A stretch of DNA of 64,000 nucleotides, from contig SCVN01000023.1 of NCBI GenBank assembly GCA_004296885.1, forward strand, positions 62,001-126,000, in the 5' to 3' direction. Both the position numbers and the translations under genes were made by a program. Under the pieces are notes generated by a model that was given only the letters and a program-made list of their open reading frames with translations, ran no database searches and was not told the origin of the DNA. Position 1 is the stretch's first letter; each line of letters begins with the position of its first letter. This DNA comes from Nitrospirota bacterium (GTDB lineage Bacteria > Nitrospirota > Nitrospiria > Nitrospirales > Nitrospiraceae). This document shows, one piece after another, positions 1-64,000 of this stretch.

Positions 1-1
1 G

Positions 2-640
2 ATCGTGGGGCGGTCCGGGTCGGGCAAGAGTACGGTGACCAAGCTGATCCAGCGCCTGTATGTTCCTGCGTCGGGCCGGGTCCTCATCGACGGCCTGGAC
101 TTGGCCCAAGTGGACCCGACGTGGCTTCGTCGCCAGGTCGGGGTCGTGCTGCAGGAGAACTTCCTGTTTAATAAGACTGCGCGGGACAACATCGCCATGG
201 CCCGGCCAGGCGCGAGTATGGACGAGGTCGTCGAAGCAGCCAAGTTAGCCGGGGCGCATGAATTCATTCTGGAATTGCCGGAGGGATACGACACGATGGT
301 GGGGGAGCGGGGCTGTTCCCTGTCCGGCGGCCAGCGCCAGCGAATTGCTATCGCCAGGGCTTTGGTGCCCAACCCGCGCATTTTGATTTTAGACGAAGCG
401 ACCAGCGCCCTCGATTATGAGTCCGAGTCCATCATTCAGCAGAACCTCGCCAAGATCTGCAAGGGCCGTACGGTCTTTATCATTGCTCACCGTTTGAGCA
501 CGGTTCGGCCGGCCCACGTCATTTTCGTCATTGAGAAGGGTGAGATTGTCGAACAGGGGGTGCACGACGAGTTGCTGAAACGGAACGGCTACTACGCGCG
601 CCTTCACCGGCATCAGCAGAGTGGCGTGGTGGTGGCCTAA
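2..640 (+). CDS. HlyB/MsbA-type ABC transporter, C-terminal ATPase domain (5' truncated)
   Basis: The reading frame is already open at the first bases of the window, so only the last 212 residues are seen and the membrane domain lies outside. This part is a complete ABC ATPase: Walker [10 protein letters not shown] at the very start, Q-loop VVLQEN, signature LSGGQ, Walker B ILILDE and the H-loop IIAHR. The wording around the Q-loop and Walker A ([19 protein letters not shown]) resembles HlyB-type exporters of type I secretion systems more than lipid A flippases; that is inference from memory. It would use ATP at the inner membrane to export a protein or peptide. An upstream membrane-fusion protein would be expected if it is type I secretion. 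Confidence 0.85.
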
Positions 641-725
641 CAGGGCAGGGAAGCTTTCTCGTGGCGCGCCCAATGCGCGCGGAAGGTATCTATGTGTTTG
701 TGTAGGAAGCGGGGAGGAACGAGGG

Positions 726-1088
726 TTAAAGCACTTCATCGAGATCCAGAATGTCTCGGATGGCATTGTTGATGCGGGTCATTATCTGGGGGGACAGCCG
801 AACCAGCGGTCCATTGGACAGGCGGCGGTTGTCGATAGCCCGGAGTTGATCGATCAGGAGGTCGGAAGAGCGGCGCAAGCGGCCGGACGGAGCGAGGCGA
901 ATGCGCAATGGCTCGGCATCGTCAACGAGATTGGTGGTCAAAGGGACGATGAGCGTTGAAGGGTGTTCCGCGTCAATGAGTGCTTGGGCTTGGACAATCA
1001 GCACGGGGCGCATTTTGCCCGGCTCGGTGCCGTGCCGTGGGTCGAGATTGGCCAGCCATACCTCGCCCCGATTAGGCATCGGGGGCAT
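726..1088 (-). CDS. MazF/PemK-family endoribonuclease toxin
   Basis: This 120-residue protein has the MazF/PemK fold signature: N-terminal RGEVWLANLDPRHGTEPGK, then RPVLIVQAQ, a central IVPLTT and a C-terminal LSPQIMTRINNAIRDIL. Toxins of this family cut mRNA at short motifs and are held inactive by the antitoxin encoded just before them. The start overlaps the end of the upstream antitoxin gene by 17 bases (8 bases if the second Met at 1079 is used), typical of translationally coupled toxin-antitoxin pairs. The residues expected for catalysis (Arg of the RP motif, Thr of PLT) are present, so it looks intact. Confidence 0.9.
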   Translation of the reverse strand: MPPMPNRGEVWLANLDPRHGTEPGKMRPVLIVQAQALIDAEHPSTLIVPLTTNLVDDAEPLRIRLAPSGRLRRSSDLLIDQLRAIDNRRLSNGPLVRLSPQIMTRINNAIRDILDLDEVL

Positions 1089-1308
1089 GTTCGATCGCGG
1101 CGAAGTCGGCGTTCACGCGTAAGCTTTCTTTGCGAACTTTTTGGGAAGCTTCGGCCAGTCGTTCCGCCCTCAGTCGCGCGCGCGTGGCCTGATTCATGCG
1201 CTCGATGGCGCGACGGATGTAAGCCGCCCGCGACAGGTGGAGGCTGTCGGCACAATGTCGGCTTGTTGCCAGCAGTTTGTCCGGCAATTTTAGCGAGATA
1301 GCACCCAT
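1072..1308 (-). CDS. Ribbon-helix-helix antitoxin partner of the MazF toxin
   Basis: A 78-residue protein read from ATG at 1308. The N-terminus MGAISLKLPDKLLATS followed by a helix-turn-helix-like LSRAAYIRRAIERMN is the ribbon-helix-helix (CopG/Arc) pattern seen in MazE-type antitoxins. The C-terminal half is charged and probably disordered until it wraps the toxin. A longer reading exists from 1437, but the first 43 residues do not look like protein of this family and 1308 has a GGAG about 11 bases upstream. It is predicted to bind its own promoter and repress the pair; two ATACTCC repeats one helical turn apart lie directly upstream. Confidence 0.8.
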   Translation of the reverse strand: MGAISLKLPDKLLATSRHCADSLHLSRAAYIRRAIERMNQATRARLRAERLAEASQKVRKESLRVNADFAAIEHAPDA

Positions 1309-1315
1309 GACAGAT

Positions 1316-1333
1316 ATACTCCGAAGATACTCC
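1316..1333 (-). promoter_or_regulatory. Tandem ATACTCC repeats upstream of the toxin-antitoxin pair (candidate operator)
   Basis: The heptamer ATACTCC occurs at 1316-1322 and again at 1327-1333, exactly 11 bases apart (GGAGTAT in the direction of transcription). Ribbon-helix-helix repressors commonly bind tandem half-sites about one helical turn apart, so this may be the autoregulatory operator. The copy nearest the gene also offers the GGAG ribosome binding site, so one repeat could simply be a translation signal. Confidence 0.3.
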
Positions 1334-1470
1334 TTTAAGATATGCAAGCAGGATAGCGCAAGAATATTGGTATTTGCAAGAGATTGGCTCTCTGGATTCA
1401 TGTATTGAACGACATGAGAGCGATTGAGCGGAACCACTTTAGGTGTGGCGAAAATCTTCCCGATGGATGT

Positions 1471-2337
1471 TTAGGCTGTTTGTAGTTTGCTCCGCAGCCA
1501 GATGCCAGCGGCGAGGGCGAGGCGGTGGGCCGGGGCGACGGTGATGCGGGGGCCGAAGACCTGGTAGTCGCCGGCGATGATCCGGTCCAGGATGCGGCTG
1601 TAGACGCCGCGCATGATTTCCGCCGGCGTGAGTGCCCGCCGGTCGTCGGCCGGCATCTGCCGGATCGCCTGGCTGGCCTTGTCGTAATAGCTTTGGGCTC
1701 GTTCGGTTTGAAACCGCATCAGCTCCCGGAACGCCGGCGAATAGCTCTTCCCCAGCATCTCCTCCTCCCGATAGCCGAAGCGGGCCAGCTCGTCCTGCGG
1801 CAGGTAGATGCGGCCCCGGTCCGCGTCTGTGCCCAGGTCGCGGAGGATGTTGGTGAGCTGAAAGGCCATGCCGAGGTCGATCGCATAGTCGCGCGCGAGC
1901 GGCGAGCGCGTGCCGAAGACGTGCAGGCAGATGAGTCCCACCACGGAAGCCGCCCGGTAGCAGTAGCGCGAGAGGTCGTCGAAGGTCTTGTACCGCAGAG
2001 TGGTCAGGTCCATCTCCATGCCGGCGATGAGTTCGTCGAAGTATTCTTTCGGAATCGCCAGGGTCTTGGCCTGTTGGGCCAGGCTGATCGTCACCGGATG
2101 GGTGGGGGTGCCCCGATAGGCGGCGGCCAGTTCTTCCCGCCACCGGGCGATGGCTTGCTGCGGGTCGGTCCCGGCCGGCGCCTCGTCCACCGCATTGTCC
2201 ACTTCCCGGCAGAAGGCATAGACCGTGTACATGGCCTCGCGCCGCGCCTGGGGGAGGAAGAAGAACGAGTAATAGAAATTGCTCCCGCTCTGTTTCGTGA
2301 GGGCCGTGCAATAGGCTTGGGCTTCGACGGGCGTCAT
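1471..2337 (-). CDS. hpnD: Presqualene diphosphate synthase HpnD (squalene/phytoene synthase family)
   Basis: A 288-residue isoprenoid synthase. Two aspartate-rich motifs that bind Mg-diphosphate are visible: DNAVDE at residues 47-52 and RDLGTD at about 166-171 within NILRDLGTDADRGRIYLP. The N-terminal SGSNFYYSFFFLPQARR is typical of HpnD, which joins two farnesyl diphosphates to presqualene diphosphate in the HpnCDE route to squalene and hopanoids. HpnC and HpnE are not in the window. The gene follows the BtuF-like gene by 8 bases on the same strand and is probably in one transcript with it. Phytoene synthase is the alternative; I favour HpnD on overall wording. Confidence 0.85.
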   Translation of the reverse strand: MTPVEAQAYCTALTKQSGSNFYYSFFFLPQARREAMYTVYAFCREVDNAVDEAPAGTDPQQAIARWREELAAAYRGTPTHPVTISLAQQAKTLAIPKEYFDELIAGMEMDLTTLRYKTFDDLSRYCYRAASVVGLICLHVFGTRSPLARDYAIDLGMAFQLTNILRDLGTDADRGRIYLPQDELARFGYREEEMLGKSYSPAFRELMRFQTERAQSYYDKASQAIRQMPADDRRALTPAEIMRGVYSRILDRIIAGDYQVFGPRITVAPAHRLALAAGIWLRSKLQTA

Positions 2338-2345
2338 GGGGAATC

Positions 2346-3296
2346 TCAGGCGGTGCGATGTGTCGGTTGGTCCAGGCGCCGGGCTTGCGCGGGGGGTGGC
2401 TGTTCACGGTCCGGAAAGAGTTCCGGGTGCAAGAGGGAAGCGAGGATGGAGATCCCGTCCACCAGGCGCGGGCCGGGACGGCTGAAATAGGCGGCTGCGT
2501 CCACGGCGTAGACGCGATGCTGCCGAACCGCCGGGAGATCCTGCCAGCCTGGCCACCTGTTTTGGGGCGGCTTGGCTTCCAGTTCGCGCAGGGTCCGTTC
2601 CACGGAAAAGCCGCAAGCCATGATGATCACGACTTCAGGCTGGGCCGTTTGCACCTGTTCCCAGGTCACTTTGGTGGATGGTGCGCCGGCCGTGCCGAGC
2701 ATGTCCCGGCCACCGGCCCAGTCCACCATCTCGGGGACCCAATGGCCGCCCAAGTAGAGAGGGTCGAGCCATTCCAGGCAGACGACCTTCGGCCTGGTCT
2801 TGCCCGCGGAGACTTGCCCGCGGATGGCTTGCAAGCGGGCGCGTAGCGAGGCGGCGAAGGTGGCCCCCTTGTCTGTCTGCCCGGTTGCTACGCCGATGCG
2901 TTCCACGTCATGGATGATGTCCGTGAGGCTGCTTGGATTCAGCGTGAGCAGGCGTGGTTGCTTAGGCAGTAATTGTATGGCCTGTTCCAATTGGCCTGGT
3001 GTTACGGCGCAGACCTGGCAGAGGTCCTGGGTGATGACGAGGTCCGGTTGCGCCTGGGCGAACAGGCGTTCGTCGAGGGCATAGAGCCGTTCCCCTTCTG
3101 CCAGGGTGTTCCGCACCTGCCGGTCGATTTCCGCACTGTCGGATCGTTCCGCGTCTATGACCGGGGTGACCAGGACCGGCTTGTGGCGCATGGCCGGCGG
3201 ATAGTCGCACTCATGGCTGACCCCGACCACGTCGTCCGCCAGGCCGAGGGCGGCCACGACTTCGGTGGCGCCGGGCAGGAGGGAGCAGATTCTCAT
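2346..3296 (-). CDS. BtuF-like periplasmic-binding-fold protein (cobalamin/iron-complex binding)
   Basis: A 316-residue protein of the class III (BtuF/FhuD) binding family. It opens with MRICSLLPGATEVVAALGL and contains HECDYP and DLCQVCAV, the pattern of proteins annotated as cobalamin-binding. No signal peptide is evident, so export is uncertain and it may act in the cytoplasm. The start at 3296 is chosen because its ATG overlaps the TGA of the upstream HAD gene (ATGA); an in-frame Met seven codons earlier is less likely. No BtuC/BtuD genes are adjacent. The window does contain a B12-dependent ribonucleotide reductase, which gives cobalamin a use, but a direct link is inference. Confidence 0.75.
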   Translation of the reverse strand: MRICSLLPGATEVVAALGLADDVVGVSHECDYPPAMRHKPVLVTPVIDAERSDSAEIDRQVRNTLAEGERLYALDERLFAQAQPDLVITQDLCQVCAVTPGQLEQAIQLLPKQPRLLTLNPSSLTDIIHDVERIGVATGQTDKGATFAASLRARLQAIRGQVSAGKTRPKVVCLEWLDPLYLGGHWVPEMVDWAGGRDMLGTAGAPSTKVTWEQVQTAQPEVVIIMACGFSVERTLRELEAKPPQNRWPGWQDLPAVRQHRVYAVDAAAYFSRPGPRLVDGISILASLLHPELFPDREQPPPAQARRLDQPTHRTA

Positions 3297-3997
3297 GCTA
3301 GGGGTCCGTTCTTCCACAAGCGGCCTTCGAGTTCGGCCAAGTTCACGTCCGCCAGGGAATGGGTGAGGGCATCCGCATCCCGCAGTTCCTCCACTTTGTG
3401 GGTGTTCACCACGGCCAGGACTTTCATGCCCGCTGCGTGGGCGGCCTGGATGCCGGGAATGGAGTCTTCGATCACCAGACAGTCCGCGGCGGCGAGGGGC
3501 CGTTGCCCTGGTTGTGTCTGGCGGTTCAAGGAAGCTAGGGCATGGAGGAAACCTTCCGGGTCCGGTTTGCCTTGCCGGACGTCCTCCGAGCTGGTGATGT
3601 GCTCGAATTCCTTCCGGATGCCCGCCTGCTCGAGAATATATTCGATTTCATGCCGGAGCGCGCCGGAGGCGATGGCCAGCCGGTGCCGCGTGGCCGCCTC
3701 CCGCACCAGTTCGCGCACGCCGGGGAAAATCACCAAATGGTCCCGGATGTAAGCCAGGTAGGCCTTGGCTTTGCGGGCGATCAAGTCCTGGACCAGTTCG
3801 GGCGGGGTTGGGCGCCCGTGTGCGGCGAGGACCGCGGCGAAGCAGCCCTTGTCGTCGAACCCGAGGTACTTGGCGTAGTAGTCGGCTTCCGTGAGGGGCA
3901 GGCCGATTTCCGCCAGCACCTGGCGGAACATCATGAAGTGGATCGGCTCGTTGTCGGCCACCACTCCGTCGAAATCGAAAATGATCGCTCGCAACAT
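3293..3997 (-). CDS. HAD-superfamily hydrolase, beta-phosphoglucomutase-like
   Basis: This 234-residue protein carries all HAD motifs: FDFDGVVADNEP with the nucleophile Asp at residue 8, SGALRHE as motif II, the Lys in GKPDPEGF, and VIEDSIPGIQAA as the Mg-binding motif. The cap insert is of the beta-phosphoglucomutase/phosphoglycolate phosphatase kind; the true substrate cannot be told. Two starts are possible, 3997 and 4030. A TATAAT at 4029-4034 overlaps the upstream ATG, so transcription should begin downstream of it, favouring 3997. The last codon overlaps the next gene by ATGA. Confidence 0.85.
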   Translation of the reverse strand: MLRAIIFDFDGVVADNEPIHFMMFRQVLAEIGLPLTEADYYAKYLGFDDKGCFAAVLAAHGRPTPPELVQDLIARKAKAYLAYIRDHLVIFPGVRELVREAATRHRLAIASGALRHEIEYILEQAGIRKEFEHITSSEDVRQGKPDPEGFLHALASLNRQTQPGQRPLAAADCLVIEDSIPGIQAAHAAGMKVLAVVNTHKVEELRDADALTHSLADVNLAELEGRLWKNGPLA

Positions 3998-4028
3998 CGG
4001 GTGTGAGGGTTTGGGTGTGACGCCGGCC

Positions 4029-4056
4029 ATTATAGCATGCGCGTCCCGAGGGTCAG
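4029..4056 (-). promoter_or_regulatory. Candidate sigma-70 promoter before the HAD gene
   Basis: On the minus strand CTGACC (4051-4056) is followed after 16 bases by a perfect TATAAT (4029-4034). It lies in the 106-base gap after the SH3-domain gene and would place the transcript start about 25 bases before the ATG at 3997. The -35 matches the consensus at four of six positions. Confidence 0.45.
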
Positions 4057-4103
4057 GGCCGCCGTCGGGCGGAGCGGCCAGGTCCGCGCGCACCTGGCTT
4101 GGA

Positions 4104-4886
4104 TTAGGGCTTGGCCTGTAGTTGTTTTTCGGAGATCCAGCCCGTTGCGCCCTGAGGGGTGCGGACTGCATAGACCCAGCTGTTGTTCCGGAGTTCTCCG
4201 TCCACCACCGTTGCGGCCGTGTTCGCCGCCACCGTCGGGCCGGGTCGGCTGCTGCCCGCATCGGCCATCAGGGCGACAGGCCCGGTCGGTTTGGCCGGGT
4301 CCGCCAAGACCACCACGGGCTGGCCCTCGCTGAAGAGGGGCGAGAGCCCTGTCGAAACTGCAGGAGCTGGTTTCGGTGGGGCTGGAGGCATCGCACTCGG
4401 CATCGCGGGAGCCGGGGCTGCTGCCATGACCGGCATGGAACTCTTGGGCTGGGCCGGAGCCGGGGCGGTTGGCATGGCCTGCGGGGCCTGGGCCGGTGAA
4501 GGTGCTTGGGCTGTCGGTGGCGGAGCCATCGAAGTCGGCGAAGCGGCGGGATTCGGCCGCGCCGCCGGGGCTTGAGCCGCTTTGGGGGCGGCGGGTGCGG
4601 GCGCCGGAGGCGGATCTTCCGCAGGGCCCATCAGGATACTGGGGTCCATCGCCACGTAGAGGCCGGCTCCTGCCACGACGGCCAGCAGCGCCAGCTTGAT
4701 CATCTTTTGTTTCTTGTCGTCCCCGGGGCCCTGGGAGTCGCCTCCGTCGTCATCCGATGGGACGGTCTCGTCCAGGTCGGCGGTCGTCTCGTCCAATTCC
4801 AGATCCGGCTCCGGCTCGCGGGCGAACAGAATGTTCCATGCGGGAAGACTGTTGACGGCGGCTGGGCTGCCGGACGCTGTGAACAT
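4104..4886 (-). CDS. Membrane-anchored bacterial SH3-domain protein with Pro/Ala-rich linker
   Basis: A 260-residue protein. An acidic cytoplasmic stretch (about residues 20-60) leads to one membrane helix (IKLALLAVVAGAGLYVAM, near residues 61-80). About 90 residues rich in Pro, Ala and Met follow, then a C-terminal SH3b-like domain ending WVYAVRTPQGATGWISEKQL. Proteins of this layout often hold a peptidoglycan- or protein-binding SH3 domain in the periplasm, but no enzyme domain is present and the partner is unknown. The start at 4886 has a strong AAGGAGGAG six bases upstream; a longer frame from 4997 has no such signal. Confidence 0.75.
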   Translation of the reverse strand: MFTASGSPAAVNSLPAWNILFAREPEPDLELDETTADLDETVPSDDDGGDSQGPGDDKKQKMIKLALLAVVAGAGLYVAMDPSILMGPAEDPPPAPAPAAPKAAQAPAARPNPAASPTSMAPPPTAQAPSPAQAPQAMPTAPAPAQPKSSMPVMAAAPAPAMPSAMPPAPPKPAPAVSTGLSPLFSEGQPVVVLADPAKPTGPVALMADAGSSRPGPTVAANTAATVVDGELRNNSWVYAVRTPQGATGWISEKQLQAKP

Positions 4887-4935
4887 CAGACTCCTCCTTC
4901 TCTCACCGGACCGGAATCGCACGCAAGAAAGCATG

Positions 4936-4964
4936 TACTTACCATCGTCTTGCGGTCCTGTCAA
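4936..4964 (-). promoter_or_regulatory. Candidate sigma-70 promoter for the SH3-domain gene
   Basis: On the minus strand a perfect TTGACA (4959-4964) is separated by 17 bases from TAAGTA (4936-4941). The predicted transcript start is about 43 bases before the ATG at 4886. Confidence 0.5.
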
Positions 4965-5005
4965 ACGCTTCCCGCCCCGGATGCGGGCAGGCGACAAACC
5001 GGCTG

Positions 5006-5833
5006 TCAGGCGATGAGGAGTCCGGCGTAGCCGACGACGGAATCGTGGTCGCCGGTGATGTCACCGGAGGTGGCATAGCGGACCAGGGAGGCGCTCCCGG
5101 CGCCCAGGGAACGGGCTGCATGGAGCATGGCTACGGTGGCTCCATAGCCACACATGGTGATGCGGTGGGCGCGCACGGCTGCGCCCAATCCTTCCGGGTC
5201 CAGGTTCCGAATGGCCTCGATCGCATGCCGGTCCTTGGCCCTGGTCACGGCATCGGACTCATAGTGGGTCAGGTCGGTGCTGGCCACAAGCAAGGGCCGG
5301 TGTTGCGGGCCTTCGCGGTCGGCCGCTTCGCGCAGGATGTCGCCCAGGCGCCGGCCCAGATCCGCGTAGGCGCGGTCGGGCAAGTGCCCCAGCAAGATCG
5401 GAACGATCCGCACATCCGGCCGGAACCGCCGCAGGAACGGCAACTGGACCTCCAGGCAATGTTCGTATTGGTGCGCCGTGGTATCGGCCTCCGCCGCGGG
5501 ATCGCGAGCCAGAATGATCTCCGCGAGCGCCTCGTCCACCGCCAGGGCTCCGCCCGGCACCAGCCACGTCCCCCGGGCATAGACGGACAGAGGCGGCCCC
5601 ATCCCGCGATGATTGGGGCCGAGCAGGATGACGGTTTGCGGCAGGGCTACACGGGCGTAGACGGCTCCGGCCACGTGGCCGGAATACATGAGCCCGGCAT
5701 GGGGACAGACGACAGCGATGGCGGGAGTCGGCACGGCGGTGGATTCGGTATACCGGACGACGTCGGCGGCGAGGGTGTCCGCGTCGGCGCTGTAGAACTG
5801 CCCTGCGACGGCCGGCTGGCGAATCGTAGCCAT
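5006..5833 (-). CDS. MEMO1-family protein (AmmeMemoRadiSam system protein B type)
   Basis: A 275-residue MEMO-family protein, structurally related to class III extradiol dioxygenases. Motifs seen in order: CPHAGLMYSGHVAG, LLGPNHRG, HQYEHCLEVQLPFL, and STDLTHYE near the end, which supply the conserved His and Asp of the metal-site pocket. The bacterial members are often encoded with an AMMECR1 protein and a radical SAM enzyme, neither of which is adjacent here. The biochemical role of the family in bacteria is not settled. The start at 5833 (MATIRQPAVAGQFY) matches the family N-terminus; the frame upstream runs into a repeat-like spacer and is not believed. Confidence 0.85.
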   Translation of the reverse strand: MATIRQPAVAGQFYSADADTLAADVVRYTESTAVPTPAIAVVCPHAGLMYSGHVAGAVYARVALPQTVILLGPNHRGMGPPLSVYARGTWLVPGGALAVDEALAEIILARDPAAEADTTAHQYEHCLEVQLPFLRRFRPDVRIVPILLGHLPDRAYADLGRRLGDILREAADREGPQHRPLLVASTDLTHYESDAVTRAKDRHAIEAIRNLDPEGLGAAVRAHRITMCGYGATVAMLHAARSLGAGSASLVRYATSGDITGDHDSVVGYAGLLIA

Positions 5834-5934
5834 CAGTGTTCGGCCATTAGCCGTCGGCTCTTGCACAGCTTGGCCTCCGGCTTTTGCTCCCATCTGCTCA
5901 CGGCTAACCGCTGAAAGCTGATCGCTGACAGCGT
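5834..5934. repeat. Intergenic spacer with repeated CGGCTNANNGCTGA-type words
   Basis: The spacer between the MEMO gene and nrdJ is built of short similar words (TTAGCCGTCGGCTC, ACGGCTAACCGCTGA, GCTGATCGCTGACAGC) able to fold on themselves. A similar word set (CAGCCGTCGGCGCTC, GGCTGAAGGCTGAGCGC) fills the spacer at 27509-27563. This suggests a dispersed non-coding repeat family; the boundaries are approximate. Confidence 0.4.
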
Positions 5935-5938
5935 CCCC

Positions 5939-7696
5939 TCAGCAGTACTGCATGCTCGTGCATGACATCACCTGCTTCTCGCGACTGCCCGTGCGGAAGA
6001 CGGTGATGCCCTTGCAGCCCAGTTGATAGGCCAGCCGGAAGGCGGCGGCCACATCGGCCTTGGTGGCGGTGCGCGGCAGGTTGATCGTCTTTGAGACGCC
6101 GCTGTCGCTGTATTTCTGGAACCGAGCCTGCATGCGGACGTGATGCTCCGGCGCGATGTCGTGGGCAGTGACGAAGAGCCGGCGCAGGTCGGCGGGAATG
6201 TCCGCGAGGTCCTGGATGGACTCGTTGGCGGCCACGCGCGCGCGTAATCCTGTCGTATAGATGCCGGCGGCGCGGGCGCGCCGGATGAATTCCGGATGGA
6301 ACGTGGCGAGCCGGACGTCCTCCATCACAGTTCGAACGAAGCTGACGCCGTAGAGCGGTTCGATGCCGGGCGAACAGTCTGCGATGATGCTGAGCGTGCC
6401 CGTGGGCGCGATGGTCGTCACGGTCGCGTTGCGCAACCGGTGGCCGTCGGTTTCCAGACGGCTGCCTTTGAAGTTGGGAAATACGCCGCGTTCGTGTGCC
6501 AGAGCGGCGGAAGCGGCCCGCGCCTGCTCCCGGACAAACTTCATGACCTGCTCGCCGACATCCAGCGCCCGCTCCTGGTCGTAGGGGATCTCCAGCTTGA
6601 TTAAGAGATCGGCAAATCCCATCACGCCGAGGCCGATCTTGCGGTTGCCTTTCGTGATGGCCTCGATCTCGGGCAGGGGATAACGGTTCATATCGAGCAC
6701 GTCGTCCAGGAACCGGACGGCCGGCGGAATGATCGTGCCCAGGCGGTCGAAATCGATGCGCGGGCGGCCGCGCGCACCGGTCACGAAGTGCGACAGGTTG
6801 ATCGAGCCCAGGGTGCAGGACTCGTAGGGCAGCAGCGGCTGTTCGCCGCAAGGGTTCGTCGCTTCGATGCGACCGATGTGCGGGGTGGGGTTGGCGGCGT
6901 TGATCGTGTCCAGAAAGACCACGCCCGGTTCGCCCGATTCCCAGGCGGCTCCCGCAAGGCGGTCGAAGACTTCGGCGGCCGGACGTTGCGCGACGCGGCG
7001 GCCCGTGCGCGGGTTGACGATGGTGTAGGGCTGGTTCCGTTGCAGCGCGCGCATGAAGGCATCCGTGATGCCGACCGAGAGGTTGAAGTTCGTCAATTCT
7101 CCCGGCCTGCGTTTGGCCGCGATGAAGTCCAGAATATCCGGATGGTCCACGCGGAGGATGCCCATATTGGCCCCGCGCCTGGTGCCTCCTTGCTTGATGA
7201 CCTCGGTGGCCATGTTGAAGACCCGCAAGAAGGAGACCGGTCCGGAGGCCACGCCGCTGGTAGAGGCCACGCGATCTCGTTTGGGGCGCAGATGGCTGAA
7301 CGAGAATCCGGTGCCGCCCCCCGATTGATGAATGAGCGCTTGCTCCTTCACCGCCTCGAAAATCGACTCCAGCGAATCGTCGATCGGCAGGACGAAACAG
7401 GCCGAGAGTTGCTGTAGCGTGCGGCCGGCGTTCATGAGGGTCGGGGAGTTCGGCAGGAAATCGAGATAGTGCATCAGCCGGAAGAAATCCTGAGCGCCCC
7501 GCCGGCGTGTGGCGCCGTCGCCGGCATAGAGTGCCTCGGCTGCGGCGATATTGGCGGCCACGCGACGGAACATCTGTGTCGGCGTTTCGATGGGTGTGCC
7601 GTCGGCGCTTTTGGCCAGATAGCGGCGGCGCAGCACGGCCAGGGCGTTGGCCGACAGGCGCGGAGCGGGTCGAGCGGGAGTATCGGTGTGGCGCAT
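5939..7696 (-). CDS. nrdJ: Adenosylcobalamin-dependent (class II) ribonucleoside-diphosphate reductase
   Basis: A 585-residue class II reductase that makes deoxynucleotides without oxygen, using B12 to form the thiyl radical. Seen motifs: FLPNSPTLMNAG, LSACFVLP (substrate-reduced Cys), GGTGFSFSHLRP, ATNPCGEQPLLPYESCTLGSINL segments holding the radical Cys and catalytic Glu, and APTGTLSIIADCSPGIEP. The C-terminus ends with paired cysteines, MSCTSMQYC, which would re-reduce the active site. It lacks a long N-terminal ATP-cone and is shorter than many NrdJ proteins. It is divergent from the YjbQ gene, and an odd palindrome between them may be a regulatory site. Confidence 0.95.
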   Translation of the reverse strand: MRHTDTPARPAPRLSANALAVLRRRYLAKSADGTPIETPTQMFRRVAANIAAAEALYAGDGATRRRGAQDFFRLMHYLDFLPNSPTLMNAGRTLQQLSACFVLPIDDSLESIFEAVKEQALIHQSGGGTGFSFSHLRPKRDRVASTSGVASGPVSFLRVFNMATEVIKQGGTRRGANMGILRVDHPDILDFIAAKRRPGELTNFNLSVGITDAFMRALQRNQPYTIVNPRTGRRVAQRPAAEVFDRLAGAAWESGEPGVVFLDTINAANPTPHIGRIEATNPCGEQPLLPYESCTLGSINLSHFVTGARGRPRIDFDRLGTIIPPAVRFLDDVLDMNRYPLPEIEAITKGNRKIGLGVMGFADLLIKLEIPYDQERALDVGEQVMKFVREQARAASAALAHERGVFPNFKGSRLETDGHRLRNATVTTIAPTGTLSIIADCSPGIEPLYGVSFVRTVMEDVRLATFHPEFIRRARAAGIYTTGLRARVAANESIQDLADIPADLRRLFVTAHDIAPEHHVRMQARFQKYSDSGVSKTINLPRTATKADVAAAFRLAYQLGCKGITVFRTGSREKQVMSCTSMQYC

Positions 7697-7754
7697 GAAC
7701 CGGAGACCTCACAAGCCACGGTTGCCGGACTTCTCGAACCCAAGGCCTGATACG

Positions 7755-7767
7755 GACTATTATAGTC
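7755..7767. promoter_or_regulatory. GACTAT-T-ATAGTC palindrome between nrdJ and the YjbQ gene
   Basis: A perfect 13-base palindrome centred at 7761 contains, on the minus strand, TATAAT (7759-7764) about 60 bases before nrdJ. A weaker related word, CACTATGGGTG, lies some 27 bases away. Position before a nucleotide reductase and the A/T core recall NrdR boxes, but the match to the NrdR consensus is partial. Confidence 0.3.
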
Positions 7768-7861
7768 GAAAGTCGGGACGGGCACTATGGGTGCGACGTC
7801 GGCCTTGCATCTGGCACGAAATCTGGGGCAGAATAGCTGCGACCGTACGCGTGAACCCCCG

Positions 7862-8275
7862 ATGAAATCCTACCGCGAGGAACTCTGGTTCGATACGAAG
7901 ACGCGCCGGGCCTATCTGAACATCACGCCGCTCGTAGAAGCCGCCGTCAAGAAGAGCGGGGTGAAGGAAGGGCTGGTGCTCGTCAATGCCATGCACATCA
8001 CGGCCAGCGTCTATATCAACGACGATGAGCCGGGCCTGCTGAAAGACTACGACGAGTTTCTGGAGCGGATGGCGCCCCAGCAGGCGGCCTACCGGCATAA
8101 CGAGACCGGCGAGGACAACGGCGACGCGCACATCAAGCGGCAGCTCATGGGGCGGGAAGTGCTGGTGGCGATCACGGAGGGCCGGCTGGACTTCGGCCCC
8201 TGGGAGCAGATTTTTTACGGGGAGTTCGACGGGCGGCGTCGGAAGCGGGTGCTGGTGAAAGTGATTGGAGCATAG
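7862..8275 (+). CDS. YjbQ/UPF0047 family protein
   Basis: A 137-residue protein of the YjbQ (UPF0047) family. It shows the family signatures [41 protein letters not shown] (split here across residues 80-100) and [17 protein letters not shown]. Some members have weak thiamine phosphate synthase activity, but the physiological role is open. The ATG at 7862 begins directly before the conserved [10 protein letters not shown]; an earlier in-frame ATG at 7787 adds 25 unconserved residues that overlap the nrdJ promoter region and is rejected. Confidence 0.85.
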
Positions 8276-8277
8276 TG

Positions 8278-8341
8278 ATGAATGGGGAATGCGGAATGAT
8301 AAACGAGGGACGGGTTCATCGTTCTGCGTTCATCATTATTC
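8278..8341. repeat. Dispersed intergenic repeat of the ATGATGAACGC family, copy 1
   Basis: The spacer contains GGAATGCGGAATGATAAACGA followed by CATCGTTCTGCGTTCATCATT, which are roughly inverted and could form a hairpin. Related words occur at 16019-16100, 26126-26224 and 56796-56850, each just upstream of a gene. Confidence 0.45.
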
Positions 8342-8448
8342 GCGGGGCTTGCCTCTGACGGGAAAGTTTGGCAACATGAATGGCTCGATATCGATGCCTT
8401 CGGGTCAGCCGACCGTGATCGCGACAAGGCAGGACGCAGGAGGCGGGA

Positions 8449-9462
8449 ATGACTAGCTGGAACAGGCCCGATCCCTTGACGCGCGATCTCATCCATCTCA
8501 TCAACGCGCGCCGGCACGACCATGGGGATGCCGACGCCGCGGTGGACACGCTGCAAGCGTTTCTGGAGCAGGACCGGGAGCAGGACCTGCTCACCGTCAT
8601 GGCCGCGCTGGACGAGGAGATGGCCGAGTGGCTGTTCGACCTCCTGGCGGAAGCCGCCTGCTCGGTGATGATGGAAGGGGAGCCGGACGAGAAACCAACC
8701 TATGCCGTGATGGCGGCGCTGGAGTTGCCGCTGCAGGCGAATCTGCCCACACCGTTGGGATTGAAAATCAATCCGGTCACGACCGCCGATCTGCTGCACA
8801 AGCATCTGCGGTTGCCCCCCGGCACGGTCGTACTGGCGGAACCCCGCCTCTTGACCGATGCGACTTTGGAATTACTGACCCTCCATGGCCTGCACGATCA
8901 CACGTCGGCCCTGGCCGAGTCGCAGCGCCGGCAGTATATGGCGGCGCGGCTGCACGCGCCGGTGGAATCCACGGCCTATCTGATCTTCGAACTCATCGGT
9001 TCGCCGGATCACGGGTTGCCGGAATCGCTGGAAGACGAGGATCGTCAGGCGCTGTTGGCCGGGCTGGTGGCCCAATGTCCCGAGCTGGCGCCGGCGCCGC
9101 AGATGATCGAAGCCCCGGTCTATGCGGCCTATGCGATGTTCGATGCCCAGAACGCGGTGCGACTGCACCGGCTGGCGGACGAAACCGTGGCGGTCTGGCG
9201 GGAGTTGGACCAGACGGTGCGCAGCCGCACGATCGTGCATCTGCACACCCAATGCGGTAACGGGGTCTACATGCCGGTCTGGACGGATCTGTTCGATCCC
9301 GAATTGCCGGAAGAACATGGCCCGGTCTGGACCTCGCCGGATGTCTGGGTGTTCACGGCCGATCTGCCGATCGAATGGCCGGGCGAGATGCTCACCAACA
9401 GGCTGCTGGCGGAAGGCTGCACGCGGTTCGAGAACCACATCGTCGAAGCGCCGGAGAACTAG
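8449..9462 (+). CDS. Conserved-looking hypothetical protein, acidic, 337 residues
   Basis: A 337-residue soluble, acidic protein with no signal peptide or membrane helix. I do not recognise a domain. It begins with a helical charged region (residues 1-80), then alternating helices and strands, and has an aromatic-rich C-terminal part (PVWTDLFDPELPEEHGPVWT, PDVWVFTADLPIEWPG). The start has a good ribosome binding site, GCAGGAGGC, seven bases upstream, and codon use matches its neighbours, so it is almost certainly a real gene. A repeat element lies just upstream, which may separate it from the YjbQ gene. Confidence 0.7.
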   Translation: MTSWNRPDPLTRDLIHLINARRHDHGDADAAVDTLQAFLEQDREQDLLTVMAALDEEMAEWLFDLLAEAACSVMMEGEPDEKPTYAVMAALELPLQANLPTPLGLKINPVTTADLLHKHLRLPPGTVVLAEPRLLTDATLELLTLHGLHDHTSALAESQRRQYMAARLHAPVESTAYLIFELIGSPDHGLPESLEDEDRQALLAGLVAQCPELAPAPQMIEAPVYAAYAMFDAQNAVRLHRLADETVAVWRELDQTVRSRTIVHLHTQCGNGVYMPVWTDLFDPELPEEHGPVWTSPDVWVFTADLPIEWPGEMLTNRLLAEGCTRFENHIVEAPEN

Positions 9463-9537
9463 AAGACAAAAAGCAGCAGGCGGAGAAGCGGAAGGAGTCT
9501 TGGCTGCGTTCTGCGTACGGCCTGCCGCCTTCTTCAA

Positions 9538-9918
9538 CTAGCGGCCGCTTCCGCCTCGCCAATGGCCCCCGCCCGGATGGCTCTGCGGGCTGACCCCTCC
9601 GCCGTAAGGAATGACCGGAATCAACGGCGTGACCGGCACCGACGGAGCCGGCAGGGTGGAATGGGCTTGCGGCTGGGGGAAGCGGTAGATCGTGCCGGAG
9701 CTGGTGTCGCCCGATGCGTTATTGAACTGGTAGCGTTGCATGGTTCCGAAGTCGTAGACGGTGCCGGTTGTTCCGCGCGAATCGTTGTACAGTTTGACTC
9801 CGCCGAAATCGTAGAGCGTTCCGCTGGTTCCGTCATCCCCTTGGAGCATGCTGATGCCGGAAGCCCAGACTGATCCGGTTCCCAGGAGCATGACGACCCA
9901 GATCACGAATGATTTCAT
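9538..9918 (-). CDS. Small secreted protein with GT-x-YDFG repeats
   Basis: A 126-residue protein starting at 9918 with a signal peptide (MKSFVIWVVMLLGTGSVWAS) and a GGAGGAGGG ribosome binding site. The mature part carries three imperfect repeats of about 18-23 residues: SGTLYDFGGVKLYNDS, TGTVYDFGTMQRYQFNN and SGTIYRFPQPQ. The tail is rich in Pro and Gly. Repeats of this kind suggest a small extracellular or periplasmic beta-structure. No known domain is recognised. It shares its strand with the PHP gene 50 bases away but has its own leader. Confidence 0.65.
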   Translation of the reverse strand: MKSFVIWVVMLLGTGSVWASGISMLQGDDGTSGTLYDFGGVKLYNDSRGTTGTVYDFGTMQRYQFNNASGDTSSGTIYRFPQPQAHSTLPAPSVPVTPLIPVIPYGGGVSPQSHPGGGHWRGGSGR

Positions 9919-9968
9919 GGCCGGCCCTCCTCCATGATGACACGTGAGGGGACGCTCGATGCCCTGCA

Positions 9969-10823
9969 TCAGAACAACACTTGCCCGGCGGCTGCCCGAA
10001 GCGGCTCCAAGAGTTTGCTTGAGACCTTGAGCCCACCGCGTCCCACGCCCACCTGGATGTCCGGCTTCGTGAGTCCGTGGAAGTCGCTTCCGCCGGTCAC
10101 CAACAAACCCAGACGTTTGGCGATGTTGAGATACTCCTCCGTCTGCGCCCGCTTGTGGGTGCTGTAATGGACCTCGATGCCCATCAGGCCCGCGGTTTTG
10201 AGGGTTTCGCAGAGCTTCAGCAGGCTGGTTTCGTCCAGCCGGACCCAGGTCGGGTGGGCGAGGACGGGGATGCCCTTGGCGGCTCTGATCCAACCGATCG
10301 CTTCAGCCGGCTCCGGCAGCTCTCGTCGAACATAGGCGGCTTTGCCGTTGCCCAGATATCGGTCGAAGGCCTCTTTGGCGGATTGAACGTACCCCTTCTC
10401 CATCAGCAGGCGGGCGATGTGCGGGCGGCCTACTGATTCGGTTCCGGCCAGGGCCCGGACTTCCTCATACGTGATATCCAAGCCGAGTTCGTTGAGCTTC
10501 TGGACCATGAGCGGGTTGCGCCGATGACGGCTGGCGCGCAAACCCGCCAGATGCTGATTCAACGTCGCATCCTGCCAATCCAGAAAATATCCGAGAATAT
10601 GCAGCTCGCCGTCCTCCCATTGCGAGCTGATTTCGATGCCGGGAATCACTTCGATGCCCAGGTCGGCCCCTATCTTCATGGCTTCGGGGATGCCGTCCGT
10701 AATGTCATGGTCGGTGATGGCCAGTGCGGTGACGCCGGCCTTGTGCGCCAGCGCCAGCACTTCGGCCGGCGGGAGGCTGCCGTCCGAGTGGGTAGTATGG
10801 AGGTGCAGGTCGATGCGGCTCAT
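9969..10823 (-). CDS. PHP-domain phosphoesterase (YciV/RNase AM-like)
   Basis: A 284-residue PHP-superfamily protein. Metal-binding motifs are all visible: DLHLHTTHSDG near the N-terminus, ITDHD, PGIEIS, HILGY, then VLAHPTW and GSDFHG near the C-terminus. This is the architecture of the E. coli YciV (RNase AM) type, which hydrolyses 3',5'-nucleotide bisphosphates and trims RNA 5' ends; the substrate here is inferred from family. It precedes the small secreted protein gene on the same strand and follows the FolB-methyltransferase gene with an 18-base gap, consistent with an operon. Confidence 0.85.
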   Translation of the reverse strand: MSRIDLHLHTTHSDGSLPPAEVLALAHKAGVTALAITDHDITDGIPEAMKIGADLGIEVIPGIEISSQWEDGELHILGYFLDWQDATLNQHLAGLRASRHRRNPLMVQKLNELGLDITYEEVRALAGTESVGRPHIARLLMEKGYVQSAKEAFDRYLGNGKAAYVRRELPEPAEAIGWIRAAKGIPVLAHPTWVRLDETSLLKLCETLKTAGLMGIEVHYSTHKRAQTEEYLNIAKRLGLLVTGGSDFHGLTKPDIQVGVGRGGLKVSSKLLEPLRAAAGQVLF

Positions 10824-10841
10824 GACTCGTCCTTATGCTGA

Positions 10842-11759
10842 TCAGTCCTGGCGACGGGCGACCAGTTGCGCCGTGAAAGAGGTTTCCGGCCCGCTGTCGC
10901 GCTCGCCTTCGTCGTAGTGCAAGACCCGCAAGCCGCCGGCGAGGTGCAGCAGTTCATTGTGGGCCAGGCAGAATTCTTTGCGGCGCGGATGGTGCCGGCG
11001 CAGGTGGTTGTCGATGAGGAAGGTCTCATAGACCAGCAGGCCGCCGGGTTTTAACGCTCGGAGCAGGGAGGGAAACAGCGGCCGGTGCAGGTAGAAAAAG
11101 ACCAGGATTGCATCATATCGCGCCGCGCCTAGATCAGGCGGATGGGTTGGGTCTGTTTCCAAGTCCAGGTATGTGGTGGTCAGGTTCGAGAGGTTGCGTC
11201 GGCCGGCTGTCTCGGCCAGCGCGGCCAGAGCCTGTCGGTCCCGATCCACGGCCTCCACTGTATATCCCAGTGCGGCGAGGTACAGGGCATTCCGACCCTG
11301 GCCTGAAGCCAGATCCAAGACGGTGCCTTTCGGGAGGCGTGCCATCTGCTCCTGAAGAAACCGGGCCGGCGGCGGGTCAGGAAGAACCGAGGCACGGGTG
11401 CGCTCCAGCCTCACGCCGACCGAGCCGCGCACATCCTTCAAGGGCGGGGCGAGTTTCCGCACCCATAGATGGAGGGCCGATACGGGAAACTCCGCAAAAA
11501 CCATTGAGCTGATGCGTTCCGCAATGGTTTCCACCAGGGCAAACGCCTGAGCCTGGCCGAGTTGGACGATTCGCTCCGCCACCATGGCATAGTCCACGGC
11601 GCGTCCGATGTCATCGGTCTCCGCAGCTCGGGACAAGGCGCCGGGGGGATAGATGAGTTCCAGGTCCACGGCGATCGGCTGGGGTGTCTGCCGTTCTTCC
11701 TGCGTCACGCCGCAATGGCCGTGAAACTCCAGACGCTCGATCATGACTCGATCTTCCAT
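10842..11759 (-). CDS. folB: Dihydroneopterin aldolase (FolB) fused to a SAM-dependent methyltransferase
   Basis: A 305-residue two-domain protein. Residues about 5-120 are FolB: RLEFHGHCGVTQEERQTPQP with the catalytic Glu, VDYAMVAERI with the conserved Tyr, and VRKLAPPLKDVRGSVGVRLER with the active-site Lys. Residues about 135-305 are a class I methyltransferase with motif I VLDLASGQGRNALYLA and acidic motif II VEAVDRD, resembling TehB-type enzymes. FolB cleaves dihydroneopterin in folate synthesis. The joined methyltransferase has no obvious place in that pathway. No stop or frameshift separates the halves. Starts at 11768, 11759 and 11744 are all possible; 11759 has a GGGAG at usable distance. 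Confidence 0.85.
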   Translation of the reverse strand: MEDRVMIERLEFHGHCGVTQEERQTPQPIAVDLELIYPPGALSRAAETDDIGRAVDYAMVAERIVQLGQAQAFALVETIAERISSMVFAEFPVSALHLWVRKLAPPLKDVRGSVGVRLERTRASVLPDPPPARFLQEQMARLPKGTVLDLASGQGRNALYLAALGYTVEAVDRDRQALAALAETAGRRNLSNLTTTYLDLETDPTHPPDLGAARYDAILVFFYLHRPLFPSLLRALKPGGLLVYETFLIDNHLRRHHPRRKEFCLAHNELLHLAGGLRVLHYDEGERDSGPETSFTAQLVARRQD

Positions 11760-11883
11760 ATGCGTCATTCTCCCGGATGGCCCCGGCGAGAGTCAAGGAT
11801 GATGCTTGACTCACCTCCACGGCGACTTCTATAATCATTCACTTGGTTCAGTTCTGTTGAAAATCTCTGATTTCGCAAGAGAA

Positions 11884-12387
11884 ATGGCCGAGTTCACGCA
11901 CTTCAACGAATCAGGTCGGGCGCGGATGGTCGATGTCAGCGCCAAGACTTCGACGGAACGGGTTGCCACGGCCCAGGCGACTGTCTTTATGTCGCCGGAA
12001 ACGCTGGAAAAAATCCAACAAGGGAAGATCGCCAAGGGGGATGTCCTGGCCGTGGCGCAAGTGGCCGGGGTCATGGGCGCCAAGCGGACCCCCGAGCTGA
12101 TTCCGATGTGTCACCCGCTCTTGCTGACCAGCGTGGATGTGGGGTTCACAGAGGAAGCTGAGCCGGACCGGCAAGGACGCTGTGCGATCACGATTACCGC
12201 CACGGCCAAGACGACGGGCCAGACCGGCGTCGAGATGGAAGCCATGACGGCCGTGTCCGTGGCGGCGCTGACGATCTATGATATGTGCAAGGCCGTGGAC
12301 AAGGCCATGAGCTTCGGCGACATTTGCCTCATGTCCAAGTCCGGTGGGAAATCCGGCACGTATGTGAGGCGCGCGGCCGGCAAGTGA
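11884..12387 (+). CDS. moaC: Cyclic pyranopterin monophosphate synthase MoaC
   Basis: A 167-residue MoaC, which with MoaA converts GTP to cyclic pyranopterin monophosphate, the first intermediate of molybdenum cofactor. Typical motifs are [47 protein letters not shown] (residues about 52-80) and [23 protein letters not shown], including the catalytic Lys in the MCKAVDK region. The start at 11884 gives the family N-terminus [15 protein letters not shown]; an upstream Met at 11806 adds 26 unconserved residues. It is followed after 24 bases by the MoaD-MoaE fusion gene. Confidence 0.95.
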
Positions 12388-12411
12388 CCGGTCTGCTGCG
12401 ATTTGAACCCT

Positions 12412-13113
12412 ATGATAACGATCACTCTGTTCGGTTTGACCAAAACTCTGGCCAATAACCAGGGCACCTTGTCCGTGGCGCTCAACGGCGGGCGGTGCGT
12501 CAGGGACCTGGTGGGGCTCCTGGACGCCAGCCATCCGCAGATCGGCGAGTTGATCCACAAGAAGAAGGTCCTGGTGTCGGTCAATCAGGAGATTGCCCAC
12601 GAAGACACGAAAATCGAGGACGGCGACGAGGTGGCCTTGCTGCCGCCCTTTGCCGGCGGTGCGACGATGCCCGATCGGTCCGCTGATGACGCGATGTTGG
12701 TGCGCGTCCAGCGGGAGAATTTTTCGATCGATGCCGAACTCGATCGGGTGCGGCAGCGGTCTACGCGCATCGGCGGGATTGCCACGTTTCTGGGTACGGC
12801 ACGAGATCGCTCGAAAGGCCGTGATGTCAGCGGCATCACGTTCGAGCATTACGAAGGCATGGCTCAGAAGAAGCTCCGAGAGATCCGCGAACGGGCCCTC
12901 AAGGACTTCGACGTCATCGAGGTGCTGATCCTGCACCGGTACGGCCGGATCGAGATCGGCGAGAACATCGTGTTGATCATCGTCGGCGCCGAACATCGGG
13001 CCGAGGCCTTCCGGGCTTGCAAGTGGTGCATTGACGAGCTGAAGCAGATTACGCCGATCTGGAAGCTCGAGCAGACGCCGGAAGGAGAGGTCTGGGTGGA
13101 GGAGCACCCGTAG
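12412..13113 (+). CDS. moaD-moaE: Molybdopterin synthase, MoaD-MoaE fusion
   Basis: A 233-residue fusion. Residues 1-83 are a ubiquitin-like MoaD ending in PPFAGG (Gly-Gly at 82-83). From about residue 95 it is MoaE, with RIGGIATFLGTARD, FEHYEGMA, HRYGRIEIGE, AEHRAEAFRACKWCID and the catalytic Lys region KQITPIWKLE. Molybdopterin synthase inserts two sulfurs into cyclic pyranopterin. MoaD must carry the sulfur as a C-terminal thiocarboxylate on Gly-Gly, so the fusion should be cleaved after Gly83, as is known for mycobacterial MoaX. An ATG at 12412 begins MITITLFG; a TTG three codons upstream is less likely. Confidence 0.92.
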   Translation: MITITLFGLTKTLANNQGTLSVALNGGRCVRDLVGLLDASHPQIGELIHKKKVLVSVNQEIAHEDTKIEDGDEVALLPPFAGGATMPDRSADDAMLVRVQRENFSIDAELDRVRQRSTRIGGIATFLGTARDRSKGRDVSGITFEHYEGMAQKKLREIRERALKDFDVIEVLILHRYGRIEIGENIVLIIVGAEHRAEAFRACKWCIDELKQITPIWKLEQTPEGEVWVEEHP

Positions 13114-13197
13114 CGGAATGTTGAAAAAGGCCTCCAGCTGCGTTCTCGGTCGCCCGTCTCCCTGCGGCCTTGCTGAAGGACCTTTTTGAACATTCCG
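13114..13197. repeat. Palindromic intergenic element, family R1 copy 1 (84 bp)
   Basis: The element is bounded by the inverted repeat CGGAATGTTgAAAAAGG / CCTTTTTgAACATTCCG (one mismatch) and contains CTGCGTTCTCG and CTGCGGCCTTG. The same inner words and arm sequence GAAAAAGtCCTCCgaC occur in the larger copy at 21811-21996. It sits between moaD-moaE and moaA and could act as a bidirectional terminator or RNA processing site, although no T-run follows. Confidence 0.6.
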
Positions 13198-13212
13198 TGA
13201 GAGCGTGAGCCC

Positions 13213-14271
13213 ATGAACGTGGAACGTTCCAAGCCAGCGACCGTCGGCGATACCTTCGGGCGGCCGCTCAAGAGCCTGCGTCTGTCGGTGACGGACCGGT
13301 GCAATCTCCGCTGCAAGTATTGCATGCCGGAGGAGGAATACGGTTGGCTGCCGCGGGAAACCCTCCTGAGCTTCGAGGAAATCTATGCCCTGACCGATCT
13401 GTTCACGGCATTGGGTGTGGACAAGGTGCGTTTGACCGGCGGCGAGCCGCTGTTACGCCGCGACCTGCCGACCTTGATCCGGATGTTGCGGGACAACCGC
13501 CGCATCAAGGAAATCGCGCTGACCACCAACGGCATTCTGCTGGCGGAACAAGCCGAAGCGCTCTATGACGCGGGCTTGCATCGGGTGACCGTGAGCCTGG
13601 ATACGTTGAAGCCGGACCGGTTCCGGTCGCTGACCCGACGCGATACGCATGCTCAGGTGCTGGAAGGCATCGAGGCCAGCCTGCGGGTCGGTTTTGCCGG
13701 CCTCAAGCTGGATACCGTCGCGATGAAGGGGTTCAACGACGACGAACTGGTGGATCTGATCGAGTACGGCAAGCGGGTCGGCGCCGAGGTGCGATTCATC
13801 GAGTATATGGATGTCGGCGGGGCCACGAATTGGTCGTTGGACAAGGTGCTTTCGCGCGACGCCATTCTCGAATCGCTGGGGCGGCAGTATGGGCCGGCCA
13901 AGCCGATCGTCGAGGCGAGTTCGGCGCCGGCGCAACGGTATTGCATCCCGGACGGAACGATCTTCGGGATCATTGCCTCGACGACCAGCCCGTTCTGCGC
14001 CACGTGCGACCGGAGCCGGCTCACCGCGGACGGTTTGTGGTACCTCTGCCTGTACGCCAAGGACGGGCTGGATTTGCGTGAGCCCTTGCGGACGGGCGTC
14101 TCGAGGGACGAACTCATGGCCCTGGTCCGGTCGCGATGGGAAGCACGCACGGACCGCGGCGCCGAAGAGCGCAAGGAGTTGGAACAGGTCGGGCTCCGCG
14201 AGTCGCAGCTGATCGCGATCCAGAAGCTCCGCGAGGATCCGCACCTCGAAATGCATGCCAGAGGGGGATGA
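13213..14271 (+). CDS. moaA: GTP 3',8-cyclase MoaA
   Basis: A 352-residue radical SAM enzyme that starts molybdenum cofactor synthesis. The N-terminal cluster motif is C30-X3-C34-X2-C37 (TDRCNLRCKYCMP). The C-terminal second cluster is in SPFCATCDRSRLTADGLWYLCL. TGGEPLLRRDL and the SAM-binding strand motifs are present. The usual C-terminal Gly-Gly is preserved (ARGG), which is needed to thread into the GTP site. It is separated from moaC/moaD-moaE by a palindromic repeat but is most likely co-regulated. MoeA, MogA and MobA are not in the window. Confidence 0.96.
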   Translation: MNVERSKPATVGDTFGRPLKSLRLSVTDRCNLRCKYCMPEEEYGWLPRETLLSFEEIYALTDLFTALGVDKVRLTGGEPLLRRDLPTLIRMLRDNRRIKEIALTTNGILLAEQAEALYDAGLHRVTVSLDTLKPDRFRSLTRRDTHAQVLEGIEASLRVGFAGLKLDTVAMKGFNDDELVDLIEYGKRVGAEVRFIEYMDVGGATNWSLDKVLSRDAILESLGRQYGPAKPIVEASSAPAQRYCIPDGTIFGIIASTTSPFCATCDRSRLTADGLWYLCLYAKDGLDLREPLRTGVSRDELMALVRSRWEARTDRGAEERKELEQVGLRESQLIAIQKLREDPHLEMHARGG

Positions 14272-14321
14272 GATGAGTCGGCGACGCCCCGCGTCCGGGT
14301 GCTCCGCCGGCCCTTTGCCTT

Positions 14322-15029
14322 ATGCCTGACACGTCCTTCCTGAGCATCCTCAGCCTTGGGTTTCTGCTCGGTGCCAAACACGCCCTCGACGCCGACCATG
14401 TGGCGGCGGTCTCCACTCTGCTCGCTGATCGTCCGGCCTGGCGGACCTCCGGATTCATCGGGTTTTGCTGGGGCTTCGGTCACACGGCGACGTTGCTGCT
14501 GGTCGGTCTCCTGGTCATTGCGTTCAAGGTCACGATCTCCGAACCGGTCGCGCAAGGGTTTGAAGTGGGCGTGGGCCTGATGCTGATCTTCCTGGGCGGC
14601 TCCCTGGCGGCGACCCTGGTTCGGGAGCGTTGGCATGTGCACGTCCATCAGCACGAAGGATCGGCTCATGTGCACTTGCACAGTCACCAACTGCAACGGG
14701 ACCACGGGCATGAGCATTGGCTGCCCTGGTCGCTCCGTCCGGTTCTGGTCGGGATGGTGCATGGGCTGGCCGGTTCGGCGGCCCTGATGCTGCTGGTGCT
14801 TGCGGCTGTCCGTTCCGTCTGGGAGGGTGTTGCCTATATCCTGGTATTCGGGGTCGGTTCGATCGCCGGGATGGTCGTCTTGGGGATGCTGATCAGCGTG
14901 CCCCTGGTCCTGTCGGCTTCGTGGGGGTACCGTGTTCAGATGACCGTTCAGGGCCTGGCCAGCCTGGGCAGCATCGGGCTTGGACTGACGATGGTGGCGC
15001 GCATCGCCTTGGGAACGACTCTCTTTTGA
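14322..15029 (+). CDS. NiCoT/UreH-like nickel (cobalt) transporter with His-rich loop
   Basis: A 235-residue membrane protein with about six helices. Helix II region contains HALDADH (residues 20-26), the signature of nickel/cobalt transporters of the NiCoT/UreH group, and FGHTATLLLVG follows. A cytoplasmic or periplasmic loop at about residues 103-132 is packed with His (HVHVHQHEGSAHVH and on), suited to metal capture. No hydrogenase or urease genes are adjacent, so the metal and use are inferred. The direction (uptake or efflux, as in RcnA) cannot be told from sequence. Confidence 0.8.
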   Translation: MPDTSFLSILSLGFLLGAKHALDADHVAAVSTLLADRPAWRTSGFIGFCWGFGHTATLLLVGLLVIAFKVTISEPVAQGFEVGVGLMLIFLGGSLAATLVRERWHVHVHQHEGSAHVHLHSHQLQRDHGHEHWLPWSLRPVLVGMVHGLAGSAALMLLVLAAVRSVWEGVAYILVFGVGSIAGMVVLGMLISVPLVLSASWGYRVQMTVQGLASLGSIGLGLTMVARIALGTTLF

Positions 15030-15228
15030 TCTCGCGGGCGGTCTTTCGTCCTGCCGACTACAAGAAATCATCGGCGATATGGGTACGTAGATTTGAGGGC
15101 TTGTTAACCGGAAACAGAGCTTGGGGCGAATCGTGATTCTTGATGCGGAAGCAAGGCGGCTGTGATATTCTGAGCCTCTTTTTGAGGCGTTTCGATGGTC
15201 CGGCGCCATGCCGGCCAGGAGCCATAGG

Positions 15229-16017
15229 GTGAAGATTCGAGTTTTGGGTTGCCACGGGTCGGATCAGCTCCTGGATAGAACGCAGGGGCACCACCAGTGC
15301 CGGACTTGCGGGTTCCTCGTCAATGGGACGGTGATGGTGGACGCCGGCACCATCGGGGCGGCGTTGCGGCTCGACGAGCAGCGGCGGATCCGCCACATCC
15401 TGCTCTCGCACCTGCACTTCGATCACGTGCAGGGGCTCCCGACGCTGGCCGATAACCTGGTGGATGACGCGGCGGACTCAGTGGAATTGATCGGCACCGT
15501 ACAGGTGATCGGCGGACTCCGGCGGTACTTGTTCAACGACAAGGTCTATCCGAATTTCATGGCCTTGCCCCATCCCAAACGGCCCATCTTCAAGACGCGC
15601 ACGTTCAAGGCGGGCCAGGAAACCGAGGTGGGGGGGCTGACCGTCACGCCCATCCGCGTGAACCATCTGGTGCCGACCGTGGGGTTTCTGGTGCGCGAAG
15701 GAAGCTCCTCGTTCCTGTACAGCGGGGATACCTATGAGACCGAGCAGATTTGGAAGATGGCGGCCCGCGAGCCGACCCTGAAGGCGGTCTTCATCGAAGC
15801 GTCGTTTCCGGACGAGCTGGCGGAGCTGGCCCGGGTCAGCAAGCATTTGACGCCCACCCTTCTGGTCCGGGCGTTCCAGAAGATCAAACGGCCGGATTTG
15901 CCGGTCTACGTGTATCACGTCAAGCCGCGCTTCCGCGACGATATCGCGCGACAACTTGCCCGGTTCCGGCTCCCGAACCTTACCGTGCTGGAAGAAGGTC
16001 AAGAGATCGTCGTCTAA
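15229..16017 (+). CDS. MBL-fold metallo-hydrolase (class II cyclic-nucleotide phosphodiesterase-like)
   Basis: A 262-residue metallo-beta-lactamase-fold protein. The dinuclear metal motif SHLHFDHVQGL is followed by HLVPTVGFLV and SGDTYETEQIW, and a late H in YVYHVKPRF, completing the usual ligand set. The order resembles class II 3',5'-cyclic nucleotide phosphodiesterases and related hydrolases; substrate unknown. The GTG at 15229 is chosen because AGGAG lies seven bases before it; an ATG at 15208 adds seven residues and has no such signal. No known partner is adjacent, though accD and folC follow. Confidence 0.75.
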   Translation: MKIRVLGCHGSDQLLDRTQGHHQCRTCGFLVNGTVMVDAGTIGAALRLDEQRRIRHILLSHLHFDHVQGLPTLADNLVDDAADSVELIGTVQVIGGLRRYLFNDKVYPNFMALPHPKRPIFKTRTFKAGQETEVGGLTVTPIRVNHLVPTVGFLVREGSSSFLYSGDTYETEQIWKMAAREPTLKAVFIEASFPDELAELARVSKHLTPTLLVRAFQKIKRPDLPVYVYHVKPRFRDDIARQLARFRLPNLTVLEEGQEIVV

Positions 16018-16018
16018 C

Positions 16019-16100
16019 CGAACGCTGAATGCATCATGATGAACGCTGAACCGCCGGACCGTGTTCCCTATTCAGCATCCATCATTCCGCGTTCATCGTT
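16019..16100. repeat. Dispersed intergenic repeat of the ATGATGAACGC family, copy 2
   Basis: Left half GAACGCTGAATGCATCATGA..GAACGCTGAA and right half TTCAGCATCCATCATTCCGC..TTCATCG are inverted with respect to each other. The element ends 12 bases before the accD start codon. Confidence 0.5.
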
Positions 16101-16111
16101 TCCTCTGAGCT

Positions 16112-16948
16112 ATGGCCTGGTTTAAAAAAGAGACAACGCCGAGCGCCGAGCCGTCGAAGCGGCCCAAGGTCGTCGAGGGCATGTGGCTCAAATGCAGCCA
16201 CTGCCGCGAGATCGTCTATCGCAAGGAGGTGGATCGCAACAACAAGGTCTGCCCGAAGTGCGATTACCATTTCCCGATCTCGGTGGCCGAGCGCATTGCG
16301 CTGCTTGCGGACCTCGGGACGTTTCGTGAATGGGATGCCGATCTGGCCCCGCAGGATCCGCTGGGGTTTGCCGACAGCCGCCCCTACCCGGATCGGCTGA
16401 AGGCTCAGCAAGATAAGACCGGGCGTAAGGATGCCCTGGTGACCGGGGAGGGAGCGATCAACGGCCGCCGGCTCGTTCTGGCGGTGTTCGATTTCAGTTT
16501 TATGGGCGGCAGCATGGGGTCCGTGGTCGGGGAGAAGCTGTGCCGCGCCATCGAGCGGGCCGTCACGATGCGCCTGCCGGTCGTCTTGGTCTGCACCTCG
16601 GGCGGCGCGCGGATGCAAGAGGGGATTCTGTCCCTGATGCAAATGGCCAAGACTTCCGCCGCGGTCGCCAAGCTGGGAGAGGCCCGGCTGCCGTTTATCA
16701 CGATCCTGGCCGACCCCACGTTTGGCGGCGTCACGGCCAGTGTGGCGATGCTGGGGGACGTGATTATCGCGGAACCCAAGGCGCTGATCGGGTTCGCCGG
16801 GCCGCGGGTGATCGAACAAACGATCAAGCAGCAGCTGCCTGATGAATTCCAGCGTGCCGAGTTCCTCTTGGAGCATGGCATCGTGGATATGATCGTGGAG
16901 CGTCGGCGCCTCAAGGAGACGTTGGGCACGCTCATCGGCCACCTGTAA
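16112..16948 (+). CDS. accD: Acetyl-CoA carboxylase, carboxyltransferase beta subunit
   Basis: A 278-residue AccD. The N-terminal zinc ribbon has C28, C31, C47 and C50. The carboxyltransferase core shows [20 protein letters not shown]-like segment, [26 protein letters not shown] and [11 protein letters not shown]. With AccA it transfers CO2 from biotin to acetyl-CoA to make malonyl-CoA for fatty acids. FolC follows after 22 bases, the common accD-folC pairing in bacteria. The start MAWFKKE is standard. Confidence 0.96.
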
Positions 16949-16970
16949 GTCTGCCGTTTTTACCACCTCC

Positions 16971-18266
16971 ATGTCCTATTCTGCATCGCTTGAGTACCTC
17001 TTTGGGCTCCAGAAGCACGGGATCAAGCCGGGCCTGGACACCATCGCGCGATTGCTCGACGGTTTGGGGCGACCTCAGGAGGCGTATCCGACGCTGCACA
17101 TCGGCGGGACGAACGGGAAGGGGTCCACGGCGGCGATGGCGGCGGCCATGCTGCAGGCCGCCGGGTACCGGGTCGGGCTCTATACGTCGCCCCATCTCAT
17201 CGAGTTCCGCGAACGTGTTCGGGTAAATGGGGCGGTGATCCCCGAAGCGGCCGTGGCGGCGTTGACCGAACGCGTGGCCCGTTTGGCGGGGCAGGGGGCC
17301 CAGCCCACCTTCTTCGAATTTACGACGGCGCTGGCGTTTCAACATTTCGCCGAGGCGCGGGTGGAGGTGGCGGTGATCGAGGTGGGGCTGGGAGGGCGGT
17401 TCGACGCCACGAACATGATCGTGCCGCTGGCGTCGGCGATTACGACCGTCGCGCTGGACCATCAGGAGTACCTGGGTTCCAGTCTGGAGGCGATTGCCTT
17501 TGAGAAAGCGGGCATCGTGAAGCAGGATGTGCCGGTCGTCACCGGCCGGCTGAGGCCTCCGGCGGCGGACGTCGTGGCGCGGACGGCGAAGGAGCGGCAT
17601 GCGCCGCTCTGCCGGTTGGGTCGCGAATTCGAGGCCCAGGGAGACACCTTGATGGGGTTTACGTACAGGGGGATTCGGGATCAGCAGGAAGGCTTGATCT
17701 GTCCGTTGGCCGGCGCCCATCAGCTGGACAATGCCGCTTGCGCCCTGGCCTTGATGGAGCTGGTTTCGGAGCGAGGGCTTCCTGTTTCCGGGCAGGCGGT
17801 TCGCACCGGATTGCGCCAGACCTCCTGGGAGGGCCGGCTGGAAGTGGCCGAGCGTGCGCCCCTGTTGGTGCTGGACGGGGCACATAACCCGGAGGCGGGT
17901 GCGGCGCTGGCCGCCTACCTGACGTCCCATCGCGTGGCCCATCCCGGCTCGCGCGTGATCGTGGTGCTCGGGATGATGCGCGACAAGGACTTGGCCGGGT
18001 TCTGCGGGCTCTTGGCGCCCCTGGCCGACGAGCTGGTCCTGACCCAGGCGCAACTGACCCGCGCGGCGTCCGTCCATGAGCTGGCGTCGGTTCTCGGCGA
18101 GCGGGCGGCCGGCGCGCACCTGGCTCCGCATCCGGCCGAGGCTCTGGCTCTGGCCAGGCGGTTGGCCGTCACCGACGACCTGATCTGCGTCACGGGGTCC
18201 CTGATGCTGGTGGGCGACGTCAAGGCCCTTCTGCGCGGCTGCGGCCTGTCTCCCATCCGGGGTTGA
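16971..18266 (+). CDS. folC: Bifunctional folylpolyglutamate/dihydrofolate synthase
   Basis: A 431-residue Mur-ligase-family enzyme. The ATP-binding loop GGTNGKGST is at residues 45-53; SPHLIEFRERVRVNG, EVGLGGRFDATN and the second-domain LDGAHNPEAG follow. It adds glutamates to folates and may also make dihydrofolate. The length is typical. It lies between accD and lptD, and its TGA lies only two bases before the lptD ATG, suggesting coupling. The folate theme recurs in the FolB fusion at 10.8 kb. Confidence 0.95.
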   Translation: MSYSASLEYLFGLQKHGIKPGLDTIARLLDGLGRPQEAYPTLHIGGTNGKGSTAAMAAAMLQAAGYRVGLYTSPHLIEFRERVRVNGAVIPEAAVAALTERVARLAGQGAQPTFFEFTTALAFQHFAEARVEVAVIEVGLGGRFDATNMIVPLASAITTVALDHQEYLGSSLEAIAFEKAGIVKQDVPVVTGRLRPPAADVVARTAKERHAPLCRLGREFEAQGDTLMGFTYRGIRDQQEGLICPLAGAHQLDNAACALALMELVSERGLPVSGQAVRTGLRQTSWEGRLEVAERAPLLVLDGAHNPEAGAALAAYLTSHRVAHPGSRVIVVLGMMRDKDLAGFCGLLAPLADELVLTQAQLTRAASVHELASVLGERAAGAHLAPHPAEALALARRLAVTDDLICVTGSLMLVGDVKALLRGCGLSPIRG

Positions 18267-18268
18267 GG

Positions 18269-20665
18269 ATGGGCGATCGCTGCCGCCGTTCGGTCCTGCC
18301 GCTGCGCCTGTCCTGCCTCGCACTTGCGGCGATGGTCGCGGTCGGGACCGGCTGGGCCGCCCCGGCGGGGCCCTCCGATTCCAAACAAGCCCTCTCAACC
18401 CAGAACATCCAGACCCAGCCGATCCAGGCGTTCGCCGATCAGCTGACCTATCAAAACGATACCGAGGTTTACGAGGCCGTCGGATCGGTGGTGATCCTCC
18501 AAGGCATGATGCGGCTGACCGCGGACCGGGTCTGGATCAGTATGTTGTCCGGCAAGCTCACGGCTAAGGGACACGCGCACCTGACGGACCCGACGTCCGA
18601 ACTCAAGGCCGAGCAGTTGGATCTGGACATCAATACGGACGCGGGCCTGATCGTCGACGGAACCCTCTATATGAAGGACTCCAATACCTTGGTGACCGGT
18701 CGTCTGCTGCAACGATTCTCCGAAGACCATTACCGGGCCAAGGAAGGTTCGTTCACGAACTGCGACGCCAAGAACGGCGAAATTCCGGCCTGGCGGTTTA
18801 CGTTCAAGGACATGGATCTGAATGCGGGACAGAGTTTTTACGGCAAGGACCTGTGGTTCTGCGTCAACGACGTGCCGTTGGTGCCGCTGCCGGCCCTGAC
18901 CTATCCCGTCCAAACGGCGCGTAAAAGCGGCGCGCTGGTGCCGGAGCTCGGCTACGACAACAAGTTCGGCGCGCATTACCGACAGAGCTTTTTCTGGGCG
19001 ATCTCGCCCAGCCAGGACCTCCTGGTGACGCCGGACTATCTGAGTCAGCGGGGGTCCGGCGGCGACCTGGAGTACAAGTATATTCTGAACCGTCAATCCC
19101 GCGGCCAGTGGCTGCTCAGCTTTATCCAGGATAATGTGACCCACACGTCGCGCGCGCAAGCCATCGGGACACACGCCCAGCAATTCAACGACGACCTCTC
19201 GCTGCATATCAAGTCGAGCTTGCTGTCCGACCGGACCATTCTGAACAACCTCAGCAACTCCGGAACGTTGCGGGCCGCGCCCAGCCAGGAATCGGATTTC
19301 ACCCTCAACCAGCGGTATTCGCTCGGCAACATCTACTTGTTGGGTCAGTTCCTGCAGCCGGTCGGCGCCGGCAGTCCGAATACGTTCCAACGGCTGCCGG
19401 AGATCGGGTTCAATCTGTTCAACGTGGCGCCTCTCGACGGGCCGGCGCTCCTGGGCATGGAGAACACGTTCGTCAACTTTTACCGCGATCAGGGATTTCA
19501 GTTGAATCGGGTCGACCTCATGCCCACGCTCTCTACGGACGTGATCAATGTAGGGCATGTTGTGGGGATCACGCCGCAGTTGAAGCTGCGGGAGGTCTAT
19601 TACACGCGAGGCGTGACCACTGAGAAGACGGTGCATCGAGAGACTTTTTGGGCGAGCCTCGACGCGACGTCGCGCCTCTCCAGGAATTTTGCGAAAGAGG
19701 GCGGAAAAAGTCTCGTCCACACGATCGAACCGGATATCATCTACGAATATGTACCGCCCAGCGACCAGTCCCAGATCGTCCAGATCGATGCCGTGGACGA
19801 TCTGCCCAAGAAAAATCTATTGACCTATTCCTTACGCAGCCGGCTCTTGGAGATGGGCGCGGATGGCAATAACAGCAACTGGCTGGACTTGACTCTGGCG
19901 CAGAGCTATCACGTCGGGAGCACTCAGAACCAGGCCCGGCTCTTTCCCTTTTCCAACAGCCCTCTCTTTGCGTCCACGAGCCAGCCGTTGCAGCCGACAA
20001 TGGTCGCCGTGCAGGGGAAGAAATTCTCGGACCTCTGGCTCCGCGGCGTGGTTGGCAACAATGTCGGGACGCCGGCCCTTATGAATCCCATGTCGTTGAC
20101 CGTGGACGCCTTCTTCGATCCCTATCGGATGGACCTCAGCCAGTGGAACACGGATGTGCGCTATCAGGATCGAGACCAGTGGTATGTCGAGTTGGGGCAG
20201 CGTTACACGAACGAGGGTAATCGGGTCCGGCGCGGCGACATCTGGAACCCCATCTCCTTCAACGAGGTCTATGCCCCGACGCAGGCAGTCCACTATGCCA
20301 CAGGGACTGTTGCGTTCCGGGCGCCGCTCGGGTGGACCTTGGGGGCTAAAACTTACTACGACATGAAGTCAGGACAGAGGCCGGAGACGGATCTCGTCGG
20401 TGTCTATCAGAATCCCTGCAAATGCTGGTCCTTGGGCCTTTTTTACATTCAATTTCCAGACCGGGTACAGTACAATTTTCTTATCAGCCTGACCGGGATC
20501 GGCGCGACAGAAGGGTTCGGCACCCAGTTGATGAAAGCCATTCTGAACCCCTTGCTCAAGGACGAGAAGGGCCTGCCCTGGCCGACCTCGCCAACTCGGA
20601 GATCTTCGTCGTCGGGGGTGTCGCAACAGGGGCAGCCGGGCCAGCCTGGATTGGGCCGGTTCTGA
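18269..20665 (+). CDS. lptD: LPS-assembly outer membrane protein LptD
   Basis: A 798-residue outer membrane protein. A signal peptide (about residues 1-34) is followed by an OstA/LptA-like jellyroll (about 50-175; YEAVGSVVILQGMMRLTADR) and a long C-terminal barrel. Cysteines occur as TNCDAKN and WFCVND in the N-terminal part and as CKCW near the C-terminus; in E. coli LptD, N- and C-terminal Cys pairs form the maturation disulfides. It inserts lipopolysaccharide in the outer leaflet together with LptE. The ATG at 18269 is preferred over a TTG at 18263 that would overlap the folC stop. Confidence 0.93.
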   Translation: MGDRCRRSVLPLRLSCLALAAMVAVGTGWAAPAGPSDSKQALSTQNIQTQPIQAFADQLTYQNDTEVYEAVGSVVILQGMMRLTADRVWISMLSGKLTAKGHAHLTDPTSELKAEQLDLDINTDAGLIVDGTLYMKDSNTLVTGRLLQRFSEDHYRAKEGSFTNCDAKNGEIPAWRFTFKDMDLNAGQSFYGKDLWFCVNDVPLVPLPALTYPVQTARKSGALVPELGYDNKFGAHYRQSFFWAISPSQDLLVTPDYLSQRGSGGDLEYKYILNRQSRGQWLLSFIQDNVTHTSRAQAIGTHAQQFNDDLSLHIKSSLLSDRTILNNLSNSGTLRAAPSQESDFTLNQRYSLGNIYLLGQFLQPVGAGSPNTFQRLPEIGFNLFNVAPLDGPALLGMENTFVNFYRDQGFQLNRVDLMPTLSTDVINVGHVVGITPQLKLREVYYTRGVTTEKTVHRETFWASLDATSRLSRNFAKEGGKSLVHTIEPDIIYEYVPPSDQSQIVQIDAVDDLPKKNLLTYSLRSRLLEMGADGNNSNWLDLTLAQSYHVGSTQNQARLFPFSNSPLFASTSQPLQPTMVAVQGKKFSDLWLRGVVGNNVGTPALMNPMSLTVDAFFDPYRMDLSQWNTDVRYQDRDQWYVELGQRYTNEGNRVRRGDIWNPISFNEVYAPTQAVHYATGTVAFRAPLGWTLGAKTYYDMKSGQRPETDLVGVYQNPCKCWSLGLFYIQFPDRVQYNFLISLTGIGATEGFGTQLMKAILNPLLKDEKGLPWPTSPTRRSSSSGVSQQGQPGQPGLGRF

Positions 20666-20687
20666 GGGCGCCCGATGGAGGTCTGTG

Positions 20688-21233
20688 ATGCGACGTAGGC
20701 CAAGGGCCATCTGGTCGGCGCTGGCGGGGCTAGGATGCCTGTCCCTGCTTGTGGCGGGCTTGTGGGCCACGGCTGTGCCGGCTGCGTCTTTCGATCAGCC
20801 ACGGGACCATCTGAAACGGGCCAAGGTCTTTCTGGCCGCGGGAGATTACCGTCATGCGGTTGAGGCCTGTCAACGTGAGGTTGAGGAGGCCCCCTCGGTC
20901 CAGAGCTATATCTATCTCACCTACATCTACCAGGCGATCGATGGCTACTTGGAGGCTATGGCCAAAGCCGATCGGTGGGTGGCGGTGGAGCAGCTGTACC
21001 TGAACCTGGCCACGCGTAATACAGAAGATCTGACCGATCCGCCTGACGTGCTGGCGCGGATCGCCAAGGAACTGATCCAGGAAAGTGTCAGGCGGCAATC
21101 GGACGTGACCGCCGCCATGGCCACGCGCCTGGATAAGGCGACGGCCGAACGGCTTTGGACGCAGCAGACAGCCTGGCGGGCGGCCCATCCGGACGATTGG
21201 TGGAGCGGCGTGCCGGAGGCCTGGAATTGGTAG
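20688..21233 (+). CDS. Signal-peptide-bearing TPR-like hypothetical protein
   Basis: A 181-residue exported protein. The signal sequence (LAGLGCLSLLVAGLWATAVPAAS) precedes a tetratricopeptide-like helix pair (HLKRAKVFLAAGDYRHAVEACQREVEEAP) and further helices. The C-terminus is Trp-rich (DDWWSGVPEAWNW). TPR proteins of this size often scaffold envelope complexes, but the partner is unknown. GGAGG lies shortly before the ATG at 20688. The 22-base spacing from lptD suggests one transcript. Confidence 0.7.
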   Translation: MRRRPRAIWSALAGLGCLSLLVAGLWATAVPAASFDQPRDHLKRAKVFLAAGDYRHAVEACQREVEEAPSVQSYIYLTYIYQAIDGYLEAMAKADRWVAVEQLYLNLATRNTEDLTDPPDVLARIAKELIQESVRRQSDVTAAMATRLDKATAERLWTQQTAWRAAHPDDWWSGVPEAWNW

Positions 21234-21275
21234 GGGGAGCGTAGCGGTTGGCCGCCTTTCGTGCTCGCAGAACGC

Positions 21276-21291
21276 GCACTTCGGAAAGTGC
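21276..21291. terminator. GCACTT-CGGA-AAGTGC hairpin downstream of the TPR gene
   Basis: A perfect 6-base stem with a CGGA tetraloop sits in the 227-base spacer before trxA. There is no downstream T-run, so an intrinsic terminator is only a possibility; the surrounding GCGCGC words suggest it may instead be part of a repeat. Confidence 0.3.
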
Positions 21292-21387
21292 TCGTCCCAT
21301 GCGCGCAGTTGAAGGCCGCCCAATCGCCGCTCGGAAAAGAAAGAGGGATAAGGGCGCGAGGTAGAAAAACAGGGGGCAACCGTTCGG

Positions 21388-21417
21388 TTGACAGTCTAAA
21401 CGACGGTAGGATACGAT
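21388..21417 (+). promoter_or_regulatory. Candidate sigma-70 promoter for trxA
   Basis: TTGACA (21388-21393) and TACGAT (21412-21417) are 18 bases apart. The predicted transcript starts about 37 bases before the GTG start of trxA. Confidence 0.5.
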
Positions 21418-21460
21418 GCGCTCCTACCGGTGGGGAAACGTCATTCGAAGGAGGCGATCC

Positions 21461-21808
21461 GTGGCAGGACAGGCATTGCAGGTGAGCGACAGCAGTTGGG
21501 ATGCCCAGGTTATGAAGGCGCCGGGCCTGGTGATGGTGGATTTCTGGGCCGTGTGGTGCGGGCCCTGCCAGATGGTCGCGCCGATCATCGAAGAATTGGC
21601 GACCGAGTATGCGGGCAAAGTAAAAGTCATGAAGCTGAACACCGACGAGAATCCGGAAGTGGCCGGACGATACCAGGTGATGAGCATTCCGACGATTTTG
21701 TTCTTCAAGAACGGGCAGCCGGTGGAGAAACTTGTCGGTGCGAGGCCCAAGCGGCAGTTTAAGGAAACGATCGATTCGCTTTTGGCGCAAGCGACTCCCT
21801 CCGCTTAA
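21461..21808 (+). CDS. trxA: Thioredoxin
   Basis: A 115-residue thioredoxin with the redox motif WCGPC at residues 32-36 inside VDFWAVWCGPCQMVAPI and the cis-Pro in MSIPTILFFKNG. It reduces protein disulfides in the cytoplasm and could serve the thiol peroxidase (Bcp) and ribonucleotide reductase in this window. A GTG start at 21461 is chosen since GAAGGAGGCG lies seven bases upstream; an ATG at 21416 falls inside the promoter and is rejected. Confidence 0.95.
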   Translation: MAGQALQVSDSSWDAQVMKAPGLVMVDFWAVWCGPCQMVAPIIEELATEYAGKVKVMKLNTDENPEVAGRYQVMSIPTILFFKNGQPVEKLVGARPKRQFKETIDSLLAQATPSA

Positions 21809-21810
21809 GA

Positions 21811-21996
21811 GGATGGTGAAAAAGTCCTCCGACTGCGTTCTCGCATCGCGCAGGCCCTCAACGGATCGTACGAACAAGAGGCAAGGTACATCTCCGCTCG
21901 CATGTGATCGAAGCGAGCGGTTCAAGCGAAGCTCGGTATGTACCTCATCGGGCCTTCACTCGCTGCGGCCTTGTCGAGAGGCCATTTTGACCATCC
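21811..21996. repeat. Palindromic intergenic element, family R1 copy 2 (186 bp, nested inverted repeats)
   Basis: Outer arms GGATGGTgAAAA / TTTTgACCATCC enclose CCTCCGACTGCGTTCTCGC and GCTGCGGCCTTGTCGAGAGG, as in the 84-bp copy at 13114. The centre is longer and holds two further perfect inverted repeats: AGGTACAT (21884) with ATGTACCT (21938), and CCGCTCGC (21894) with GCGAGCGG (21913). The whole could fold into a branched stem. It occupies the entire trxA-recN spacer. Confidence 0.65.
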
Positions 21997-22020
21997 TGAT
22001 CCATTAAGGTTGCGGCTCGT

Positions 22021-23721
22021 ATGCTCACCGAGCTGCGCATCGCCAACTTCGCGGTCATCGAACAGCTCCATCTTGAATTTTCCAGCGGGTTCCAGGTCCT
22101 GACCGGAGAGACCGGTGCGGGCAAGTCCATCCTCGTGGATGCCCTGGCCCTTCTGATCGGGGGGCGGGCCGCGAACGATCAGATCAGGGCCGAATCCGAA
22201 GAGGCAGAGCTGCAGGCCTCCTTTTCCATCCCGGCCAAGAGCCCTCTCATTGCCAGCCTTCGGGATTGCGGGGTCTTGGCTCCCGACGAAACCGAGCTCA
22301 TCATCCGGCGTATCCTGTCCCGATCGGGCCGGAACCGAGTTTATCTCAACGGCCGGCTCACCCCGCTCCATCAGGTACAGAGCTTGGCCGGCACCCTCAT
22401 TGACATTCACGGCCAGCACGAGCAGCAATCCTTGCTGGCGGCTCAGACGCAGTTGGACGCCCTGGATGCCTTCGGGCAGTTGGGCGAAGCCTGCCAGGCC
22501 TACGCCACGCGATTCGAAGCCTGGCGTGTTCAGCAGCAAGCGCTCAATGAGGCGGTCCGGCTGGCCGCCGAGCGGCAAGCGAAAGAAGATTTCATTCGGT
22601 TTCAGCACAAGGAACTGGCGGAAGCGGAGCTCCGCTCCGGAGAGGAAGAAGCCTTGGAGTCAGAGCGCCGCCGGCTGAGCCACTCCCAACGGCTGGGGCA
22701 ACTGAGCGACGAGGCCTATGAGCTGCTGTATGGAGCGGAATCTTCGTCGTTAGGCTCTCTGGGCGCGGTGGCCCAGCGCTTGAAAGAGTTGGCGGGGATT
22801 GATCCGGAGGCGGTCGAATGGACCGGACTCTGTGAGAGTGCCACCGTCGAGCTGCGCGAGTTGGCCGGGCGGCTGCGCGATTACCGGCAGGGGCTGGAAC
22901 ATGATCCGGATCGGTTGGCGCAAATCGAGGAGCGGCTGGACAAGCTCCAGCGGCTGAAAAAGAAGTATGGAGCGGCGGGAGCGGCGGCGACGGTCGCTCA
23001 ATTGCTGGCGAAGCTGGAGCAATTGCAGGGGGAGCTGGAGGGACTGGATCAGAGCGAGTCACACTTGGCCGACTTGCGCGAGAAGGTGATAGGAGCGGAG
23101 CGGGACGCGGTGGCCTCGGCCGAGCGGCTGTCGGAGGGGCGGAAAAAAGCGGCCAAGAAGCTGGAGGCCCGGGTCAAGGCGGAGCTGTCGGCGCTGCGCA
23201 TGGAACAGACCCAGTTCCAAATTGCCGTCGCATCGGATCGAAGCGAGGCGGCGCTGGGGCCGACCGGCTGCGATCGGGTGGAATTCCTGCTTTCTGCGAA
23301 CCCCGGCGAACCGCTGCAGCCGATGGCAAAGGTCGCCTCGGGCGGCGAGCTCTCGCGGATCATGTTGGCGCTCAAGACCGTGTTGGCGGAGAGCGACGGT
23401 GTGCCCGTGCTGATCTTTGACGAAGTGGATCAGGGCGTCGGGGGTGCAGTGGCGGCGGTGATGGGCAAACGGCTCAAGGCCCTGGCTGCCTATCACCAGG
23501 TCTTTTGCATCACGCATCTGCCCCAGATCGCGTCCCAGGCCGGGGCCCATTATGTGGTGGAAAAGACCGTGACGAAGAAACGCACGGTGACCACGGCGCG
23601 GCGGCTCGATCAGACCGGACGGAAGGAAGAAGTCGCGCGCATGATGGGCGGCCTCGCCATCACCAAGAATGTGCGGGAGGCGGCGGCGGAGATGATCGGG
23701 GGGGCGGAAGACGGGGATTAG
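22021..23721 (+). CDS. recN: DNA repair protein RecN (SMC-like ATPase)
   Basis: A 566-residue SMC-family protein acting in double-strand break repair. Walker A GETGAGKSI is at residues 29-37, followed by DALALLIGGRA; Walker B is FDEVDQGVGG near residue 475, preceded by the signature VASGGELSRIMLALK. Between them lie two coiled-coil arms around residues 150-400. The start MLTELRIANFAVIEQL is typical. It is convergent with the PP2C gene, whose stop overlaps the recN end by four bases. Confidence 0.95.
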   Translation: MLTELRIANFAVIEQLHLEFSSGFQVLTGETGAGKSILVDALALLIGGRAANDQIRAESEEAELQASFSIPAKSPLIASLRDCGVLAPDETELIIRRILSRSGRNRVYLNGRLTPLHQVQSLAGTLIDIHGQHEQQSLLAAQTQLDALDAFGQLGEACQAYATRFEAWRVQQQALNEAVRLAAERQAKEDFIRFQHKELAEAELRSGEEEALESERRRLSHSQRLGQLSDEAYELLYGAESSSLGSLGAVAQRLKELAGIDPEAVEWTGLCESATVELRELAGRLRDYRQGLEHDPDRLAQIEERLDKLQRLKKKYGAAGAAATVAQLLAKLEQLQGELEGLDQSESHLADLREKVIGAERDAVASAERLSEGRKKAAKKLEARVKAELSALRMEQTQFQIAVASDRSEAALGPTGCDRVEFLLSANPGEPLQPMAKVASGGELSRIMLALKTVLAESDGVPVLIFDEVDQGVGGAVAAVMGKRLKALAAYHQVFCITHLPQIASQAGAHYVVEKTVTKKRTVTTARRLDQTGRKEEVARMMGGLAITKNVREAAAEMIGGAEDGD

Positions 23722-24494
23722 GCCATCCCGATCTGATCGCTGACCAACAACACAGTCACGTTGTCCTGTCCGCCCCGTTCGTTGGCCAAGCGCACCAACT
23801 CGTCGCAGACCGCTTGCGTATCCTCTCCATAGCCAGCAAGAGCGTTCAGGATCTCGCCATCGCTCAACATCTTCGTCAACCCGTCGGTGCATAAGAGTAT
23901 CCGGTCCCCGGTCTGCAAGCGCAGGGAGAGGAGGTCCGGCTCCACCTGTGCCGCGATACCCAAGGCGCGGGTGAGCATGTGCCGAAGATGGTGCGTGGCG
24001 GCATCCTGCGCCGAAAGGAGCCCGGCCCGCACCTGATCCTCCACCCACGAATGGTCTCTGGTGAGTTGGGACAGGGCGCCATCACGGTGCAGGTAGGCGC
24101 GACTGTCCCCCACGTGGGCCAATGTCGCCCGGGCTTGAGGGAATCCCTCGATGTGCAGCGCGATGAGCGTCGTGCCCATGCCTTTATATTCGGGGCGTGC
24201 ATTGCCCTCCGCATGGAGCGCGACGTTGGCCTGGATCACGGCTTGGCGCAACCCGTCAGCGCGGTCGCAGGAGCCTGGTCTTCCCGCGCCGGCCAGCTTG
24301 GCCATGTGTGTTGCTGTGGTGGCGACCGCCACTTGGCTTGCCACGTCGCCTCCCGGATGGCCGCCCATCCCGTCGGCGATGATCCACAAGCCAAGCTCGT
24401 CCCGGAGAAATAGTGCATCCTGGTTGGCCTGGCGCACTAGGCCAACGTCTGTCCTGCCGGCCCCGTACCATCTGGCACCAGGTAATCGGCTCAT
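23718..24494 (-). CDS. PP2C-family serine/threonine protein phosphatase
   Basis: A 258-residue PPM phosphatase. Metal-site motifs in order: GLVRQANQDALFL, IIADGMGGHPGGDVAS, GTTLIALHI, ATLAHVGDSRAYLHR, LLCTDGLTKML and GGQDNVTVLLV. No sensor or membrane domain is attached, so it is a stand-alone cytoplasmic enzyme like bacterial Stp. No protein kinase gene is adjacent. Its start overlaps the end of the YprB-like gene by four bases on the same strand, so the two are probably transcribed together. Confidence 0.92.
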   Translation of the reverse strand: MSRLPGARWYGAGRTDVGLVRQANQDALFLRDELGLWIIADGMGGHPGGDVASQVAVATTATHMAKLAGAGRPGSCDRADGLRQAVIQANVALHAEGNARPEYKGMGTTLIALHIEGFPQARATLAHVGDSRAYLHRDGALSQLTRDHSWVEDQVRAGLLSAQDAATHHLRHMLTRALGIAAQVEPDLLSLRLQTGDRILLCTDGLTKMLSDGEILNALAGYGEDTQAVCDELVRLANERGGQDNVTVLLVSDQIGMA

Positions 24495-25261
24495 GCCCGG
24501 GAGGCCCCCGCAGTTCGGTAGCGGGCTACCAAGCGGTCGTAAAACGTATCGGCCAGGGGTTCCAGATTGCGGACGTCGGCGGCGTTATAGTGGAGCAGTC
24601 GTTCCAGGGAAGTCGCCCGGCCCTGCTGCCACTCGTTCCAGAGGCGTACCGCTTCCCAACCATCAAGTCCTTGCACGTCGGCAGCACGTTCGAGACCCAT
24701 CTGCGCCTCGATCTGTTTCAGCCCTCCTGTCAGCCCCAGCCGCCTGGCGGCGAAGCACAGGTCCATATGGGGCTGATCGAGGATCAGGCCGGGGAATTTC
24801 GCGCGTAGGTAGGGGAGGTCGAAGACGCTTCCAAAGAAGGTGACGATAAGATCGTAGGGGGCCAATGCCCTGCTCAATCGCGCCTCGGTGAGCGAATCGC
24901 CTTGCACGAGTTGGGTCAGGCACCCGTTGGCGTAGAGCCCGACCACCGTCACCTCGCCGGTTGCGGGCGGCTCACCGGTGGTTTCGATATCCAGGTACAC
25001 CGCTTTGGGTTTGAAGGTGTCGAACAGTCGCCAGTGGTCGCGCGGTTTCAGGCATTGGGCGAAGTAGCGGGCACGGCCCTGCTCCAACTGGCGGATGGCG
25101 GCCGCGATGTCCCGGTCGTAGAGTGTCTTGCGGCCAACGCTGAGGCCGGTGGGCGAGGGATTATGCAGGAACGTCTGCCAGTCGGGAATGCCGTGGTCCC
25201 ACCAGCGCCGTTCTGTATATTCGCCGACGCCTTTGAGCAGGACGAAAGTGGATTGCAGCAT
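24491..25261 (-). CDS. YprB-like RNase H-fold (DEDD) exonuclease domain protein
   Basis: A 256-residue protein with a ribonuclease H-like DEDD exonuclease fold: YLDIETTG (residues about 89-96) carries the first Asp and Glu, FFGSVFDLPYLRAKFP the second Asp region, and YNAADVRNLEPL the final Asp. The region before the fold (TLYDRDIAAAIRQL) resembles the B. subtilis YprB family. Its nucleic acid substrate is unknown. It has the PP2C phosphatase gene directly downstream with a 4-base overlap. Confidence 0.75.
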   Translation of the reverse strand: MLQSTFVLLKGVGEYTERRWWDHGIPDWQTFLHNPSPTGLSVGRKTLYDRDIAAAIRQLEQGRARYFAQCLKPRDHWRLFDTFKPKAVYLDIETTGEPPATGEVTVVGLYANGCLTQLVQGDSLTEARLSRALAPYDLIVTFFGSVFDLPYLRAKFPGLILDQPHMDLCFAARRLGLTGGLKQIEAQMGLERAADVQGLDGWEAVRLWNEWQQGRATSLERLLHYNAADVRNLEPLADTFYDRLVARYRTAGASRA

Positions 25262-25407
25262 GGTGATAGTGACGCAATTTCACAGAGTTGTCGCGACTGT
25301 GGCGCGGATTCTAGCCTTGATTTAGGGAGGGAAACAAGTTAAATTCCGCGCAGGGCTTGTGGCAGCCCCAGAAGAAACAAAACCGGAACGTGGGGGCTCG
25401 GTCGAGT

Positions 25408-25794
25408 ATGGCGGACAACGGCACCAAACGCATCACGATCAAGATCGGCGGGGTGAAACTGGAAGCGGAATTGAAGAACAATAAGACCACCGAGGCGATT
25501 TATGCGGCGTTGCCGGTCGAAGCCTCTGTGAACAGCTGGGGCGAGGAGTTTTATTTCAAGATGCCGGGGGTCAAGGACCATCGGGAGATCGCGACGACGC
25601 AGGTGAAAGTCGGCGATGTGGCTTTCTGGGGGGTGGGGGAAGTCCTCGCCATCTTCTTCGGCCGGACGCCGATGAGTATGGGGCCCGATCCCGTGCCCGC
25701 CGACCGGGTCAATGTGATCGGCCGGATCGTGGGCGATGCGACCCAGTTGCGACAGGCCCTGGGGGCGACCACCATCCGGGTCGACAAGGCATGA
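25408..25794 (+). CDS. Cyclophilin-like fold protein (TM1367 family)
   Basis: A 128-residue protein starting MADNGTKRITIKIGG. It has the cyclophilin-like TM1367-family features: KTTEAIYAALPVEASVNSWGEE, EEFYFKMPG, GDVAFWGVGEVLAIFFGRTP and a final VIGRIVGD. These proteins share the cyclophilin barrel but are not known to be proline isomerases. An in-frame Met 51 bases upstream is possible but adds unconserved residues. It is followed by two DUF507 genes on the same strand. Confidence 0.75.
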   Translation: MADNGTKRITIKIGGVKLEAELKNNKTTEAIYAALPVEASVNSWGEEFYFKMPGVKDHREIATTQVKVGDVAFWGVGEVLAIFFGRTPMSMGPDPVPADRVNVIGRIVGDATQLRQALGATTIRVDKA

Positions 25795-25843
25795 GCCGAA
25801 TCATGCACCGTGTGTCGGATGGCTCCGGTATCGCGGGGGACAG

Positions 25844-26125
25844 ATGAAGCTCTCGAAGGAACGGGTGACCCATCTGGCGCAGACCCTGGGCGCTCGGCTC
25901 CAGGCCCAGGGGCATCTGGACCTGACCGGAACGCCGAAAGCCCTGGCGGAAGCGCTGGAGCAGGCAATCACGGAAGAACTCATGGTCGAGGATCGCCTCA
26001 ACGCGGAGATCCGCGGCCTCATGAAGGCCTATGAAGCCGAGATCGAACAGGGGCGGGTGGACTATCAGAAGATGTTTACGATGATCAAAAGCAAGCTGGT
26101 TCGGGATCGGGGGCTCATTCTTTAA
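25844..26125 (+). CDS. DUF507 protein, first of a tandem pair
   Basis: A 93-residue all-helical protein of the DUF507 family: MKLSKERVTHLAQTL, then LEQAITEELMVEDRLNAEIRGLM, and KSKLVRDRGLIL at the end. The family has no known function. A second member follows 108 bases later. The two are about 25-30 percent alike by eye and share the order short helix, acidic helix with two Glu, C-terminal Lys/Arg helix. The protein upstream is cyclophilin-like. Confidence 0.8.
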   Translation: MKLSKERVTHLAQTLGARLQAQGHLDLTGTPKALAEALEQAITEELMVEDRLNAEIRGLMKAYEAEIEQGRVDYQKMFTMIKSKLVRDRGLIL

Positions 26126-26224
26126 CGCGGAAAGCTGAACGATGCATGATGAACGAAGAGCTGTGAATGTAAAGTCTGATCGCATCGACTTTATATTGCC
26201 GCGGTCGTTATTTGGCGTTCATCG
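26126..26224. repeat. Dispersed intergenic repeat of the ATGATGAACGC family, copy 3
   Basis: The spacer between the two DUF507 genes has GAAAGCTGAACGATGCATGA next to TGAACGAAG, and ends GGCGTTCATCGG. The words match the copies before accD and recA. The middle is richer in A and T and seems unrelated. Confidence 0.4.
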
Positions 26225-26233
26225 GTGAGTGCA

Positions 26234-26512
26234 ATGCTGTTGAGCGACGACAAGATCACCCATCTGTCGCATGTGATTCTGGCCTGTCTGAAGAAGACGA
26301 CGGCCGCAAAATTGAAGGGTGATGAGACCCACGCCCTGCGCGAGATCAAGCGCATCCTGGCCTTGGAATTGGTCCAGGAAGAGGCGGTCGAGCGGTCGGT
26401 GCGGGCCAAGCTGGCCTCCTATTCCCGTCCCATTGCGGAGGGCAGTCAGGAGTGGGAAGTGCTGTATCGGAAAGCGATGGAGGAGGAGTTGCGGAAACAC
26501 AGGTCCTCCTAG
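26234..26512 (+). CDS. DUF507 protein, second of a tandem pair
   Basis: A 92-residue protein paralogous to the preceding one: MLLSDDKITHLSHVILACL aligns with the first gene's opening helix, and ALELVQEEAVERSVRAKLASY with its central helix. The C-terminal helix differs (WEVLYRKAMEEELRKH), so the two may form a heteromer. The ATG at 26234 is used; a GTG nine bases upstream is possible. Function unknown. Confidence 0.8.
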   Translation: MLLSDDKITHLSHVILACLKKTTAAKLKGDETHALREIKRILALELVQEEAVERSVRAKLASYSRPIAEGSQEWEVLYRKAMEEELRKHRSS

Positions 26513-26552
26513 GAGCCGGGTCGAACGTTGTCCGTTGGTCTGTGAGGGAATT

Positions 26553-27017
26553 ATGAAACCCATGATCGGTATCCTTCTGCTGTTTGTTGGTGTGTGGGCG
26601 TCCGCTTGCTCATCGTCGTCGCCGGAGAAGCCGAAAGCGCGGGCCCCTCTGCCGCTCCCAATGAGCGCGTCCACGGTGGCCGTCCAAGCCAATGAGCAAG
26701 GGACCAAAGCCTATCAAAGCCGCCAGTTCGATGCCGCGAAGGTTTCGTTCGAGCAAACCGTGACGGCGGCGCCGGATTCCGGAGAAGCCCATTACAATCT
26801 GGGCCTGGCGCTGTTCGCGATGGGCGACAACGATGCGGCCCGGGAACATTTCATCGAAGCGGCGAATCTGGCTCCCGGCAACAAGGTGATCTGGGACTCT
26901 CCGGCTTTGCGCCAATATGGGAGTCCCGATCCGAATATTCGCAAGAAGAAGGTGGACGACAGTTACACGAACCAGAGGCCCGGGCTCGGCACCAAGCCGG
27001 GGGGCATGAGTCGTTAG
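26553..27017 (+). CDS. TPR-containing lipoprotein
   Basis: A 154-residue lipoprotein. The signal peptide ends in the lipobox ASAC at Cys19, followed by a Ser-rich tether. Residues about 45-115 hold a TPR unit pair (NEQGTKAYQSRQFDAAKVSF and AHYNLGLALFAMGDNDAAREHF). The C-terminal tail is basic and probably disordered. It would be anchored in the inner or outer membrane and act as a scaffold; no partner is indicated. The start at 26553 has TGAGGGAA upstream. Confidence 0.78.
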   Translation: MKPMIGILLLFVGVWASACSSSSPEKPKARAPLPLPMSASTVAVQANEQGTKAYQSRQFDAAKVSFEQTVTAAPDSGEAHYNLGLALFAMGDNDAAREHFIEAANLAPGNKVIWDSPALRQYGSPDPNIRKKKVDDSYTNQRPGLGTKPGGMSR

Positions 27018-27040
27018 GACAGAGAGTGGAGGCCGGTATT

Positions 27041-27508
27041 ATGGCAACGGAGTTGGCGGTCGGCGTGCCCGCGCCGGAGTTTTCACTGTCCGACGAAAAC
27101 GGAAAAACCGTCGCGCTGAAGGGGCTCAAGGGCAATCCCATCGTGCTGTATTTCTATCCCAAAGATGACACGCCCGGCTGTACGAAGGAGGCCTGCGACT
27201 TCCGCGATTCCCATAAACGGCTTCGGCAGACCGGCGCCGTCGTCCTGGGCGTCAGTCTTGACGGGGCGGAGGCGCACAAGAAATTCATCGCCAAATTCGA
27301 TCTGCCTTTTTCGCTCCTGTGCGACGAGGATGCGTCGGTGTCCAAGTCCTACGGGGTCTACAAGCAGAAGAATATGTATGGGAAGAAATACTGGGGCATC
27401 GAACGGAGCACGTTTGTCATAGATGAACGGGGTGTCGTCAAAGCCCTGTTCCGCAAGGTCAAGGTGGACGGCCATGCGGATGAGGTGTTGGCGGCCTTAA
27501 AGAAGTGA
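27041..27508 (+). CDS. bcp: Thioredoxin-dependent thiol peroxidase (Bcp/PrxQ type)
   Basis: A 155-residue peroxiredoxin. The peroxidatic Cys47 is in KDDTPGCTKEACDFRD and the resolving Cys52 is five residues later, which defines the PrxQ/BCP subfamily. Conserved VLGVSLD and KKYWGIERSTFVID follow. It reduces hydrogen peroxide and organic peroxides with electrons from thioredoxin (a trxA lies 5.5 kb upstream). TGGAGG sits eight bases before the start at 27041. Confidence 0.95.
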   Translation: MATELAVGVPAPEFSLSDENGKTVALKGLKGNPIVLYFYPKDDTPGCTKEACDFRDSHKRLRQTGAVVLGVSLDGAEAHKKFIAKFDLPFSLLCDEDASVSKSYGVYKQKNMYGKKYWGIERSTFVIDERGVVKALFRKVKVDGHADEVLAALKK

Positions 27509-27563
27509 GGAATCTGTCAGCCGTCGGCGCTCGGCTCCCGGCTGAAGGCTGAGCGCTTTCTTG
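27509..27563. repeat. Intergenic spacer with GGCTGAAGGCTGAGCGC words
   Basis: The 57-base spacer between bcp and the next gene is made of the words CAGCCGTCGGCGCTCGGC and CGGCTGAAGGCTGAGCGC. They resemble the spacer at 5834-5934. Confidence 0.35.
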
Positions 27564-27565
27564 GT

Positions 27566-27805
27566 ATGGATAACCGAGAGAAGACCTGGCACGGGTTGCG
27601 AGCGGCGTCGTTGTCTCTCATTCCTGGCCTCGGACATTTGTATCTGGGCGACAAACGCGGGTATGCCGTGGTGGCGTTTGCGATCGCGTTGTTTCTGATC
27701 TCTCGACTCCTGTGGGCTCCCGCCGAGCTCCTCTATCTGAGCATGATCGTCTTTTCCGGCGGGGATGCCTATTCCATCGCCAAGCGTGGCCACGGTCTGA
27801 TGTAA
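27566..27805 (+). CDS. Small membrane protein, 79 residues
   Basis: A 79-residue protein with two hydrophobic helices (about 12-28 and 35-60). The N-terminal LRAASLSLIPGLGHLYLGDKRGY recalls the PGLGHxYLG opening of TM2-like and DUF5683-like small membrane proteins. A similar opening, AAALSLLAPGLGQAIKRQAG, appears in the larger membrane protein at 52777-53466. Function unknown. Confidence 0.6.
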   Translation: MDNREKTWHGLRAASLSLIPGLGHLYLGDKRGYAVVAFAIALFLISRLLWAPAELLYLSMIVFSGGDAYSIAKRGHGLM

Positions 27806-27844
27806 ACGCTCCCATCCCACTCCCCGACTCGACGGAGGTGCGCG

Positions 27845-28840
27845 GTGGCCGGACGGCCAACAGAAATTTCCGGCCCCGCCGAGCGAGCGGGTCGCATTCA
27901 TGCTCCTTCCTGCATCGCTCCGGCTGAGCCCAATGCCATGGTCTGGGTACGCCAGGATGTGCGCTCTCCGCCCTTTGCTCCCGGTCTGCTTCTGATCGCC
28001 TTTCTGGCGCTTGTCTGCTGGTGGTTAGTTCTGGGGCAAGTTGATGCGGCGGAGAAGACCCAGGGACAACTGTCGGTGCGTGATGCGTTGACGGTGCCGG
28101 GAAAGCCAGCCCGGATCGAGGTCAGGCTGTTCCGTAGCGGTCCGGGGCAGCCGGGCATGGGCGGCGAGCCATTGGAATTACTGGTCGGGGGAGCCAAGGC
28201 CGGCCTGGCCATGACGGGTGGCGACGGGCGGGCGTTCTTTGACGCGGCCTGCCGAATGCGGGGAACGTATGTGGTCACCGTCAGGGTTGCCGGCAGTCCG
28301 AGAGTTGACAGTCCTGAGGCCACCGGCACGCTTGCCTGCTGGGAACGCCGTCGCCCCATTCTGCTGGTGGATCTTGCGGCGCTGGCCAAGGAGTCCAAAG
28401 CGCCTTTCGGGATGCCGCCAGGCCTGTCGCTTCCTGTGGGAAGCGCGGAGCCGGAACCCCTCACGGAGGCGGCAGAGGAGCTGAAACGGCTGACCGACTA
28501 TTATTATAACGTCGTCTATCTATCCTGGTCACAACCTGCGGTCTGGCCGAAGGAATCGGATATACGGACATGGCTGCAACAGGCCAAATTCCCACCCGGC
28601 TTGTTGATGACGGCAAGGCCTGGTCAGGTCGGCTTAACCGAGTTGCTGGACCGGCTCAAGGCTGAAGGGTGGGCCAATGTCAAGGTGGGAATCGGAAGGA
28701 CGCGAGAGTTTGCCGAGACGTTGGTGGCGCATCGAATCGATGCGGTGATCCTACCTGCCGGCTCTCGCGACGAGGAGGTGCCGAAGAAGGCGCATATCAT
28801 GAAAAGCTGGATAGAAATCCGAAAGAAGCTGCGGAGTTAG
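27845..28840 (+). CDS. Membrane-anchored protein with an Ig-like region and a HAD/LNS2-like C-terminal region
   Basis: A 331-residue protein. One membrane helix (about residues 47-65) leads to a beta-rich Ig-like region (75-180). Next comes a C-terminal alpha/beta region: ILLVDLAALAK, then YNVVYLSWSQPAVWPKESDIRTWL, FPPGLLMTARPGQ and VKVGIGRTREFAETLVAHRIDAVIL. The order strand-Asp, sensor strand, FPPG turn, GxG and late strand resembles LNS2/App1-type HAD phosphatases. However, the first motif lacks the second Asp, so catalysis is doubtful. GTG 27845 has CGGAGG upstream; 27938 is an alternative start. Confidence 0.55.
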   Translation: MAGRPTEISGPAERAGRIHAPSCIAPAEPNAMVWVRQDVRSPPFAPGLLLIAFLALVCWWLVLGQVDAAEKTQGQLSVRDALTVPGKPARIEVRLFRSGPGQPGMGGEPLELLVGGAKAGLAMTGGDGRAFFDAACRMRGTYVVTVRVAGSPRVDSPEATGTLACWERRRPILLVDLAALAKESKAPFGMPPGLSLPVGSAEPEPLTEAAEELKRLTDYYYNVVYLSWSQPAVWPKESDIRTWLQQAKFPPGLLMTARPGQVGLTELLDRLKAEGWANVKVGIGRTREFAETLVAHRIDAVILPAGSRDEEVPKKAHIMKSWIEIRKKLRS

Positions 28841-28927
28841 GAATTTTCTCCTGGGCTGCGACCCTTTTGTGTTTTGTGCCCGGTTGCTTTAAGATGCAAC
28901 CAGCTGACACTCTAGAACCAGGCCGGC

Positions 28928-30310
28928 GTGACGAAGAAACTCCAGACGATGCGAGTCAAAACCAGCTTTTTGTGCCAGGTTTGCGGCCACCAGGCTCCCC
29001 GGTGGCTGGGGCGATGTCCCGATTGTGGCCGGTGGAATAGCCTGAAGGAGGAACGGCTTCCTGCGACCGGTCCTGGTCGTGCGGGGAATCCCGGCGTGGC
29101 CGGTTCGAAGGCGACGCCCATCAACGAAATCGAGATCATCGGCGAAGATCGGCTGGAGACGGGGATCGGCGAACTGGATCGTGTGTTGGGGGGCGGCGTC
29201 ATACCCGGGTCGGTGATCCTCATCGGGGGCGACCCCGGCATCGGCAAGACCACCCTGCTCCTCCAGGCCCTGCCGAAGCTGGCGATGGCCGGCGAAAAAG
29301 TCCTGTACGTGTCGGGAGAAGAGTCCCCGCGGCAGATCAAGATGCGGGCGCAGCGGCTGGCCGTCGAAGACCCGGCCCTCTTCATCCTGGCCGAAACGTC
29401 ACTCGAAACCATCTTCAAGTCGATCCACGAGTTGCAGCCGACGGTTGTGGTGGTGGACTCCATCCAGACGGTCTATACCGACCAGATCACTTCCGCGCCC
29501 GGCAGCATCAGTCAGGTGCAGGAGGTGGCGGGGCAGTTGATGGGGTTTGCCAAGCGGAGCGGCGTGCCGGTGTTCATCATCGGCCATGTGACGAAGGAAG
29601 GGGCGATTGCCGGGCCCCGGCTTCTGGAGCACATCGTGGATACGGTGCTGTATTTCGAGGGCGACCGGGGCCATGCCTATCGGATCTTGCGCGCCGTGAA
29701 GAACCGGTTCGGATCCACGAACGAGATCGGGGTCTTTACGATGAAGGACGCGGGGCTCGAAGAAGTCGGCAACCCATCGGAACTGTTCCTGGCCGAGCGG
29801 CCCGAGCGGAGTACCGGCTCAGTCGTCGTTTCCAGTCTGGAGGGGTCGCGGCCCATTCTGGTCGAGTTGCAGGCGTTGGTGTCTTCGACGAGCTATGCCA
29901 TGCCGAAGCGTATGGCGAACGGCGTGGAGCTGAATCGGGTCTCCCTGTTGCTGGCGGTGATGGAGAAACGGCTCGGGTTGCATTTTTCCGGGCAGGATGT
30001 CTACGTGAACGTCGTGGGCGGCCTGCAAATCGAGGAGCCGGCGGTGGACGTGGGGATTGCGTTGGCCATTACGTCCAGCCTCCGCGAGCGTCCGATCGAT
30101 CACCGCACGGTCGTCCTGGGCGAGATGGGCCTCGGTGGAGAGGTGCGCGCCATCAGCCAGGTGGATCTCCGCTTGCGCGAGGCGGCCAAAATGGGGTTTC
30201 GACGCTGCCTGCTGCCGGAACGGAATCTGGCCAAGCTGGAGCCGGTCGAGGGGATGGAACTCGTGGGGATCCGAGAGATTGGAGACGCATTGGATGCGGC
30301 GTTCGCCTAG
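28928..30310 (+). CDS. radA: DNA repair/branch-migration ATPase RadA (Sms)
   Basis: A 460-residue RadA. The N-terminal zinc ribbon has C16, C19, C30 and C33 (CQVCG..RCPDCGRW). The RecA-like core has GGDPGIGKTTLLLQ, VVVVDSIQT and the RadA-specific KNRFGSTNEIGVF. The C-terminus is a Lon-protease-like domain (GLQIEEPAVDVGIALAI, VLGEMGLGGEVR). It processes recombination branches and complements recN and recA in this window. A start at 28949 is also possible. The next gene overlaps its end by 17 bases. Confidence 0.95.
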   Translation: MTKKLQTMRVKTSFLCQVCGHQAPRWLGRCPDCGRWNSLKEERLPATGPGRAGNPGVAGSKATPINEIEIIGEDRLETGIGELDRVLGGGVIPGSVILIGGDPGIGKTTLLLQALPKLAMAGEKVLYVSGEESPRQIKMRAQRLAVEDPALFILAETSLETIFKSIHELQPTVVVVDSIQTVYTDQITSAPGSISQVQEVAGQLMGFAKRSGVPVFIIGHVTKEGAIAGPRLLEHIVDTVLYFEGDRGHAYRILRAVKNRFGSTNEIGVFTMKDAGLEEVGNPSELFLAERPERSTGSVVVSSLEGSRPILVELQALVSSTSYAMPKRMANGVELNRVSLLLAVMEKRLGLHFSGQDVYVNVVGGLQIEEPAVDVGIALAITSSLRERPIDHRTVVLGEMGLGGEVRAISQVDLRLREAAKMGFRRCLLPERNLAKLEPVEGMELVGIREIGDALDAAFA

Positions 30311-31220
30311 GACGACGGCAAAAACGGCACGTGGCAGTCTGCCCTCATGGCGCGTGGTCTGTTGCCTCTTGCCTCTTGTAGTGCTGTCCGGCTGCGCCCT
30401 GTGGTCCAAGCCGGAAGGGCCGACGCTCCAGGAGGCCACGGCTTCGCAACTGACGCAATTGCTGAAGGAACGTGAGGCGGCGATCCAGACGGTCAAGGGT
30501 CTGTTCAGAGCCCAGGTGAAGGGAGTCGGCAGCTTCTTGGTCCAGCGCATGGAAGGGGCCGTATATTACCGGCGGCCGAATGCGCTCAGGCTGCAAGGCT
30601 TTAATCAAATCGGCGGACCCCTGTTCGACTTTATCGTGGCGGAAGACTTGTACCGGCTTCGCTTGCTGGCCTCGGGGAAGACCTATACGGGACGGTTGGG
30701 CGATCTTCAGGACCTGGGCGCCATCAGCAAGCCCATCCAGTTGAGCCTCCTGGCCATGAGCGGCGCCGTCGGGACTGCTTCCGTGGACGAGGGGGACCGC
30801 GTCGCCCTGGTTGAAGACGGGGACCGGTATCGTTTGGATGTGCTGGCATCATCGGACGGCACAGCCGATCATGCCACGCCTCTGCGCCGCATCTGGTTTG
30901 ATCGGCAGTCGCTGCAGGTGGTGCAGGAGGATCGCCTGAGCCAGTCCGGCCAACTGGAAGCGACGGTTCGGTTCGATGATTTTCGAGCTGTCCAGTCGTC
31001 CTTGCCCGGCGAGGCCGGCCCGCTCCTGAAGCCTTTCAAGGTCATGATCCAAGACGGACAGGGGGGCGGCGCCCTGCAACTCACGTTTCATGAGATCGTG
31101 CCGAATCCGGTCCTGAAACCGGAAGACTTGGGCGTGGTCCGGAAGGAGGAGGAAGATATCCGTCGGCCGGTGCGTCCGATGGCGCACACGTTCTTTGATG
31201 CGACGGGGGCGAGATCGTGA
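30294..31220 (+). CDS. Outer-membrane-type lipoprotein, DUF4292/LolB-like
   Basis: A 308-residue lipoprotein starting at 30294 with a signal peptide ending in the lipobox LSGC (CCLLPLVVLSGCALWS). The mature part has the open beta-barrel pattern of DUF4292/LolB-like proteins: IQTVKGLFRAQVKG, VYYRRPNALRLQGF, GPLFDFIVAEDLYRLRLL and DGDRYRLDVL, ending in paired strands near IVPNPVLKPEDLG. LolB receives lipoproteins from the carrier LolA; whether this protein does is unknown. It overlaps radA by 17 bases and tsaB by four bases. Confidence 0.75.
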   Translation: MRRSPRTTAKTARGSLPSWRVVCCLLPLVVLSGCALWSKPEGPTLQEATASQLTQLLKEREAAIQTVKGLFRAQVKGVGSFLVQRMEGAVYYRRPNALRLQGFNQIGGPLFDFIVAEDLYRLRLLASGKTYTGRLGDLQDLGAISKPIQLSLLAMSGAVGTASVDEGDRVALVEDGDRYRLDVLASSDGTADHATPLRRIWFDRQSLQVVQEDRLSQSGQLEATVRFDDFRAVQSSLPGEAGPLLKPFKVMIQDGQGGGALQLTFHEIVPNPVLKPEDLGVVRKEEEDIRRPVRPMAHTFFDATGARS

Positions 31221-31966
31221 AAGTCTTGGCCGTGGAAACCGCGACGAGGCGTCAAAGCGTGGCGATCCTGGATGGGACGAGGGTGTTGGCACGTTCGGAT
31301 GAAGATGCCCGAGGGGCCCATGCGCGCTGGTTGGTGCCGACCATTGATCGGCTCTTGGCTGAAACCGGTTTGTCTCTGACCGGTCTGGACGGATTGGCCG
31401 TTTCCATTGGGCCTGGATCGTTCACCGGCTTGCGGGTTGGCCTGGCCACGATGATGGGCTTCCGAACGGTCGCCGGTCTTCCCTTGGCAGCGGTTCCAAC
31501 CCTGGAAGCCCTAGCCTGGAATCACCGGGAGGTGGGGTGCACCATCTGTCCGATCCTGCAGGCCAGAACCGGCGAGGTCTATTGGGCTTTGTATCGCTGG
31601 ACCTCGGAAACGGTGCTGACTCGGATTTCGGAAGCACGAGCCGGAACGCTCCGGGCGCTGGGTGAGTCCATCACAGACTCGACCGTCGTACTGGGCGACG
31701 GCTGGGAGGGCAACGAGGACGAGTTGCAGCTGGTGCTCGCAGAACGGATGGTGAAGGTGGAGCAGGCGCCTCCTGAGGCGATGGCGGTTTCAGCCGTGAG
31801 CGTCGGCCTGGCCGGACTGGAACGGCTGGCACGGGGTGACAAAGCAAGCCAGGGGTTGGTCCCCTTGTATGTTCAACGAGCTGAAGCGGAGGTGGCTTGG
31901 GAGCGGCGGGCGCCGGCTGTCGCCTCTATCCCTGGCCGGGACGAAGGCGGTCATGGACAGTCATAG
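31217..31966 (+). CDS. tsaB: tRNA threonylcarbamoyladenosine biosynthesis protein TsaB
   Basis: A 249-residue TsaB. The ASKHA-fold opening MKVLAVETATRRQSVAIL and the hallmark GPGSFTGLRVGLA (about residues 64-77) are clear, as is the PTLEALAWN region. TsaB pairs with TsaD and TsaE to place the t6A modification on tRNAs reading ANN codons. The GTG start at 31217 overlaps the lipoprotein stop (GTGA). RimI follows directly, a very common tsaB-rimI pairing. The C-terminal end, rich in Glu and Arg, is longer than in some homologues. Confidence 0.92.
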   Translation: MKVLAVETATRRQSVAILDGTRVLARSDEDARGAHARWLVPTIDRLLAETGLSLTGLDGLAVSIGPGSFTGLRVGLATMMGFRTVAGLPLAAVPTLEALAWNHREVGCTICPILQARTGEVYWALYRWTSETVLTRISEARAGTLRALGESITDSTVVLGDGWEGNEDELQLVLAERMVKVEQAPPEAMAVSAVSVGLAGLERLARGDKASQGLVPLYVQRAEAEVAWERRAPAVASIPGRDEGGHGQS

Positions 31967-32501
31967 GGGTAGCGTGGTTCACGATCGCCAAGATCCTCTT
32001 GCCTCTCGGTTTCTGTTTGAGCCGGCACAAAGGGGGGATCTCGATCGTCTCGTTGCGATCGAGCAGGCCTCGTTCACGGCTCCCTGGACCCGTAAGATGC
32101 TCGAAGCGGAGTTGCAGAATCCCTTCAGTCAGCTCCTCACCGCGCGACGGCGGTCGGACGGGCGGACCGGAGAGATCGTCGGCTACCTGTGCTTCTGGAT
32201 CGTGTTCGAGGAGTTGCGCCTCATGAATTTGGCCGTGGAAGCGGGGAGTCGGCGCCGGGGCATTGCCAGGGCACTGGTCCTCCACGCCCTCTCCCTGGCC
32301 CGTGACCGTGGTGCTACACGGGCGGTGCTCGAGGTGCGGGTCTCGAATCATGCGGCCAGGCGCCTGTACGAAGGCTTGGGATTCCGACAGGTGGCTGTTC
32401 GTTCCCGGTACTACGCGGATCCGATCGAAGATGCCGTGCTGATGCAACGAGAGTCGGTGGGCGTTCTAACCCTAAGCCAGGAGGTGGAGCATGCTGACTG
32501 A
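31953..32501 (+). CDS. rimI: Ribosomal protein S18 alanine N-acetyltransferase RimI (GNAT)
   Basis: A 182-residue GNAT acetyltransferase. Motifs: IEQASFTAPWTRKMLEAEL (RimI-type opening), LMNLAVEAGSRRRGIARALV (acetyl-CoA loop RRRGIA), LEVRVSNHAARRLYEGLGF and the late RSRYYADPIEDAVLM. It acetylates the N-terminal Ala of ribosomal protein S18 in E. coli; other targets are possible. ATG 31953 is chosen because it gives a typical length and overlaps tsaB by 14 bases. About 20 extra residues precede the usual GNAT start. Confidence 0.9.
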   Translation: MDSHRGSVVHDRQDPLASRFLFEPAQRGDLDRLVAIEQASFTAPWTRKMLEAELQNPFSQLLTARRRSDGRTGEIVGYLCFWIVFEELRLMNLAVEAGSRRRGIARALVLHALSLARDRGATRAVLEVRVSNHAARRLYEGLGFRQVAVRSRYYADPIEDAVLMQRESVGVLTLSQEVEHAD

Positions 32502-32715
32502 CGCACGTGTCTCGGAGCTGTTGAGAGGGTCCAGCACGGAATTCAAGGAACTCGAACAGATTCACCACCGGCTGGATGCGGAACTGGCGGAATTGCAAAA
32601 GCGACATGTGCTGACCCCCCAGGAGGAGCTGGTCAAGAAGCAGCTCCAAAAAGAGAAACTGGCCAAGAAGGACAGGATGGCGGAGTTGATTCGCCTGTAT
32701 CGGGAGAACGGGTAG
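32491..32715 (+). CDS. DUF465 (YdcH-like) small coiled-coil protein
   Basis: A 74-residue DUF465-family protein: a helical hairpin with FKELEQIHHRLDAELAELQK, a PQEELVKKQLQKEKLAKKDRMAEL turn and second helix. The family is small, cytoplasmic and of unknown function. AGGAGG lies seven bases before the ATG, which overlaps rimI by 11 bases. Confidence 0.85.
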   Translation: MLTDARVSELLRGSSTEFKELEQIHHRLDAELAELQKRHVLTPQEELVKKQLQKEKLAKKDRMAELIRLYRENG

Positions 32716-32756
32716 GGCGCCGCCGCCCGCTCACCGGCAATTCGCGGACCAACGTG

Positions 32757-33566
32757 ATGGAATTTCCAGGCGTCAAGTCCATGGCTACCGTGCTGCCGCC
32801 GCTGGCCAACCACCTGGCCAGCATCAAGCGGCGCCTGATCGTGATTGCGGGAGCGGTCCTGGCGTCTTTCATCCTGACCTTTGCTTATGCGGGGGAGTTG
32901 ATTCAATGGTTCAAGCGCCCCTTTTCGGACGAGCTGATTTTTTACAGCCCCACCGAAGCTCTGTTTGCCTCCGTGAAGGTATCGATCCTGGCCGGTATCG
33001 TGCTGAGTCTGCCAGTGATTCTCTATCAATGCTGGAAGTTCATCGAGCCGGCCCTGCTCCCGAAGGAGCAACGGTGGGCCATTCCCCTCTTCTGTCTGGC
33101 GGCAGGATTTTTCGCCCTGGGAATGGTTTTCTGCAATCTGGTCATCCTGCCGCTGGTCATCCAGTTCTTCGTCAGTTTCGGTATGGAGCGAGCGCTGGTT
33201 CCCCAATTGGCTGTCGGCACTTACGTCGATTTCAACGTCAAATTTCTGCTGATCTTTGGGTTCGCGTTCGAGCTACCGTTGGTGTTGACGCTGTTGTCGC
33301 GCATCGGCGTCGTGTCGCCGGCGTTGCTCAGCCATTACCGCAAACATGCCGTCATGACGGCCTTGATCCTGTCGGCAATCGTCACGCCCGACGCCACCCT
33401 GTTCACCATGCTCTTGATGGCGGTGCCCCTCATGGTCCTGTATGAGATCGGCATTCTTGGGACCCGCTTGTTTGGCCGGCGCCTTCCGCAAGGAGCGCCG
33501 GGGCAGGATCATGATGGGCCTGTTCCGGTGCTGCCGACGGGCACGGCCGGCCAGCGGGTGAAATGA
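32757..33566 (+). CDS. tatC: Sec-independent protein translocase subunit TatC
   Basis: A 269-residue TatC with six membrane helices. Signatures: HLASIKRRLIVIAGAV at the first helix, FYSPTEALFASVKVSILAGIVLSLPVILYQCWKFIEPALLPKEQR (split), GFAFELPLVLTLLSRIG and SAIVTPDATLFTMLLMAVPL. TatC recognises twin-arginine signals and carries folded proteins (often molybdoenzymes) across the inner membrane. TatA/TatB are not beside it. The C-terminal tail is longer than usual and polar. The gene ends in an ATGA overlap with the beta-propeller gene. Confidence 0.93.
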   Translation: MEFPGVKSMATVLPPLANHLASIKRRLIVIAGAVLASFILTFAYAGELIQWFKRPFSDELIFYSPTEALFASVKVSILAGIVLSLPVILYQCWKFIEPALLPKEQRWAIPLFCLAAGFFALGMVFCNLVILPLVIQFFVSFGMERALVPQLAVGTYVDFNVKFLLIFGFAFELPLVLTLLSRIGVVSPALLSHYRKHAVMTALILSAIVTPDATLFTMLLMAVPLMVLYEIGILGTRLFGRRLPQGAPGQDHDGPVPVLPTGTAGQRVK

Positions 33567-34642
33567 TGGCCCCGTTCAAAGCCGCCTTGGTACTTGTTGC
33601 TTGCGCCTTGTTCTTCGGGGCGGTCCAACCCTGTGCGGCCCAGCGGTCTCCGGGTCGCCATGACGCTCCGTTGGAGCAGGTGCCGGTCAGCCCGGCCCCC
33701 AGCATTCAAGCTTTGGCGGTGGGCAAGGATCAGGCCCTGTATGCCGGCTCGTTCGGTCAGGGGGTGTTTCGCAGTCATGACCAGGGGAAGAGCTGGGTGT
33801 CCGTCAATGAGGGACTGAGCGATGGGTTTATCCTGTCCTTGGCCATTGCGGAGGACGGAAGGGTCTATGTCGGCACCCTCAGAGGGGGCGTGTTCCGGAG
33901 CGACAACGAAGGCAAGAGCTGGCAGGCGTTGAACGAAGGGCTCAAGCGGCTGGAGGTCAAGGCCTTGCTGATCGATGGCCGCGCCCTCTATGCCGGGACC
34001 GGCGACGGCGTCTATCGCTTGGGAGAAGGAGATACCCACTGGGCGCGCGTAACCAAGGGGTTTGATGACCTGCTCATCCACACCCTGGTGCTGGGTATGG
34101 ATCGGACTCTCTTTGCCGGCACATCCGGGAAGGGGGTGCTCCGGTTGAAGTTCAACGGGGCGGAGTGGACTCGCCTTTCCAAGGGACTGAAGGACCATGA
34201 AGGGCTGGTCGAGAATTTCATTCGTGTGCTGGCGCTGGATCGGGAACAAGCGCTCTACGCGGGCACCTTCGACGGCGGGGTGTTTCGGAGCGCCGATGGA
34301 GGGGAAACCTGGATTCCGATCAGCCGATCCCTCCCCAATGATTCGATCCGGGGTATCGTAGTGAGCGAAAAAGGGCTGGTTGTCGCCACGGGACGGGGGA
34401 TTTTTAAGACGGTGAGCCAAGGACAGAAGTGGCTGCCCCTGAACAAGGGGCTGACGGAGCTCTCTGTCCAGGCCTTGGTTGCTCCCGGAGGCGGGGTGCT
34501 CTATGCGGGGACGAGTGCGGGGGTGTTTCGAAGCGACGACGATGGAGAGAGTTGGGCCGGGATCAGCGAGGGGCTGGGCGCGGCGCAGGAGTCGGCGGCC
34601 AAGTCGCCATGGGATCATTTGGGGAGGAGTGGAAAGCCATGA
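33563..34642 (+). CDS. Exported YCF48/BNR-type beta-propeller protein
   Basis: A 359-residue protein with a signal peptide (about residues 1-26) and about six repeats of the form LYAGxxxxGVFRSxDxGxxWxxxNxGL, seen from residue 50 to 345. This sialidase/BNR-type blade pattern matches photosystem II assembly factor YCF48-like and related seven-bladed propellers, which act as scaffolds in the periplasm rather than enzymes. It is translationally coupled to tatC (ATGA) and to the cyclophilin gene (ATGA), suggesting a shared envelope role. Its actual partner is unknown. Confidence 0.78.
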   Translation: MMAPFKAALVLVACALFFGAVQPCAAQRSPGRHDAPLEQVPVSPAPSIQALAVGKDQALYAGSFGQGVFRSHDQGKSWVSVNEGLSDGFILSLAIAEDGRVYVGTLRGGVFRSDNEGKSWQALNEGLKRLEVKALLIDGRALYAGTGDGVYRLGEGDTHWARVTKGFDDLLIHTLVLGMDRTLFAGTSGKGVLRLKFNGAEWTRLSKGLKDHEGLVENFIRVLALDREQALYAGTFDGGVFRSADGGETWIPISRSLPNDSIRGIVVSEKGLVVATGRGIFKTVSQGQKWLPLNKGLTELSVQALVAPGGGVLYAGTSAGVFRSDDDGESWAGISEGLGAAQESAAKSPWDHLGRSGKP

Positions 34643-35151
34643 GTGAGCCGAGCGAGAAGACGCGCGCGACGATTACGGTGACGATGAAAGGGGAACGGCT
34701 GGGTGAGATCGGGCTGAAGTTTTATCCGGACGTGGCGCCGGGCCATGTGAAGAACTTTATCAAGCTGGCCCAGGAGAAGTTTTACGACGGGACGACGTTT
34801 CACCGAGTGATCCCCGGATTTATGATCCAGGGGGGCGATCCCAACAGCAAGCAGCCGGACCGATCCATGCACGGGATGGGTGGGCCGGGCCACCGGGTGA
34901 AGGCGGAGTTCAACAGTAAACCGCACAAGCGGGGCGTGTTGTCTATGGCCAGGTCGAACGATCCGGACAGCGCCGGCTCGCAGTTTTTCATTTGCGTGGC
35001 CGATGCCAATTTTCTGGATTGGCAGTATACGGCGTTCGGCGAGGTCGTGAGCGGGATGGATCTGGCGGACAAGATTGTCGCCGTGAAGCGGGACGGGCGG
35101 GACAATCCGCTCGAACGGGTCGAGATGACCGTGACCGTGTCGGAAGCCTGA
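34639..35151 (+). CDS. Cyclophilin-type peptidyl-prolyl cis-trans isomerase
   Basis: A 170-residue cyclophilin without signal peptide. The active-site stretch FHRVIPGFMIQGGDP (Arg and Phe in the catalytic core), the SQFFICVADANFLDWQYTAFG region and the opening ITVTMKGERLGEIGLKFYPDVAPGHVKNF (split) are classic. It speeds Xaa-Pro isomerisation in protein folding. GGGGAGGAG precedes the start at 34639, which overlaps the propeller gene stop (ATGA). The radical SAM gene follows after 31 bases. Confidence 0.93.
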   Translation: MSEPSEKTRATITVTMKGERLGEIGLKFYPDVAPGHVKNFIKLAQEKFYDGTTFHRVIPGFMIQGGDPNSKQPDRSMHGMGGPGHRVKAEFNSKPHKRGVLSMARSNDPDSAGSQFFICVADANFLDWQYTAFGEVVSGMDLADKIVAVKRDGRDNPLERVEMTVTVSEA

Positions 35152-35182
35152 ACCGAGCTTGCTTGCCGGTAGGGAGAAGGCC

Positions 35183-37042
35183 GTGAGCGACGCGATCAAA
35201 GTCGCGCTTGTGAATATGCCGTTCGGCTATTCCAAGTATCCGTCCATCCAATTGGGGACGCTTTCGGCCTTGCTGAAGTCTCAGGGGATCGGCGTCGCCA
35301 GCCACTATCTCAACCTCCGGTTTGCCCACAAGATCGGCGTGCCCTTGTATGAGCTGCTGTGCGAGAAGCGTGCGCTGCTTGGGGAGTGGCTCTTTTCCCA
35401 CCTGCTGTTCCGCGAGAACCCCAAGCATGCCGACTATCCCCGCACCTTCAAGCCAGTCTTCGAAGAGCTGGCTCGTGAAAGCGGTCACCCCATCTCGTAT
35501 TTTGAAGAACTGGCCGCCAGGGGAGCCCCGCAGTTTCTCACCTGGGCCATGACGGCGATCGATTGGGGGCAGTATCAGGTCGTCGGGTTCACTTCCACCT
35601 TCGACCAGAACGTGGCCAGTCTGTCCTTGGCCAAGCTCATCAAGGATATCTATCCGGACGTGCGGATCGTCTTCGGAGGAGCCAATTTCGACGGAGACAT
35701 GGGTCTCGAGCACCTCCGCGCCTTCCCCTGGATCGATTATGTGGTGGTGGGGGAGGGGGAGGAGGTGTTTCCCTCCTTGGTGAGGCAGATTCTCGAGGGC
35801 AACGAGGCCAGCCCGCCGAAAGGGGTGGCCTATCGCCGGGAGGGGCGGATTTGCTTCGAGCCGAATTCGAAACTTTTTTCCGAATTTCAGCGGATGGGGC
35901 CTCCCGATTACGACGATTATTTTCGACAGGTGGCCGAAATCGGCGGGGAGCCGTCAAGGGGCTTGGATCGTGTCCTGCTCTATGAAGGGTCCCGGGGGTG
36001 CTGGTGGGGTGAGAAGCATCACTGCACGTTCTGCGGTTTGAACGCCCAGAGCATGAAATTCCGGGCGAAGACTCCGGAGCAAGTGGCGCGGGAACTGGAC
36101 TACCTGTCCAGCCGCTACGACTCTACCCGGTTTCGTCTGGTGGACAACATCATCGACATGAAATACGTGGACAAGTTGTTCGGCCAGTTCGCGGCGGACC
36201 ACTTGGATCTGGACGTTTTTATCGAAACCAAGAGCAATCTGCACAAGAAACAGATTCAGACCCTCGCTCAGGGCGGGGTGAAATGCATGCAACCGGGCAT
36301 CGAGAGTTTGAGTCAGGCCCAGCTTCACGAGATGGACAAGGGCGTGAGCCCCATGCAAAACGTCCAGTGCTTGAAGTGGAGCTTGTACTACCATGTCGAT
36401 ATCTCCTGGAACATCCTGTTGGGCTTTCCTCATGAAACGGATGAGGACTACCGGAAACAGATCGAGCTGATTCCCTCTCTATTGCATCTTCAGCCTCCCC
36501 AAGGAGTCGGCAAGTTTTGGCTCGAGCGGTTCAGCCCTTATTTCACCAGGCCGGAACAGTACGGCATTCGCATCACGGGACCAGGATTAGCCTACCACTA
36601 TGTGTATGATCCCAAGGTGGTGGATTTGCGGAAAATCGCCTACGACTTCGAGTACGAGATCGACCATAAAGTCTCCCCGGGGCGCTACGAAGAGTTGACC
36701 CAGTTGGTTCGTGACTGGCAGCAGAGACATGCCTCCGCAGACAAGCCGTTTCTCTACTATTCCAAGTCCCTGAGCTATGTGACCGTCTACGATGGGCGGT
36801 CGAGCGACAGGCCGACGCGGACGCGCTACGACTGGCCGGCGTCCTCCATTCTCGAGTTGTGCAACGAAGCGCCCAAGTCCCTGGAGCAGATCCGGGCAGG
36901 GTTGAAGGAAGCGGGACGGGGGCAAGTCCCCGATCCCGCCTCGCTGGAAGACCTGTTCGCGGCCTTGATCGCTCGGCGCATCCTCTACGTCGAGCGCGGC
37001 AAGTACTTTACCCTCGCCCTTCCCACCAACTCGACGTTCTAA
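35183..37042 (+). CDS. Orphan B12-type radical SAM protein of the RiPP-maturation family
   Basis: A 619-residue enzyme. The N-terminal part (about 1-270) is a cobalamin-binding-like Rossmann region (VALVNMPFGYSKYPSIQLGT, VVGFTSTFDQN, VFGGANFDG, VVVGEGEEVFP) without a clear DxHxxG. The radical SAM core begins at RGCWWGEKHHCTFCGLN: cysteines spaced C-X7-C-X2-C rather than C-X3-C-X2-C. This wording matches the family annotated as RiPP maturation radical SAM protein 1 (TIGR03975), whose members methylate or otherwise modify peptides. No precursor peptide gene is found next to it. The GTG at 35183 has AGGGAGAAGG upstream. Confidence 0.8.
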   Translation: MSDAIKVALVNMPFGYSKYPSIQLGTLSALLKSQGIGVASHYLNLRFAHKIGVPLYELLCEKRALLGEWLFSHLLFRENPKHADYPRTFKPVFEELARESGHPISYFEELAARGAPQFLTWAMTAIDWGQYQVVGFTSTFDQNVASLSLAKLIKDIYPDVRIVFGGANFDGDMGLEHLRAFPWIDYVVVGEGEEVFPSLVRQILEGNEASPPKGVAYRREGRICFEPNSKLFSEFQRMGPPDYDDYFRQVAEIGGEPSRGLDRVLLYEGSRGCWWGEKHHCTFCGLNAQSMKFRAKTPEQVARELDYLSSRYDSTRFRLVDNIIDMKYVDKLFGQFAADHLDLDVFIETKSNLHKKQIQTLAQGGVKCMQPGIESLSQAQLHEMDKGVSPMQNVQCLKWSLYYHVDISWNILLGFPHETDEDYRKQIELIPSLLHLQPPQGVGKFWLERFSPYFTRPEQYGIRITGPGLAYHYVYDPKVVDLRKIAYDFEYEIDHKVSPGRYEELTQLVRDWQQRHASADKPFLYYSKSLSYVTVYDGRSSDRPTRTRYDWPASSILELCNEAPKSLEQIRAGLKEAGRGQVPDPASLEDLFAALIARRILYVERGKYFTLALPTNSTF

Positions 37043-37125
37043 GTCACGCTGCGGTGTTTCCTTGCCTCGCGGCGCCCAGCGGCCGAGAGGGGTGTCTGGC
37101 GATCGGCTCCTGGATGTCATGATAG

Positions 37126-37155
37126 TTGACATAGTGACAGGTTATTTGCTATACC
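37126..37155 (+). promoter_or_regulatory. Candidate promoter and operator of the molybdate island regulator
   Basis: TTGACA (37126-37131) and TATACC (37150-37155) are 18 bases apart. The region also has half-site words GTCA and TGAC (GTCATGATAGTTGAC, then TAGTGACAG) and an imperfect dyad GGTTAT-TTGC-TATACC. The transcript would start only a base or two before the ATG at 37164, implying a leaderless or near-leaderless message. Confidence 0.45.
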
Positions 37156-37163
37156 GCGGTCCC

Positions 37164-38339
37164 ATGGGGAAAAACAGCCGCGCCGAACCGATCGCAAACA
37201 TCGAGAATCGCTTGCGCAGCTTGCGTATCGCCAAGGGGCTTTCGCAGGGAGCTCTGGCTGGCATGGCCGGAGTCACGCGCCAGGCCATCTATGCCATCGA
37301 AGGCAGCCAGTATTTGCCTACGACGGCGGTGGCGCTGCGCCTAGCCGGCGCCCTCGACTGTCGGGTCGAAGATCTCTTCAGTCTCATTGCCGGTGGAGAG
37401 ATCGTCGAAGGGGAGTTGGTCGGGTCTCTTCCGTCCGATCCGGTCCAGGCCCGCGTCAAAGTGGCGAGGGTTGGAAGTCGCCTATTGGTCAGGCCGGTTG
37501 CAGGGCTGGGGGAAGTGTTGAACTTTACCGTCCCGGCCGATGGGCTGCTCGTTGGGTCTCCCACCGCGTTACGCCGGACTGTGCGGGAAGGGGATCGCGT
37601 GCGGGTCCGACTCCTGAGAGATCGCCGGATCGTGGATGGAGAGATCGTCGTGGCTGGCTGCGATCCGGCCATCTTTCTCGCCGGTGAGTATCTCCGCCGC
37701 CGGCAGGACCAGACGACGGTCGTCGAATGGTCCATGGGGAGTTCTGCCGCCATGGAAGCGCTCAAACGGGGAGAGGTACATGTAGCCGGTCTCCACATTG
37801 TGGACCCGAAGTCCGGCGAATCGAACCTGCCCTACCTACGTCGTCACTGGAAGGGACCGGAGGTCCAAGTGGTGACCTTCGCCTCCTGGGAGCAGGGGCT
37901 GATGGTCAGGCACGGCAATCCGAAGGGCATCAAAGGGGTGGGGGATCTGACGCGCAAGGGCGTGGTCTTGATCAATCGCGAAGCAGGGGCCGGCGCGCGG
38001 CTGTTGCTGGACCAAAAGTTGGCAGCGGCCGGTATCAAAGTCGATCAGGTTAAGGGGTACCAGCGAAGCGCTAGCTCTCACCTGGAAGTCGCGCGTCTGA
38101 TCGCGGAAGGGCAGGCGGATGTCGGAATGGGGGTGCGGTCGGCCGCACGTTTATTGGGGTTGGAATTCCTGCCGTTGCAGGAGGAACGGTACGACTTAGT
38201 CATTCCTACGCGATATTTTGCCGACCATCCAGGCTTGGAACGATTGCTGGATATCTTGGTCAGCCGTCCGTTTCGCACCGAAGTCGAGGCCTTGGGCGGA
38301 TATGACACGCGGGAAACCGGAAAGGTTCAGACGTTGTGA
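37164..38339 (+). CDS. XRE-family regulator with C-terminal molybdate-binding-like domain (COG1910 type)
   Basis: A 391-residue regulator. Residues about 14-75 are an XRE helix-turn-helix (LRIAKGLSQGALAGMAGVTR, IYAIEGSQYLPTTAVALRLA). Residues about 190-380 are a periplasmic-binding-protein-like ligand domain (MGSSAAMEALKRGEVHVAGLH, INREAGAGARLLLDQKL, SSHLEVARLIAEGQADVGMG), as in COG1910 proteins that sense molybdate-like ligands in the cytoplasm. The middle segment (85-185) is unassigned. It stands first in a run of molybdate transport genes and is probably the local regulator. The start at 37164 is supported by the promoter just upstream. Confidence 0.8.
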   Translation: MGKNSRAEPIANIENRLRSLRIAKGLSQGALAGMAGVTRQAIYAIEGSQYLPTTAVALRLAGALDCRVEDLFSLIAGGEIVEGELVGSLPSDPVQARVKVARVGSRLLVRPVAGLGEVLNFTVPADGLLVGSPTALRRTVREGDRVRVRLLRDRRIVDGEIVVAGCDPAIFLAGEYLRRRQDQTTVVEWSMGSSAAMEALKRGEVHVAGLHIVDPKSGESNLPYLRRHWKGPEVQVVTFASWEQGLMVRHGNPKGIKGVGDLTRKGVVLINREAGAGARLLLDQKLAAAGIKVDQVKGYQRSASSHLEVARLIAEGQADVGMGVRSAARLLGLEFLPLQEERYDLVIPTRYFADHPGLERLLDILVSRPFRTEVEALGGYDTRETGKVQTL

Positions 38340-38376
38340 GGCGAACCGCATCATGGCGCATCGGCAGGGGAGAGTC

Positions 38377-39198
38377 ATGAGTCGATCGTGGATTGTTTGG
38401 CTGCCGGCTGCAAGCTTGTTCGTCGGCATGTCGCTGGGCACCGCATCCTTGGCCGAGCCGGTCGCCGAAACGCTGGTGATCGGCGCATCGCCCAGCATGA
38501 AAGGGCCGATTGAGGCGGTGGGGCGAGCGTTCGAGCGGGCCCATCCGAGCGTGAAGGTCAAAGTGTATTACGACTCTGGGCTGGACCTGAGGCAGATGAT
38601 TGCCACGGTGGGCAACGACCACAGGTTCTTTCTCGGGAGTGGTCCGATTGACGTGGTGGCGCCGGGCGGCGACGAGCTGCTCACGCGATTGGAGTCCAAG
38701 TATTACGTCCTGCCCGGCACGAAGCGCTCTTACGCGGCCGTTCCTCTTGTGCTGGTCGTTCCGGTCGCGCTCGTAGAGGCGCCGGCTTCGTTCGATGAAC
38801 TGGGCCCGGGGGGCAGATACCGGATTGCGATCTCGGATCCGACCTTGACGGAGTTGGGGCGGCAGACTGGGCAGCTCTTTGAGTCCCTCGGCATTGCCGA
38901 TGACGTGAAGGCGCGGCTGGATGTCGCCTCGGATGCGCGGGGCGTGTTGGATCATCTGCTGCTGGGACAGGCGGATGTCGGCATTCTGTTCGGTCCGGAT
39001 GCCGTGTTGGAGCAGGAACGGGTTCGCATCGTGGCGACGGCGGACAGGCCGACCGTCCAGCCGACCGTTCATTCGATGGCGATGCATCGTTACTGTCGAG
39101 ACCGGACGTTGTGCCTGGAATTCCTTGCCTTTGCCGAGTCCTCGGATGCGCAAGCCATTGTGCGGTCTTTGGGCTATACGACGCCCGGTGAGCCGTAA
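38377..39198 (+). CDS. ModA-like periplasmic substrate-binding protein, divergent
   Basis: A 273-residue exported binding protein. A signal peptide ends near SLGTASLAEP. The fold begins LVIGASPSMKGPIEAVGRAF and includes VKVKVYYDSGLDLRQMIA, GPIDVVAPGGDELLTRLE and LLLGQADVGILFGPDAV, the layout of ModA/WtpA-type proteins. It is more divergent from ModA than the proteins at 41911 and 45862, and the canonical Ser in the first loop is shifted (GASPS). It lies 37 bases after the regulator gene. GGGGAGAG precedes the start at 38377. The ligand is not evident. Confidence 0.72.
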   Translation: MSRSWIVWLPAASLFVGMSLGTASLAEPVAETLVIGASPSMKGPIEAVGRAFERAHPSVKVKVYYDSGLDLRQMIATVGNDHRFFLGSGPIDVVAPGGDELLTRLESKYYVLPGTKRSYAAVPLVLVVPVALVEAPASFDELGPGGRYRIAISDPTLTELGRQTGQLFESLGIADDVKARLDVASDARGVLDHLLLGQADVGILFGPDAVLEQERVRIVATADRPTVQPTVHSMAMHRYCRDRTLCLEFLAFAESSDAQAIVRSLGYTTPGEP

Positions 39199-39209
39199 AA
39201 AATTTTACG
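39194..39209. promoter_or_regulatory. CGTAAAA-AA-TTTTACG palindrome in an AT-rich spacer (candidate operator)
   Basis: The 16-base inverted repeat (7-base arms, 2-base centre) includes the stop codon of the binding-protein gene and lies in an AT-rich 101-base spacer before the lipoprotein gene. A TATACT (39221-39226) follows. The loop is too short for a terminator hairpin, so a protein site is more plausible. Confidence 0.35.
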
Positions 39210-39299
39210 TTTCATGTCAGTATACTTTTAAAATTAACAGTAAACTTGTCTTTTATGGAGCGATGTCCGTGAAGTGTCTGGTCGGAGAAGGAGATTGAG

Positions 39300-39965
39300 A
39301 TGACACGAAAAAGGATCGATCGGTGGTCCAACGCAGTGATCGGAGCGGTCTTGGCCGGCTGGTTGTTGTCACTGTTCGGCTGTGCGCGGCTGCCATACAC
39401 AGTCCAGACTGTCCATGAAGACCAGCGGGCGGTCGTCACGATCCAGCGGGAGGTCAAGCCGGCTGGGTACAGCCATCCGGTTCAGATCAGCGCCCAGGAT
39501 CTGGCCGTCATGCTCGGTTCGTTCTCCTTTCGGGAGAAACAGAAATTGCCGCTTCGGTGGTTTGCCGAAGAAACGCCGCCGAAAAGGATCTTCCGGCAGG
39601 ACGAGCTTGAGGCGCTGGTTCTGTTCCTTGCCGAGGCCTTGCAGAAGGCGGGGCCGGAGGAACGGGTCCATTTTACGGTACTGGCTCCCGGCATGAACCC
39701 CGCCCTCGAGCGAGACACCACGGACGGCTGGATCGCCGTCCGCGGTCCCTACTTCCATCTCACCCTCGAGCATTACCACGCGCAATTTTCAATCCGGAAG
39801 GAGGAGATGTGGGATCTCCGCTATCCCGCGATCCCGCCTGAGCCCGGCACCTTCCTGCTCTATTTTGAGCCGAATCGCTTTTGGAGCACCGATCCGACGG
39901 TGAACGAGCGGGGCCTGTTGTACCGCGACTTTCTCAAGTCCGCGATCCTGCCCGGCAGCAAGTAG
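39300..39965 (+). CDS. Lipoprotein of the island, paralogue A
   Basis: A 221-residue lipoprotein (lipobox SLFGC, then ARLPYTVQ). The mature part has SHPVQISAQDLAVMLGSFSF, KRIFRQDELEALVLFLAEALQKA, RVHFTVLAPG and GPYFHLTLEHYHAQ. I recognise no named domain, but the minus-strand lipoprotein at 45118-45849 is a clear paralogue. It shares the SHPxxxxxxxLxxLL, FRxDExxxL and RVxFxL positions. It sits directly upstream of the porin gene, so it may be a periplasmic or outer-membrane partner of that channel. GGAGAAGGAG precedes the ATG. Confidence 0.75.
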   Translation: MTRKRIDRWSNAVIGAVLAGWLLSLFGCARLPYTVQTVHEDQRAVVTIQREVKPAGYSHPVQISAQDLAVMLGSFSFREKQKLPLRWFAEETPPKRIFRQDELEALVLFLAEALQKAGPEERVHFTVLAPGMNPALERDTTDGWIAVRGPYFHLTLEHYHAQFSIRKEEMWDLRYPAIPPEPGTFLLYFEPNRFWSTDPTVNERGLLYRDFLKSAILPGSK

Positions 39966-40018
39966 CCCATATCGGTACGGACGAGACCGTTCATTTGCTC
40001 TTATTGATGGAGGTGGCC

Positions 40019-41794
40019 ATGAGCCGATGGGCTCGGTTGATCGATACAGTGAAAGCCAAAACCTTCTTGATAAACATGCTGGCTCTGGCCGGCATGGCGA
40101 TCGGCTTCTTGGCCGGTCCCCTGGATGCCGTGGCCGTGGATTCGGGCCAGCTGATCGAAAAAGACGGCCAGTATGTCTTTGTGGAAAGCCAGGACCCGGC
40201 GTTGCGGCTCCTCATGGATCGGGCGTTTGAGAAGGGCCTCATTACCAAAGAGGAGTATGCGCAGGCCCTCAAGGAATCGGAAACCCATCGGTACCAGACC
40301 CAGGTTCCGTTCAAGCTCTGGTATGATCGGGGCTTCAATATCTCCACGAACGACAATGCCTTCTTCCTCAAGATTCGCGGCCGGGCCATGTTCCGGGAAA
40401 CGACGCGATTTCGAAACGATGCCTGGCGCAACCCGGGCGATGCCAAGAATTATCCGGAACTCCTTGGCGTGTTCGGGGATTATCGCGCGAACCGCTCGAC
40501 GAACGACGCCACCTATTTCAATCTTCGGCGCGCACGCCTGCTGTTTTCGGGGCACGTCTTCAATCCGGATTTTAAATATTTCGTGCAAATGGGATTCGAA
40601 ACTGCGGAGAACGCCCAGACCCCAGGCGCGGCCAATCTCCTCGACTTCTACGTCACCAGCACCCATTTCCCGTTGTTCAACGTCCAGGTCGGGCAGTATA
40701 AGGTCTTTTTCAACCGCTCACAAATTAACAATACCGCCTCCATGCAGTTCGCCGAGCGGGCGCCGATTCAGGACGCCTTTACGGCCAACGGACTGAATCG
40801 CCGCGACATCGGGATCACGATCATGAACGACGACGAACTGTACCCGGTGAACTATTACCTCGGCGTTTTCAACGGCAGCGGTCCCCTCTTCACCCGCTAC
40901 GGGGCCTATGACAGCGAAGAGCCGACTCCCAACTGTCCGGGCGGGCAAACCGGCGGTAACCCGGTCCCTTCTCCAGCAAGCTGCCCGACCAATCAACGAA
41001 ACTTGAACGCGAACTTCAGGGGAAGCTCGATCAGTCAACTCATGTATACGGCCCGAGTGATGTGGAATGTCATGGGACGGCCAGGCTACGGCGAGGGCGA
41101 CCTGGCCTATTCGGAAACGCCTCAATGGGCGATCGGAGGGAACATCGCCTACAACCCGCAGATCAATACCAGCAGCGACAATGCCTTCATCGGTATCGAC
41201 CTGGCGAATCTCAATTGGCGCCGGTCATTGGCCACATTCGGGAACGGCCGACAACTCGGATGGGGCATCGTGGACTATACGACCTGGGGACTGGACACCA
41301 TTTTCAAGTACCGAGGCTTCTCATTCCAGGGGGAGTACTACTTCAAAAACATCACCCGCCATGAGAAAGGGTTGCCCTGCATGCAGCGCGTGTCGGCCGC
41401 CGCGGCTTGCTCGGTGTTTGCTCCGTCGCTGCTGGGGAATGCGAGCGGGTTTTACGTCCAGTCCGGCTACTACCTCATTCCCCGCTATCTCGAATTCGCC
41501 GCTCGCTATTCCTATTGGGATCCGGATTCCGGCGTCGGCGGCGATCTGATCAAGCAAGTGGATGCGTCCATCAATTTCTTCCCCTTCGGGGTCTACGACT
41601 ATCAAGTCATGCTCACCTATTCGAATCAGGCGATGGGCACCGGCGGCTATGCGATCGGCCGCAGCGCGCCCTTGCCCGCCGTCGGGCCATTGAGCAGCGC
41701 GTCATCCTATCCTTCGGGCACGGTGCCCTTGGATGCGAAGGGGGGGGCGTTGATCGACAATACGATCCGTCTGCAGTTGCAAATCTTCTTCTAA
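40019..41794 (+). CDS. Outer membrane porin (OprP/OprO-like), paralogue A
   Basis: A 591-residue protein with a signal peptide (about 1-40), a short N-terminal segment (SGQLIEKDGQYVFVESQDPA; GLITKEEYAQALKES) and a long beta-barrel region ending in Phe (RLQLQIFF), the usual outer-membrane sorting end. The barrel strands FNLRRARLLFSGHVFNPDFKY and FNVQVGQYKVFFNRSQINN are typical of phosphate-selective porin O/P family proteins. The minus-strand gene at 46705-48345 is its paralogue. TGGAGG lies before the ATG at 40019. It is between a lipoprotein and modA. Confidence 0.85.
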   Translation: MSRWARLIDTVKAKTFLINMLALAGMAIGFLAGPLDAVAVDSGQLIEKDGQYVFVESQDPALRLLMDRAFEKGLITKEEYAQALKESETHRYQTQVPFKLWYDRGFNISTNDNAFFLKIRGRAMFRETTRFRNDAWRNPGDAKNYPELLGVFGDYRANRSTNDATYFNLRRARLLFSGHVFNPDFKYFVQMGFETAENAQTPGAANLLDFYVTSTHFPLFNVQVGQYKVFFNRSQINNTASMQFAERAPIQDAFTANGLNRRDIGITIMNDDELYPVNYYLGVFNGSGPLFTRYGAYDSEEPTPNCPGGQTGGNPVPSPASCPTNQRNLNANFRGSSISQLMYTARVMWNVMGRPGYGEGDLAYSETPQWAIGGNIAYNPQINTSSDNAFIGIDLANLNWRRSLATFGNGRQLGWGIVDYTTWGLDTIFKYRGFSFQGEYYFKNITRHEKGLPCMQRVSAAAACSVFAPSLLGNASGFYVQSGYYLIPRYLEFAARYSYWDPDSGVGGDLIKQVDASINFFPFGVYDYQVMLTYSNQAMGTGGYAIGRSAPLPAVGPLSSASSYPSGTVPLDAKGGALIDNTIRLQLQIFF

Positions 41795-41803
41795 GGCGGT
41801 GTC

Positions 41804-41832
41804 TTGCGCGGCGGGCGGCCTGCCAGTATAGT
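41804..41832 (+). promoter_or_regulatory. Candidate sigma-70 promoter for modA
   Basis: TTGCGC (41804-41809) and TATAGT (41827-41832) are 17 bases apart in the 116-base spacer upstream of modA. It gives a leader of about 72 bases. Confidence 0.45.
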
Positions 41833-41910
41833 GGCGGTGGTTCGGATCGGTACACGAAGAGACATCGGTCGAATGCCGTGGCGTCAGGAGAGTCTATACG
41901 TGGAGGAGCG

Positions 41911-42717
41911 ATGATGATCGTTGGGAAAATGGCGCCTATTCTGCTTGCAACTTGGGTTGTCGTGGCGGTCTGTATGGTGGTTTTTGGAATGGGAGGACTT
42001 GCGTCGGCCTCAGGCGAGGAGTTGACCATCGCCGCTGCCTCCGACTTGAATTTCGCGTTCAAGAAGATCGTGTCGGACTTTGAGAAAGCGACGGGTACTC
42101 ATGTCAGGCTTTCCCTGGGGTCATCGGGCAATTTTTTCTCTCAGATTCAGCACGGGGCTCCGTACGATCTCTATTTCTCGGCGGATATCCGCTACCCCCA
42201 GAAGCTGGAACAGACCGGCCATGCGGTGCCCGGCTCCCTCTACAAGTATGCCGTCGGGCGGATTGTGGTCTGGACGCCCAAATCGTCTCCGGTGCCTGTG
42301 TCGCAAGTGGGCATGGACGCGTTGCTGGACCCCTCAATCAAAAAGATCGCCATTGCCAACCCGAAACATGCCCCCTATGGGCGGGCCGCCATCGCGGCGA
42401 TGGAGCATTTCAAGATTTACGACCGGGTCAAGGAGAAGCTTGTGCTGGGTGAGAACATCTCCCAGGCCGCCCAGTTTGTCGAATCCGGCGCGGCCGACAT
42501 CGGAATCGTCGCCTTGTCGCTGGCGTCGGCACCGGCCATGAAAGAAGCCGGCCAGTATTGGGAAATTCCTGCGGCATCCCATCCGGCGCTCGAGCAGGGA
42601 GCGGTCATCGTGGCGGGTACGAAACAACAACAGGCGGCCAAGGCCTTTTTGGATTTTCTGAAGGGGCCGGAGGGACGGCAGGTCATGGCCGGCTACGGAT
42701 TCGTATCACCCGAATAA
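41911..42717 (+). CDS. modA: Molybdate ABC transporter, periplasmic binding protein ModA
   Basis: A 268-residue exported protein. The signal peptide runs to about GLASASG. The mature fold has LTIAAASDLNFAF (first oxyanion Ser), LSLGSSGNFFSQI (second Ser), IANPKHAPYGRAA and GAADIGIVALSLA, all at positions used by E. coli ModA to hold molybdate or tungstate. It delivers the anion to ModBC encoded 400 bases downstream. GGAGGAG is four and seven bases before two adjacent ATGs, so 41914 may be the true start. Confidence 0.9.
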   Translation: MMIVGKMAPILLATWVVVAVCMVVFGMGGLASASGEELTIAAASDLNFAFKKIVSDFEKATGTHVRLSLGSSGNFFSQIQHGAPYDLYFSADIRYPQKLEQTGHAVPGSLYKYAVGRIVVWTPKSSPVPVSQVGMDALLDPSIKKIAIANPKHAPYGRAAIAAMEHFKIYDRVKEKLVLGENISQAAQFVESGAADIGIVALSLASAPAMKEAGQYWEIPAASHPALEQGAVIVAGTKQQQAAKAFLDFLKGPEGRQVMAGYGFVSPE

Positions 42718-42734
42718 CCCCGGACGGGATTCCT

Positions 42735-43073
42735 GTGCGCCTACCAGAACTTTCCGTTGGTCTTCGCCGATGGTTGAGTGTAGCCGGGCTGGCGCTGCTG
42801 GCTACTCTGGTCGGATGCGCCGAGGGGGCCCGGTTTGTGCGCGTGGATGAGCAGGGGGGCCTCGTGATCTACCCGCTCAAAAAGGATCGGGAGAGCATCT
42901 ACGCCTCGCCGTTCCGCGCAGAAGCCTTGAAAATGATTGAAGCGCATTGCCACGGAGCCTACCTGATCACGAAAGACGGGGAGACGAAGCCGGAGATGCG
43001 GGCGACCGGCCTCGACGCGGATGAACCATTGACCGCGAAGCGTTTTTGGGGACTTCAATTTCGGTGCAAATGA
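42735..43073 (+). CDS. Small lipoprotein between modA and modB
   Basis: A 112-residue protein read from GTG 42735. The signal peptide ends in LVGC, and Cys is followed by AEGARFVRVDEQGGLVIYPLK. The mature 80 residues have one more Cys pair (AHCHGAY and FRCK). No domain recognised. It sits between modA and modB, so it is probably co-transcribed and may be an accessory of uptake. The ribosome binding site is weak. Confidence 0.6.
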   Translation: MRLPELSVGLRRWLSVAGLALLATLVGCAEGARFVRVDEQGGLVIYPLKKDRESIYASPFRAEALKMIEAHCHGAYLITKDGETKPEMRATGLDADEPLTAKRFWGLQFRCK

Positions 43074-43122
43074 CGGACATCGTCACGTCTTTGTTGCATG
43101 AGGTGAGGAGGAGCGGGCCGTC

Positions 43123-43797
43123 GTGAACTGGATGGCGATCCTGGTCACCCTGAAGCTGGCCACACTCACCTCGTTGATTTTGGTCCTGATCGGTCTGCCG
43201 TTGGCCTACTGGTTGAGCTTTTCCCGTTGGCGTTGGAAATTCCTGGCCGAGTCTGTGGTGGCGCTTCCATTGGTGCTGCCGCCGACCGTCCTGGGGTTCT
43301 ACATTCTCGTTGCAATCGGGCCGCACAGCCCGCTCGGGCAGTTCTATGCGACCCTTGTCGGACATCCCTTGCCCTTCACCTTCGAGGGACTGTTGTTCGC
43401 CTCCATTCTGTACAGCCTCCCGTTCGCCGTGCAGCCCTTTGCCGCCGCGTTCGAGCAAGTGGATCGTCGCCTCATTGAAGCCTCCTGGACGTTGGGCGTG
43501 TCCAAATTCCGCACCTTCTTCAAGCTGATTGTTCCGATGTCCGCAGCGGGGATAGTCACCGGCGCCGTGTTGAGTTTTGCCCATACCCTGGGCGAGTTCG
43601 GAGTGGTGTTGATGGTGGGCGGCAATATTGAAGGCGTGACGCGGACGGTTTCGATTGATATCTACGACGAGGTCCAGGCGCTTAACTATGCAGGTGCCGC
43701 CAAGACCGCTCTGTTTCTGTTCGTGGTGTCGTATATCGTCTTGCTGGGCGTCTATGCGATGAACCGGAAGGTCTGGGCCCTATGGCCGCAGAAGTGA
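43123..43797 (+). CDS. modB: Molybdate ABC transporter permease ModB
   Basis: A 224-residue permease with five or six helices and the EAA loop EASWTLGVSKFRTFFKLIVP, which couples to the ATPase. SLPFAVQPFAAAFEQVDRRLIEASW and GEFGVVLMVGGNIEG are typical of ModB. GTG 43123 has GGTGAGGAGGAG upstream. The gene overlaps modC by 16 bases. Confidence 0.93.
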   Translation: MNWMAILVTLKLATLTSLILVLIGLPLAYWLSFSRWRWKFLAESVVALPLVLPPTVLGFYILVAIGPHSPLGQFYATLVGHPLPFTFEGLLFASILYSLPFAVQPFAAAFEQVDRRLIEASWTLGVSKFRTFFKLIVPMSAAGIVTGAVLSFAHTLGEFGVVLMVGGNIEGVTRTVSIDIYDEVQALNYAGAAKTALFLFVVSYIVLLGVYAMNRKVWALWPQK

Positions 43798-44879
43798 TCA
43801 TTGACATCGTCAAGGCCTTCCCGGGTCGCTTGACGATCAGTACTTCATTTCGCATGGCGTATGAACCTCCCTCGGTCCTGGTACTCTTCGGGCCATCCGG
43901 TTCTGGAAAGACGACGATTCTACGCTGCCTCGCCGGACTCGAATGGCCGGACCAGGGGAGCATCCGATTCGGCTCGGAAACCTGGGTGGATACAGGCGCC
44001 AGTATCCGACGCCATCCCCAACAGCGCCAGATCGGGTACATGTCTCAGGACTATGCCTTGTTCCCGACCTATTCAGTCTTGGGCAATATTGCGTATGGTC
44101 TTGGAGATATGCCGGGAACCGAACGGCAGCAGCGTATCGAGGAGGTAACGGCCTTGCTCCAGTTGCAGGGGACGGAGGGTCTTCGCCCCACCCAACTCTC
44201 CGGAGGCCAGCAGCAACGAGTCGCCCTTGCCAGGGTCCTTGCGCGACGTCCGCGCCTATTATTGCTCGACGAGCCGCTGTCCGCATTGGACATTCCGACT
44301 CGATCCAGATTGCGCGGCGAGTTGCGATCGTTGTTGAGGCAGTTGGCCATTCCCACCATCGTGGTGACGCATGATTGGGAGGAAGCTCTGGCGTTGGGCG
44401 ATCGGATGGTGGTCCTTCGAGAGGGGCGGGTGCTGCAGGAAGGAGCGCCGCAACAGGTGTTCAATCGTCCCGGAGACGCGGAGGTGGCCAAGATCGTCGG
44501 CATGGAAACGGTTCTGCCGGGTCGGGTCATCGAGATGACTCAGGGGTTAGTGACGGTTGAAGTAGAAAAACGGAAACTTGTGGCGCTTGGCACAGGGGAG
44601 GTGGGCCCGGAAGTCTTTGTGTGCATTCGCGCCGAGGATATTTTATTGGAATCGCCCCCTGCAGGCGCAACCAGTGCAAGGAATCAGCTGGCTGGAACCG
44701 TGCGCGGGGTCACTCCGATGGGGGCGCTCGTGCGCGTCGAGATCGACTGCGGTTTTGTGCTGTCCGCCGTCGTGACGCGCTCCGCCCTGGAGGAGCTGCG
44801 CCTCTCGCCCGGGGCGTCCGTCGTGGCCGCGATCAAAGCCGGTTCCGTGCACCTGGTGCCGCGACGTAACAATGCCTGA
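43782..44879 (+). CDS. modC: Molybdate ABC transporter ATPase ModC
   Basis: A 365-residue ATPase with Walker A GPSGSGKTT, Q-loop YMSQDYALFPTY, signature LSGGQQQRVALARVLA, Walker B LLLLDEPLSALD and the H-loop VVTHDWEEALAL. The C-terminal 120 residues form a TOBE/mop-like region (LAGTVRGVTPMGALVRVEIDCG), which in ModC proteins can bind molybdate. Together with ModA and ModB it imports molybdate (possibly tungstate). It overlaps modB by 16 bases. The opening is somewhat shorter than E. coli ModC's N-terminus. Confidence 0.92.
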   Translation: MAAEVIIDIVKAFPGRLTISTSFRMAYEPPSVLVLFGPSGSGKTTILRCLAGLEWPDQGSIRFGSETWVDTGASIRRHPQQRQIGYMSQDYALFPTYSVLGNIAYGLGDMPGTERQQRIEEVTALLQLQGTEGLRPTQLSGGQQQRVALARVLARRPRLLLLDEPLSALDIPTRSRLRGELRSLLRQLAIPTIVVTHDWEEALALGDRMVVLREGRVLQEGAPQQVFNRPGDAEVAKIVGMETVLPGRVIEMTQGLVTVEVEKRKLVALGTGEVGPEVFVCIRAEDILLESPPAGATSARNQLAGTVRGVTPMGALVRVEIDCGFVLSAVVTRSALEELRLSPGASVVAAIKAGSVHLVPRRNNA

Positions 44880-44934
44880 CCGGTGACAGATATCCGCGCA
44901 GTTCCTTTCGGCGTAGGCCACGATCAGCGACTCT

Positions 44935-45054
44935 TCAGAGTGGCCGGTCTCCGCGGTGGCGACCACTCCAATGCCTGATATGTGTCAGGCCCTCCCGTGT
45001 GGCCTGCTTGCTCAGCGATTCCATAGAGTCGCCGACGACGATCAAGAGTGCCAT
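44935..45054 (-). pseudogene. Possible decayed DUF2325-like fragment
   Basis: Reading the minus strand from 45054 gives LLIVVGDSMESLSKQATREG then HIRHWSGRHRGDRPL before a stop at 44935. Another frame right beside it continues ESLIVAYAERNCADIC. Joined, they resemble the short DUF2325 proteins (VVGD.., HWSGR.., then a hydrophobic strand), so a frameshift may have killed a small gene. The evidence is a by-eye resemblance only. Confidence 0.25.
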
Positions 45055-45117
45055 GATAGGCCATCCAATCCTGCTTCCGCCCATTGCTCGCAACCGTGCC
45101 TGTGCATCAGCGGCGGC

Positions 45118-45849
45118 CTACGGTTTTAGGCTTCCGGGCTTCGGCTCTTCGCCAGGAACCGGCTCGGCGATCGACAGGGCCTTGCGAAACCTGATCTCCA
45201 GCTGCTCCTGCTGCTCCGGCGAGAACCAGGGACTGGCCGAGCCGACCCGCTCAAGATATTCTTCCGGCTCGAAGGTGACATTAAACGGACCGGGGACTTC
45301 CGAGATGTTCGGCAGTTGGCGATCGTACTTGCTGATGTCCGGCTGCGGGCCATGCTTGTCGTGCACTTCAGTCAACACCAGGTAGAGAAGCGGCTCTTGG
45401 ACATACACCCAGCCCGTCGTGGTTTCTTCATCTCCAGTCTCTGTCGGATTGCTGAGGTGGAAATAGACGCGATCGGTCCGAGCTGCCTGGGCCAGGCCCC
45501 TGGAGAGGGCCGGCGACAGGACGGAAATTTCATCTTCCCGGAATGCGCGTTTCTTGTCCGCCTTGCCCATGAGGAGTTCATGGATGATATTGCGTCGTTC
45601 CCAGACGCGGACACCTCGCAAGAGTGCCGAGATTTCGTGCGGCGTCAGGTTAATCGGATGGGAATTCAGCGATGCGCCGGCCGGACTTCGCTCGGTTCGA
45701 ACCACATCCCGACCGCCTTCCAGGACGGCCGCGGTCTGTACGGGGGCCTGACGTGCGCAACCGCTCGCAATCGCTCCGTCCATCGCCAAGAGCACGAAGG
45801 CCAGGCTCCACAGGACCTTGCGCGTCAATCTGCTGTTGATCTGTTCCAT
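45118..45849 (-). CDS. Lipoprotein of the island, paralogue B
   Basis: A 243-residue lipoprotein (signal peptide ending IASGC, then ARQAPVQ). It is the paralogue of the lipoprotein at 39300: SHPINLTPHEISALLRGVRV, RAFREDEISVLSPALSRGLAQA, RVYFHLSNPTE and EPLLYLVLTEVHD align with the same positions. It is the last gene of the minus-strand operon, 12 bases after the ModA-like gene. AAAGGAG precedes the start. Its function is unknown. Confidence 0.78.
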   Translation of the reverse strand: MEQINSRLTRKVLWSLAFVLLAMDGAIASGCARQAPVQTAAVLEGGRDVVRTERSPAGASLNSHPINLTPHEISALLRGVRVWERRNIIHELLMGKADKKRAFREDEISVLSPALSRGLAQAARTDRVYFHLSNPTETGDEETTTGWVYVQEPLLYLVLTEVHDKHGPQPDISKYDRQLPNISEVPGPFNVTFEPEEYLERVGSASPWFSPEQQEQLEIRFRKALSIAEPVPGEEPKPGSLKP

Positions 45850-45861
45850 GTGCGTCTCCTT

Positions 45862-46668
45862 TTACCGCTGTGCGGGGCTCGTGTTGGAGGTGGCCTGGTC
45901 GAATCCATGTTCCCGCAAGACGGCCTGCGCCTGAGCCGAGACCATGAACGCGCCGAATTCACGCGCCAGCGTCAGGTCCCTAACGGTCCACACGGACGCC
46001 AGACCGTAGATGACCGGCGGATGCGAGTCGGCCAGGGTTTCCGCAATAATGCGGACCTTGCGATTCTGAGCCGCATCGGTCCGGTAGACGAGGCCGACGT
46101 CGGCCTCGCCCTTGGCTACCAAGTCGAGCACTGCGCCGGAATGTTCCCCATACACGTAACGAGACCGAAGATCCTGGTCAAAATTCGAATTCTTGAAGAA
46201 TTTCGCCGAGAATTTTCCGACCGACGACGTTTTGGGATCGCCGATCGCGATCCGCCTGACTGCAGGTTTGCGGAGATCCTGGATCGACCTGATTTGGGTC
46301 GGAGCGCTGGTGCCGGTGATCAGAACCAGTGCCGTGCTCCCGTAGATCTGCGGAGATCCGACGATGAGCCCCTTGTCCTGAAGGGACTCAAGTTCTTCGA
46401 GCGAGGAGGGGAGATAGACATCCACCGGCGCTCCCTGTTCGATTTGCTGGCGTAGGGTCTGTGACGGGCCGTACACGATCCGAACGTTGACTTCCTTATG
46501 CTGGGCTTCGAACAGCGGAAGAACCGCTTTCAAGGGTTCATGCAGGCTGTTGGCCGCCGCGATGGTGAGCGACGCCGTGGGTTCGGCCTGCGCGGTCGGC
46601 GCGTCCCAGGCTATGGCCAGGACGACGATGAGCAAGAGCGCCCCTGATCGGACCAATTGTCGTATCAT
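45862..46668 (-). CDS. ModA-like periplasmic binding protein, paralogue B
   Basis: A 268-residue exported protein, the same length as ModA at 41911. A signal peptide ends near PTAQAEP. Core: LTIAAANSLHEPLKAV, VRIVYGPSQTLRQQI, VDVYLPSSLEELES, IGDPKTSSVGKF and KGEADVGLVYRTDAAQ, which is the ModA layout including the late Tyr that caps the anion in E. coli. The first-loop Ser is in AANS rather than AASD. It could bind molybdate, tungstate or another oxyanion. CGGAGG lies seven bases before the ATG at 46668. Confidence 0.8.
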   Translation of the reverse strand: MIRQLVRSGALLLIVVLAIAWDAPTAQAEPTASLTIAAANSLHEPLKAVLPLFEAQHKEVNVRIVYGPSQTLRQQIEQGAPVDVYLPSSLEELESLQDKGLIVGSPQIYGSTALVLITGTSAPTQIRSIQDLRKPAVRRIAIGDPKTSSVGKFSAKFFKNSNFDQDLRSRYVYGEHSGAVLDLVAKGEADVGLVYRTDAAQNRKVRIIAETLADSHPPVIYGLASVWTVRDLTLAREFGAFMVSAQAQAVLREHGFDQATSNTSPAQR

Positions 46669-46704
46669 GTGATGCCTCCGTTGCACGTGGCTCGCGCGCG
46701 TTCG

Positions 46705-48345
46705 TTAGAAGTAGAACTGGTATTGCACGTTGCACCGATTCTCGATGAGATTCCTGCCGAATCCCGGTATGGTTTCCCAGGGTGACCGATCCGGCGTCCG
46801 CCCGCCGCTGCCCATCGTGATGTTGGCATAGTCCACGATGAGCCGGTTGTTGTAGGTGCCGTCGAAGCTGTAGTTCAGCGCCGCGCCGAATTCCTTGACC
46901 AGGTCGTTGACTTGCTTGGTGGACGGATCCATGAATCCGTACCGGACCGCCACTTCCAGCTTTCTGGGGATCACATACTTGCCTACCTGCGCGTACCAGC
47001 CCCAAGCCCGGCCGAGTTCCACCTGGGGACCGGTGGGGTTGGTGGTCGGATCGAACGCAATGGTCTGGGAGTCGTGGCTTCGCACCCGTTGATGCCGATA
47101 ATAGCCTTCCGCCTGGAGCGACCAGCCGAGGTACTTGCCGATCACATCCACCTCATAGCTTTGGAAATCGTAAATGCCGCCGCCGAGGAGCCTACCGTTG
47201 CCGTTCTTGGTCACGCTCTGACGGTATGTCCGGTCGACGATGTCCGAACGGATCGAGCTCAGGTAGTTTTGTGCCGGGTTATACGCATAGCCGGCCGCAA
47301 TCGCGACCTGGGGGGTGCGCGAGTTGAGAATGTCTCCTTGGCCGTATCCCGGATTGCCCGAGATCTTGTACAGCAGGCGGGCCGTGTACATTAGCTCTCC
47401 GGTCAGGAATCGGGTGTCCCAATTATATGTGCGGCGGACATTGGCCGAGGGCGTGCCCCCTCCCAGGCCGGCTTGCACATTGGACGCCGGCACCGCTTGG
47501 CTCACGGAGGTGCCTTCTCGTGTGAGGTTCGTCCCGGCTCCGTTCCAGATGCCGATGGCATAGTTGAGCTTGTATTGCTCTTCATCGCTGAGGATCTGGA
47601 TGCCGATGTCGCGGCTGTTGATGAGATTGGCGGCAAACGCGTTTTGGACGGTCATATTGTCCGCGAAGGCCGTCGTGGCGTTCGAACTGATCTGTGAGCG
47701 GTTGAACCAGACTTTTTGTTGACCGAGCTGGACCGTGGCGAAGGGGATATGCCAGGAGGCGATATAGGCATCGAGGAGTCTGGCTCTGCCGCTGCCGCCT
47801 TCTTGATCCCAGGGGGTCTGATCTAGCGCCAACGAGACGTTGTAGCGGAAGTCTGGATCGAACGCATGCCCCATGAATTGCAGTTGCGCCCGGGGGACGG
47901 AAAACTCGTTCGAGTCGCTTTGCTTTCTAATCGCTCGGAACTCCACCTGACCTCCTAGAATCTCAGGATTCCTTGAGTCCCCGATCGTTCCCCAGGTTTT
48001 ATTGTAGGAGCTGTGCGTGTACCGGACCTCGGTGAGTACCCGCATTTTCAGTAGGAAATTGTCGCCGATACGGATATTCAAGCCGTTGTTGACGTCGATT
48101 TTGAAATTCGGCGTTTGTAGACGTTCTTTCGCCTGCACGACCGACAGGCCTTTTTCGTATTCCTCCTGGGTAATGATCCCCTTGAGATAGAGATACTTGA
48201 GGCCGGGATCTTCAGTGGAAACGTATTGCCATCGCCCGTCTTTTTTCACCAGTTGCCCTTCCTCAGCCGCCCAGGCCGTATGGAGCGAGCCTGGGGCGAG
48301 TCCTGCCAGGGCGATGCTTAAAATAAACAACCGGAGAATCCGCAT
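46705..48345 (-). CDS. Outer membrane porin (OprP/OprO-like), paralogue B
   Basis: A 546-residue barrel protein with signal peptide (about 1-26), short N-terminal segment (EEGQLVKKDGRWQYVSTEDP; KGIITQEEYEKGL) and C-terminal QYQFYF. It parallels the porin at 40019: the N-terminal GQL-x-x-KDG.. and the EEY helix agree, and FSVPRAQLQFMGHAFDPDFRY corresponds to FNLRRARLLFSGHVFNPDFKY. It follows the YezD gene on the same strand and precedes the binding protein gene. AAAGGAC is upstream of the start. Confidence 0.85.
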   Translation of the reverse strand: MRILRLFILSIALAGLAPGSLHTAWAAEEGQLVKKDGRWQYVSTEDPGLKYLYLKGIITQEEYEKGLSVVQAKERLQTPNFKIDVNNGLNIRIGDNFLLKMRVLTEVRYTHSSYNKTWGTIGDSRNPEILGGQVEFRAIRKQSDSNEFSVPRAQLQFMGHAFDPDFRYNVSLALDQTPWDQEGGSGRARLLDAYIASWHIPFATVQLGQQKVWFNRSQISSNATTAFADNMTVQNAFAANLINSRDIGIQILSDEEQYKLNYAIGIWNGAGTNLTREGTSVSQAVPASNVQAGLGGGTPSANVRRTYNWDTRFLTGELMYTARLLYKISGNPGYGQGDILNSRTPQVAIAAGYAYNPAQNYLSSIRSDIVDRTYRQSVTKNGNGRLLGGGIYDFQSYEVDVIGKYLGWSLQAEGYYRHQRVRSHDSQTIAFDPTTNPTGPQVELGRAWGWYAQVGKYVIPRKLEVAVRYGFMDPSTKQVNDLVKEFGAALNYSFDGTYNNRLIVDYANITMGSGGRTPDRSPWETIPGFGRNLIENRCNVQYQFYF

Positions 48346-48495
48346 GACGAAGTGTCCTTTCAGTCATGAGAACCTCCGGTTATCCGGTCGGATCGCCTGA
48401 GAATGTGAAGGTCTTTCCTGTGGCGCCTCCAGTGTCCCGGTCGGCCGATCAATTCCGCAGGTAAATTGTTTGATCAATAATTTAGGGGTTACACC

Positions 48496-48675
48496 TCATG
48501 CTTTTTGTCCTGCCTGCGGGCCGATACGAATCTTTTCTTTCCGCTCGATCTGCACAATTTCCGAATCATGGACGATGATTTCCAGCGACCCATAGCGGAT
48601 TCCGCTCAAGGCCCGCAGTATCGTCTGGATCGTCGTCTGCGCTTTGGCTTGACTGCCGACGTTCAGGGCGTCCAT
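48496..48675 (-). CDS. YezD/DUF2292 small protein (OscA-like)
   Basis: A 59-residue protein with the DUF2292 signature ALSGIRYGSLEIIVHDSEIVQIERKEKIR (split: IRYGSLEIIVHDSEIVQIER). The family includes Pseudomonas OscA, linked to sulfur-starvation growth and chromate tolerance, and its genes often sit near anion-uptake genes. It lies 150 bases upstream of porin B and 57 bases after the outer-membrane barrel gene. The start at 48675 has GGGAG six bases before it; a TTG at 48681 is less likely. Confidence 0.8.
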   Translation of the reverse strand: MDALNVGSQAKAQTTIQTILRALSGIRYGSLEIIVHDSEIVQIERKEKIRIGPQAGQKA

Positions 48676-48732
48676 ATACAACTCCCTCTTCGCAGTCCCT
48701 AGTTCTTCCGAGGGGCGTCACGCGCAACCCGG

Positions 48733-49794
48733 TCAGCGCATGATGACCTGCTTGCCCTGGTTCCAGTACCACTGGATGGCGAAGTTCGGGTAGAACGCAT
48801 CGGGGCTGTTCTGCCCGGCGGCAGTGTAAAGCACGCCGAATGCGCCGACCCAGGCGTCGGAAAACCGCCATTGAATGGCCGGCTCGATCCCGATGACCGT
48901 CGAGCCGCTGCGCGATCCTCGATTGAGCGCGTGGCCGTCGGCGCGCCAGGTAAGGCTGTGATACGTGGCCAACTCAATGTTGTAGGCCAGCCCCTTCTTG
49001 TCGTCCAGAAAATGTTCGAACGCCACGCGAGTATTGATGATGTCGCCCACGTAGGTGGTTTGGCCTCCGTCGTTTCCGGGGGCCGCATAGGTGTAGTACA
49101 CGCCGCCGCTCAGGCGATACGGCTGCTCATTTTTTCGAAAAGTCAGCCCTTCGGTCACGCCCAGTTCACCAAATCGGGTGGCGGGAAGGCGTCCCAGCGG
49201 AGCAAAGCCTCCGGGCGGCCGCTCCGTGCCGGCCCAACGGCTCGTGGGAAGAATAATCTGATTGTAGAGGGTGACGGAGGGGCGCGTACTGTCGGGATCC
49301 TGCACGATGGGCCGATACTTGATGACGAGTGAGAGGTCGCCGAGGCCCGAGTCCGTGGTCATGGGGCCGCCTCGTCCCTTGTTGAACCCTTCCGAGTCCT
49401 GCGCCCAGAAGGTGTTCCAGGAGGTGGCGGCGCCAAATTCCACATGGTCGGTGATTCCGTAGGTGACGGTTACGAGCGGTGCAACGGAGTAGAGATGCGT
49501 CGGGCCGCTTTTCGCATCGACCGGCGTCGTGAGATGGTTGCCATAACTCTTTTCGGAAATTTGGGAAAACAAGAACGGACGGACCGAGAGCTGTCCTTGA
49601 GGATGGATGTCCACGGATTGAAGGAGTAGGGGACCCTCAGAAAACGGATTCCAGCTCTTTCTATACTTGGCAATCTCTTCAGCCGAGGGAGTCCAATCGA
49701 AGGCCATGGCCTGGAGGGGCCAGACAGGGACCTGGAGGATGAGGACTAGAAGTATCCCTTGGGGAATGGCTCTATGGCGTTCTTGCGACGACAT
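48733..49794 (-). CDS. Outer membrane beta-barrel protein (MetA-pathway/phenol-degradation-type family)
   Basis: A 353-residue exported protein. A signal peptide (about 1-31) is followed by repeated amphipathic strands, with the family-like run VAPLVTVTYGITDHVEFGAATSW, GLGDLSLVIKYR and VTLYNQIILPTSR. The layout fits the transporter family of PF13557. The C-terminus (QVIMR) lacks the usual terminal aromatic. It is the first gene of the minus-strand operon, with a strong promoter upstream in an AT-rich patch. Confidence 0.65.
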   Translation of the reverse strand: MSSQERHRAIPQGILLVLILQVPVWPLQAMAFDWTPSAEEIAKYRKSWNPFSEGPLLLQSVDIHPQGQLSVRPFLFSQISEKSYGNHLTTPVDAKSGPTHLYSVAPLVTVTYGITDHVEFGAATSWNTFWAQDSEGFNKGRGGPMTTDSGLGDLSLVIKYRPIVQDPDSTRPSVTLYNQIILPTSRWAGTERPPGGFAPLGRLPATRFGELGVTEGLTFRKNEQPYRLSGGVYYTYAAPGNDGGQTTYVGDIINTRVAFEHFLDDKKGLAYNIELATYHSLTWRADGHALNRGSRSGSTVIGIEPAIQWRFSDAWVGAFGVLYTAAGQNSPDAFYPNFAIQWYWNQGKQVIMR

Positions 49795-49823
49795 ATTTAA
49801 TTCCGATCTAAATTATGTTATAA

Positions 49824-49852
49824 TATTATTATAAGTTTAAATAGTTTGTCAA
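49824..49852 (-). promoter_or_regulatory. Strong candidate sigma-70 promoter of the minus-strand island operon
   Basis: On the minus strand a perfect TTGACA (49847-49852) is followed after 17 bases by ATAATA (49824-49829); a TATAAT-like word also lies nearby. The surrounding 120 bases (49795-49915) are much richer in A and T than the rest of the window. Confidence 0.6.
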
Positions 49853-49975
49853 CATATTTATTACATAATATATTCAATAGCTTAATTAGATACATAGAAT
49901 TTACTGTTGCGTCCGGCTAGAGGTAAAAATGTCACTGGGCACGTGACTATACGATGCGAATGGACAGAAGGTGGT

Positions 49976-50296
49976 TTACCGAAAGCCTATTTTGCAGGAA
50001 GGGCATCGGCTGGGATTAAGGCCTAACCAATGCTTCCCTACTGGTCGGCTGTTACAGTTGGGGCAGCGATAGATCGTGTAGGCAATGATTAGGGTTGCAA
50101 TGAATGCCATGATGCAGACCGTTAGCCGATCATGAAGGCTCATTTCCCATGAAGTTTGCGGTGGCGCCAGATATATCTTCCACATGTGGTAGGACAGGAG
50201 CGCCACGGTCCCAATGCCGGCGGCAAACACGATGGCCTGCCGTTTCCGGAAGCGAGCGATTATGATCCGAGAATATATTCCATGCTGGACCGTCAT
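49976..50296 (-). CDS. Small two-helix membrane protein with C-terminal zinc ribbon
   Basis: A 106-residue protein. Two hydrophobic segments (about 21-42 and 56-74) are followed by a C-terminal zinc ribbon: CPNC at the end of the second helix and CPSC 18 residues later. The reading frame has no obvious homologue. Its ribosome binding site is weak. The lack of a competing frame and the four regularly placed Cys favour a real gene. Confidence 0.5.
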   Translation of the reverse strand: MTVQHGIYSRIIIARFRKRQAIVFAAGIGTVALLSYHMWKIYLAPPQTSWEMSLHDRLTVCIMAFIATLIIAYTIYRCPNCNSRPVGKHWLGLNPSRCPSCKIGFR

Positions 50297-50626
50297 GAAA
50301 GGTTAACCCATCTCAAGCGCTATGGCTACGCAGCGCCTGATCCGGATGGCAAGGCAAGCCGCAAAGCTTCTCCAGCGCAGCCACTGGTTTGACGCGAGAT
50401 GCTCATAAACGGTTATCAACATAGCATGCCCAGGAAGGCGGAGCAAAATTGCTCGATGTTTGCGAACCTGGAAGCGGTGGGAAGGCAATCGCACATTCGG
50501 TGATGCCCAGCCGTCAAGAGCGGTCATGGGCTGGGGTTGCTAATCCGAAAGCGGATCCGCACTTACTTGTGGCTAAAACGTCCCCCTGAATGTAATCGCC
50601 GCAGACGGTTCACGCGAATTTTTATA
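50297..50626. other. 330-base stretch without a supportable gene
   Basis: Between the small membrane protein gene and tRNA-Met I see no convincing gene: the 75-codon minus-strand frame at 50303-50527 has no ribosome binding site or recognisable motif. A perfect palindrome GCGGATCCGC occurs near 50551. The stretch TGGCTAAAACGTCCCCCTGAATG before the tRNA resembles insertion-sequence end words only loosely; this was not accepted as an element. Confidence 0.4.
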
Positions 50627-50702
50627 TGGTGGCGGTGGAGGGTATCGAACCCCCGACCCGCGGCTTATGAGTCCGCTGCTCTACCAACTGAGCTACACCG
50701 CC
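50627..50702 (-). tRNA. tRNA-Met (anticodon CAT)
   Basis: A 76-base cloverleaf on the minus strand. Acceptor stem GGCGGTG pairs with CACCGCC, followed by A and an encoded CCA (50627-50629). D-arm GCTCAGTTGGTAGAGC, anticodon loop CTCATAA and T-arm GGGGGTTCGATACCCTC are intact. The G1-C72 pair argues against initiator tRNA, so this is elongator Met, although tRNA-Ile2 (lysidine) shares the CAT anticodon. The last pair of the anticodon stem is a mismatched A-G. Confidence 0.93.
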
Positions 50703-50783
50703 ACGCGACGGACTATGTATCAAGGAGTGCGCCCGACGTCAAGGCCATTGATACTATTTGCTCGGAATGGACGCCGGATGAGT

Positions 50784-51206
50784 CTAGCCGACGAGGTCTG
50801 GGTTGAGGCGCTCGAGTGGCTGAATAAAGCTGGCTTTGATCTCGTTGAAGACGATCGCGCGTCCGGCCTGCCTGAGCCGATTGAAGACGCCTTCCACGAT
50901 GACCTGTTCGCCCTCATGGATCTCCACCTTGCCCAGCGCGACCACCCTGACCGTGCCTTTGTCGCCTGTGAGCAGAAACCCATAAGCCGGCTGCCCCTGT
51001 CGGTTGGTCGCAATCTGCAGATTCGCAACCCTTCCGGTGACCATCACGGCCTGCCGATCATATTGTTCCGGGTGGGCCAGGATCTCGGTGATGTCCTGCA
51101 CGCCAGCCGCTTGGGAGGCGCCGGTCTCCAGCAGCCATGCAGACAAGAAAAGGACCAGCATGAGCCACTTCGCGCAACCAAAAGAGTGTCTAGTCTCAGT
51201 GTGCAC
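50784..51206 (-). CDS. Exported OB-fold (bOB/tRNA_anti-like) protein
   Basis: A 140-residue protein with an N-terminal signal peptide (LMLVLFLSAWLLETGASQA) and an OB-fold-type domain: VQDITEILAHPEQYDRQAVMVTGRV, GFLLTGDKGTVRVVALGKVEI, GEQVIVEGVF and IVFNEIKAS. Such exported OB-fold proteins bind cations or oligomers in the envelope. A GTG at 51206 is used because GGAG lies six bases before it; a longer start at 51263 and a shorter one at 51161 are possible. It is on the same strand as the next two genes. Confidence 0.65.
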   Translation of the reverse strand: MHTETRHSFGCAKWLMLVLFLSAWLLETGASQAAGVQDITEILAHPEQYDRQAVMVTGRVANLQIATNRQGQPAYGFLLTGDKGTVRVVALGKVEIHEGEQVIVEGVFNRLRQAGRAIVFNEIKASFIQPLERLNPDLVG

Positions 51207-51273
51207 GGTAGGCTCCACAATGGAATGTTGCCCTGATGGGTTTGAATGGTATCGGCCTGTCATTGTCTCTCGC

Positions 51274-52452
51274 TTAGCGCCGTCCTTGAAGATCCGGATG
51301 GCTTTCCCCCATGAAGCTTTTCAGGACATGCTGTCCCATCTCGCTCAGTTGTGCCTCGGTCGGGATCGGCGCCGCCCCCTCTTCGATCGCCGATACCTTG
51401 TGAGCCGGGGCCACGCGGGCGAGCAAGTCCGTTTCCAGCGCTTCGTTCGACATGTCCATGTCATTCAGGATGGCCAGGAGGCGTTGGAGCGCAAACACGG
51501 AGATGGCTTTCGAGCCATACTCAGCCTGATGTCGAGACTCTTGAATCAGAGACAACCAGAACCGCCCTTCGAGGTCTTCGGGAAGGGCGCCAGCGGCGAA
51601 GGTCGTGAGCTTTTCAATGAGGGCCCCTTCGGTACGCTCAAGGCCATCGTAGACGGCGGGAGAGTGCTCTACCGGTGAATGCGACAATACTTCCAACGTT
51701 TCCCGCCAGAGATCCACCGGGGGACTGTTGGCCTGGAGGGTCGGCGGCGAGGCGGCGGCGAGTCTGGTTTGGAGGCCTTGCAAATACTGATGCAAGTACT
51801 TGGCTTTGCGGGCAGCAAGGCTGCCGGCCGGGATGCCCCAGATATGGGCGATCTCATGGTCTTGGAGCGGTGACGCATTGGCCAGGTCGAATTCCCGTTT
51901 GGCTTGTGCCAGGCGCTTACGATCAGTCTCGATCCGCCGCAAAAGACGTTGCAGCTCCAGGCCTAACCGTGCTTTGCGGTACTCGTCTTCCACCACCTCG
52001 CCGAGTTCCCATTTTCGCTCCAGCTCTCGGATGACCGGCTTGGGGACCGAGGTCCGCGCCTGCTTTTTCAAGTCCTCAACCGCGTCCGGCGTCAATGCGA
52101 ATTGGGCGGCCAGCAGTTTCGAGGCGAGCGTGACCAGCGTTTCATTTCGGGCAAGCAATCGCTGGAGGCAGTCGACCTGCAGCTTGATCCGTTCCCGCTT
52201 TAGGCGCACCTGGATGCGGTATTGCTTGACCCGGTCGGCAATGCCTTGCAGCGTTTCTTGGGAGATGTAGGGGGTAATCGGCTTGCCGCCCGCCTGAAAG
52301 CGTGGGTCGGGCCGATCCGACGCCATATACTGCACATCCTCGGCTGTGACATCCAGGTACCGCAGCAGCAACAGGCGGAGCATGATGCGGCCTTGGATCG
52401 GCAGGGCATCGACTGTGGCGACTATCTGTTCTTGCGTCAACACCGTGCCCAT
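51274..52452 (-). CDS. Hypothetical 392-residue helical protein
   Basis: A long, mainly helical, cytoplasmic protein without signal or membrane segments. It shows likely coiled-coil stretches (about residues 80-125; 160-200, RLLRRIETDRKRLAQAKREF). I do not recognise a family. Coding pattern matches the neighbours. It sits 27 bases before a small hypothetical gene, and the two may be one operon with the OB-fold gene. An in-frame Met four codons earlier is an alternative start. Confidence 0.6.
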   Translation of the reverse strand: MGTVLTQEQIVATVDALPIQGRIMLRLLLLRYLDVTAEDVQYMASDRPDPRFQAGGKPITPYISQETLQGIADRVKQYRIQVRLKRERIKLQVDCLQRLLARNETLVTLASKLLAAQFALTPDAVEDLKKQARTSVPKPVIRELERKWELGEVVEDEYRKARLGLELQRLLRRIETDRKRLAQAKREFDLANASPLQDHEIAHIWGIPAGSLAARKAKYLHQYLQGLQTRLAAASPPTLQANSPPVDLWRETLEVLSHSPVEHSPAVYDGLERTEGALIEKLTTFAAGALPEDLEGRFWLSLIQESRHQAEYGSKAISVFALQRLLAILNDMDMSNEALETDLLARVAPAHKVSAIEEGAAPIPTEAQLSEMGQHVLKSFMGESHPDLQGRR

Positions 52453-52479
52453 GTTGCACTCCATCCGGACGGTCGTTGG

Positions 52480-52692
52480 TTAAGCCGATCCTTCTGTCTG
52501 GGCCTCAAGGTGTGTCGCCACGTATTCACGGATTTGTTGCACCGTTCCGTTGGCGTACAACTCACGGGGAATGTCGATACGCACGAGTTTGGTGGGGTCG
52601 GCGCCCCGTTCGACGGCATAGGCTTCGTCGACATATAGACTGACCGAACCGTCCGGATGTCTGATGGCGCAGAGGGCCGTGGAATCTTCCAT
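52480..52692 (-). CDS. Small hypothetical protein, 70 residues
   Basis: A 70-residue soluble protein: CAIRHPDGSVSLYVDEAYAV, KLVRIDIPRELYANGTVQQI and a helical acidic end. No family recognised. It is transcribed ahead of the 392-residue protein with a 27-base gap. Size and base use fit a real gene, but with no ribosome binding site of note. Confidence 0.5.
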   Translation of the reverse strand: MEDSTALCAIRHPDGSVSLYVDEAYAVERGADPTKLVRIDIPRELYANGTVQQIREYVATHLEAQTEGSA

Positions 52693-52776
52693 GCGACGAT
52701 CTCGTTGTTACCCGGATGTGCATCCACCGACAGCGATGAGGAGTGAATGTCTGATAACACAATGTCCGGCGCCCTG

Positions 52777-53466
52777 TCAAAGTTTGCCGGGAGCCGGCGA
52801 TCGCGAGCTGAAACAGGGGGCGCGCCAGAGCACGTAGGCGGTGAACGCTGCGAGCGTCAGCAAGAACACCGTCCTGACACGCCCGTAGCCGAAACAGGCG
52901 AAGTTCGCGGATGCGTTCAGAAATCCAAACGCGGCGTAGATGACATAGAGCAGCAGCCCCCAGCGGCGGAGACGCAGAAACCCATAGCCGATCAGGATGT
53001 GCAGAGTGGGTGATTGGGCCTTGGCGAGCAAGCCCCAGAGCCCCGCAGGTTTGGCGCAAAAGACGGTCAATGCGTAGGAGGGGTTCACAACGATGATGTA
53101 GAAATCCGTGGCCGCGGTCAGCAGGAAAAGCAAGCCGAGGTATCGGATATCATGGGCTTCCGTCCAGACGCGTCGCCATGTCTCCTTGAATCCCCAGCGG
53201 TCGGTGGATGCTGGAGGCAGCCACGCATCATAGCTCTGAAAAGCCCACCAAGGCAGGCCCAGCAGCATAAAGCACAAAACGGCCGCGCCGGTGCCGCCGA
53301 GCTTCCCGACTCCCCAGGTGCCGATCAGAAGGATGCCTGTTACGGCTATGACAAGGAGCGATCGGCCTGCTTGTCGCTTGATGGCCTGCCCCAACCCCGG
53401 TGCCAGGAGGGAGAGAGCAGCGGCGAGCGATTGCGATCGGTCGATTGTCGGGTCGTCCGCTGCCAT
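52777..53466 (-). CDS. Polytopic membrane protein of unknown function
   Basis: A 229-residue protein with about six hydrophobic segments. The opening AAALSLLAPGLGQAIKRQAG has the PGLGQ turn seen in small membrane proteins of the DUF5683/TM2 type, as at 27566. No other motif recognised. The zinc-ribbon gene precedes it on the same strand by 30 bases. Confidence 0.6.
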   Translation of the reverse strand: MAADDPTIDRSQSLAAALSLLAPGLGQAIKRQAGRSLLVIAVTGILLIGTWGVGKLGGTGAAVLCFMLLGLPWWAFQSYDAWLPPASTDRWGFKETWRRVWTEAHDIRYLGLLFLLTAATDFYIIVVNPSYALTVFCAKPAGLWGLLAKAQSPTLHILIGYGFLRLRRWGLLLYVIYAAFGFLNASANFACFGYGRVRTVFLLTLAAFTAYVLWRAPCFSSRSPAPGKL

Positions 53467-53495
53467 CGGTCGAAGGGACTGGGACTGGAGATGGG

Positions 53496-53738
53496 CTAGC
53501 TCGCGCGGGCGGGACGTTTGTGGCGGCCAGCCGTGCGGGTCTGCAGCAGGGAGGCAGTGCTGGACGAGGAGCCGGCGACTGCGGTTGGCCGTTGGTCCGA
53601 TTGAGTATCATGCCGGTTCTGAGCGATGGTCTGATCAAGCCGGAGCCCGCACTGGATGCAGCGCCACCCCTGGAATCGTCCGCTGTGCTCCTGAATTTCC
53701 TCCTGGATCAACAGGCCGGTACACTTCGGACAGTTCAT
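53496..53738 (-). CDS. Small zinc-ribbon protein
   Basis: An 80-residue protein from ATG 53738, with GAGAGGAGAG upstream. CPKC (residues 3-6) and CIQC about 25 residues later form a rubredoxin-like ribbon (MNCPKCTGLLIQEE and GWRCIQCGLRLDQ). The rest is Ser/Arg-rich and probably unstructured. It lies between the chlorite-dismutase-family gene and the membrane protein gene, all on the minus strand. Confidence 0.6.
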   Translation of the reverse strand: MNCPKCTGLLIQEEIQEHSGRFQGWRCIQCGLRLDQTIAQNRHDTQSDQRPTAVAGSSSSTASLLQTRTAGRHKRPARAS

Positions 53739-53836
53739 CGAAAGCTCTCCTCTCGTCCGTGGATTCGTGCGGGATAAGGAACCGGCGGCCTCCCGTTTGC
53801 CCGAACGGCGCGCCGTGCCCGTGGCTCGGCTGCCGG

Positions 53837-54544
53837 TCATCCGCCCAGCGTATCGAGCATCTCCTTCAGGCTCTTCATAATGCAGCTGAAAATGGGGGTG
53901 TCGCGTTCCGTGTACCGGCTGGCTTCGGCCAAGCGCAGCTCCATTACCAGATCGAGGAAATCCTCCGGCTTGTCCGACTCGAAGGCCACGACGAACTCCT
54001 GGTCATCCAGCCCGAACGAATAGGTCGTATTCAGCTTGACCGATGGGTACCGGTGCCCGATTTCGATATGCTCGTCCATCATGCCTTGGCGGGCGGCCTT
54101 GGTCAGCAGATACCAATCGCGCGTTTTGACGAACGGGTAGACGAAAATGTATTTGCTCTTGCCGGGAATGACCTGCAGTCGCTTGCTTTCCTGGCCCTCA
54201 TGGGTATGGTGGTCCACATAGATGGACCGCTTGGTCATCGAAAGGTAGGAGTAGGGGGTCGTCATGTATTTGCCCAGGCCAGTGGCGAGCAGCTTGGACA
54301 TCATCTCCTGGAACAGCTCCATCTCGTAGCCGATGCGCCAGAGCATGAAGTCGCAGTCGCCCCGGATACCAACGAGCGTATAAGGAATCACAATGACCTT
54401 GCCGGCATATTCCTCCACCACACGGGCGAACTCTTGCTTGCCCCTGGTACGCTCCTCCTCCGGCAGTCTGCGCCAGGCTGGGTCCATCTTATGGAAACTG
54501 AAGTTGACGAATTGTCGTTTGGCTGTCTGCTCAGGGCTCGCCAT
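53837..54544 (-). CDS. Chlorite-dismutase-family heme protein (HemQ-like)
   Basis: A 235-residue member of the chlorite dismutase/HemQ fold. YPFVKTRDWYLL, ARQGMMDEHIEIGHRYP (putative proximal His159) and SFGLDDQEFVVAFE are typical. From a by-eye alignment to Nitrospira defluvii chlorite dismutase, its distal Arg (R173) falls on Leu171 here, so chlorite breakdown is unlikely; coproheme decarboxylase (HemQ) or an uncharacterised heme role fits better. GGAGGAGAGG precedes the ATG at 54544. It is divergent from cinA. Confidence 0.75.
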   Translation of the reverse strand: MASPEQTAKRQFVNFSFHKMDPAWRRLPEEERTRGKQEFARVVEEYAGKVIVIPYTLVGIRGDCDFMLWRIGYEMELFQEMMSKLLATGLGKYMTTPYSYLSMTKRSIYVDHHTHEGQESKRLQVIPGKSKYIFVYPFVKTRDWYLLTKAARQGMMDEHIEIGHRYPSVKLNTTYSFGLDDQEFVVAFESDKPEDFLDLVMELRLAEASRYTERDTPIFSCIMKSLKEMLDTLGG

Positions 54545-54768
54545 TCCTCTCCTCCATGCACGCCAAAAAAATCGCGGTCGTATGGGAAGTAGGATTTCTA
54601 TCACTTCGTGACGCTATTTGTCAACCGGATGGCCGGGTGACAGCTATGCCTGATAACTTTCCAGGTGGTTGATTTTACAGTCGAATAATTGACTGTTGGC
54701 TGTTTGTGACATGCTCGTCGTTGACAGGTTGTCGGCAATCTGTTATCGGCTCGACAGCGGAGGAAAAG

Positions 54769-56070
54769 ATGCAACGCGGAGAAATCATTGCCATCGGGTC
54801 GGAGCTCTTGCTCGGCGGGCGGCTGGATACCAATTCCATTTTTTTGAGCGATGGCTTGGCCTCAGCCGGGATTGAAGTCCGGTTTAAAACCGTTGTGGGC
54901 GATGTGGAAGACGACATCGTGGCGACCCTTCGTACAGCGGCGCGTCGGGCTGACGTGGTTCTGCTCACCGGCGGGCTTGGGCCGACCTCGGACGATTGCA
55001 CCAGAGAGGCGGTGGCCCGCGCGACCGGCCGCCCCTTGCGCCGCCGGGCGGAAGCGGTTGAGGGCATGCGCAGGCGATTGGCGGCTTGGGGCAGGACTCC
55101 GTCGGCGGCGCAACAACGGCAGGGGTTGATTCCGGCAGGCGCCGAGGTCCTGGCCAATCCGGTTGGCTCCGCCCCCGGCTTCGCCTTGCGCTGGAAGGGC
55201 GCGCTGATCGCCGCCTTGCCCGGCGTGCCGGCGGAAGCGGAGCGGATGTTTGCAGCGATCCTGGCGCCGATGCTCCAACGAGAAATAGTGTCGGGGCGGA
55301 CCGAGCGGCCAGAAAGAATCGAACGGCTGGTTCTTCGTACCGTCGGTCTGCCCGAGTCGGAACTCGAGCAACGGATCGCAGGATTGCTGCCTCGTTCCGG
55401 CTGCATCCGGCTCGGTCTGCTGGCTTCTCCCTTAGGGGTGGTTTTGTCACTGACGGCAGTGGTGTCCGAGAGCCGACAGGGACGGCACCAACTCGATCAA
55501 TTGGAACGGGTTTTCCGAACAATCCGGAAGAAGCTCGGCAGGCATGTCTATGCCGAAGGGCCCGACACGATGGAGCAGGTCGTGGGGCGATACCTGGCGA
55601 GTCGTGGCCTGGTTCTGGCGCTGGCCGAGTCCTGCACCGGGGGGCTGATCGGCCACCGCCTGACTCAAGTGCCCGGCAGTTCCGCCTATCTGGACCGGGG
55701 CGTGGTTTGTTACAGCAACCGCGCAAAAACCGAGTTGCTGGGCGTGCCGGAGCGGTTGTTGATCACGCATGGAGCGGTCAGTGCCCCTGTGGCTGCGTCT
55801 ATGGCCAAGGGGGTCCGTGCGAGGAGCCGGGCGTCGGTCGGCCTGAGCGTCACCGGCATTGCCGGGCCAGGCGGGGGAACAGCCAAGAAGCCTGTGGGCT
55901 TGGTCTATGTCGGACTCGATACGGCCCGGAGCAAAGCGGGCCAAGTCAGCAAGACGCAAGCCTTTCGTTTTCACGGTACGCGCGAGACGATTAAACTGCG
56001 AGCCTCCCAGGCGGCCTTGAATATGCTGCGGGAGTGGCTCGCCTCGACAGGCCCTCTTGGCGGACCATGA
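54769..56070 (+). CDS. cinA: CinA-type nicotinamide-nucleotide amidase / molybdopterin-binding-domain protein
   Basis: A 433-residue CinA. The N-terminal part is a MoCF-binding-like domain (IIAIGSELLLGGRLDTNSIFL, LLTGGLGPTSDDCTREAVA). The C-terminal part is a PncC-type amidase (ALAESCTGGLIGHRLTQVPGSS, SVTGIAGPGGGTAKKPVGLVYVGL). CinA recycles NMN and is linked to competence and recA in many bacteria, where it often lies just before recA, as here. GGAGG lies before 54769. The thpR start overlaps its stop. Confidence 0.93.
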   Translation: MQRGEIIAIGSELLLGGRLDTNSIFLSDGLASAGIEVRFKTVVGDVEDDIVATLRTAARRADVVLLTGGLGPTSDDCTREAVARATGRPLRRRAEAVEGMRRRLAAWGRTPSAAQQRQGLIPAGAEVLANPVGSAPGFALRWKGALIAALPGVPAEAERMFAAILAPMLQREIVSGRTERPERIERLVLRTVGLPESELEQRIAGLLPRSGCIRLGLLASPLGVVLSLTAVVSESRQGRHQLDQLERVFRTIRKKLGRHVYAEGPDTMEQVVGRYLASRGLVLALAESCTGGLIGHRLTQVPGSSAYLDRGVVCYSNRAKTELLGVPERLLITHGAVSAPVAASMAKGVRARSRASVGLSVTGIAGPGGGTAKKPVGLVYVGLDTARSKAGQVSKTQAFRFHGTRETIKLRASQAALNMLREWLASTGPLGGP

Positions 56071-56693
56071 TCAGAACCTTTCTGGCTGTTGAATTGCCGG
56101 CTGCTCTCACGCAGGCCATTGTTCAGGTCCAGGCCGATGTTAGGAATCGGATTTCAAGGGAACTGTCCCCAGGCATGCGCCTCCAGTGGGTGCGCCCCAC
56201 TGCGATTCACCTGACCTTGAAGTTTTTCGGGGATATCCCGGAAGATCACGTGGACGATCTGCAATCTGTGGTCGGGGATGCTCTCCATTCTTTGGCTCCC
56301 TTTTCCATCGCTGTGGCAGGACTTGGTGTCTTCCCCGATCTGCGGGTGCCGCGGGTCCTTTGGATCGGGCTTTCCGCTGGACCTGAGGAGAGCGGGGGCA
56401 ATCCTACGACAACCTTATCCCATCTGGACGAGACGATTGAACGGAGCGTGGAAGGACTGGGCTATCCGCCCGAGTCGAGACCCTTCAATCCCCACTTGAC
56501 CCTGGCAAGAATCAAGGAAGGGTCCAAAGAGGTGGGAAGGGTGTTGGCGCGGATCGGCCTGCTGGACGTCGATGTTCAACTCGGGCAGCTGAATGTCCGA
56601 ACGGTGGCCCTCGTGCAGAGCGAACGCAGACCCTCTGGCTCCATCTATACGAAGCTTTGGGAGGTTCCGCTTGGCGGAGCGGGGCAAGGATGA
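56067..56693 (+). CDS. thpR: RNA 2',3'-cyclic phosphodiesterase ThpR (2H family)
   Basis: A 208-residue 2H phosphoesterase. The two HxTx motifs are HLTLKFFGD (about residue 51) and HLTLARIK (about residue 147), and RTFLAVELP is the family opening. It cleaves 2',3'-cyclic ends of RNA. Its ATG overlaps the cinA stop (ATGA). A link to competence is not implied. The gap to recA carries a promoter and a repeat. Confidence 0.92.
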   Translation: MIRTFLAVELPAALTQAIVQVQADVRNRISRELSPGMRLQWVRPTAIHLTLKFFGDIPEDHVDDLQSVVGDALHSLAPFSIAVAGLGVFPDLRVPRVLWIGLSAGPEESGGNPTTTLSHLDETIERSVEGLGYPPESRPFNPHLTLARIKEGSKEVGRVLARIGLLDVDVQLGQLNVRTVALVQSERRPSGSIYTKLWEVPLGGAGQG

Positions 56694-56756
56694 AGCGGCA
56701 GCCAAAAGTCCGGCTTCAAGGTCGACCAAGGCTATGCTTTCCCCCCATGACTTGGG

Positions 56757-56762
56757 TATAAT
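56757..56762 (+). promoter_or_regulatory. TATAAT -10 element before recA
   Basis: A perfect TATAAT lies about 100 bases before the recA start; no good -35 partner is visible (TGCTTT at a 16-base spacing is weak). No obvious LexA/SOS box was found in the 170-base spacer. Confidence 0.4.
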
Positions 56763-56795
56763 GGCCGCTGCTACAGAAACGATGACAGAGGAAGG

Positions 56796-56850
56796 GCGAA
56801 TGGGGGCTAGGCCGCTCATCATTCTACATTCCGCCTTCATCATTGCACGG
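56796..56850. repeat. Dispersed intergenic repeat of the ATGATGAACGC family, copy 4
   Basis: The recA leader has CTCATCATTCTACATTCCGC followed by CTTCATCATTGCACGG. It shares the TTCATCATT and CATTCCGC words with the copies before accD and the hypothetical gene at 8449. It ends 13 bases before recA. Confidence 0.4.
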
Positions 56851-56863
56851 TAAGGAGGCCTCC

Positions 56864-57958
56864 ATGGCAGAGCGAACAGCCGAAAAAGACGAGAAAAAGC
56901 GCGCGTTGGACCTGGCGCTCTCCCAGATCGAAAAGCAGTATGGCAAAGGGGCCATCATGAAGCTGGGCGGGGCCGAGCCGGCGGCGGATGTGCCGGCTAT
57001 TTCGACCGGCTCCCTGACCCTGGACTTGGCGCTTGGCGTCGGGGGTTTTCCGAGGGGACGGGTGATCGAGATTTTCGGGCCGGAATCGTCAGGGAAGACC
57101 ACCCTTTCGCTCCATGCCATTGCCGAGGCCCAGAAAGCCGGCGGGGTGGCCGCCTTCGTTGACGCGGAACATGCCCTGGACCTGGGCTATGCGAAGAAGT
57201 TGGGCGTGAACGCCGACGAATTGCTGGTGTCCCAGCCGGACACGGGAGAGCAGGCGTTGGAGATCGCCGAAACATTGGTCCGCAGCGGCGCCATCGATCT
57301 TATCGTGGTGGATTCGGTAGCCGCGCTGGTGCCCAGGGCCGAGATCGAGGGGGAAATGGGCGATGCCCATATGGGACTGCAGGCCCGCCTGATGTCGCAG
57401 GCCTTGCGGAAACTGACGGCCGCGATTTCGAAATCCCAGACCACGGTCATTTTCATCAATCAGATCCGCATGAAGTTGGGCGTCATGTTCGGGAATCCCG
57501 AAACGACGACGGGCGGCAACGCGCTCAAGTTCTATTCTTCGGTCCGGCTGGATATCAGGCGGATCGAGTCCATCAAGGAAGGGCAGGACGTCATCGGCAG
57601 CCGTGTGCGGGTGAAGGTGGTCAAGAACAAGATGGCGCCGCCCTTCAAGCAGGCGGAATTCGACGTCATGTTTGCGGAAGGTATTTCGAAAACCGGGGAG
57701 CTCGTTGACCTGGGTGTCGAGAAGAAGATCATCGAGAAATCCGGGGCCTGGTATTCCTACAAAGGGGAGCGCTTGGGCCAGGGCCGTGAGGCGGTTCGTG
57801 GCTTTTTGAAAACGAACCAGACGATCGCCAAGGAAATCGAGACCCGTTTGCGCGAAGCCACCGCGCCGGCGGCCAAGCCGATCGAGAAAAAACCGGAAGG
57901 ACGTCAGCCGGACGGTAAGGCGGACGATAAACGGGCGCACGTCGGGCGCGCCTCCTGA
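56864..57958 (+). CDS. recA: Recombinase RecA
   Basis: A 364-residue RecA. The P-loop GPESSGKTT is at residues 72-80. [54 protein letters not shown] (split) and the C-terminal [22 protein letters not shown] are standard. TAAGGAGG lies six bases before the ATG at 56864. It is preceded by cinA-thpR and followed by recX, a classical order. The last 30 residues are basic and acidic in alternation. Confidence 0.97.
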
Positions 57959-58101
57959 CCGGACGGGGCTGGAGAGCGTGAAGCCGTTCCTCAGTCTGCG
58001 TAATTCATGAGGGTTCGTAATGAAACCGCTGAGACGCCTGGCGGGACGGGCGCGTGGAGTCGCGAGGAAGGGAGGCATCCTTGAACAGGATGTCGACCGA
58101 C

Positions 58102-58147
58102 CGAGCGGCGAGCCCGCTCGCCTGGCCGCCTAGAACCAGCGGCCAGG
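58102..58147. terminator. Two abutting hairpins between recA and recX
   Basis: Stem 1 is CGAGCGG / CCGCTCG (58102-58120, loop 5). Stem 2 is CCTGGCCGC / GCGGCCAGG (58121-58147, perfect 9-base stem, loop 9), followed by TTTG. They lie in a 237-base spacer and could attenuate transcription into recX, which lowers RecX relative to RecA. Confidence 0.45.
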
Positions 58148-58195
58148 TTTGTCGCAGCGGCGTGTCGGCGGTTGGAATAGAAGTCTTCATGGATC

Positions 58196-58668
58196 ATGCA
58201 GGCTAAGATTCATCGGTCTGCCGATACCCCTGATCAAGCCGCCGAGCGGCTGGAGCAGGCGGCCCTGCGGTACCTCACTCGTCGTGATCGAACCGAGGCC
58301 CAGGTGCGGACCTATCTGGAGCGAGCCGGTGCGGCGCCGGCCTTGATCGCCGCCTTGCTCGGGCAGTTCCGTCGGCGCGGCTATGTAAATGACGCAGCCT
58401 ATGCCGGACGTTGGGCTGGGGCCAGGCTCGCGCAGAAGCCAATGGGGCGCGAGCGGCTCGAAGCCGAGTTGACGGCGCAGGGGTTCGAGCCGCCGACGGT
58501 TGCAACAGCCTTGAGGCAGGCCTACGAAGGGCGCAACGAAGAGGACCTGGCGCGCAGGCTGTTGCGCGCGCGGGCCGCTCTCCGGACTCAGGCCAAGCAG
58601 GCGGCCTTGCTGCGGCGGCACGGCTTTGACGAAGCGATCATCCAGCATCTTGTAGGAGACCAGGATTC

Positions 58669-58672
<4 letters not shown>
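58196..58672 (+). CDS. recX: Regulatory protein RecX
   Basis: A 158-residue RecX-family protein made of helical repeats (ALRYLTRRDRTEAQVRTYLERAG; LGQFRRRGYVNDAAYAGRWAGAR; RERLEAELTAQGFEPPTV). RecX binds RecA filaments and limits recombination. It follows recA by 237 bases, and its stop overlaps the alaS ATG (ATGA). Confidence 0.9.
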
Positions 58673-61298
<2,626 letters not shown>

Positions 61299-61302
<4 letters not shown>

Positions 61303-61790
61303 GCGGCACGTCGACCAGACGAATTTTAGCCCTCGACCCGGGAACCAAGCGTATCGGGGTGGCCCTGAGCGATGAGCTAGGCTGGACCGCGCAGCCGCTG
61401 GAAACCTATGAGCGACGGTCCGTCGCAGCGGACGTGGCGCATATCCAGCAGTTGGTAGACCGACACGAGGTGAAGCGGATCGTGATGGGGTTCCCCGTGC
61501 GACTGGATGGAACGTTGGGGCCGGCCGCGTTGCAGGTCCAGGAGTTCATCGGGCAGCTGGAGCAAATCGTCACCATTCCCATCGTGACCTGGGATGAGCG
61601 GATGACGACCAAGGCGGCGGAAGAAGTCCTGATCCAGGCCAATATGAGCCGCAGGAAACGCAAGGGAACCGTGGACCGGGTGGCGGCCGCGATTCTTCTG
61701 CAGAGCTACCTGGAAAGCCTCGGTGCCGATGGAGGCGTCGCCGGTTCTCAACCTGATGCGACGGATCCCATCAGTGCGGAAGGGATATGA
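61299..61790 (+). CDS. ruvX: RuvX/YqgF Holliday-junction-resolvase-like protein
   Basis: A 163-residue RNase H-fold protein: ILALDPGTKRIGVALSDELG (first Asp), IVMGFPVRLDGTLGP and VTWDERMTTKAAEEVL, then KRKGTVDRVAAAILLQSYL. In bacteria YqgF processes rRNA 16S ends and was first called a putative resolvase. GTG overlaps the alaS stop. An Ala/Gly-rich C-terminal tail is added beyond the fold. Confidence 0.93.
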
Positions 61791-62812
61791 GACGAGGCCT
61801 GGCGCTCTTGTTGGCTGGCGTCGGCTTTTGCATGGCTGGGGCCTGGCTCTTCCAGTGGGCCACCACGACAACGGTCGATCGGCCTGGCCAAGGGGTGGTC
61901 AAGACCATCGAGATTCCAGATGGGGCGACATTTCGGCAGGTCGCGGCGCTGCTGCAACGGGAACACCTCCTCTGGAGCCAATGGGGGTTTCTGCTCTTGG
62001 GGAAATTGACGGCGTCGGATCGCCGGATCGTGGCGGGGGAATATGCGCTCCGGTCCGATATGTCGCCCAAGGACTTGCTGGCCGAGCTTCGAAGCGGCCA
62101 CGTGGTGCTGCATCCGGTGACGATTCCGGAGGGGTATACCGCCGCTCAGATTGCCGAGCTGCTTGACCAAAGGGGAGTCTTGGAGGGCAAGGAATTTTTG
62201 CGCCTGGTGCATGATCGAGACTTCATCCAGAGCCTCAGTCTCGAGACGGATAGTCTTGAAGGGTATTTGTTTCCAAGTACCTACCGGCTGGCCAGGCGAG
62301 TCAAAAGCAAAGACGTGATCGCAACCATGGTGGGCAGCCTCCGGCAGGTCTTGACCCCGGAGCTTCAGGCTCGCGCGAAGGAAGTGAACATGAGCGTCCA
62401 TGACGTGCTGACTCTGGCGTCGGTGATCGAAAAAGAGTCGGGCGTCGAGTCCGAGCGCGAACTGGTGTCGGCGGTGTTTCATAACCGCCTCCGGCGGCAC
62501 ATTCCACTCCAGAGCGATCCGACCGTCATCTACGGGATTCAGAATTTTGACGGCAATCTGACCAAGAAGGACCTGGCCGCCGCCGGTCCGTACAATACGT
62601 ATCGCATCACCGGCCTTCCGCCGGGCCCCATTGCCAACCCCGGCGCAGGAGCTATCCGGGCGGCGCTCTACCCCGTGCCGACTAATTACCTCTATTTTGT
62701 TTCCCGCAACGACGGCACGCATCAGTTCTCCTCCACATTGGCGGAGCACAACCGGGCGGTGGAGCAGTACCAGCGTCGGCCGCATCGGCGTCAAGCCAAG
62801 CACCTGTCATGA
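61787..62812 (+). CDS. mltG: Endolytic peptidoglycan transglycosylase MltG
   Basis: A 341-residue inner-membrane protein with one N-terminal helix (residues about 4-24) and a LysM-like region before the YceG fold. The catalytic Glu lies in LASVIEKESGVESERELVSAVFHNRL (split at the fold) and YNTYRITGLPPGPIANPG is the family hallmark. It cuts nascent glycan strands. The ATG overlaps the ruvX stop. Confidence 0.95.
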   Translation: MRRGLALLLAGVGFCMAGAWLFQWATTTTVDRPGQGVVKTIEIPDGATFRQVAALLQREHLLWSQWGFLLLGKLTASDRRIVAGEYALRSDMSPKDLLAELRSGHVVLHPVTIPEGYTAAQIAELLDQRGVLEGKEFLRLVHDRDFIQSLSLETDSLEGYLFPSTYRLARRVKSKDVIATMVGSLRQVLTPELQARAKEVNMSVHDVLTLASVIEKESGVESERELVSAVFHNRLRRHIPLQSDPTVIYGIQNFDGNLTKKDLAAAGPYNTYRITGLPPGPIANPGAGAIRAALYPVPTNYLYFVSRNDGTHQFSSTLAEHNRAVEQYQRRPHRRQAKHLS

Positions 62813-63522
62813 CCCAGAGACGAGACTCGCACATGTCCTTCGATCCGCAGCAGGACCTTGCCGCCCGCATCGATCATACGATCCTCCGTCCCGATGCGAC
62901 GAGGGCTGACGTCATGCAGCTCTGCGAGGAGGCGGTGCAGTATAGATTCACGGTCGTTTTTGTGCCTCCCTGCTACGCGGCCCAGGCCATCAAGGCCCTC
63001 GCCGGCCGACCTGTCCGTGTGGGCATTCCCGTCGGGTTCCCGCACGGGATGCAGACGACCGCCGCCAAAGTCGGCGAAGCGGTTGAAGCCGTCGGCTTGG
63101 GCGTCACGGTGCTGGATATGGTGATGAATGTCAGCCTCCTGAAGTCTGGCGACCAGGCCCTGGTTCGTGATGATATCGCCGCCGTCGTGCACGCTACGCC
63201 GGGTGCGGAGCATAAAGTCATTCTCGAAACCGGCTATCTGACGCGGGAGGAAAAGCTTCTGGCCTGTCGGCTGGTGATCGACGCGGGCGCCGATTATGTG
63301 AAAACCTCGACGGGATTCGGCCCCGGTGGGGCGACGGTCGAGGACGTGCAGTTGCTGGCTCAGGCGGCGGCGGGCCGCGCCAAAGTCAAAGCCTCCGGGG
63401 GCATCCGCACCCTGGCCGCCACGCAGGCGCTCCTGACCGCCGGGGCGGATCGGATCGGAACCAGCGCCGGTGTCGCGATCATGAAAGAATGGCGCACGGC
63501 GCTTGCGTCGTCACGACCGTGA
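62809..63522 (+). CDS. deoC: Deoxyribose-phosphate aldolase
   Basis: A 237-residue class I aldolase. The Schiff-base Lys is K165 in ADYVKTSTGFGPGG; VVFVPPCY, GVTVLDMVMNV and KASGGIRT follow the usual order. It makes or cleaves 2-deoxyribose 5-phosphate in nucleoside salvage. The ATG at 62809 overlaps the mltG stop; 62833 is an alternative start. It closes the plus-strand run. Confidence 0.95.
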   Translation: MTQRRDSHMSFDPQQDLAARIDHTILRPDATRADVMQLCEEAVQYRFTVVFVPPCYAAQAIKALAGRPVRVGIPVGFPHGMQTTAAKVGEAVEAVGLGVTVLDMVMNVSLLKSGDQALVRDDIAAVVHATPGAEHKVILETGYLTREEKLLACRLVIDAGADYVKTSTGFGPGGATVEDVQLLAQAAAGRAKVKASGGIRTLAATQALLTAGADRIGTSAGVAIMKEWRTALASSRP

Positions 63523-63579
63523 TGGCTAATCTGTGGCCGCCATGTATCCTGGCCGTATCTTTAGGAAGGTGCCGGAAGA

Positions 63580-64000
63580 TTGATCAATAGCCTCTGCAGA
63601 CTGTTCCTGGCCTTCTACCGGCCGACCGTTCCGTCCGCCTCCCCGACGCCGGCCCAAGTCTGCCAACCCACGCTCATCAATTTCGACGCATTTTCCAGGG
63701 GCATCGACAACGTCCATATCGACGTGCGGCTCAGCCCGAAGTTTCAGGCCAAGGCGATCCGTATGATTGCCTTGCTCATTGACCAAGAGGCGGGAAGCGG
63801 ACGGTGGGGCGGAACGGCGAAAGGGCCGAGTCGGCAAGAATGGGAAGAGTATCGGGTCGGGTATGCCCGGATGATGGAGGCCACCGTCCATCGGGCCAAA
63901 ACCAGCGGAGGTATTCCGCTCGTCCAGTTGGTGCAGGTGAGCACAATCAAGTTCTTGTTGGGGCGCGTCCAGGCCGATTTGGAGGTGCTTCGGCAGACGA
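63580..64000 (+). CDS. Hypothetical protein, open at the window end
   Basis: A plus-strand frame opens at TTG 63580 (GGAAGGTGCCGGAAG upstream) and stays open for 140 codons to the last base. The product begins INSLCRLFLAFYRPTVPS, then LINFDAFSRGIDNVHIDV and EYRVGYARMMEATVHRAKT. No domain is recognised; the mostly helical later part is soluble. It lies 57 bases after deoC on the same strand. The C-terminal end is outside the window. Confidence 0.5.
   Translation, partial: MINSLCRLFLAFYRPTVPSASPTPAQVCQPTLINFDAFSRGIDNVHIDVRLSPKFQAKAIRMIALLIDQEAGSGRWGGTAKGPSRQEWEEYRVGYARMMEATVHRAKTSGGIPLVQLVQVSTIKFLLGRVQADLEVLRQT

Follow-up and report, generated by a model that had tools for sequence, protein, structure and literature searches.

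Among the genes of the window, as we call the whole 64,000-nt stretch of Nitrospirota DNA analysed here, is one encoding a B12-dependent radical SAM enzyme (rSAM) that belongs to a RiPP maturation family and is carried as a single-copy, near-core gene in the order Nitrospirales. On balance, we think it probable that rSAM is an orphan C-methyltransferase of the B12-radical SAM class and PoyC/TIGR03975 type, core to its lineage, which modifies a conserved polypeptide in trans as a housekeeping enzyme. Most likely it acts on a protein conserved across the Nitrospirales, and the best reading of the gene is a known chemistry placed in a new biological setting. If a core protein is modified, organisms performing the second step of nitrification would carry a conserved carbon methylation, and rSAM would be a case of a natural-product enzyme turned housekeeping. 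The use of TIGR03975 as a RiPP marker in genome mining would lead to a RiPP locus being called in nearly every Nitrospira, and one study has set TIGR03975-type hits in Nitrospira aside as likely false positives (PMC9426513). The literature on TIGR03975, on radical SAM RiPPs of Nitrospira and on nitrite oxidoreductase (NXR) with radical SAM enzymes yielded nothing on this gene.

Family, domains and predicted fold

The preliminary description likened the product to RiPP maturation radical SAM protein 1, a resemblance borne out by the NCBIfam model TIGR03975 (RiPP maturation radical SAM C-methyltransferase, rSAM_ocin_1), which rSAM matches at full length (profile positions 1-606) with 613.5 bits (E 3.9e-184) against a cut-off of 281.85 bits. 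The open frame is free of stops, a ribosome-binding-type AGGGAG lies just 5' of the GTG at 35183, and the conserved N-terminus agrees with this start. The B12-binding domain is N-terminal to the Radical_SAM domain, as expected for TIGR03975 (Table 1), and the CX7CX2C motif reads GCWWGEKHHCTFCGLN, with C273, C281 and C284 invariant across 69 aligned Nitrospirales orthologues. This motif had been highlighted in the preliminary description; its presence stands, but it is not unusual, being an already described PoyC-type hallmark documented for PoyB/PoyC-type enzymes (PMC5682303, PMC11285071). While rSAM shares with those enzymes the family match, both domains and the motif, it differs from them in lying outside any RiPP cluster, with no precursor, peptidase or exporter, and in being single-copy, near-core and slowly evolving within one order.

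Table 1. Features of the rSAM gene and its surroundings (window positions)
Feature	Position	Strand	Remarks
DUF465 small protein	32491..32715	+	PF04325; sole short gene nearby, not a RiPP leader
tatC	32754..33566	+	TIGR00945, PF00902
Secreted BNR/propeller-like protein	33563..34642	+	4-nt overlaps with neighbours on either side
Cyclophilin-type peptidyl-prolyl isomerase	34639..35151	+	Pfam PF00160; directly upstream of rSAM
B12-dependent radical SAM C-methyltransferase family protein (TIGR03975)	35183..37042	+	619 aa, GTG start
B12-binding domain	35567..35779	+	Residues 129-199; Pfam PF02310, 34.2 bits (cut-off 32.1)
Radical SAM domain	35990..36469	+	Residues 270-429; Pfam PF04055, 45 bits (cut-off 29.5)
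CX7CX2C cluster motif	35999..36034	+	C273-C284, read from sequence
C-terminal winged-helix domain, RRE/PqqD-like	36731..37039	+	Residues 517-619; predicted structure, weak Pfam PqqD
HTH + PBP-like (MoeA C-terminal-type) regulator	37168..38339	+	PF12727, PF01381; start approximate
ModA-like substrate-binding protein	38326..39198	+	PF13531; TIGR01256 58.9 bits (cut-off 62.5); start approximate

An AlphaFold2 model of rSAM (pLDDT 82, pTM 0.82, with low confidence in the cluster loop, residues 267-292) was matched structurally by OxsB (Z 19.1), TokK (16.8), TsrM (16.7) and MgmA (15.8), and phmmer matches include TokK and MgmA (9ccb). TsrM, TokK and OxsB have the same overall fold at low identity (14-16%); their substrates are tryptophan, a carbapenem intermediate or a nucleotide. 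MgmA, the glutamine C-methylase of methyl-coenzyme M reductase (MCR; PDB 9ccb, PMC11796369), shares the B12-radical SAM fold and shows that a housekeeping C-methylase can have a core enzyme of energy metabolism as its target, although it belongs to another subfamily (rSAM scores 43 bits with TIGR04014, the MCR glutamine C-methylase model, under the cut-off of 360) and to another organism, and the target of rSAM is only a candidate.

Modelled alone, the C-terminal domain has a b-b-b-a-a-a-b-b topology (pLDDT 87.6) similar to that of the winged-helix RiPP recognition elements (RREs) TbiB1 and PqqD. Its top two structural matches are to TbiB1, an RRE with bound leader peptide (Z 8.4 and 8.3), just above the background of Z 7-8 reached by unrelated winged helices; Foldseek alone returned no significant match for the domain. 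In sequence, the Pfam PqqD match is weak and below cut-off (E 0.0033 for N. moscoviensis, E 0.14 for the window copy), and leader binding is a prediction. Among divergent RiPP-type copies the PqqD/RRE hallmark appeared only in one (L185), as a weak match (E 0.21), and we make no family-wide claim for it. As modelled, the RRE-like domain suggests a polypeptide substrate for rSAM.

In the mechanism we envisage, cleavage of SAM on the [4Fe-4S] cluster held by C273, C281 and C284 would yield a 5'-deoxyadenosyl radical, which would abstract a hydrogen from an sp3 carbon in the side chain of an amino acid. The resulting carbon radical would take up a methyl group donated by methylcobalamin in the N-terminal domain, and a second SAM would re-methylate the cobalamin. 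Part of the substrate polypeptide would be bound by the winged helix at the C-terminus.

Distribution and genomic neighbourhoods

Orthologues of rSAM occur in 87 of 295 genomes of the phylum, all in three families (f1, f2 and f3) of the Nitrospirales, and are 62-92% identical, while the other matches in the phylum reach only 26-41%. TIGR03975 is above cut-off in 144 of the 175 genomes of the Nitrospiraceae. In a tree, the Nitrospirales sequences fall on one branch, and the divergent outgroups form long, uncertain branches. Loss of the gene is not a comammox trait: an AMO profile identified many AMO-positive genomes with rSAM and AMO-negative ones without it. One record titled Nitrospinota (L056, JACZVJ010000066.1) has an rSAM and PCD neighbourhood that groups inside Nitrospirales family f3; it is possibly a misnamed or contaminated MAG.

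The source assembly, from the Nitrospiraceae, measures 3.26 Mb and is estimated to be 100% complete. In the window, rSAM is the last gene of a tightly packed string (DUF465, tatC, propeller, cyclophilin), its GTG lying 31 nt from the cyclophilin stop. Pfam and TIGR matches confirm the cyclophilin, propeller protein and tatC recognised upstream in the preliminary description; the molybdate regulator placed downstream is likewise found, as an HTH/PBP-like regulator followed by ModA-type proteins. The molybdate-type cluster at window 38326-48345 includes three ModA-like proteins and ModB/ModC-like frames (43123-44879, named by eye), along with two similar outer-membrane porin-like proteins.

Most relatives have another arrangement. 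A pterin-4a-carbinolamine dehydratase (PCD) gene lies directly upstream of rSAM, on the same strand, in 70 of 80 named relatives (median gap 46 nt), often preceded by a ParB-like gene (named by eye), and convergent downstream are an AhpD-like gene, a gene for a 94-aa protein and an inositol-monophosphatase-like gene. The earlier label of orphan consequently holds in the RiPP sense only, since most relatives carry PCD as a conserved partner. Because the source genome keeps its ParB-PCD locus on another contig (L176), with rSAM missing there, the position of rSAM in the window, at the tatC/cyclophilin site, most likely reflects a lineage-specific relocation within the window's clade. A tatC or molybdate context is also present at L033, L035, L040, L041, L190, L204, L205 and L207, and a third setting, the nxr cluster, is seen in two genera.

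The linkage to PCD raises the possibility, which we consider unlikely though worth entertaining, that rSAM methylates a small molecule, such as a pterin or a molybdenum-cofactor (Moco) intermediate. No phenylalanine hydroxylase was found in the sampled genomes, so PCD has another role there, which fits the role in Moco metabolism assigned to the PCD family (PMC3223725), and in the window's clade molybdate genes adjoin rSAM. The two genes are, however, separable: they are unlinked in the source genome, and PCD persists in G116 and G130 in the absence of rSAM, so that PCD is not an obligate partner. Furthermore, the closest characterised relatives of rSAM act on peptides, and its C-terminal domain looks peptide-binding.

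Nor is the 94-aa protein favoured as a dedicated substrate: its gene, which converges on rSAM in 61 loci, persists where rSAM has been lost (G116, G104 and G130). In these three genomes, SUMF1-like frames (formylglycine-generating-enzyme-type, by eye) occupy the lost-rSAM site (L180, L193 and L181, respectively). The AhpD-like protein (L081 11924-12256 and equivalents) belongs to the arsenosugar-associated peroxidase family TIGR04169 (195 bits), and its gene is convergent with rSAM in 52 of the 70 PCD-linked loci.

Search for a RiPP precursor, peptidase or exporter

The apparent lack of an adjacent precursor, protease or ABC exporter was upheld once the neighbours had been identified (32491-39962, with further frames named by eye), the short gene nearby encoding the DUF465 protein. 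No short precursor gene recurs beside rSAM in the loci of 80 relatives, so the window copy is not one from which a precursor kept by all its relatives was lost. Matches to NHLP, Nif11 and Os1348-type leaders were absent from the source genome, and none of these clans was found in the remaining 18 genomes sampled from its family, a search that leader types of unrecognised kind would escape. The preliminary description had left two options, a precursor elsewhere or a non-classical substrate; the 80 loci and the genome-wide leader searches favour the latter, without proving it.

RiPP-like clusters are occupied only by the divergent relatives of rSAM (25-41% identity). The G108 copy (L177) has two such neighbours close by, a maturation protease of the PatA/PatG type (723.6 bits, cut-off 421) and a repetitive frame rich in Gly and Pro. 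The G117 copy (L178) comes after a frame of 73 aa that weakly matches the NHLP clan, and the G295 copy (L185) is next to a subtilisin-like protease. The same method thus detects RiPP neighbours where they are present. The first of these loci (G108:C13:4501-24500, 7076-14099), from an AMO-positive Nitrospira, comprises a 184-aa Gly/Pro-rich frame, rSAM_ocin_1 and the PatA/PatG-type cyanobactin maturation protease; a further candidate RiPP locus (L187, G323:C67, 2130-6776) pairs a short frame resembling a precursor with an rSAM_ocin_1 gene that is interrupted by an in-frame stop.

That rSAM is a RiPP maturase proper, acting in trans on a precursor from another part of the genome whose leader goes unrecognised, and yielding a conserved Nitrospirales peptide, would accord with its TIGR03975 membership, its RRE-like domain and the presence elsewhere in the source genome of two long frames with a C39-peptidase domain, but we rate it as rather improbable given the leader searches and the 80 loci described above, and C39-type genes occur in only 14 of 31 sampled genomes, whereas rSAM is near-core. 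The nearer C39 domain (G000:C23:60526-60879) lies about 1.1 kb before the window start, some 36 kb from rSAM, within a 738-aa open frame that is probably an ABC exporter. It is very improbable that rSAM is a relic with no current function, for although the gene has been lost in several lineages and a remnant survives beside PCD in G104 (L193 9261-9434), its dN/dS of 0.07-0.10 indicates strongly purifying selection comparable with that on tatC, its motif is intact in all 69 aligned sequences, and it has been kept through several relocations.

Nitrite oxidoreductase as a candidate target

If rSAM is, as we prefer, a housekeeping enzyme acting on a conserved polypeptide, the leading specific candidate for its target, one we put forward tentatively, is NXR or one of the factors for its Mo- and Tat-dependent maturation. 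We recognised NxrA and NxrB from their matches to 7b04, the structure of NXR from Kuenenia (E 0 and 9.5e-176). In two genera only (G173 and G002), rSAM lies inside the nxr cluster, in the order nxrA-nxrB-rSAM-p109-p128 on one strand. NxrA or NxrB is present in 78 of the 87 rSAM carriers: 67 have NxrB at an identity of at least 91%, and 11 more have NxrA, among them G175, the only f2 carrier. Since NxrA begins with a twin-arginine-like SRRQFLK, we infer that the tatC, molybdate and nxr contexts of rSAM would all fit NXR maturation.

Several observations temper this proposal. NXR is present and an rSAM orthologue absent in six complete or near-complete genomes (G062, G107, G108, G116, G329 and G362), so rSAM is not essential for NXR. 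Both nxr-linked genera have a 15-bp terminator-like hairpin after nxrB and ahead of rSAM, leaving co-transcription of the two unproven. Co-distribution of rSAM and NXR within one order may reflect shared ancestry only, and, with roughly five relocations of the gene in the order (an estimate, with no computed probability), one landing in a cluster as notable as nxr is not overwhelming evidence. A residue-level comparison of NxrA and NxrB disclosed no position that changes consistently with rSAM loss; the search for a target residue vanishing in rSAM-less lineages gave only a conservative I-to-V change (alignment column 871) common to two losses.

It is conceivable, if doubtful, that a RiPP-type B12-radical SAM enzyme was co-opted in nitrite-oxidising Nitrospirales to C-methylate NXR or one of its Mo/Tat maturation factors. 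Such a modification would be analogous to the C-methylation of MCR by B12-radical SAM enzymes in methanogens and, if true, would give those carbon methylations a bacterial counterpart.

The small protein p109 was also considered as a universal substrate of rSAM and rejected, as it was not found near nxrB either in the examined stretch of the source genome or in the f3 genome G182. Neither p109 nor p128 matched any NCBIfam model. They are two small conserved proteins encoded after nxrB in many Nitrospira (L225 3075-3853 and equivalents), and in many Nitrospira other than the two nxr-linked genera they follow nxrB directly, with rSAM not between.
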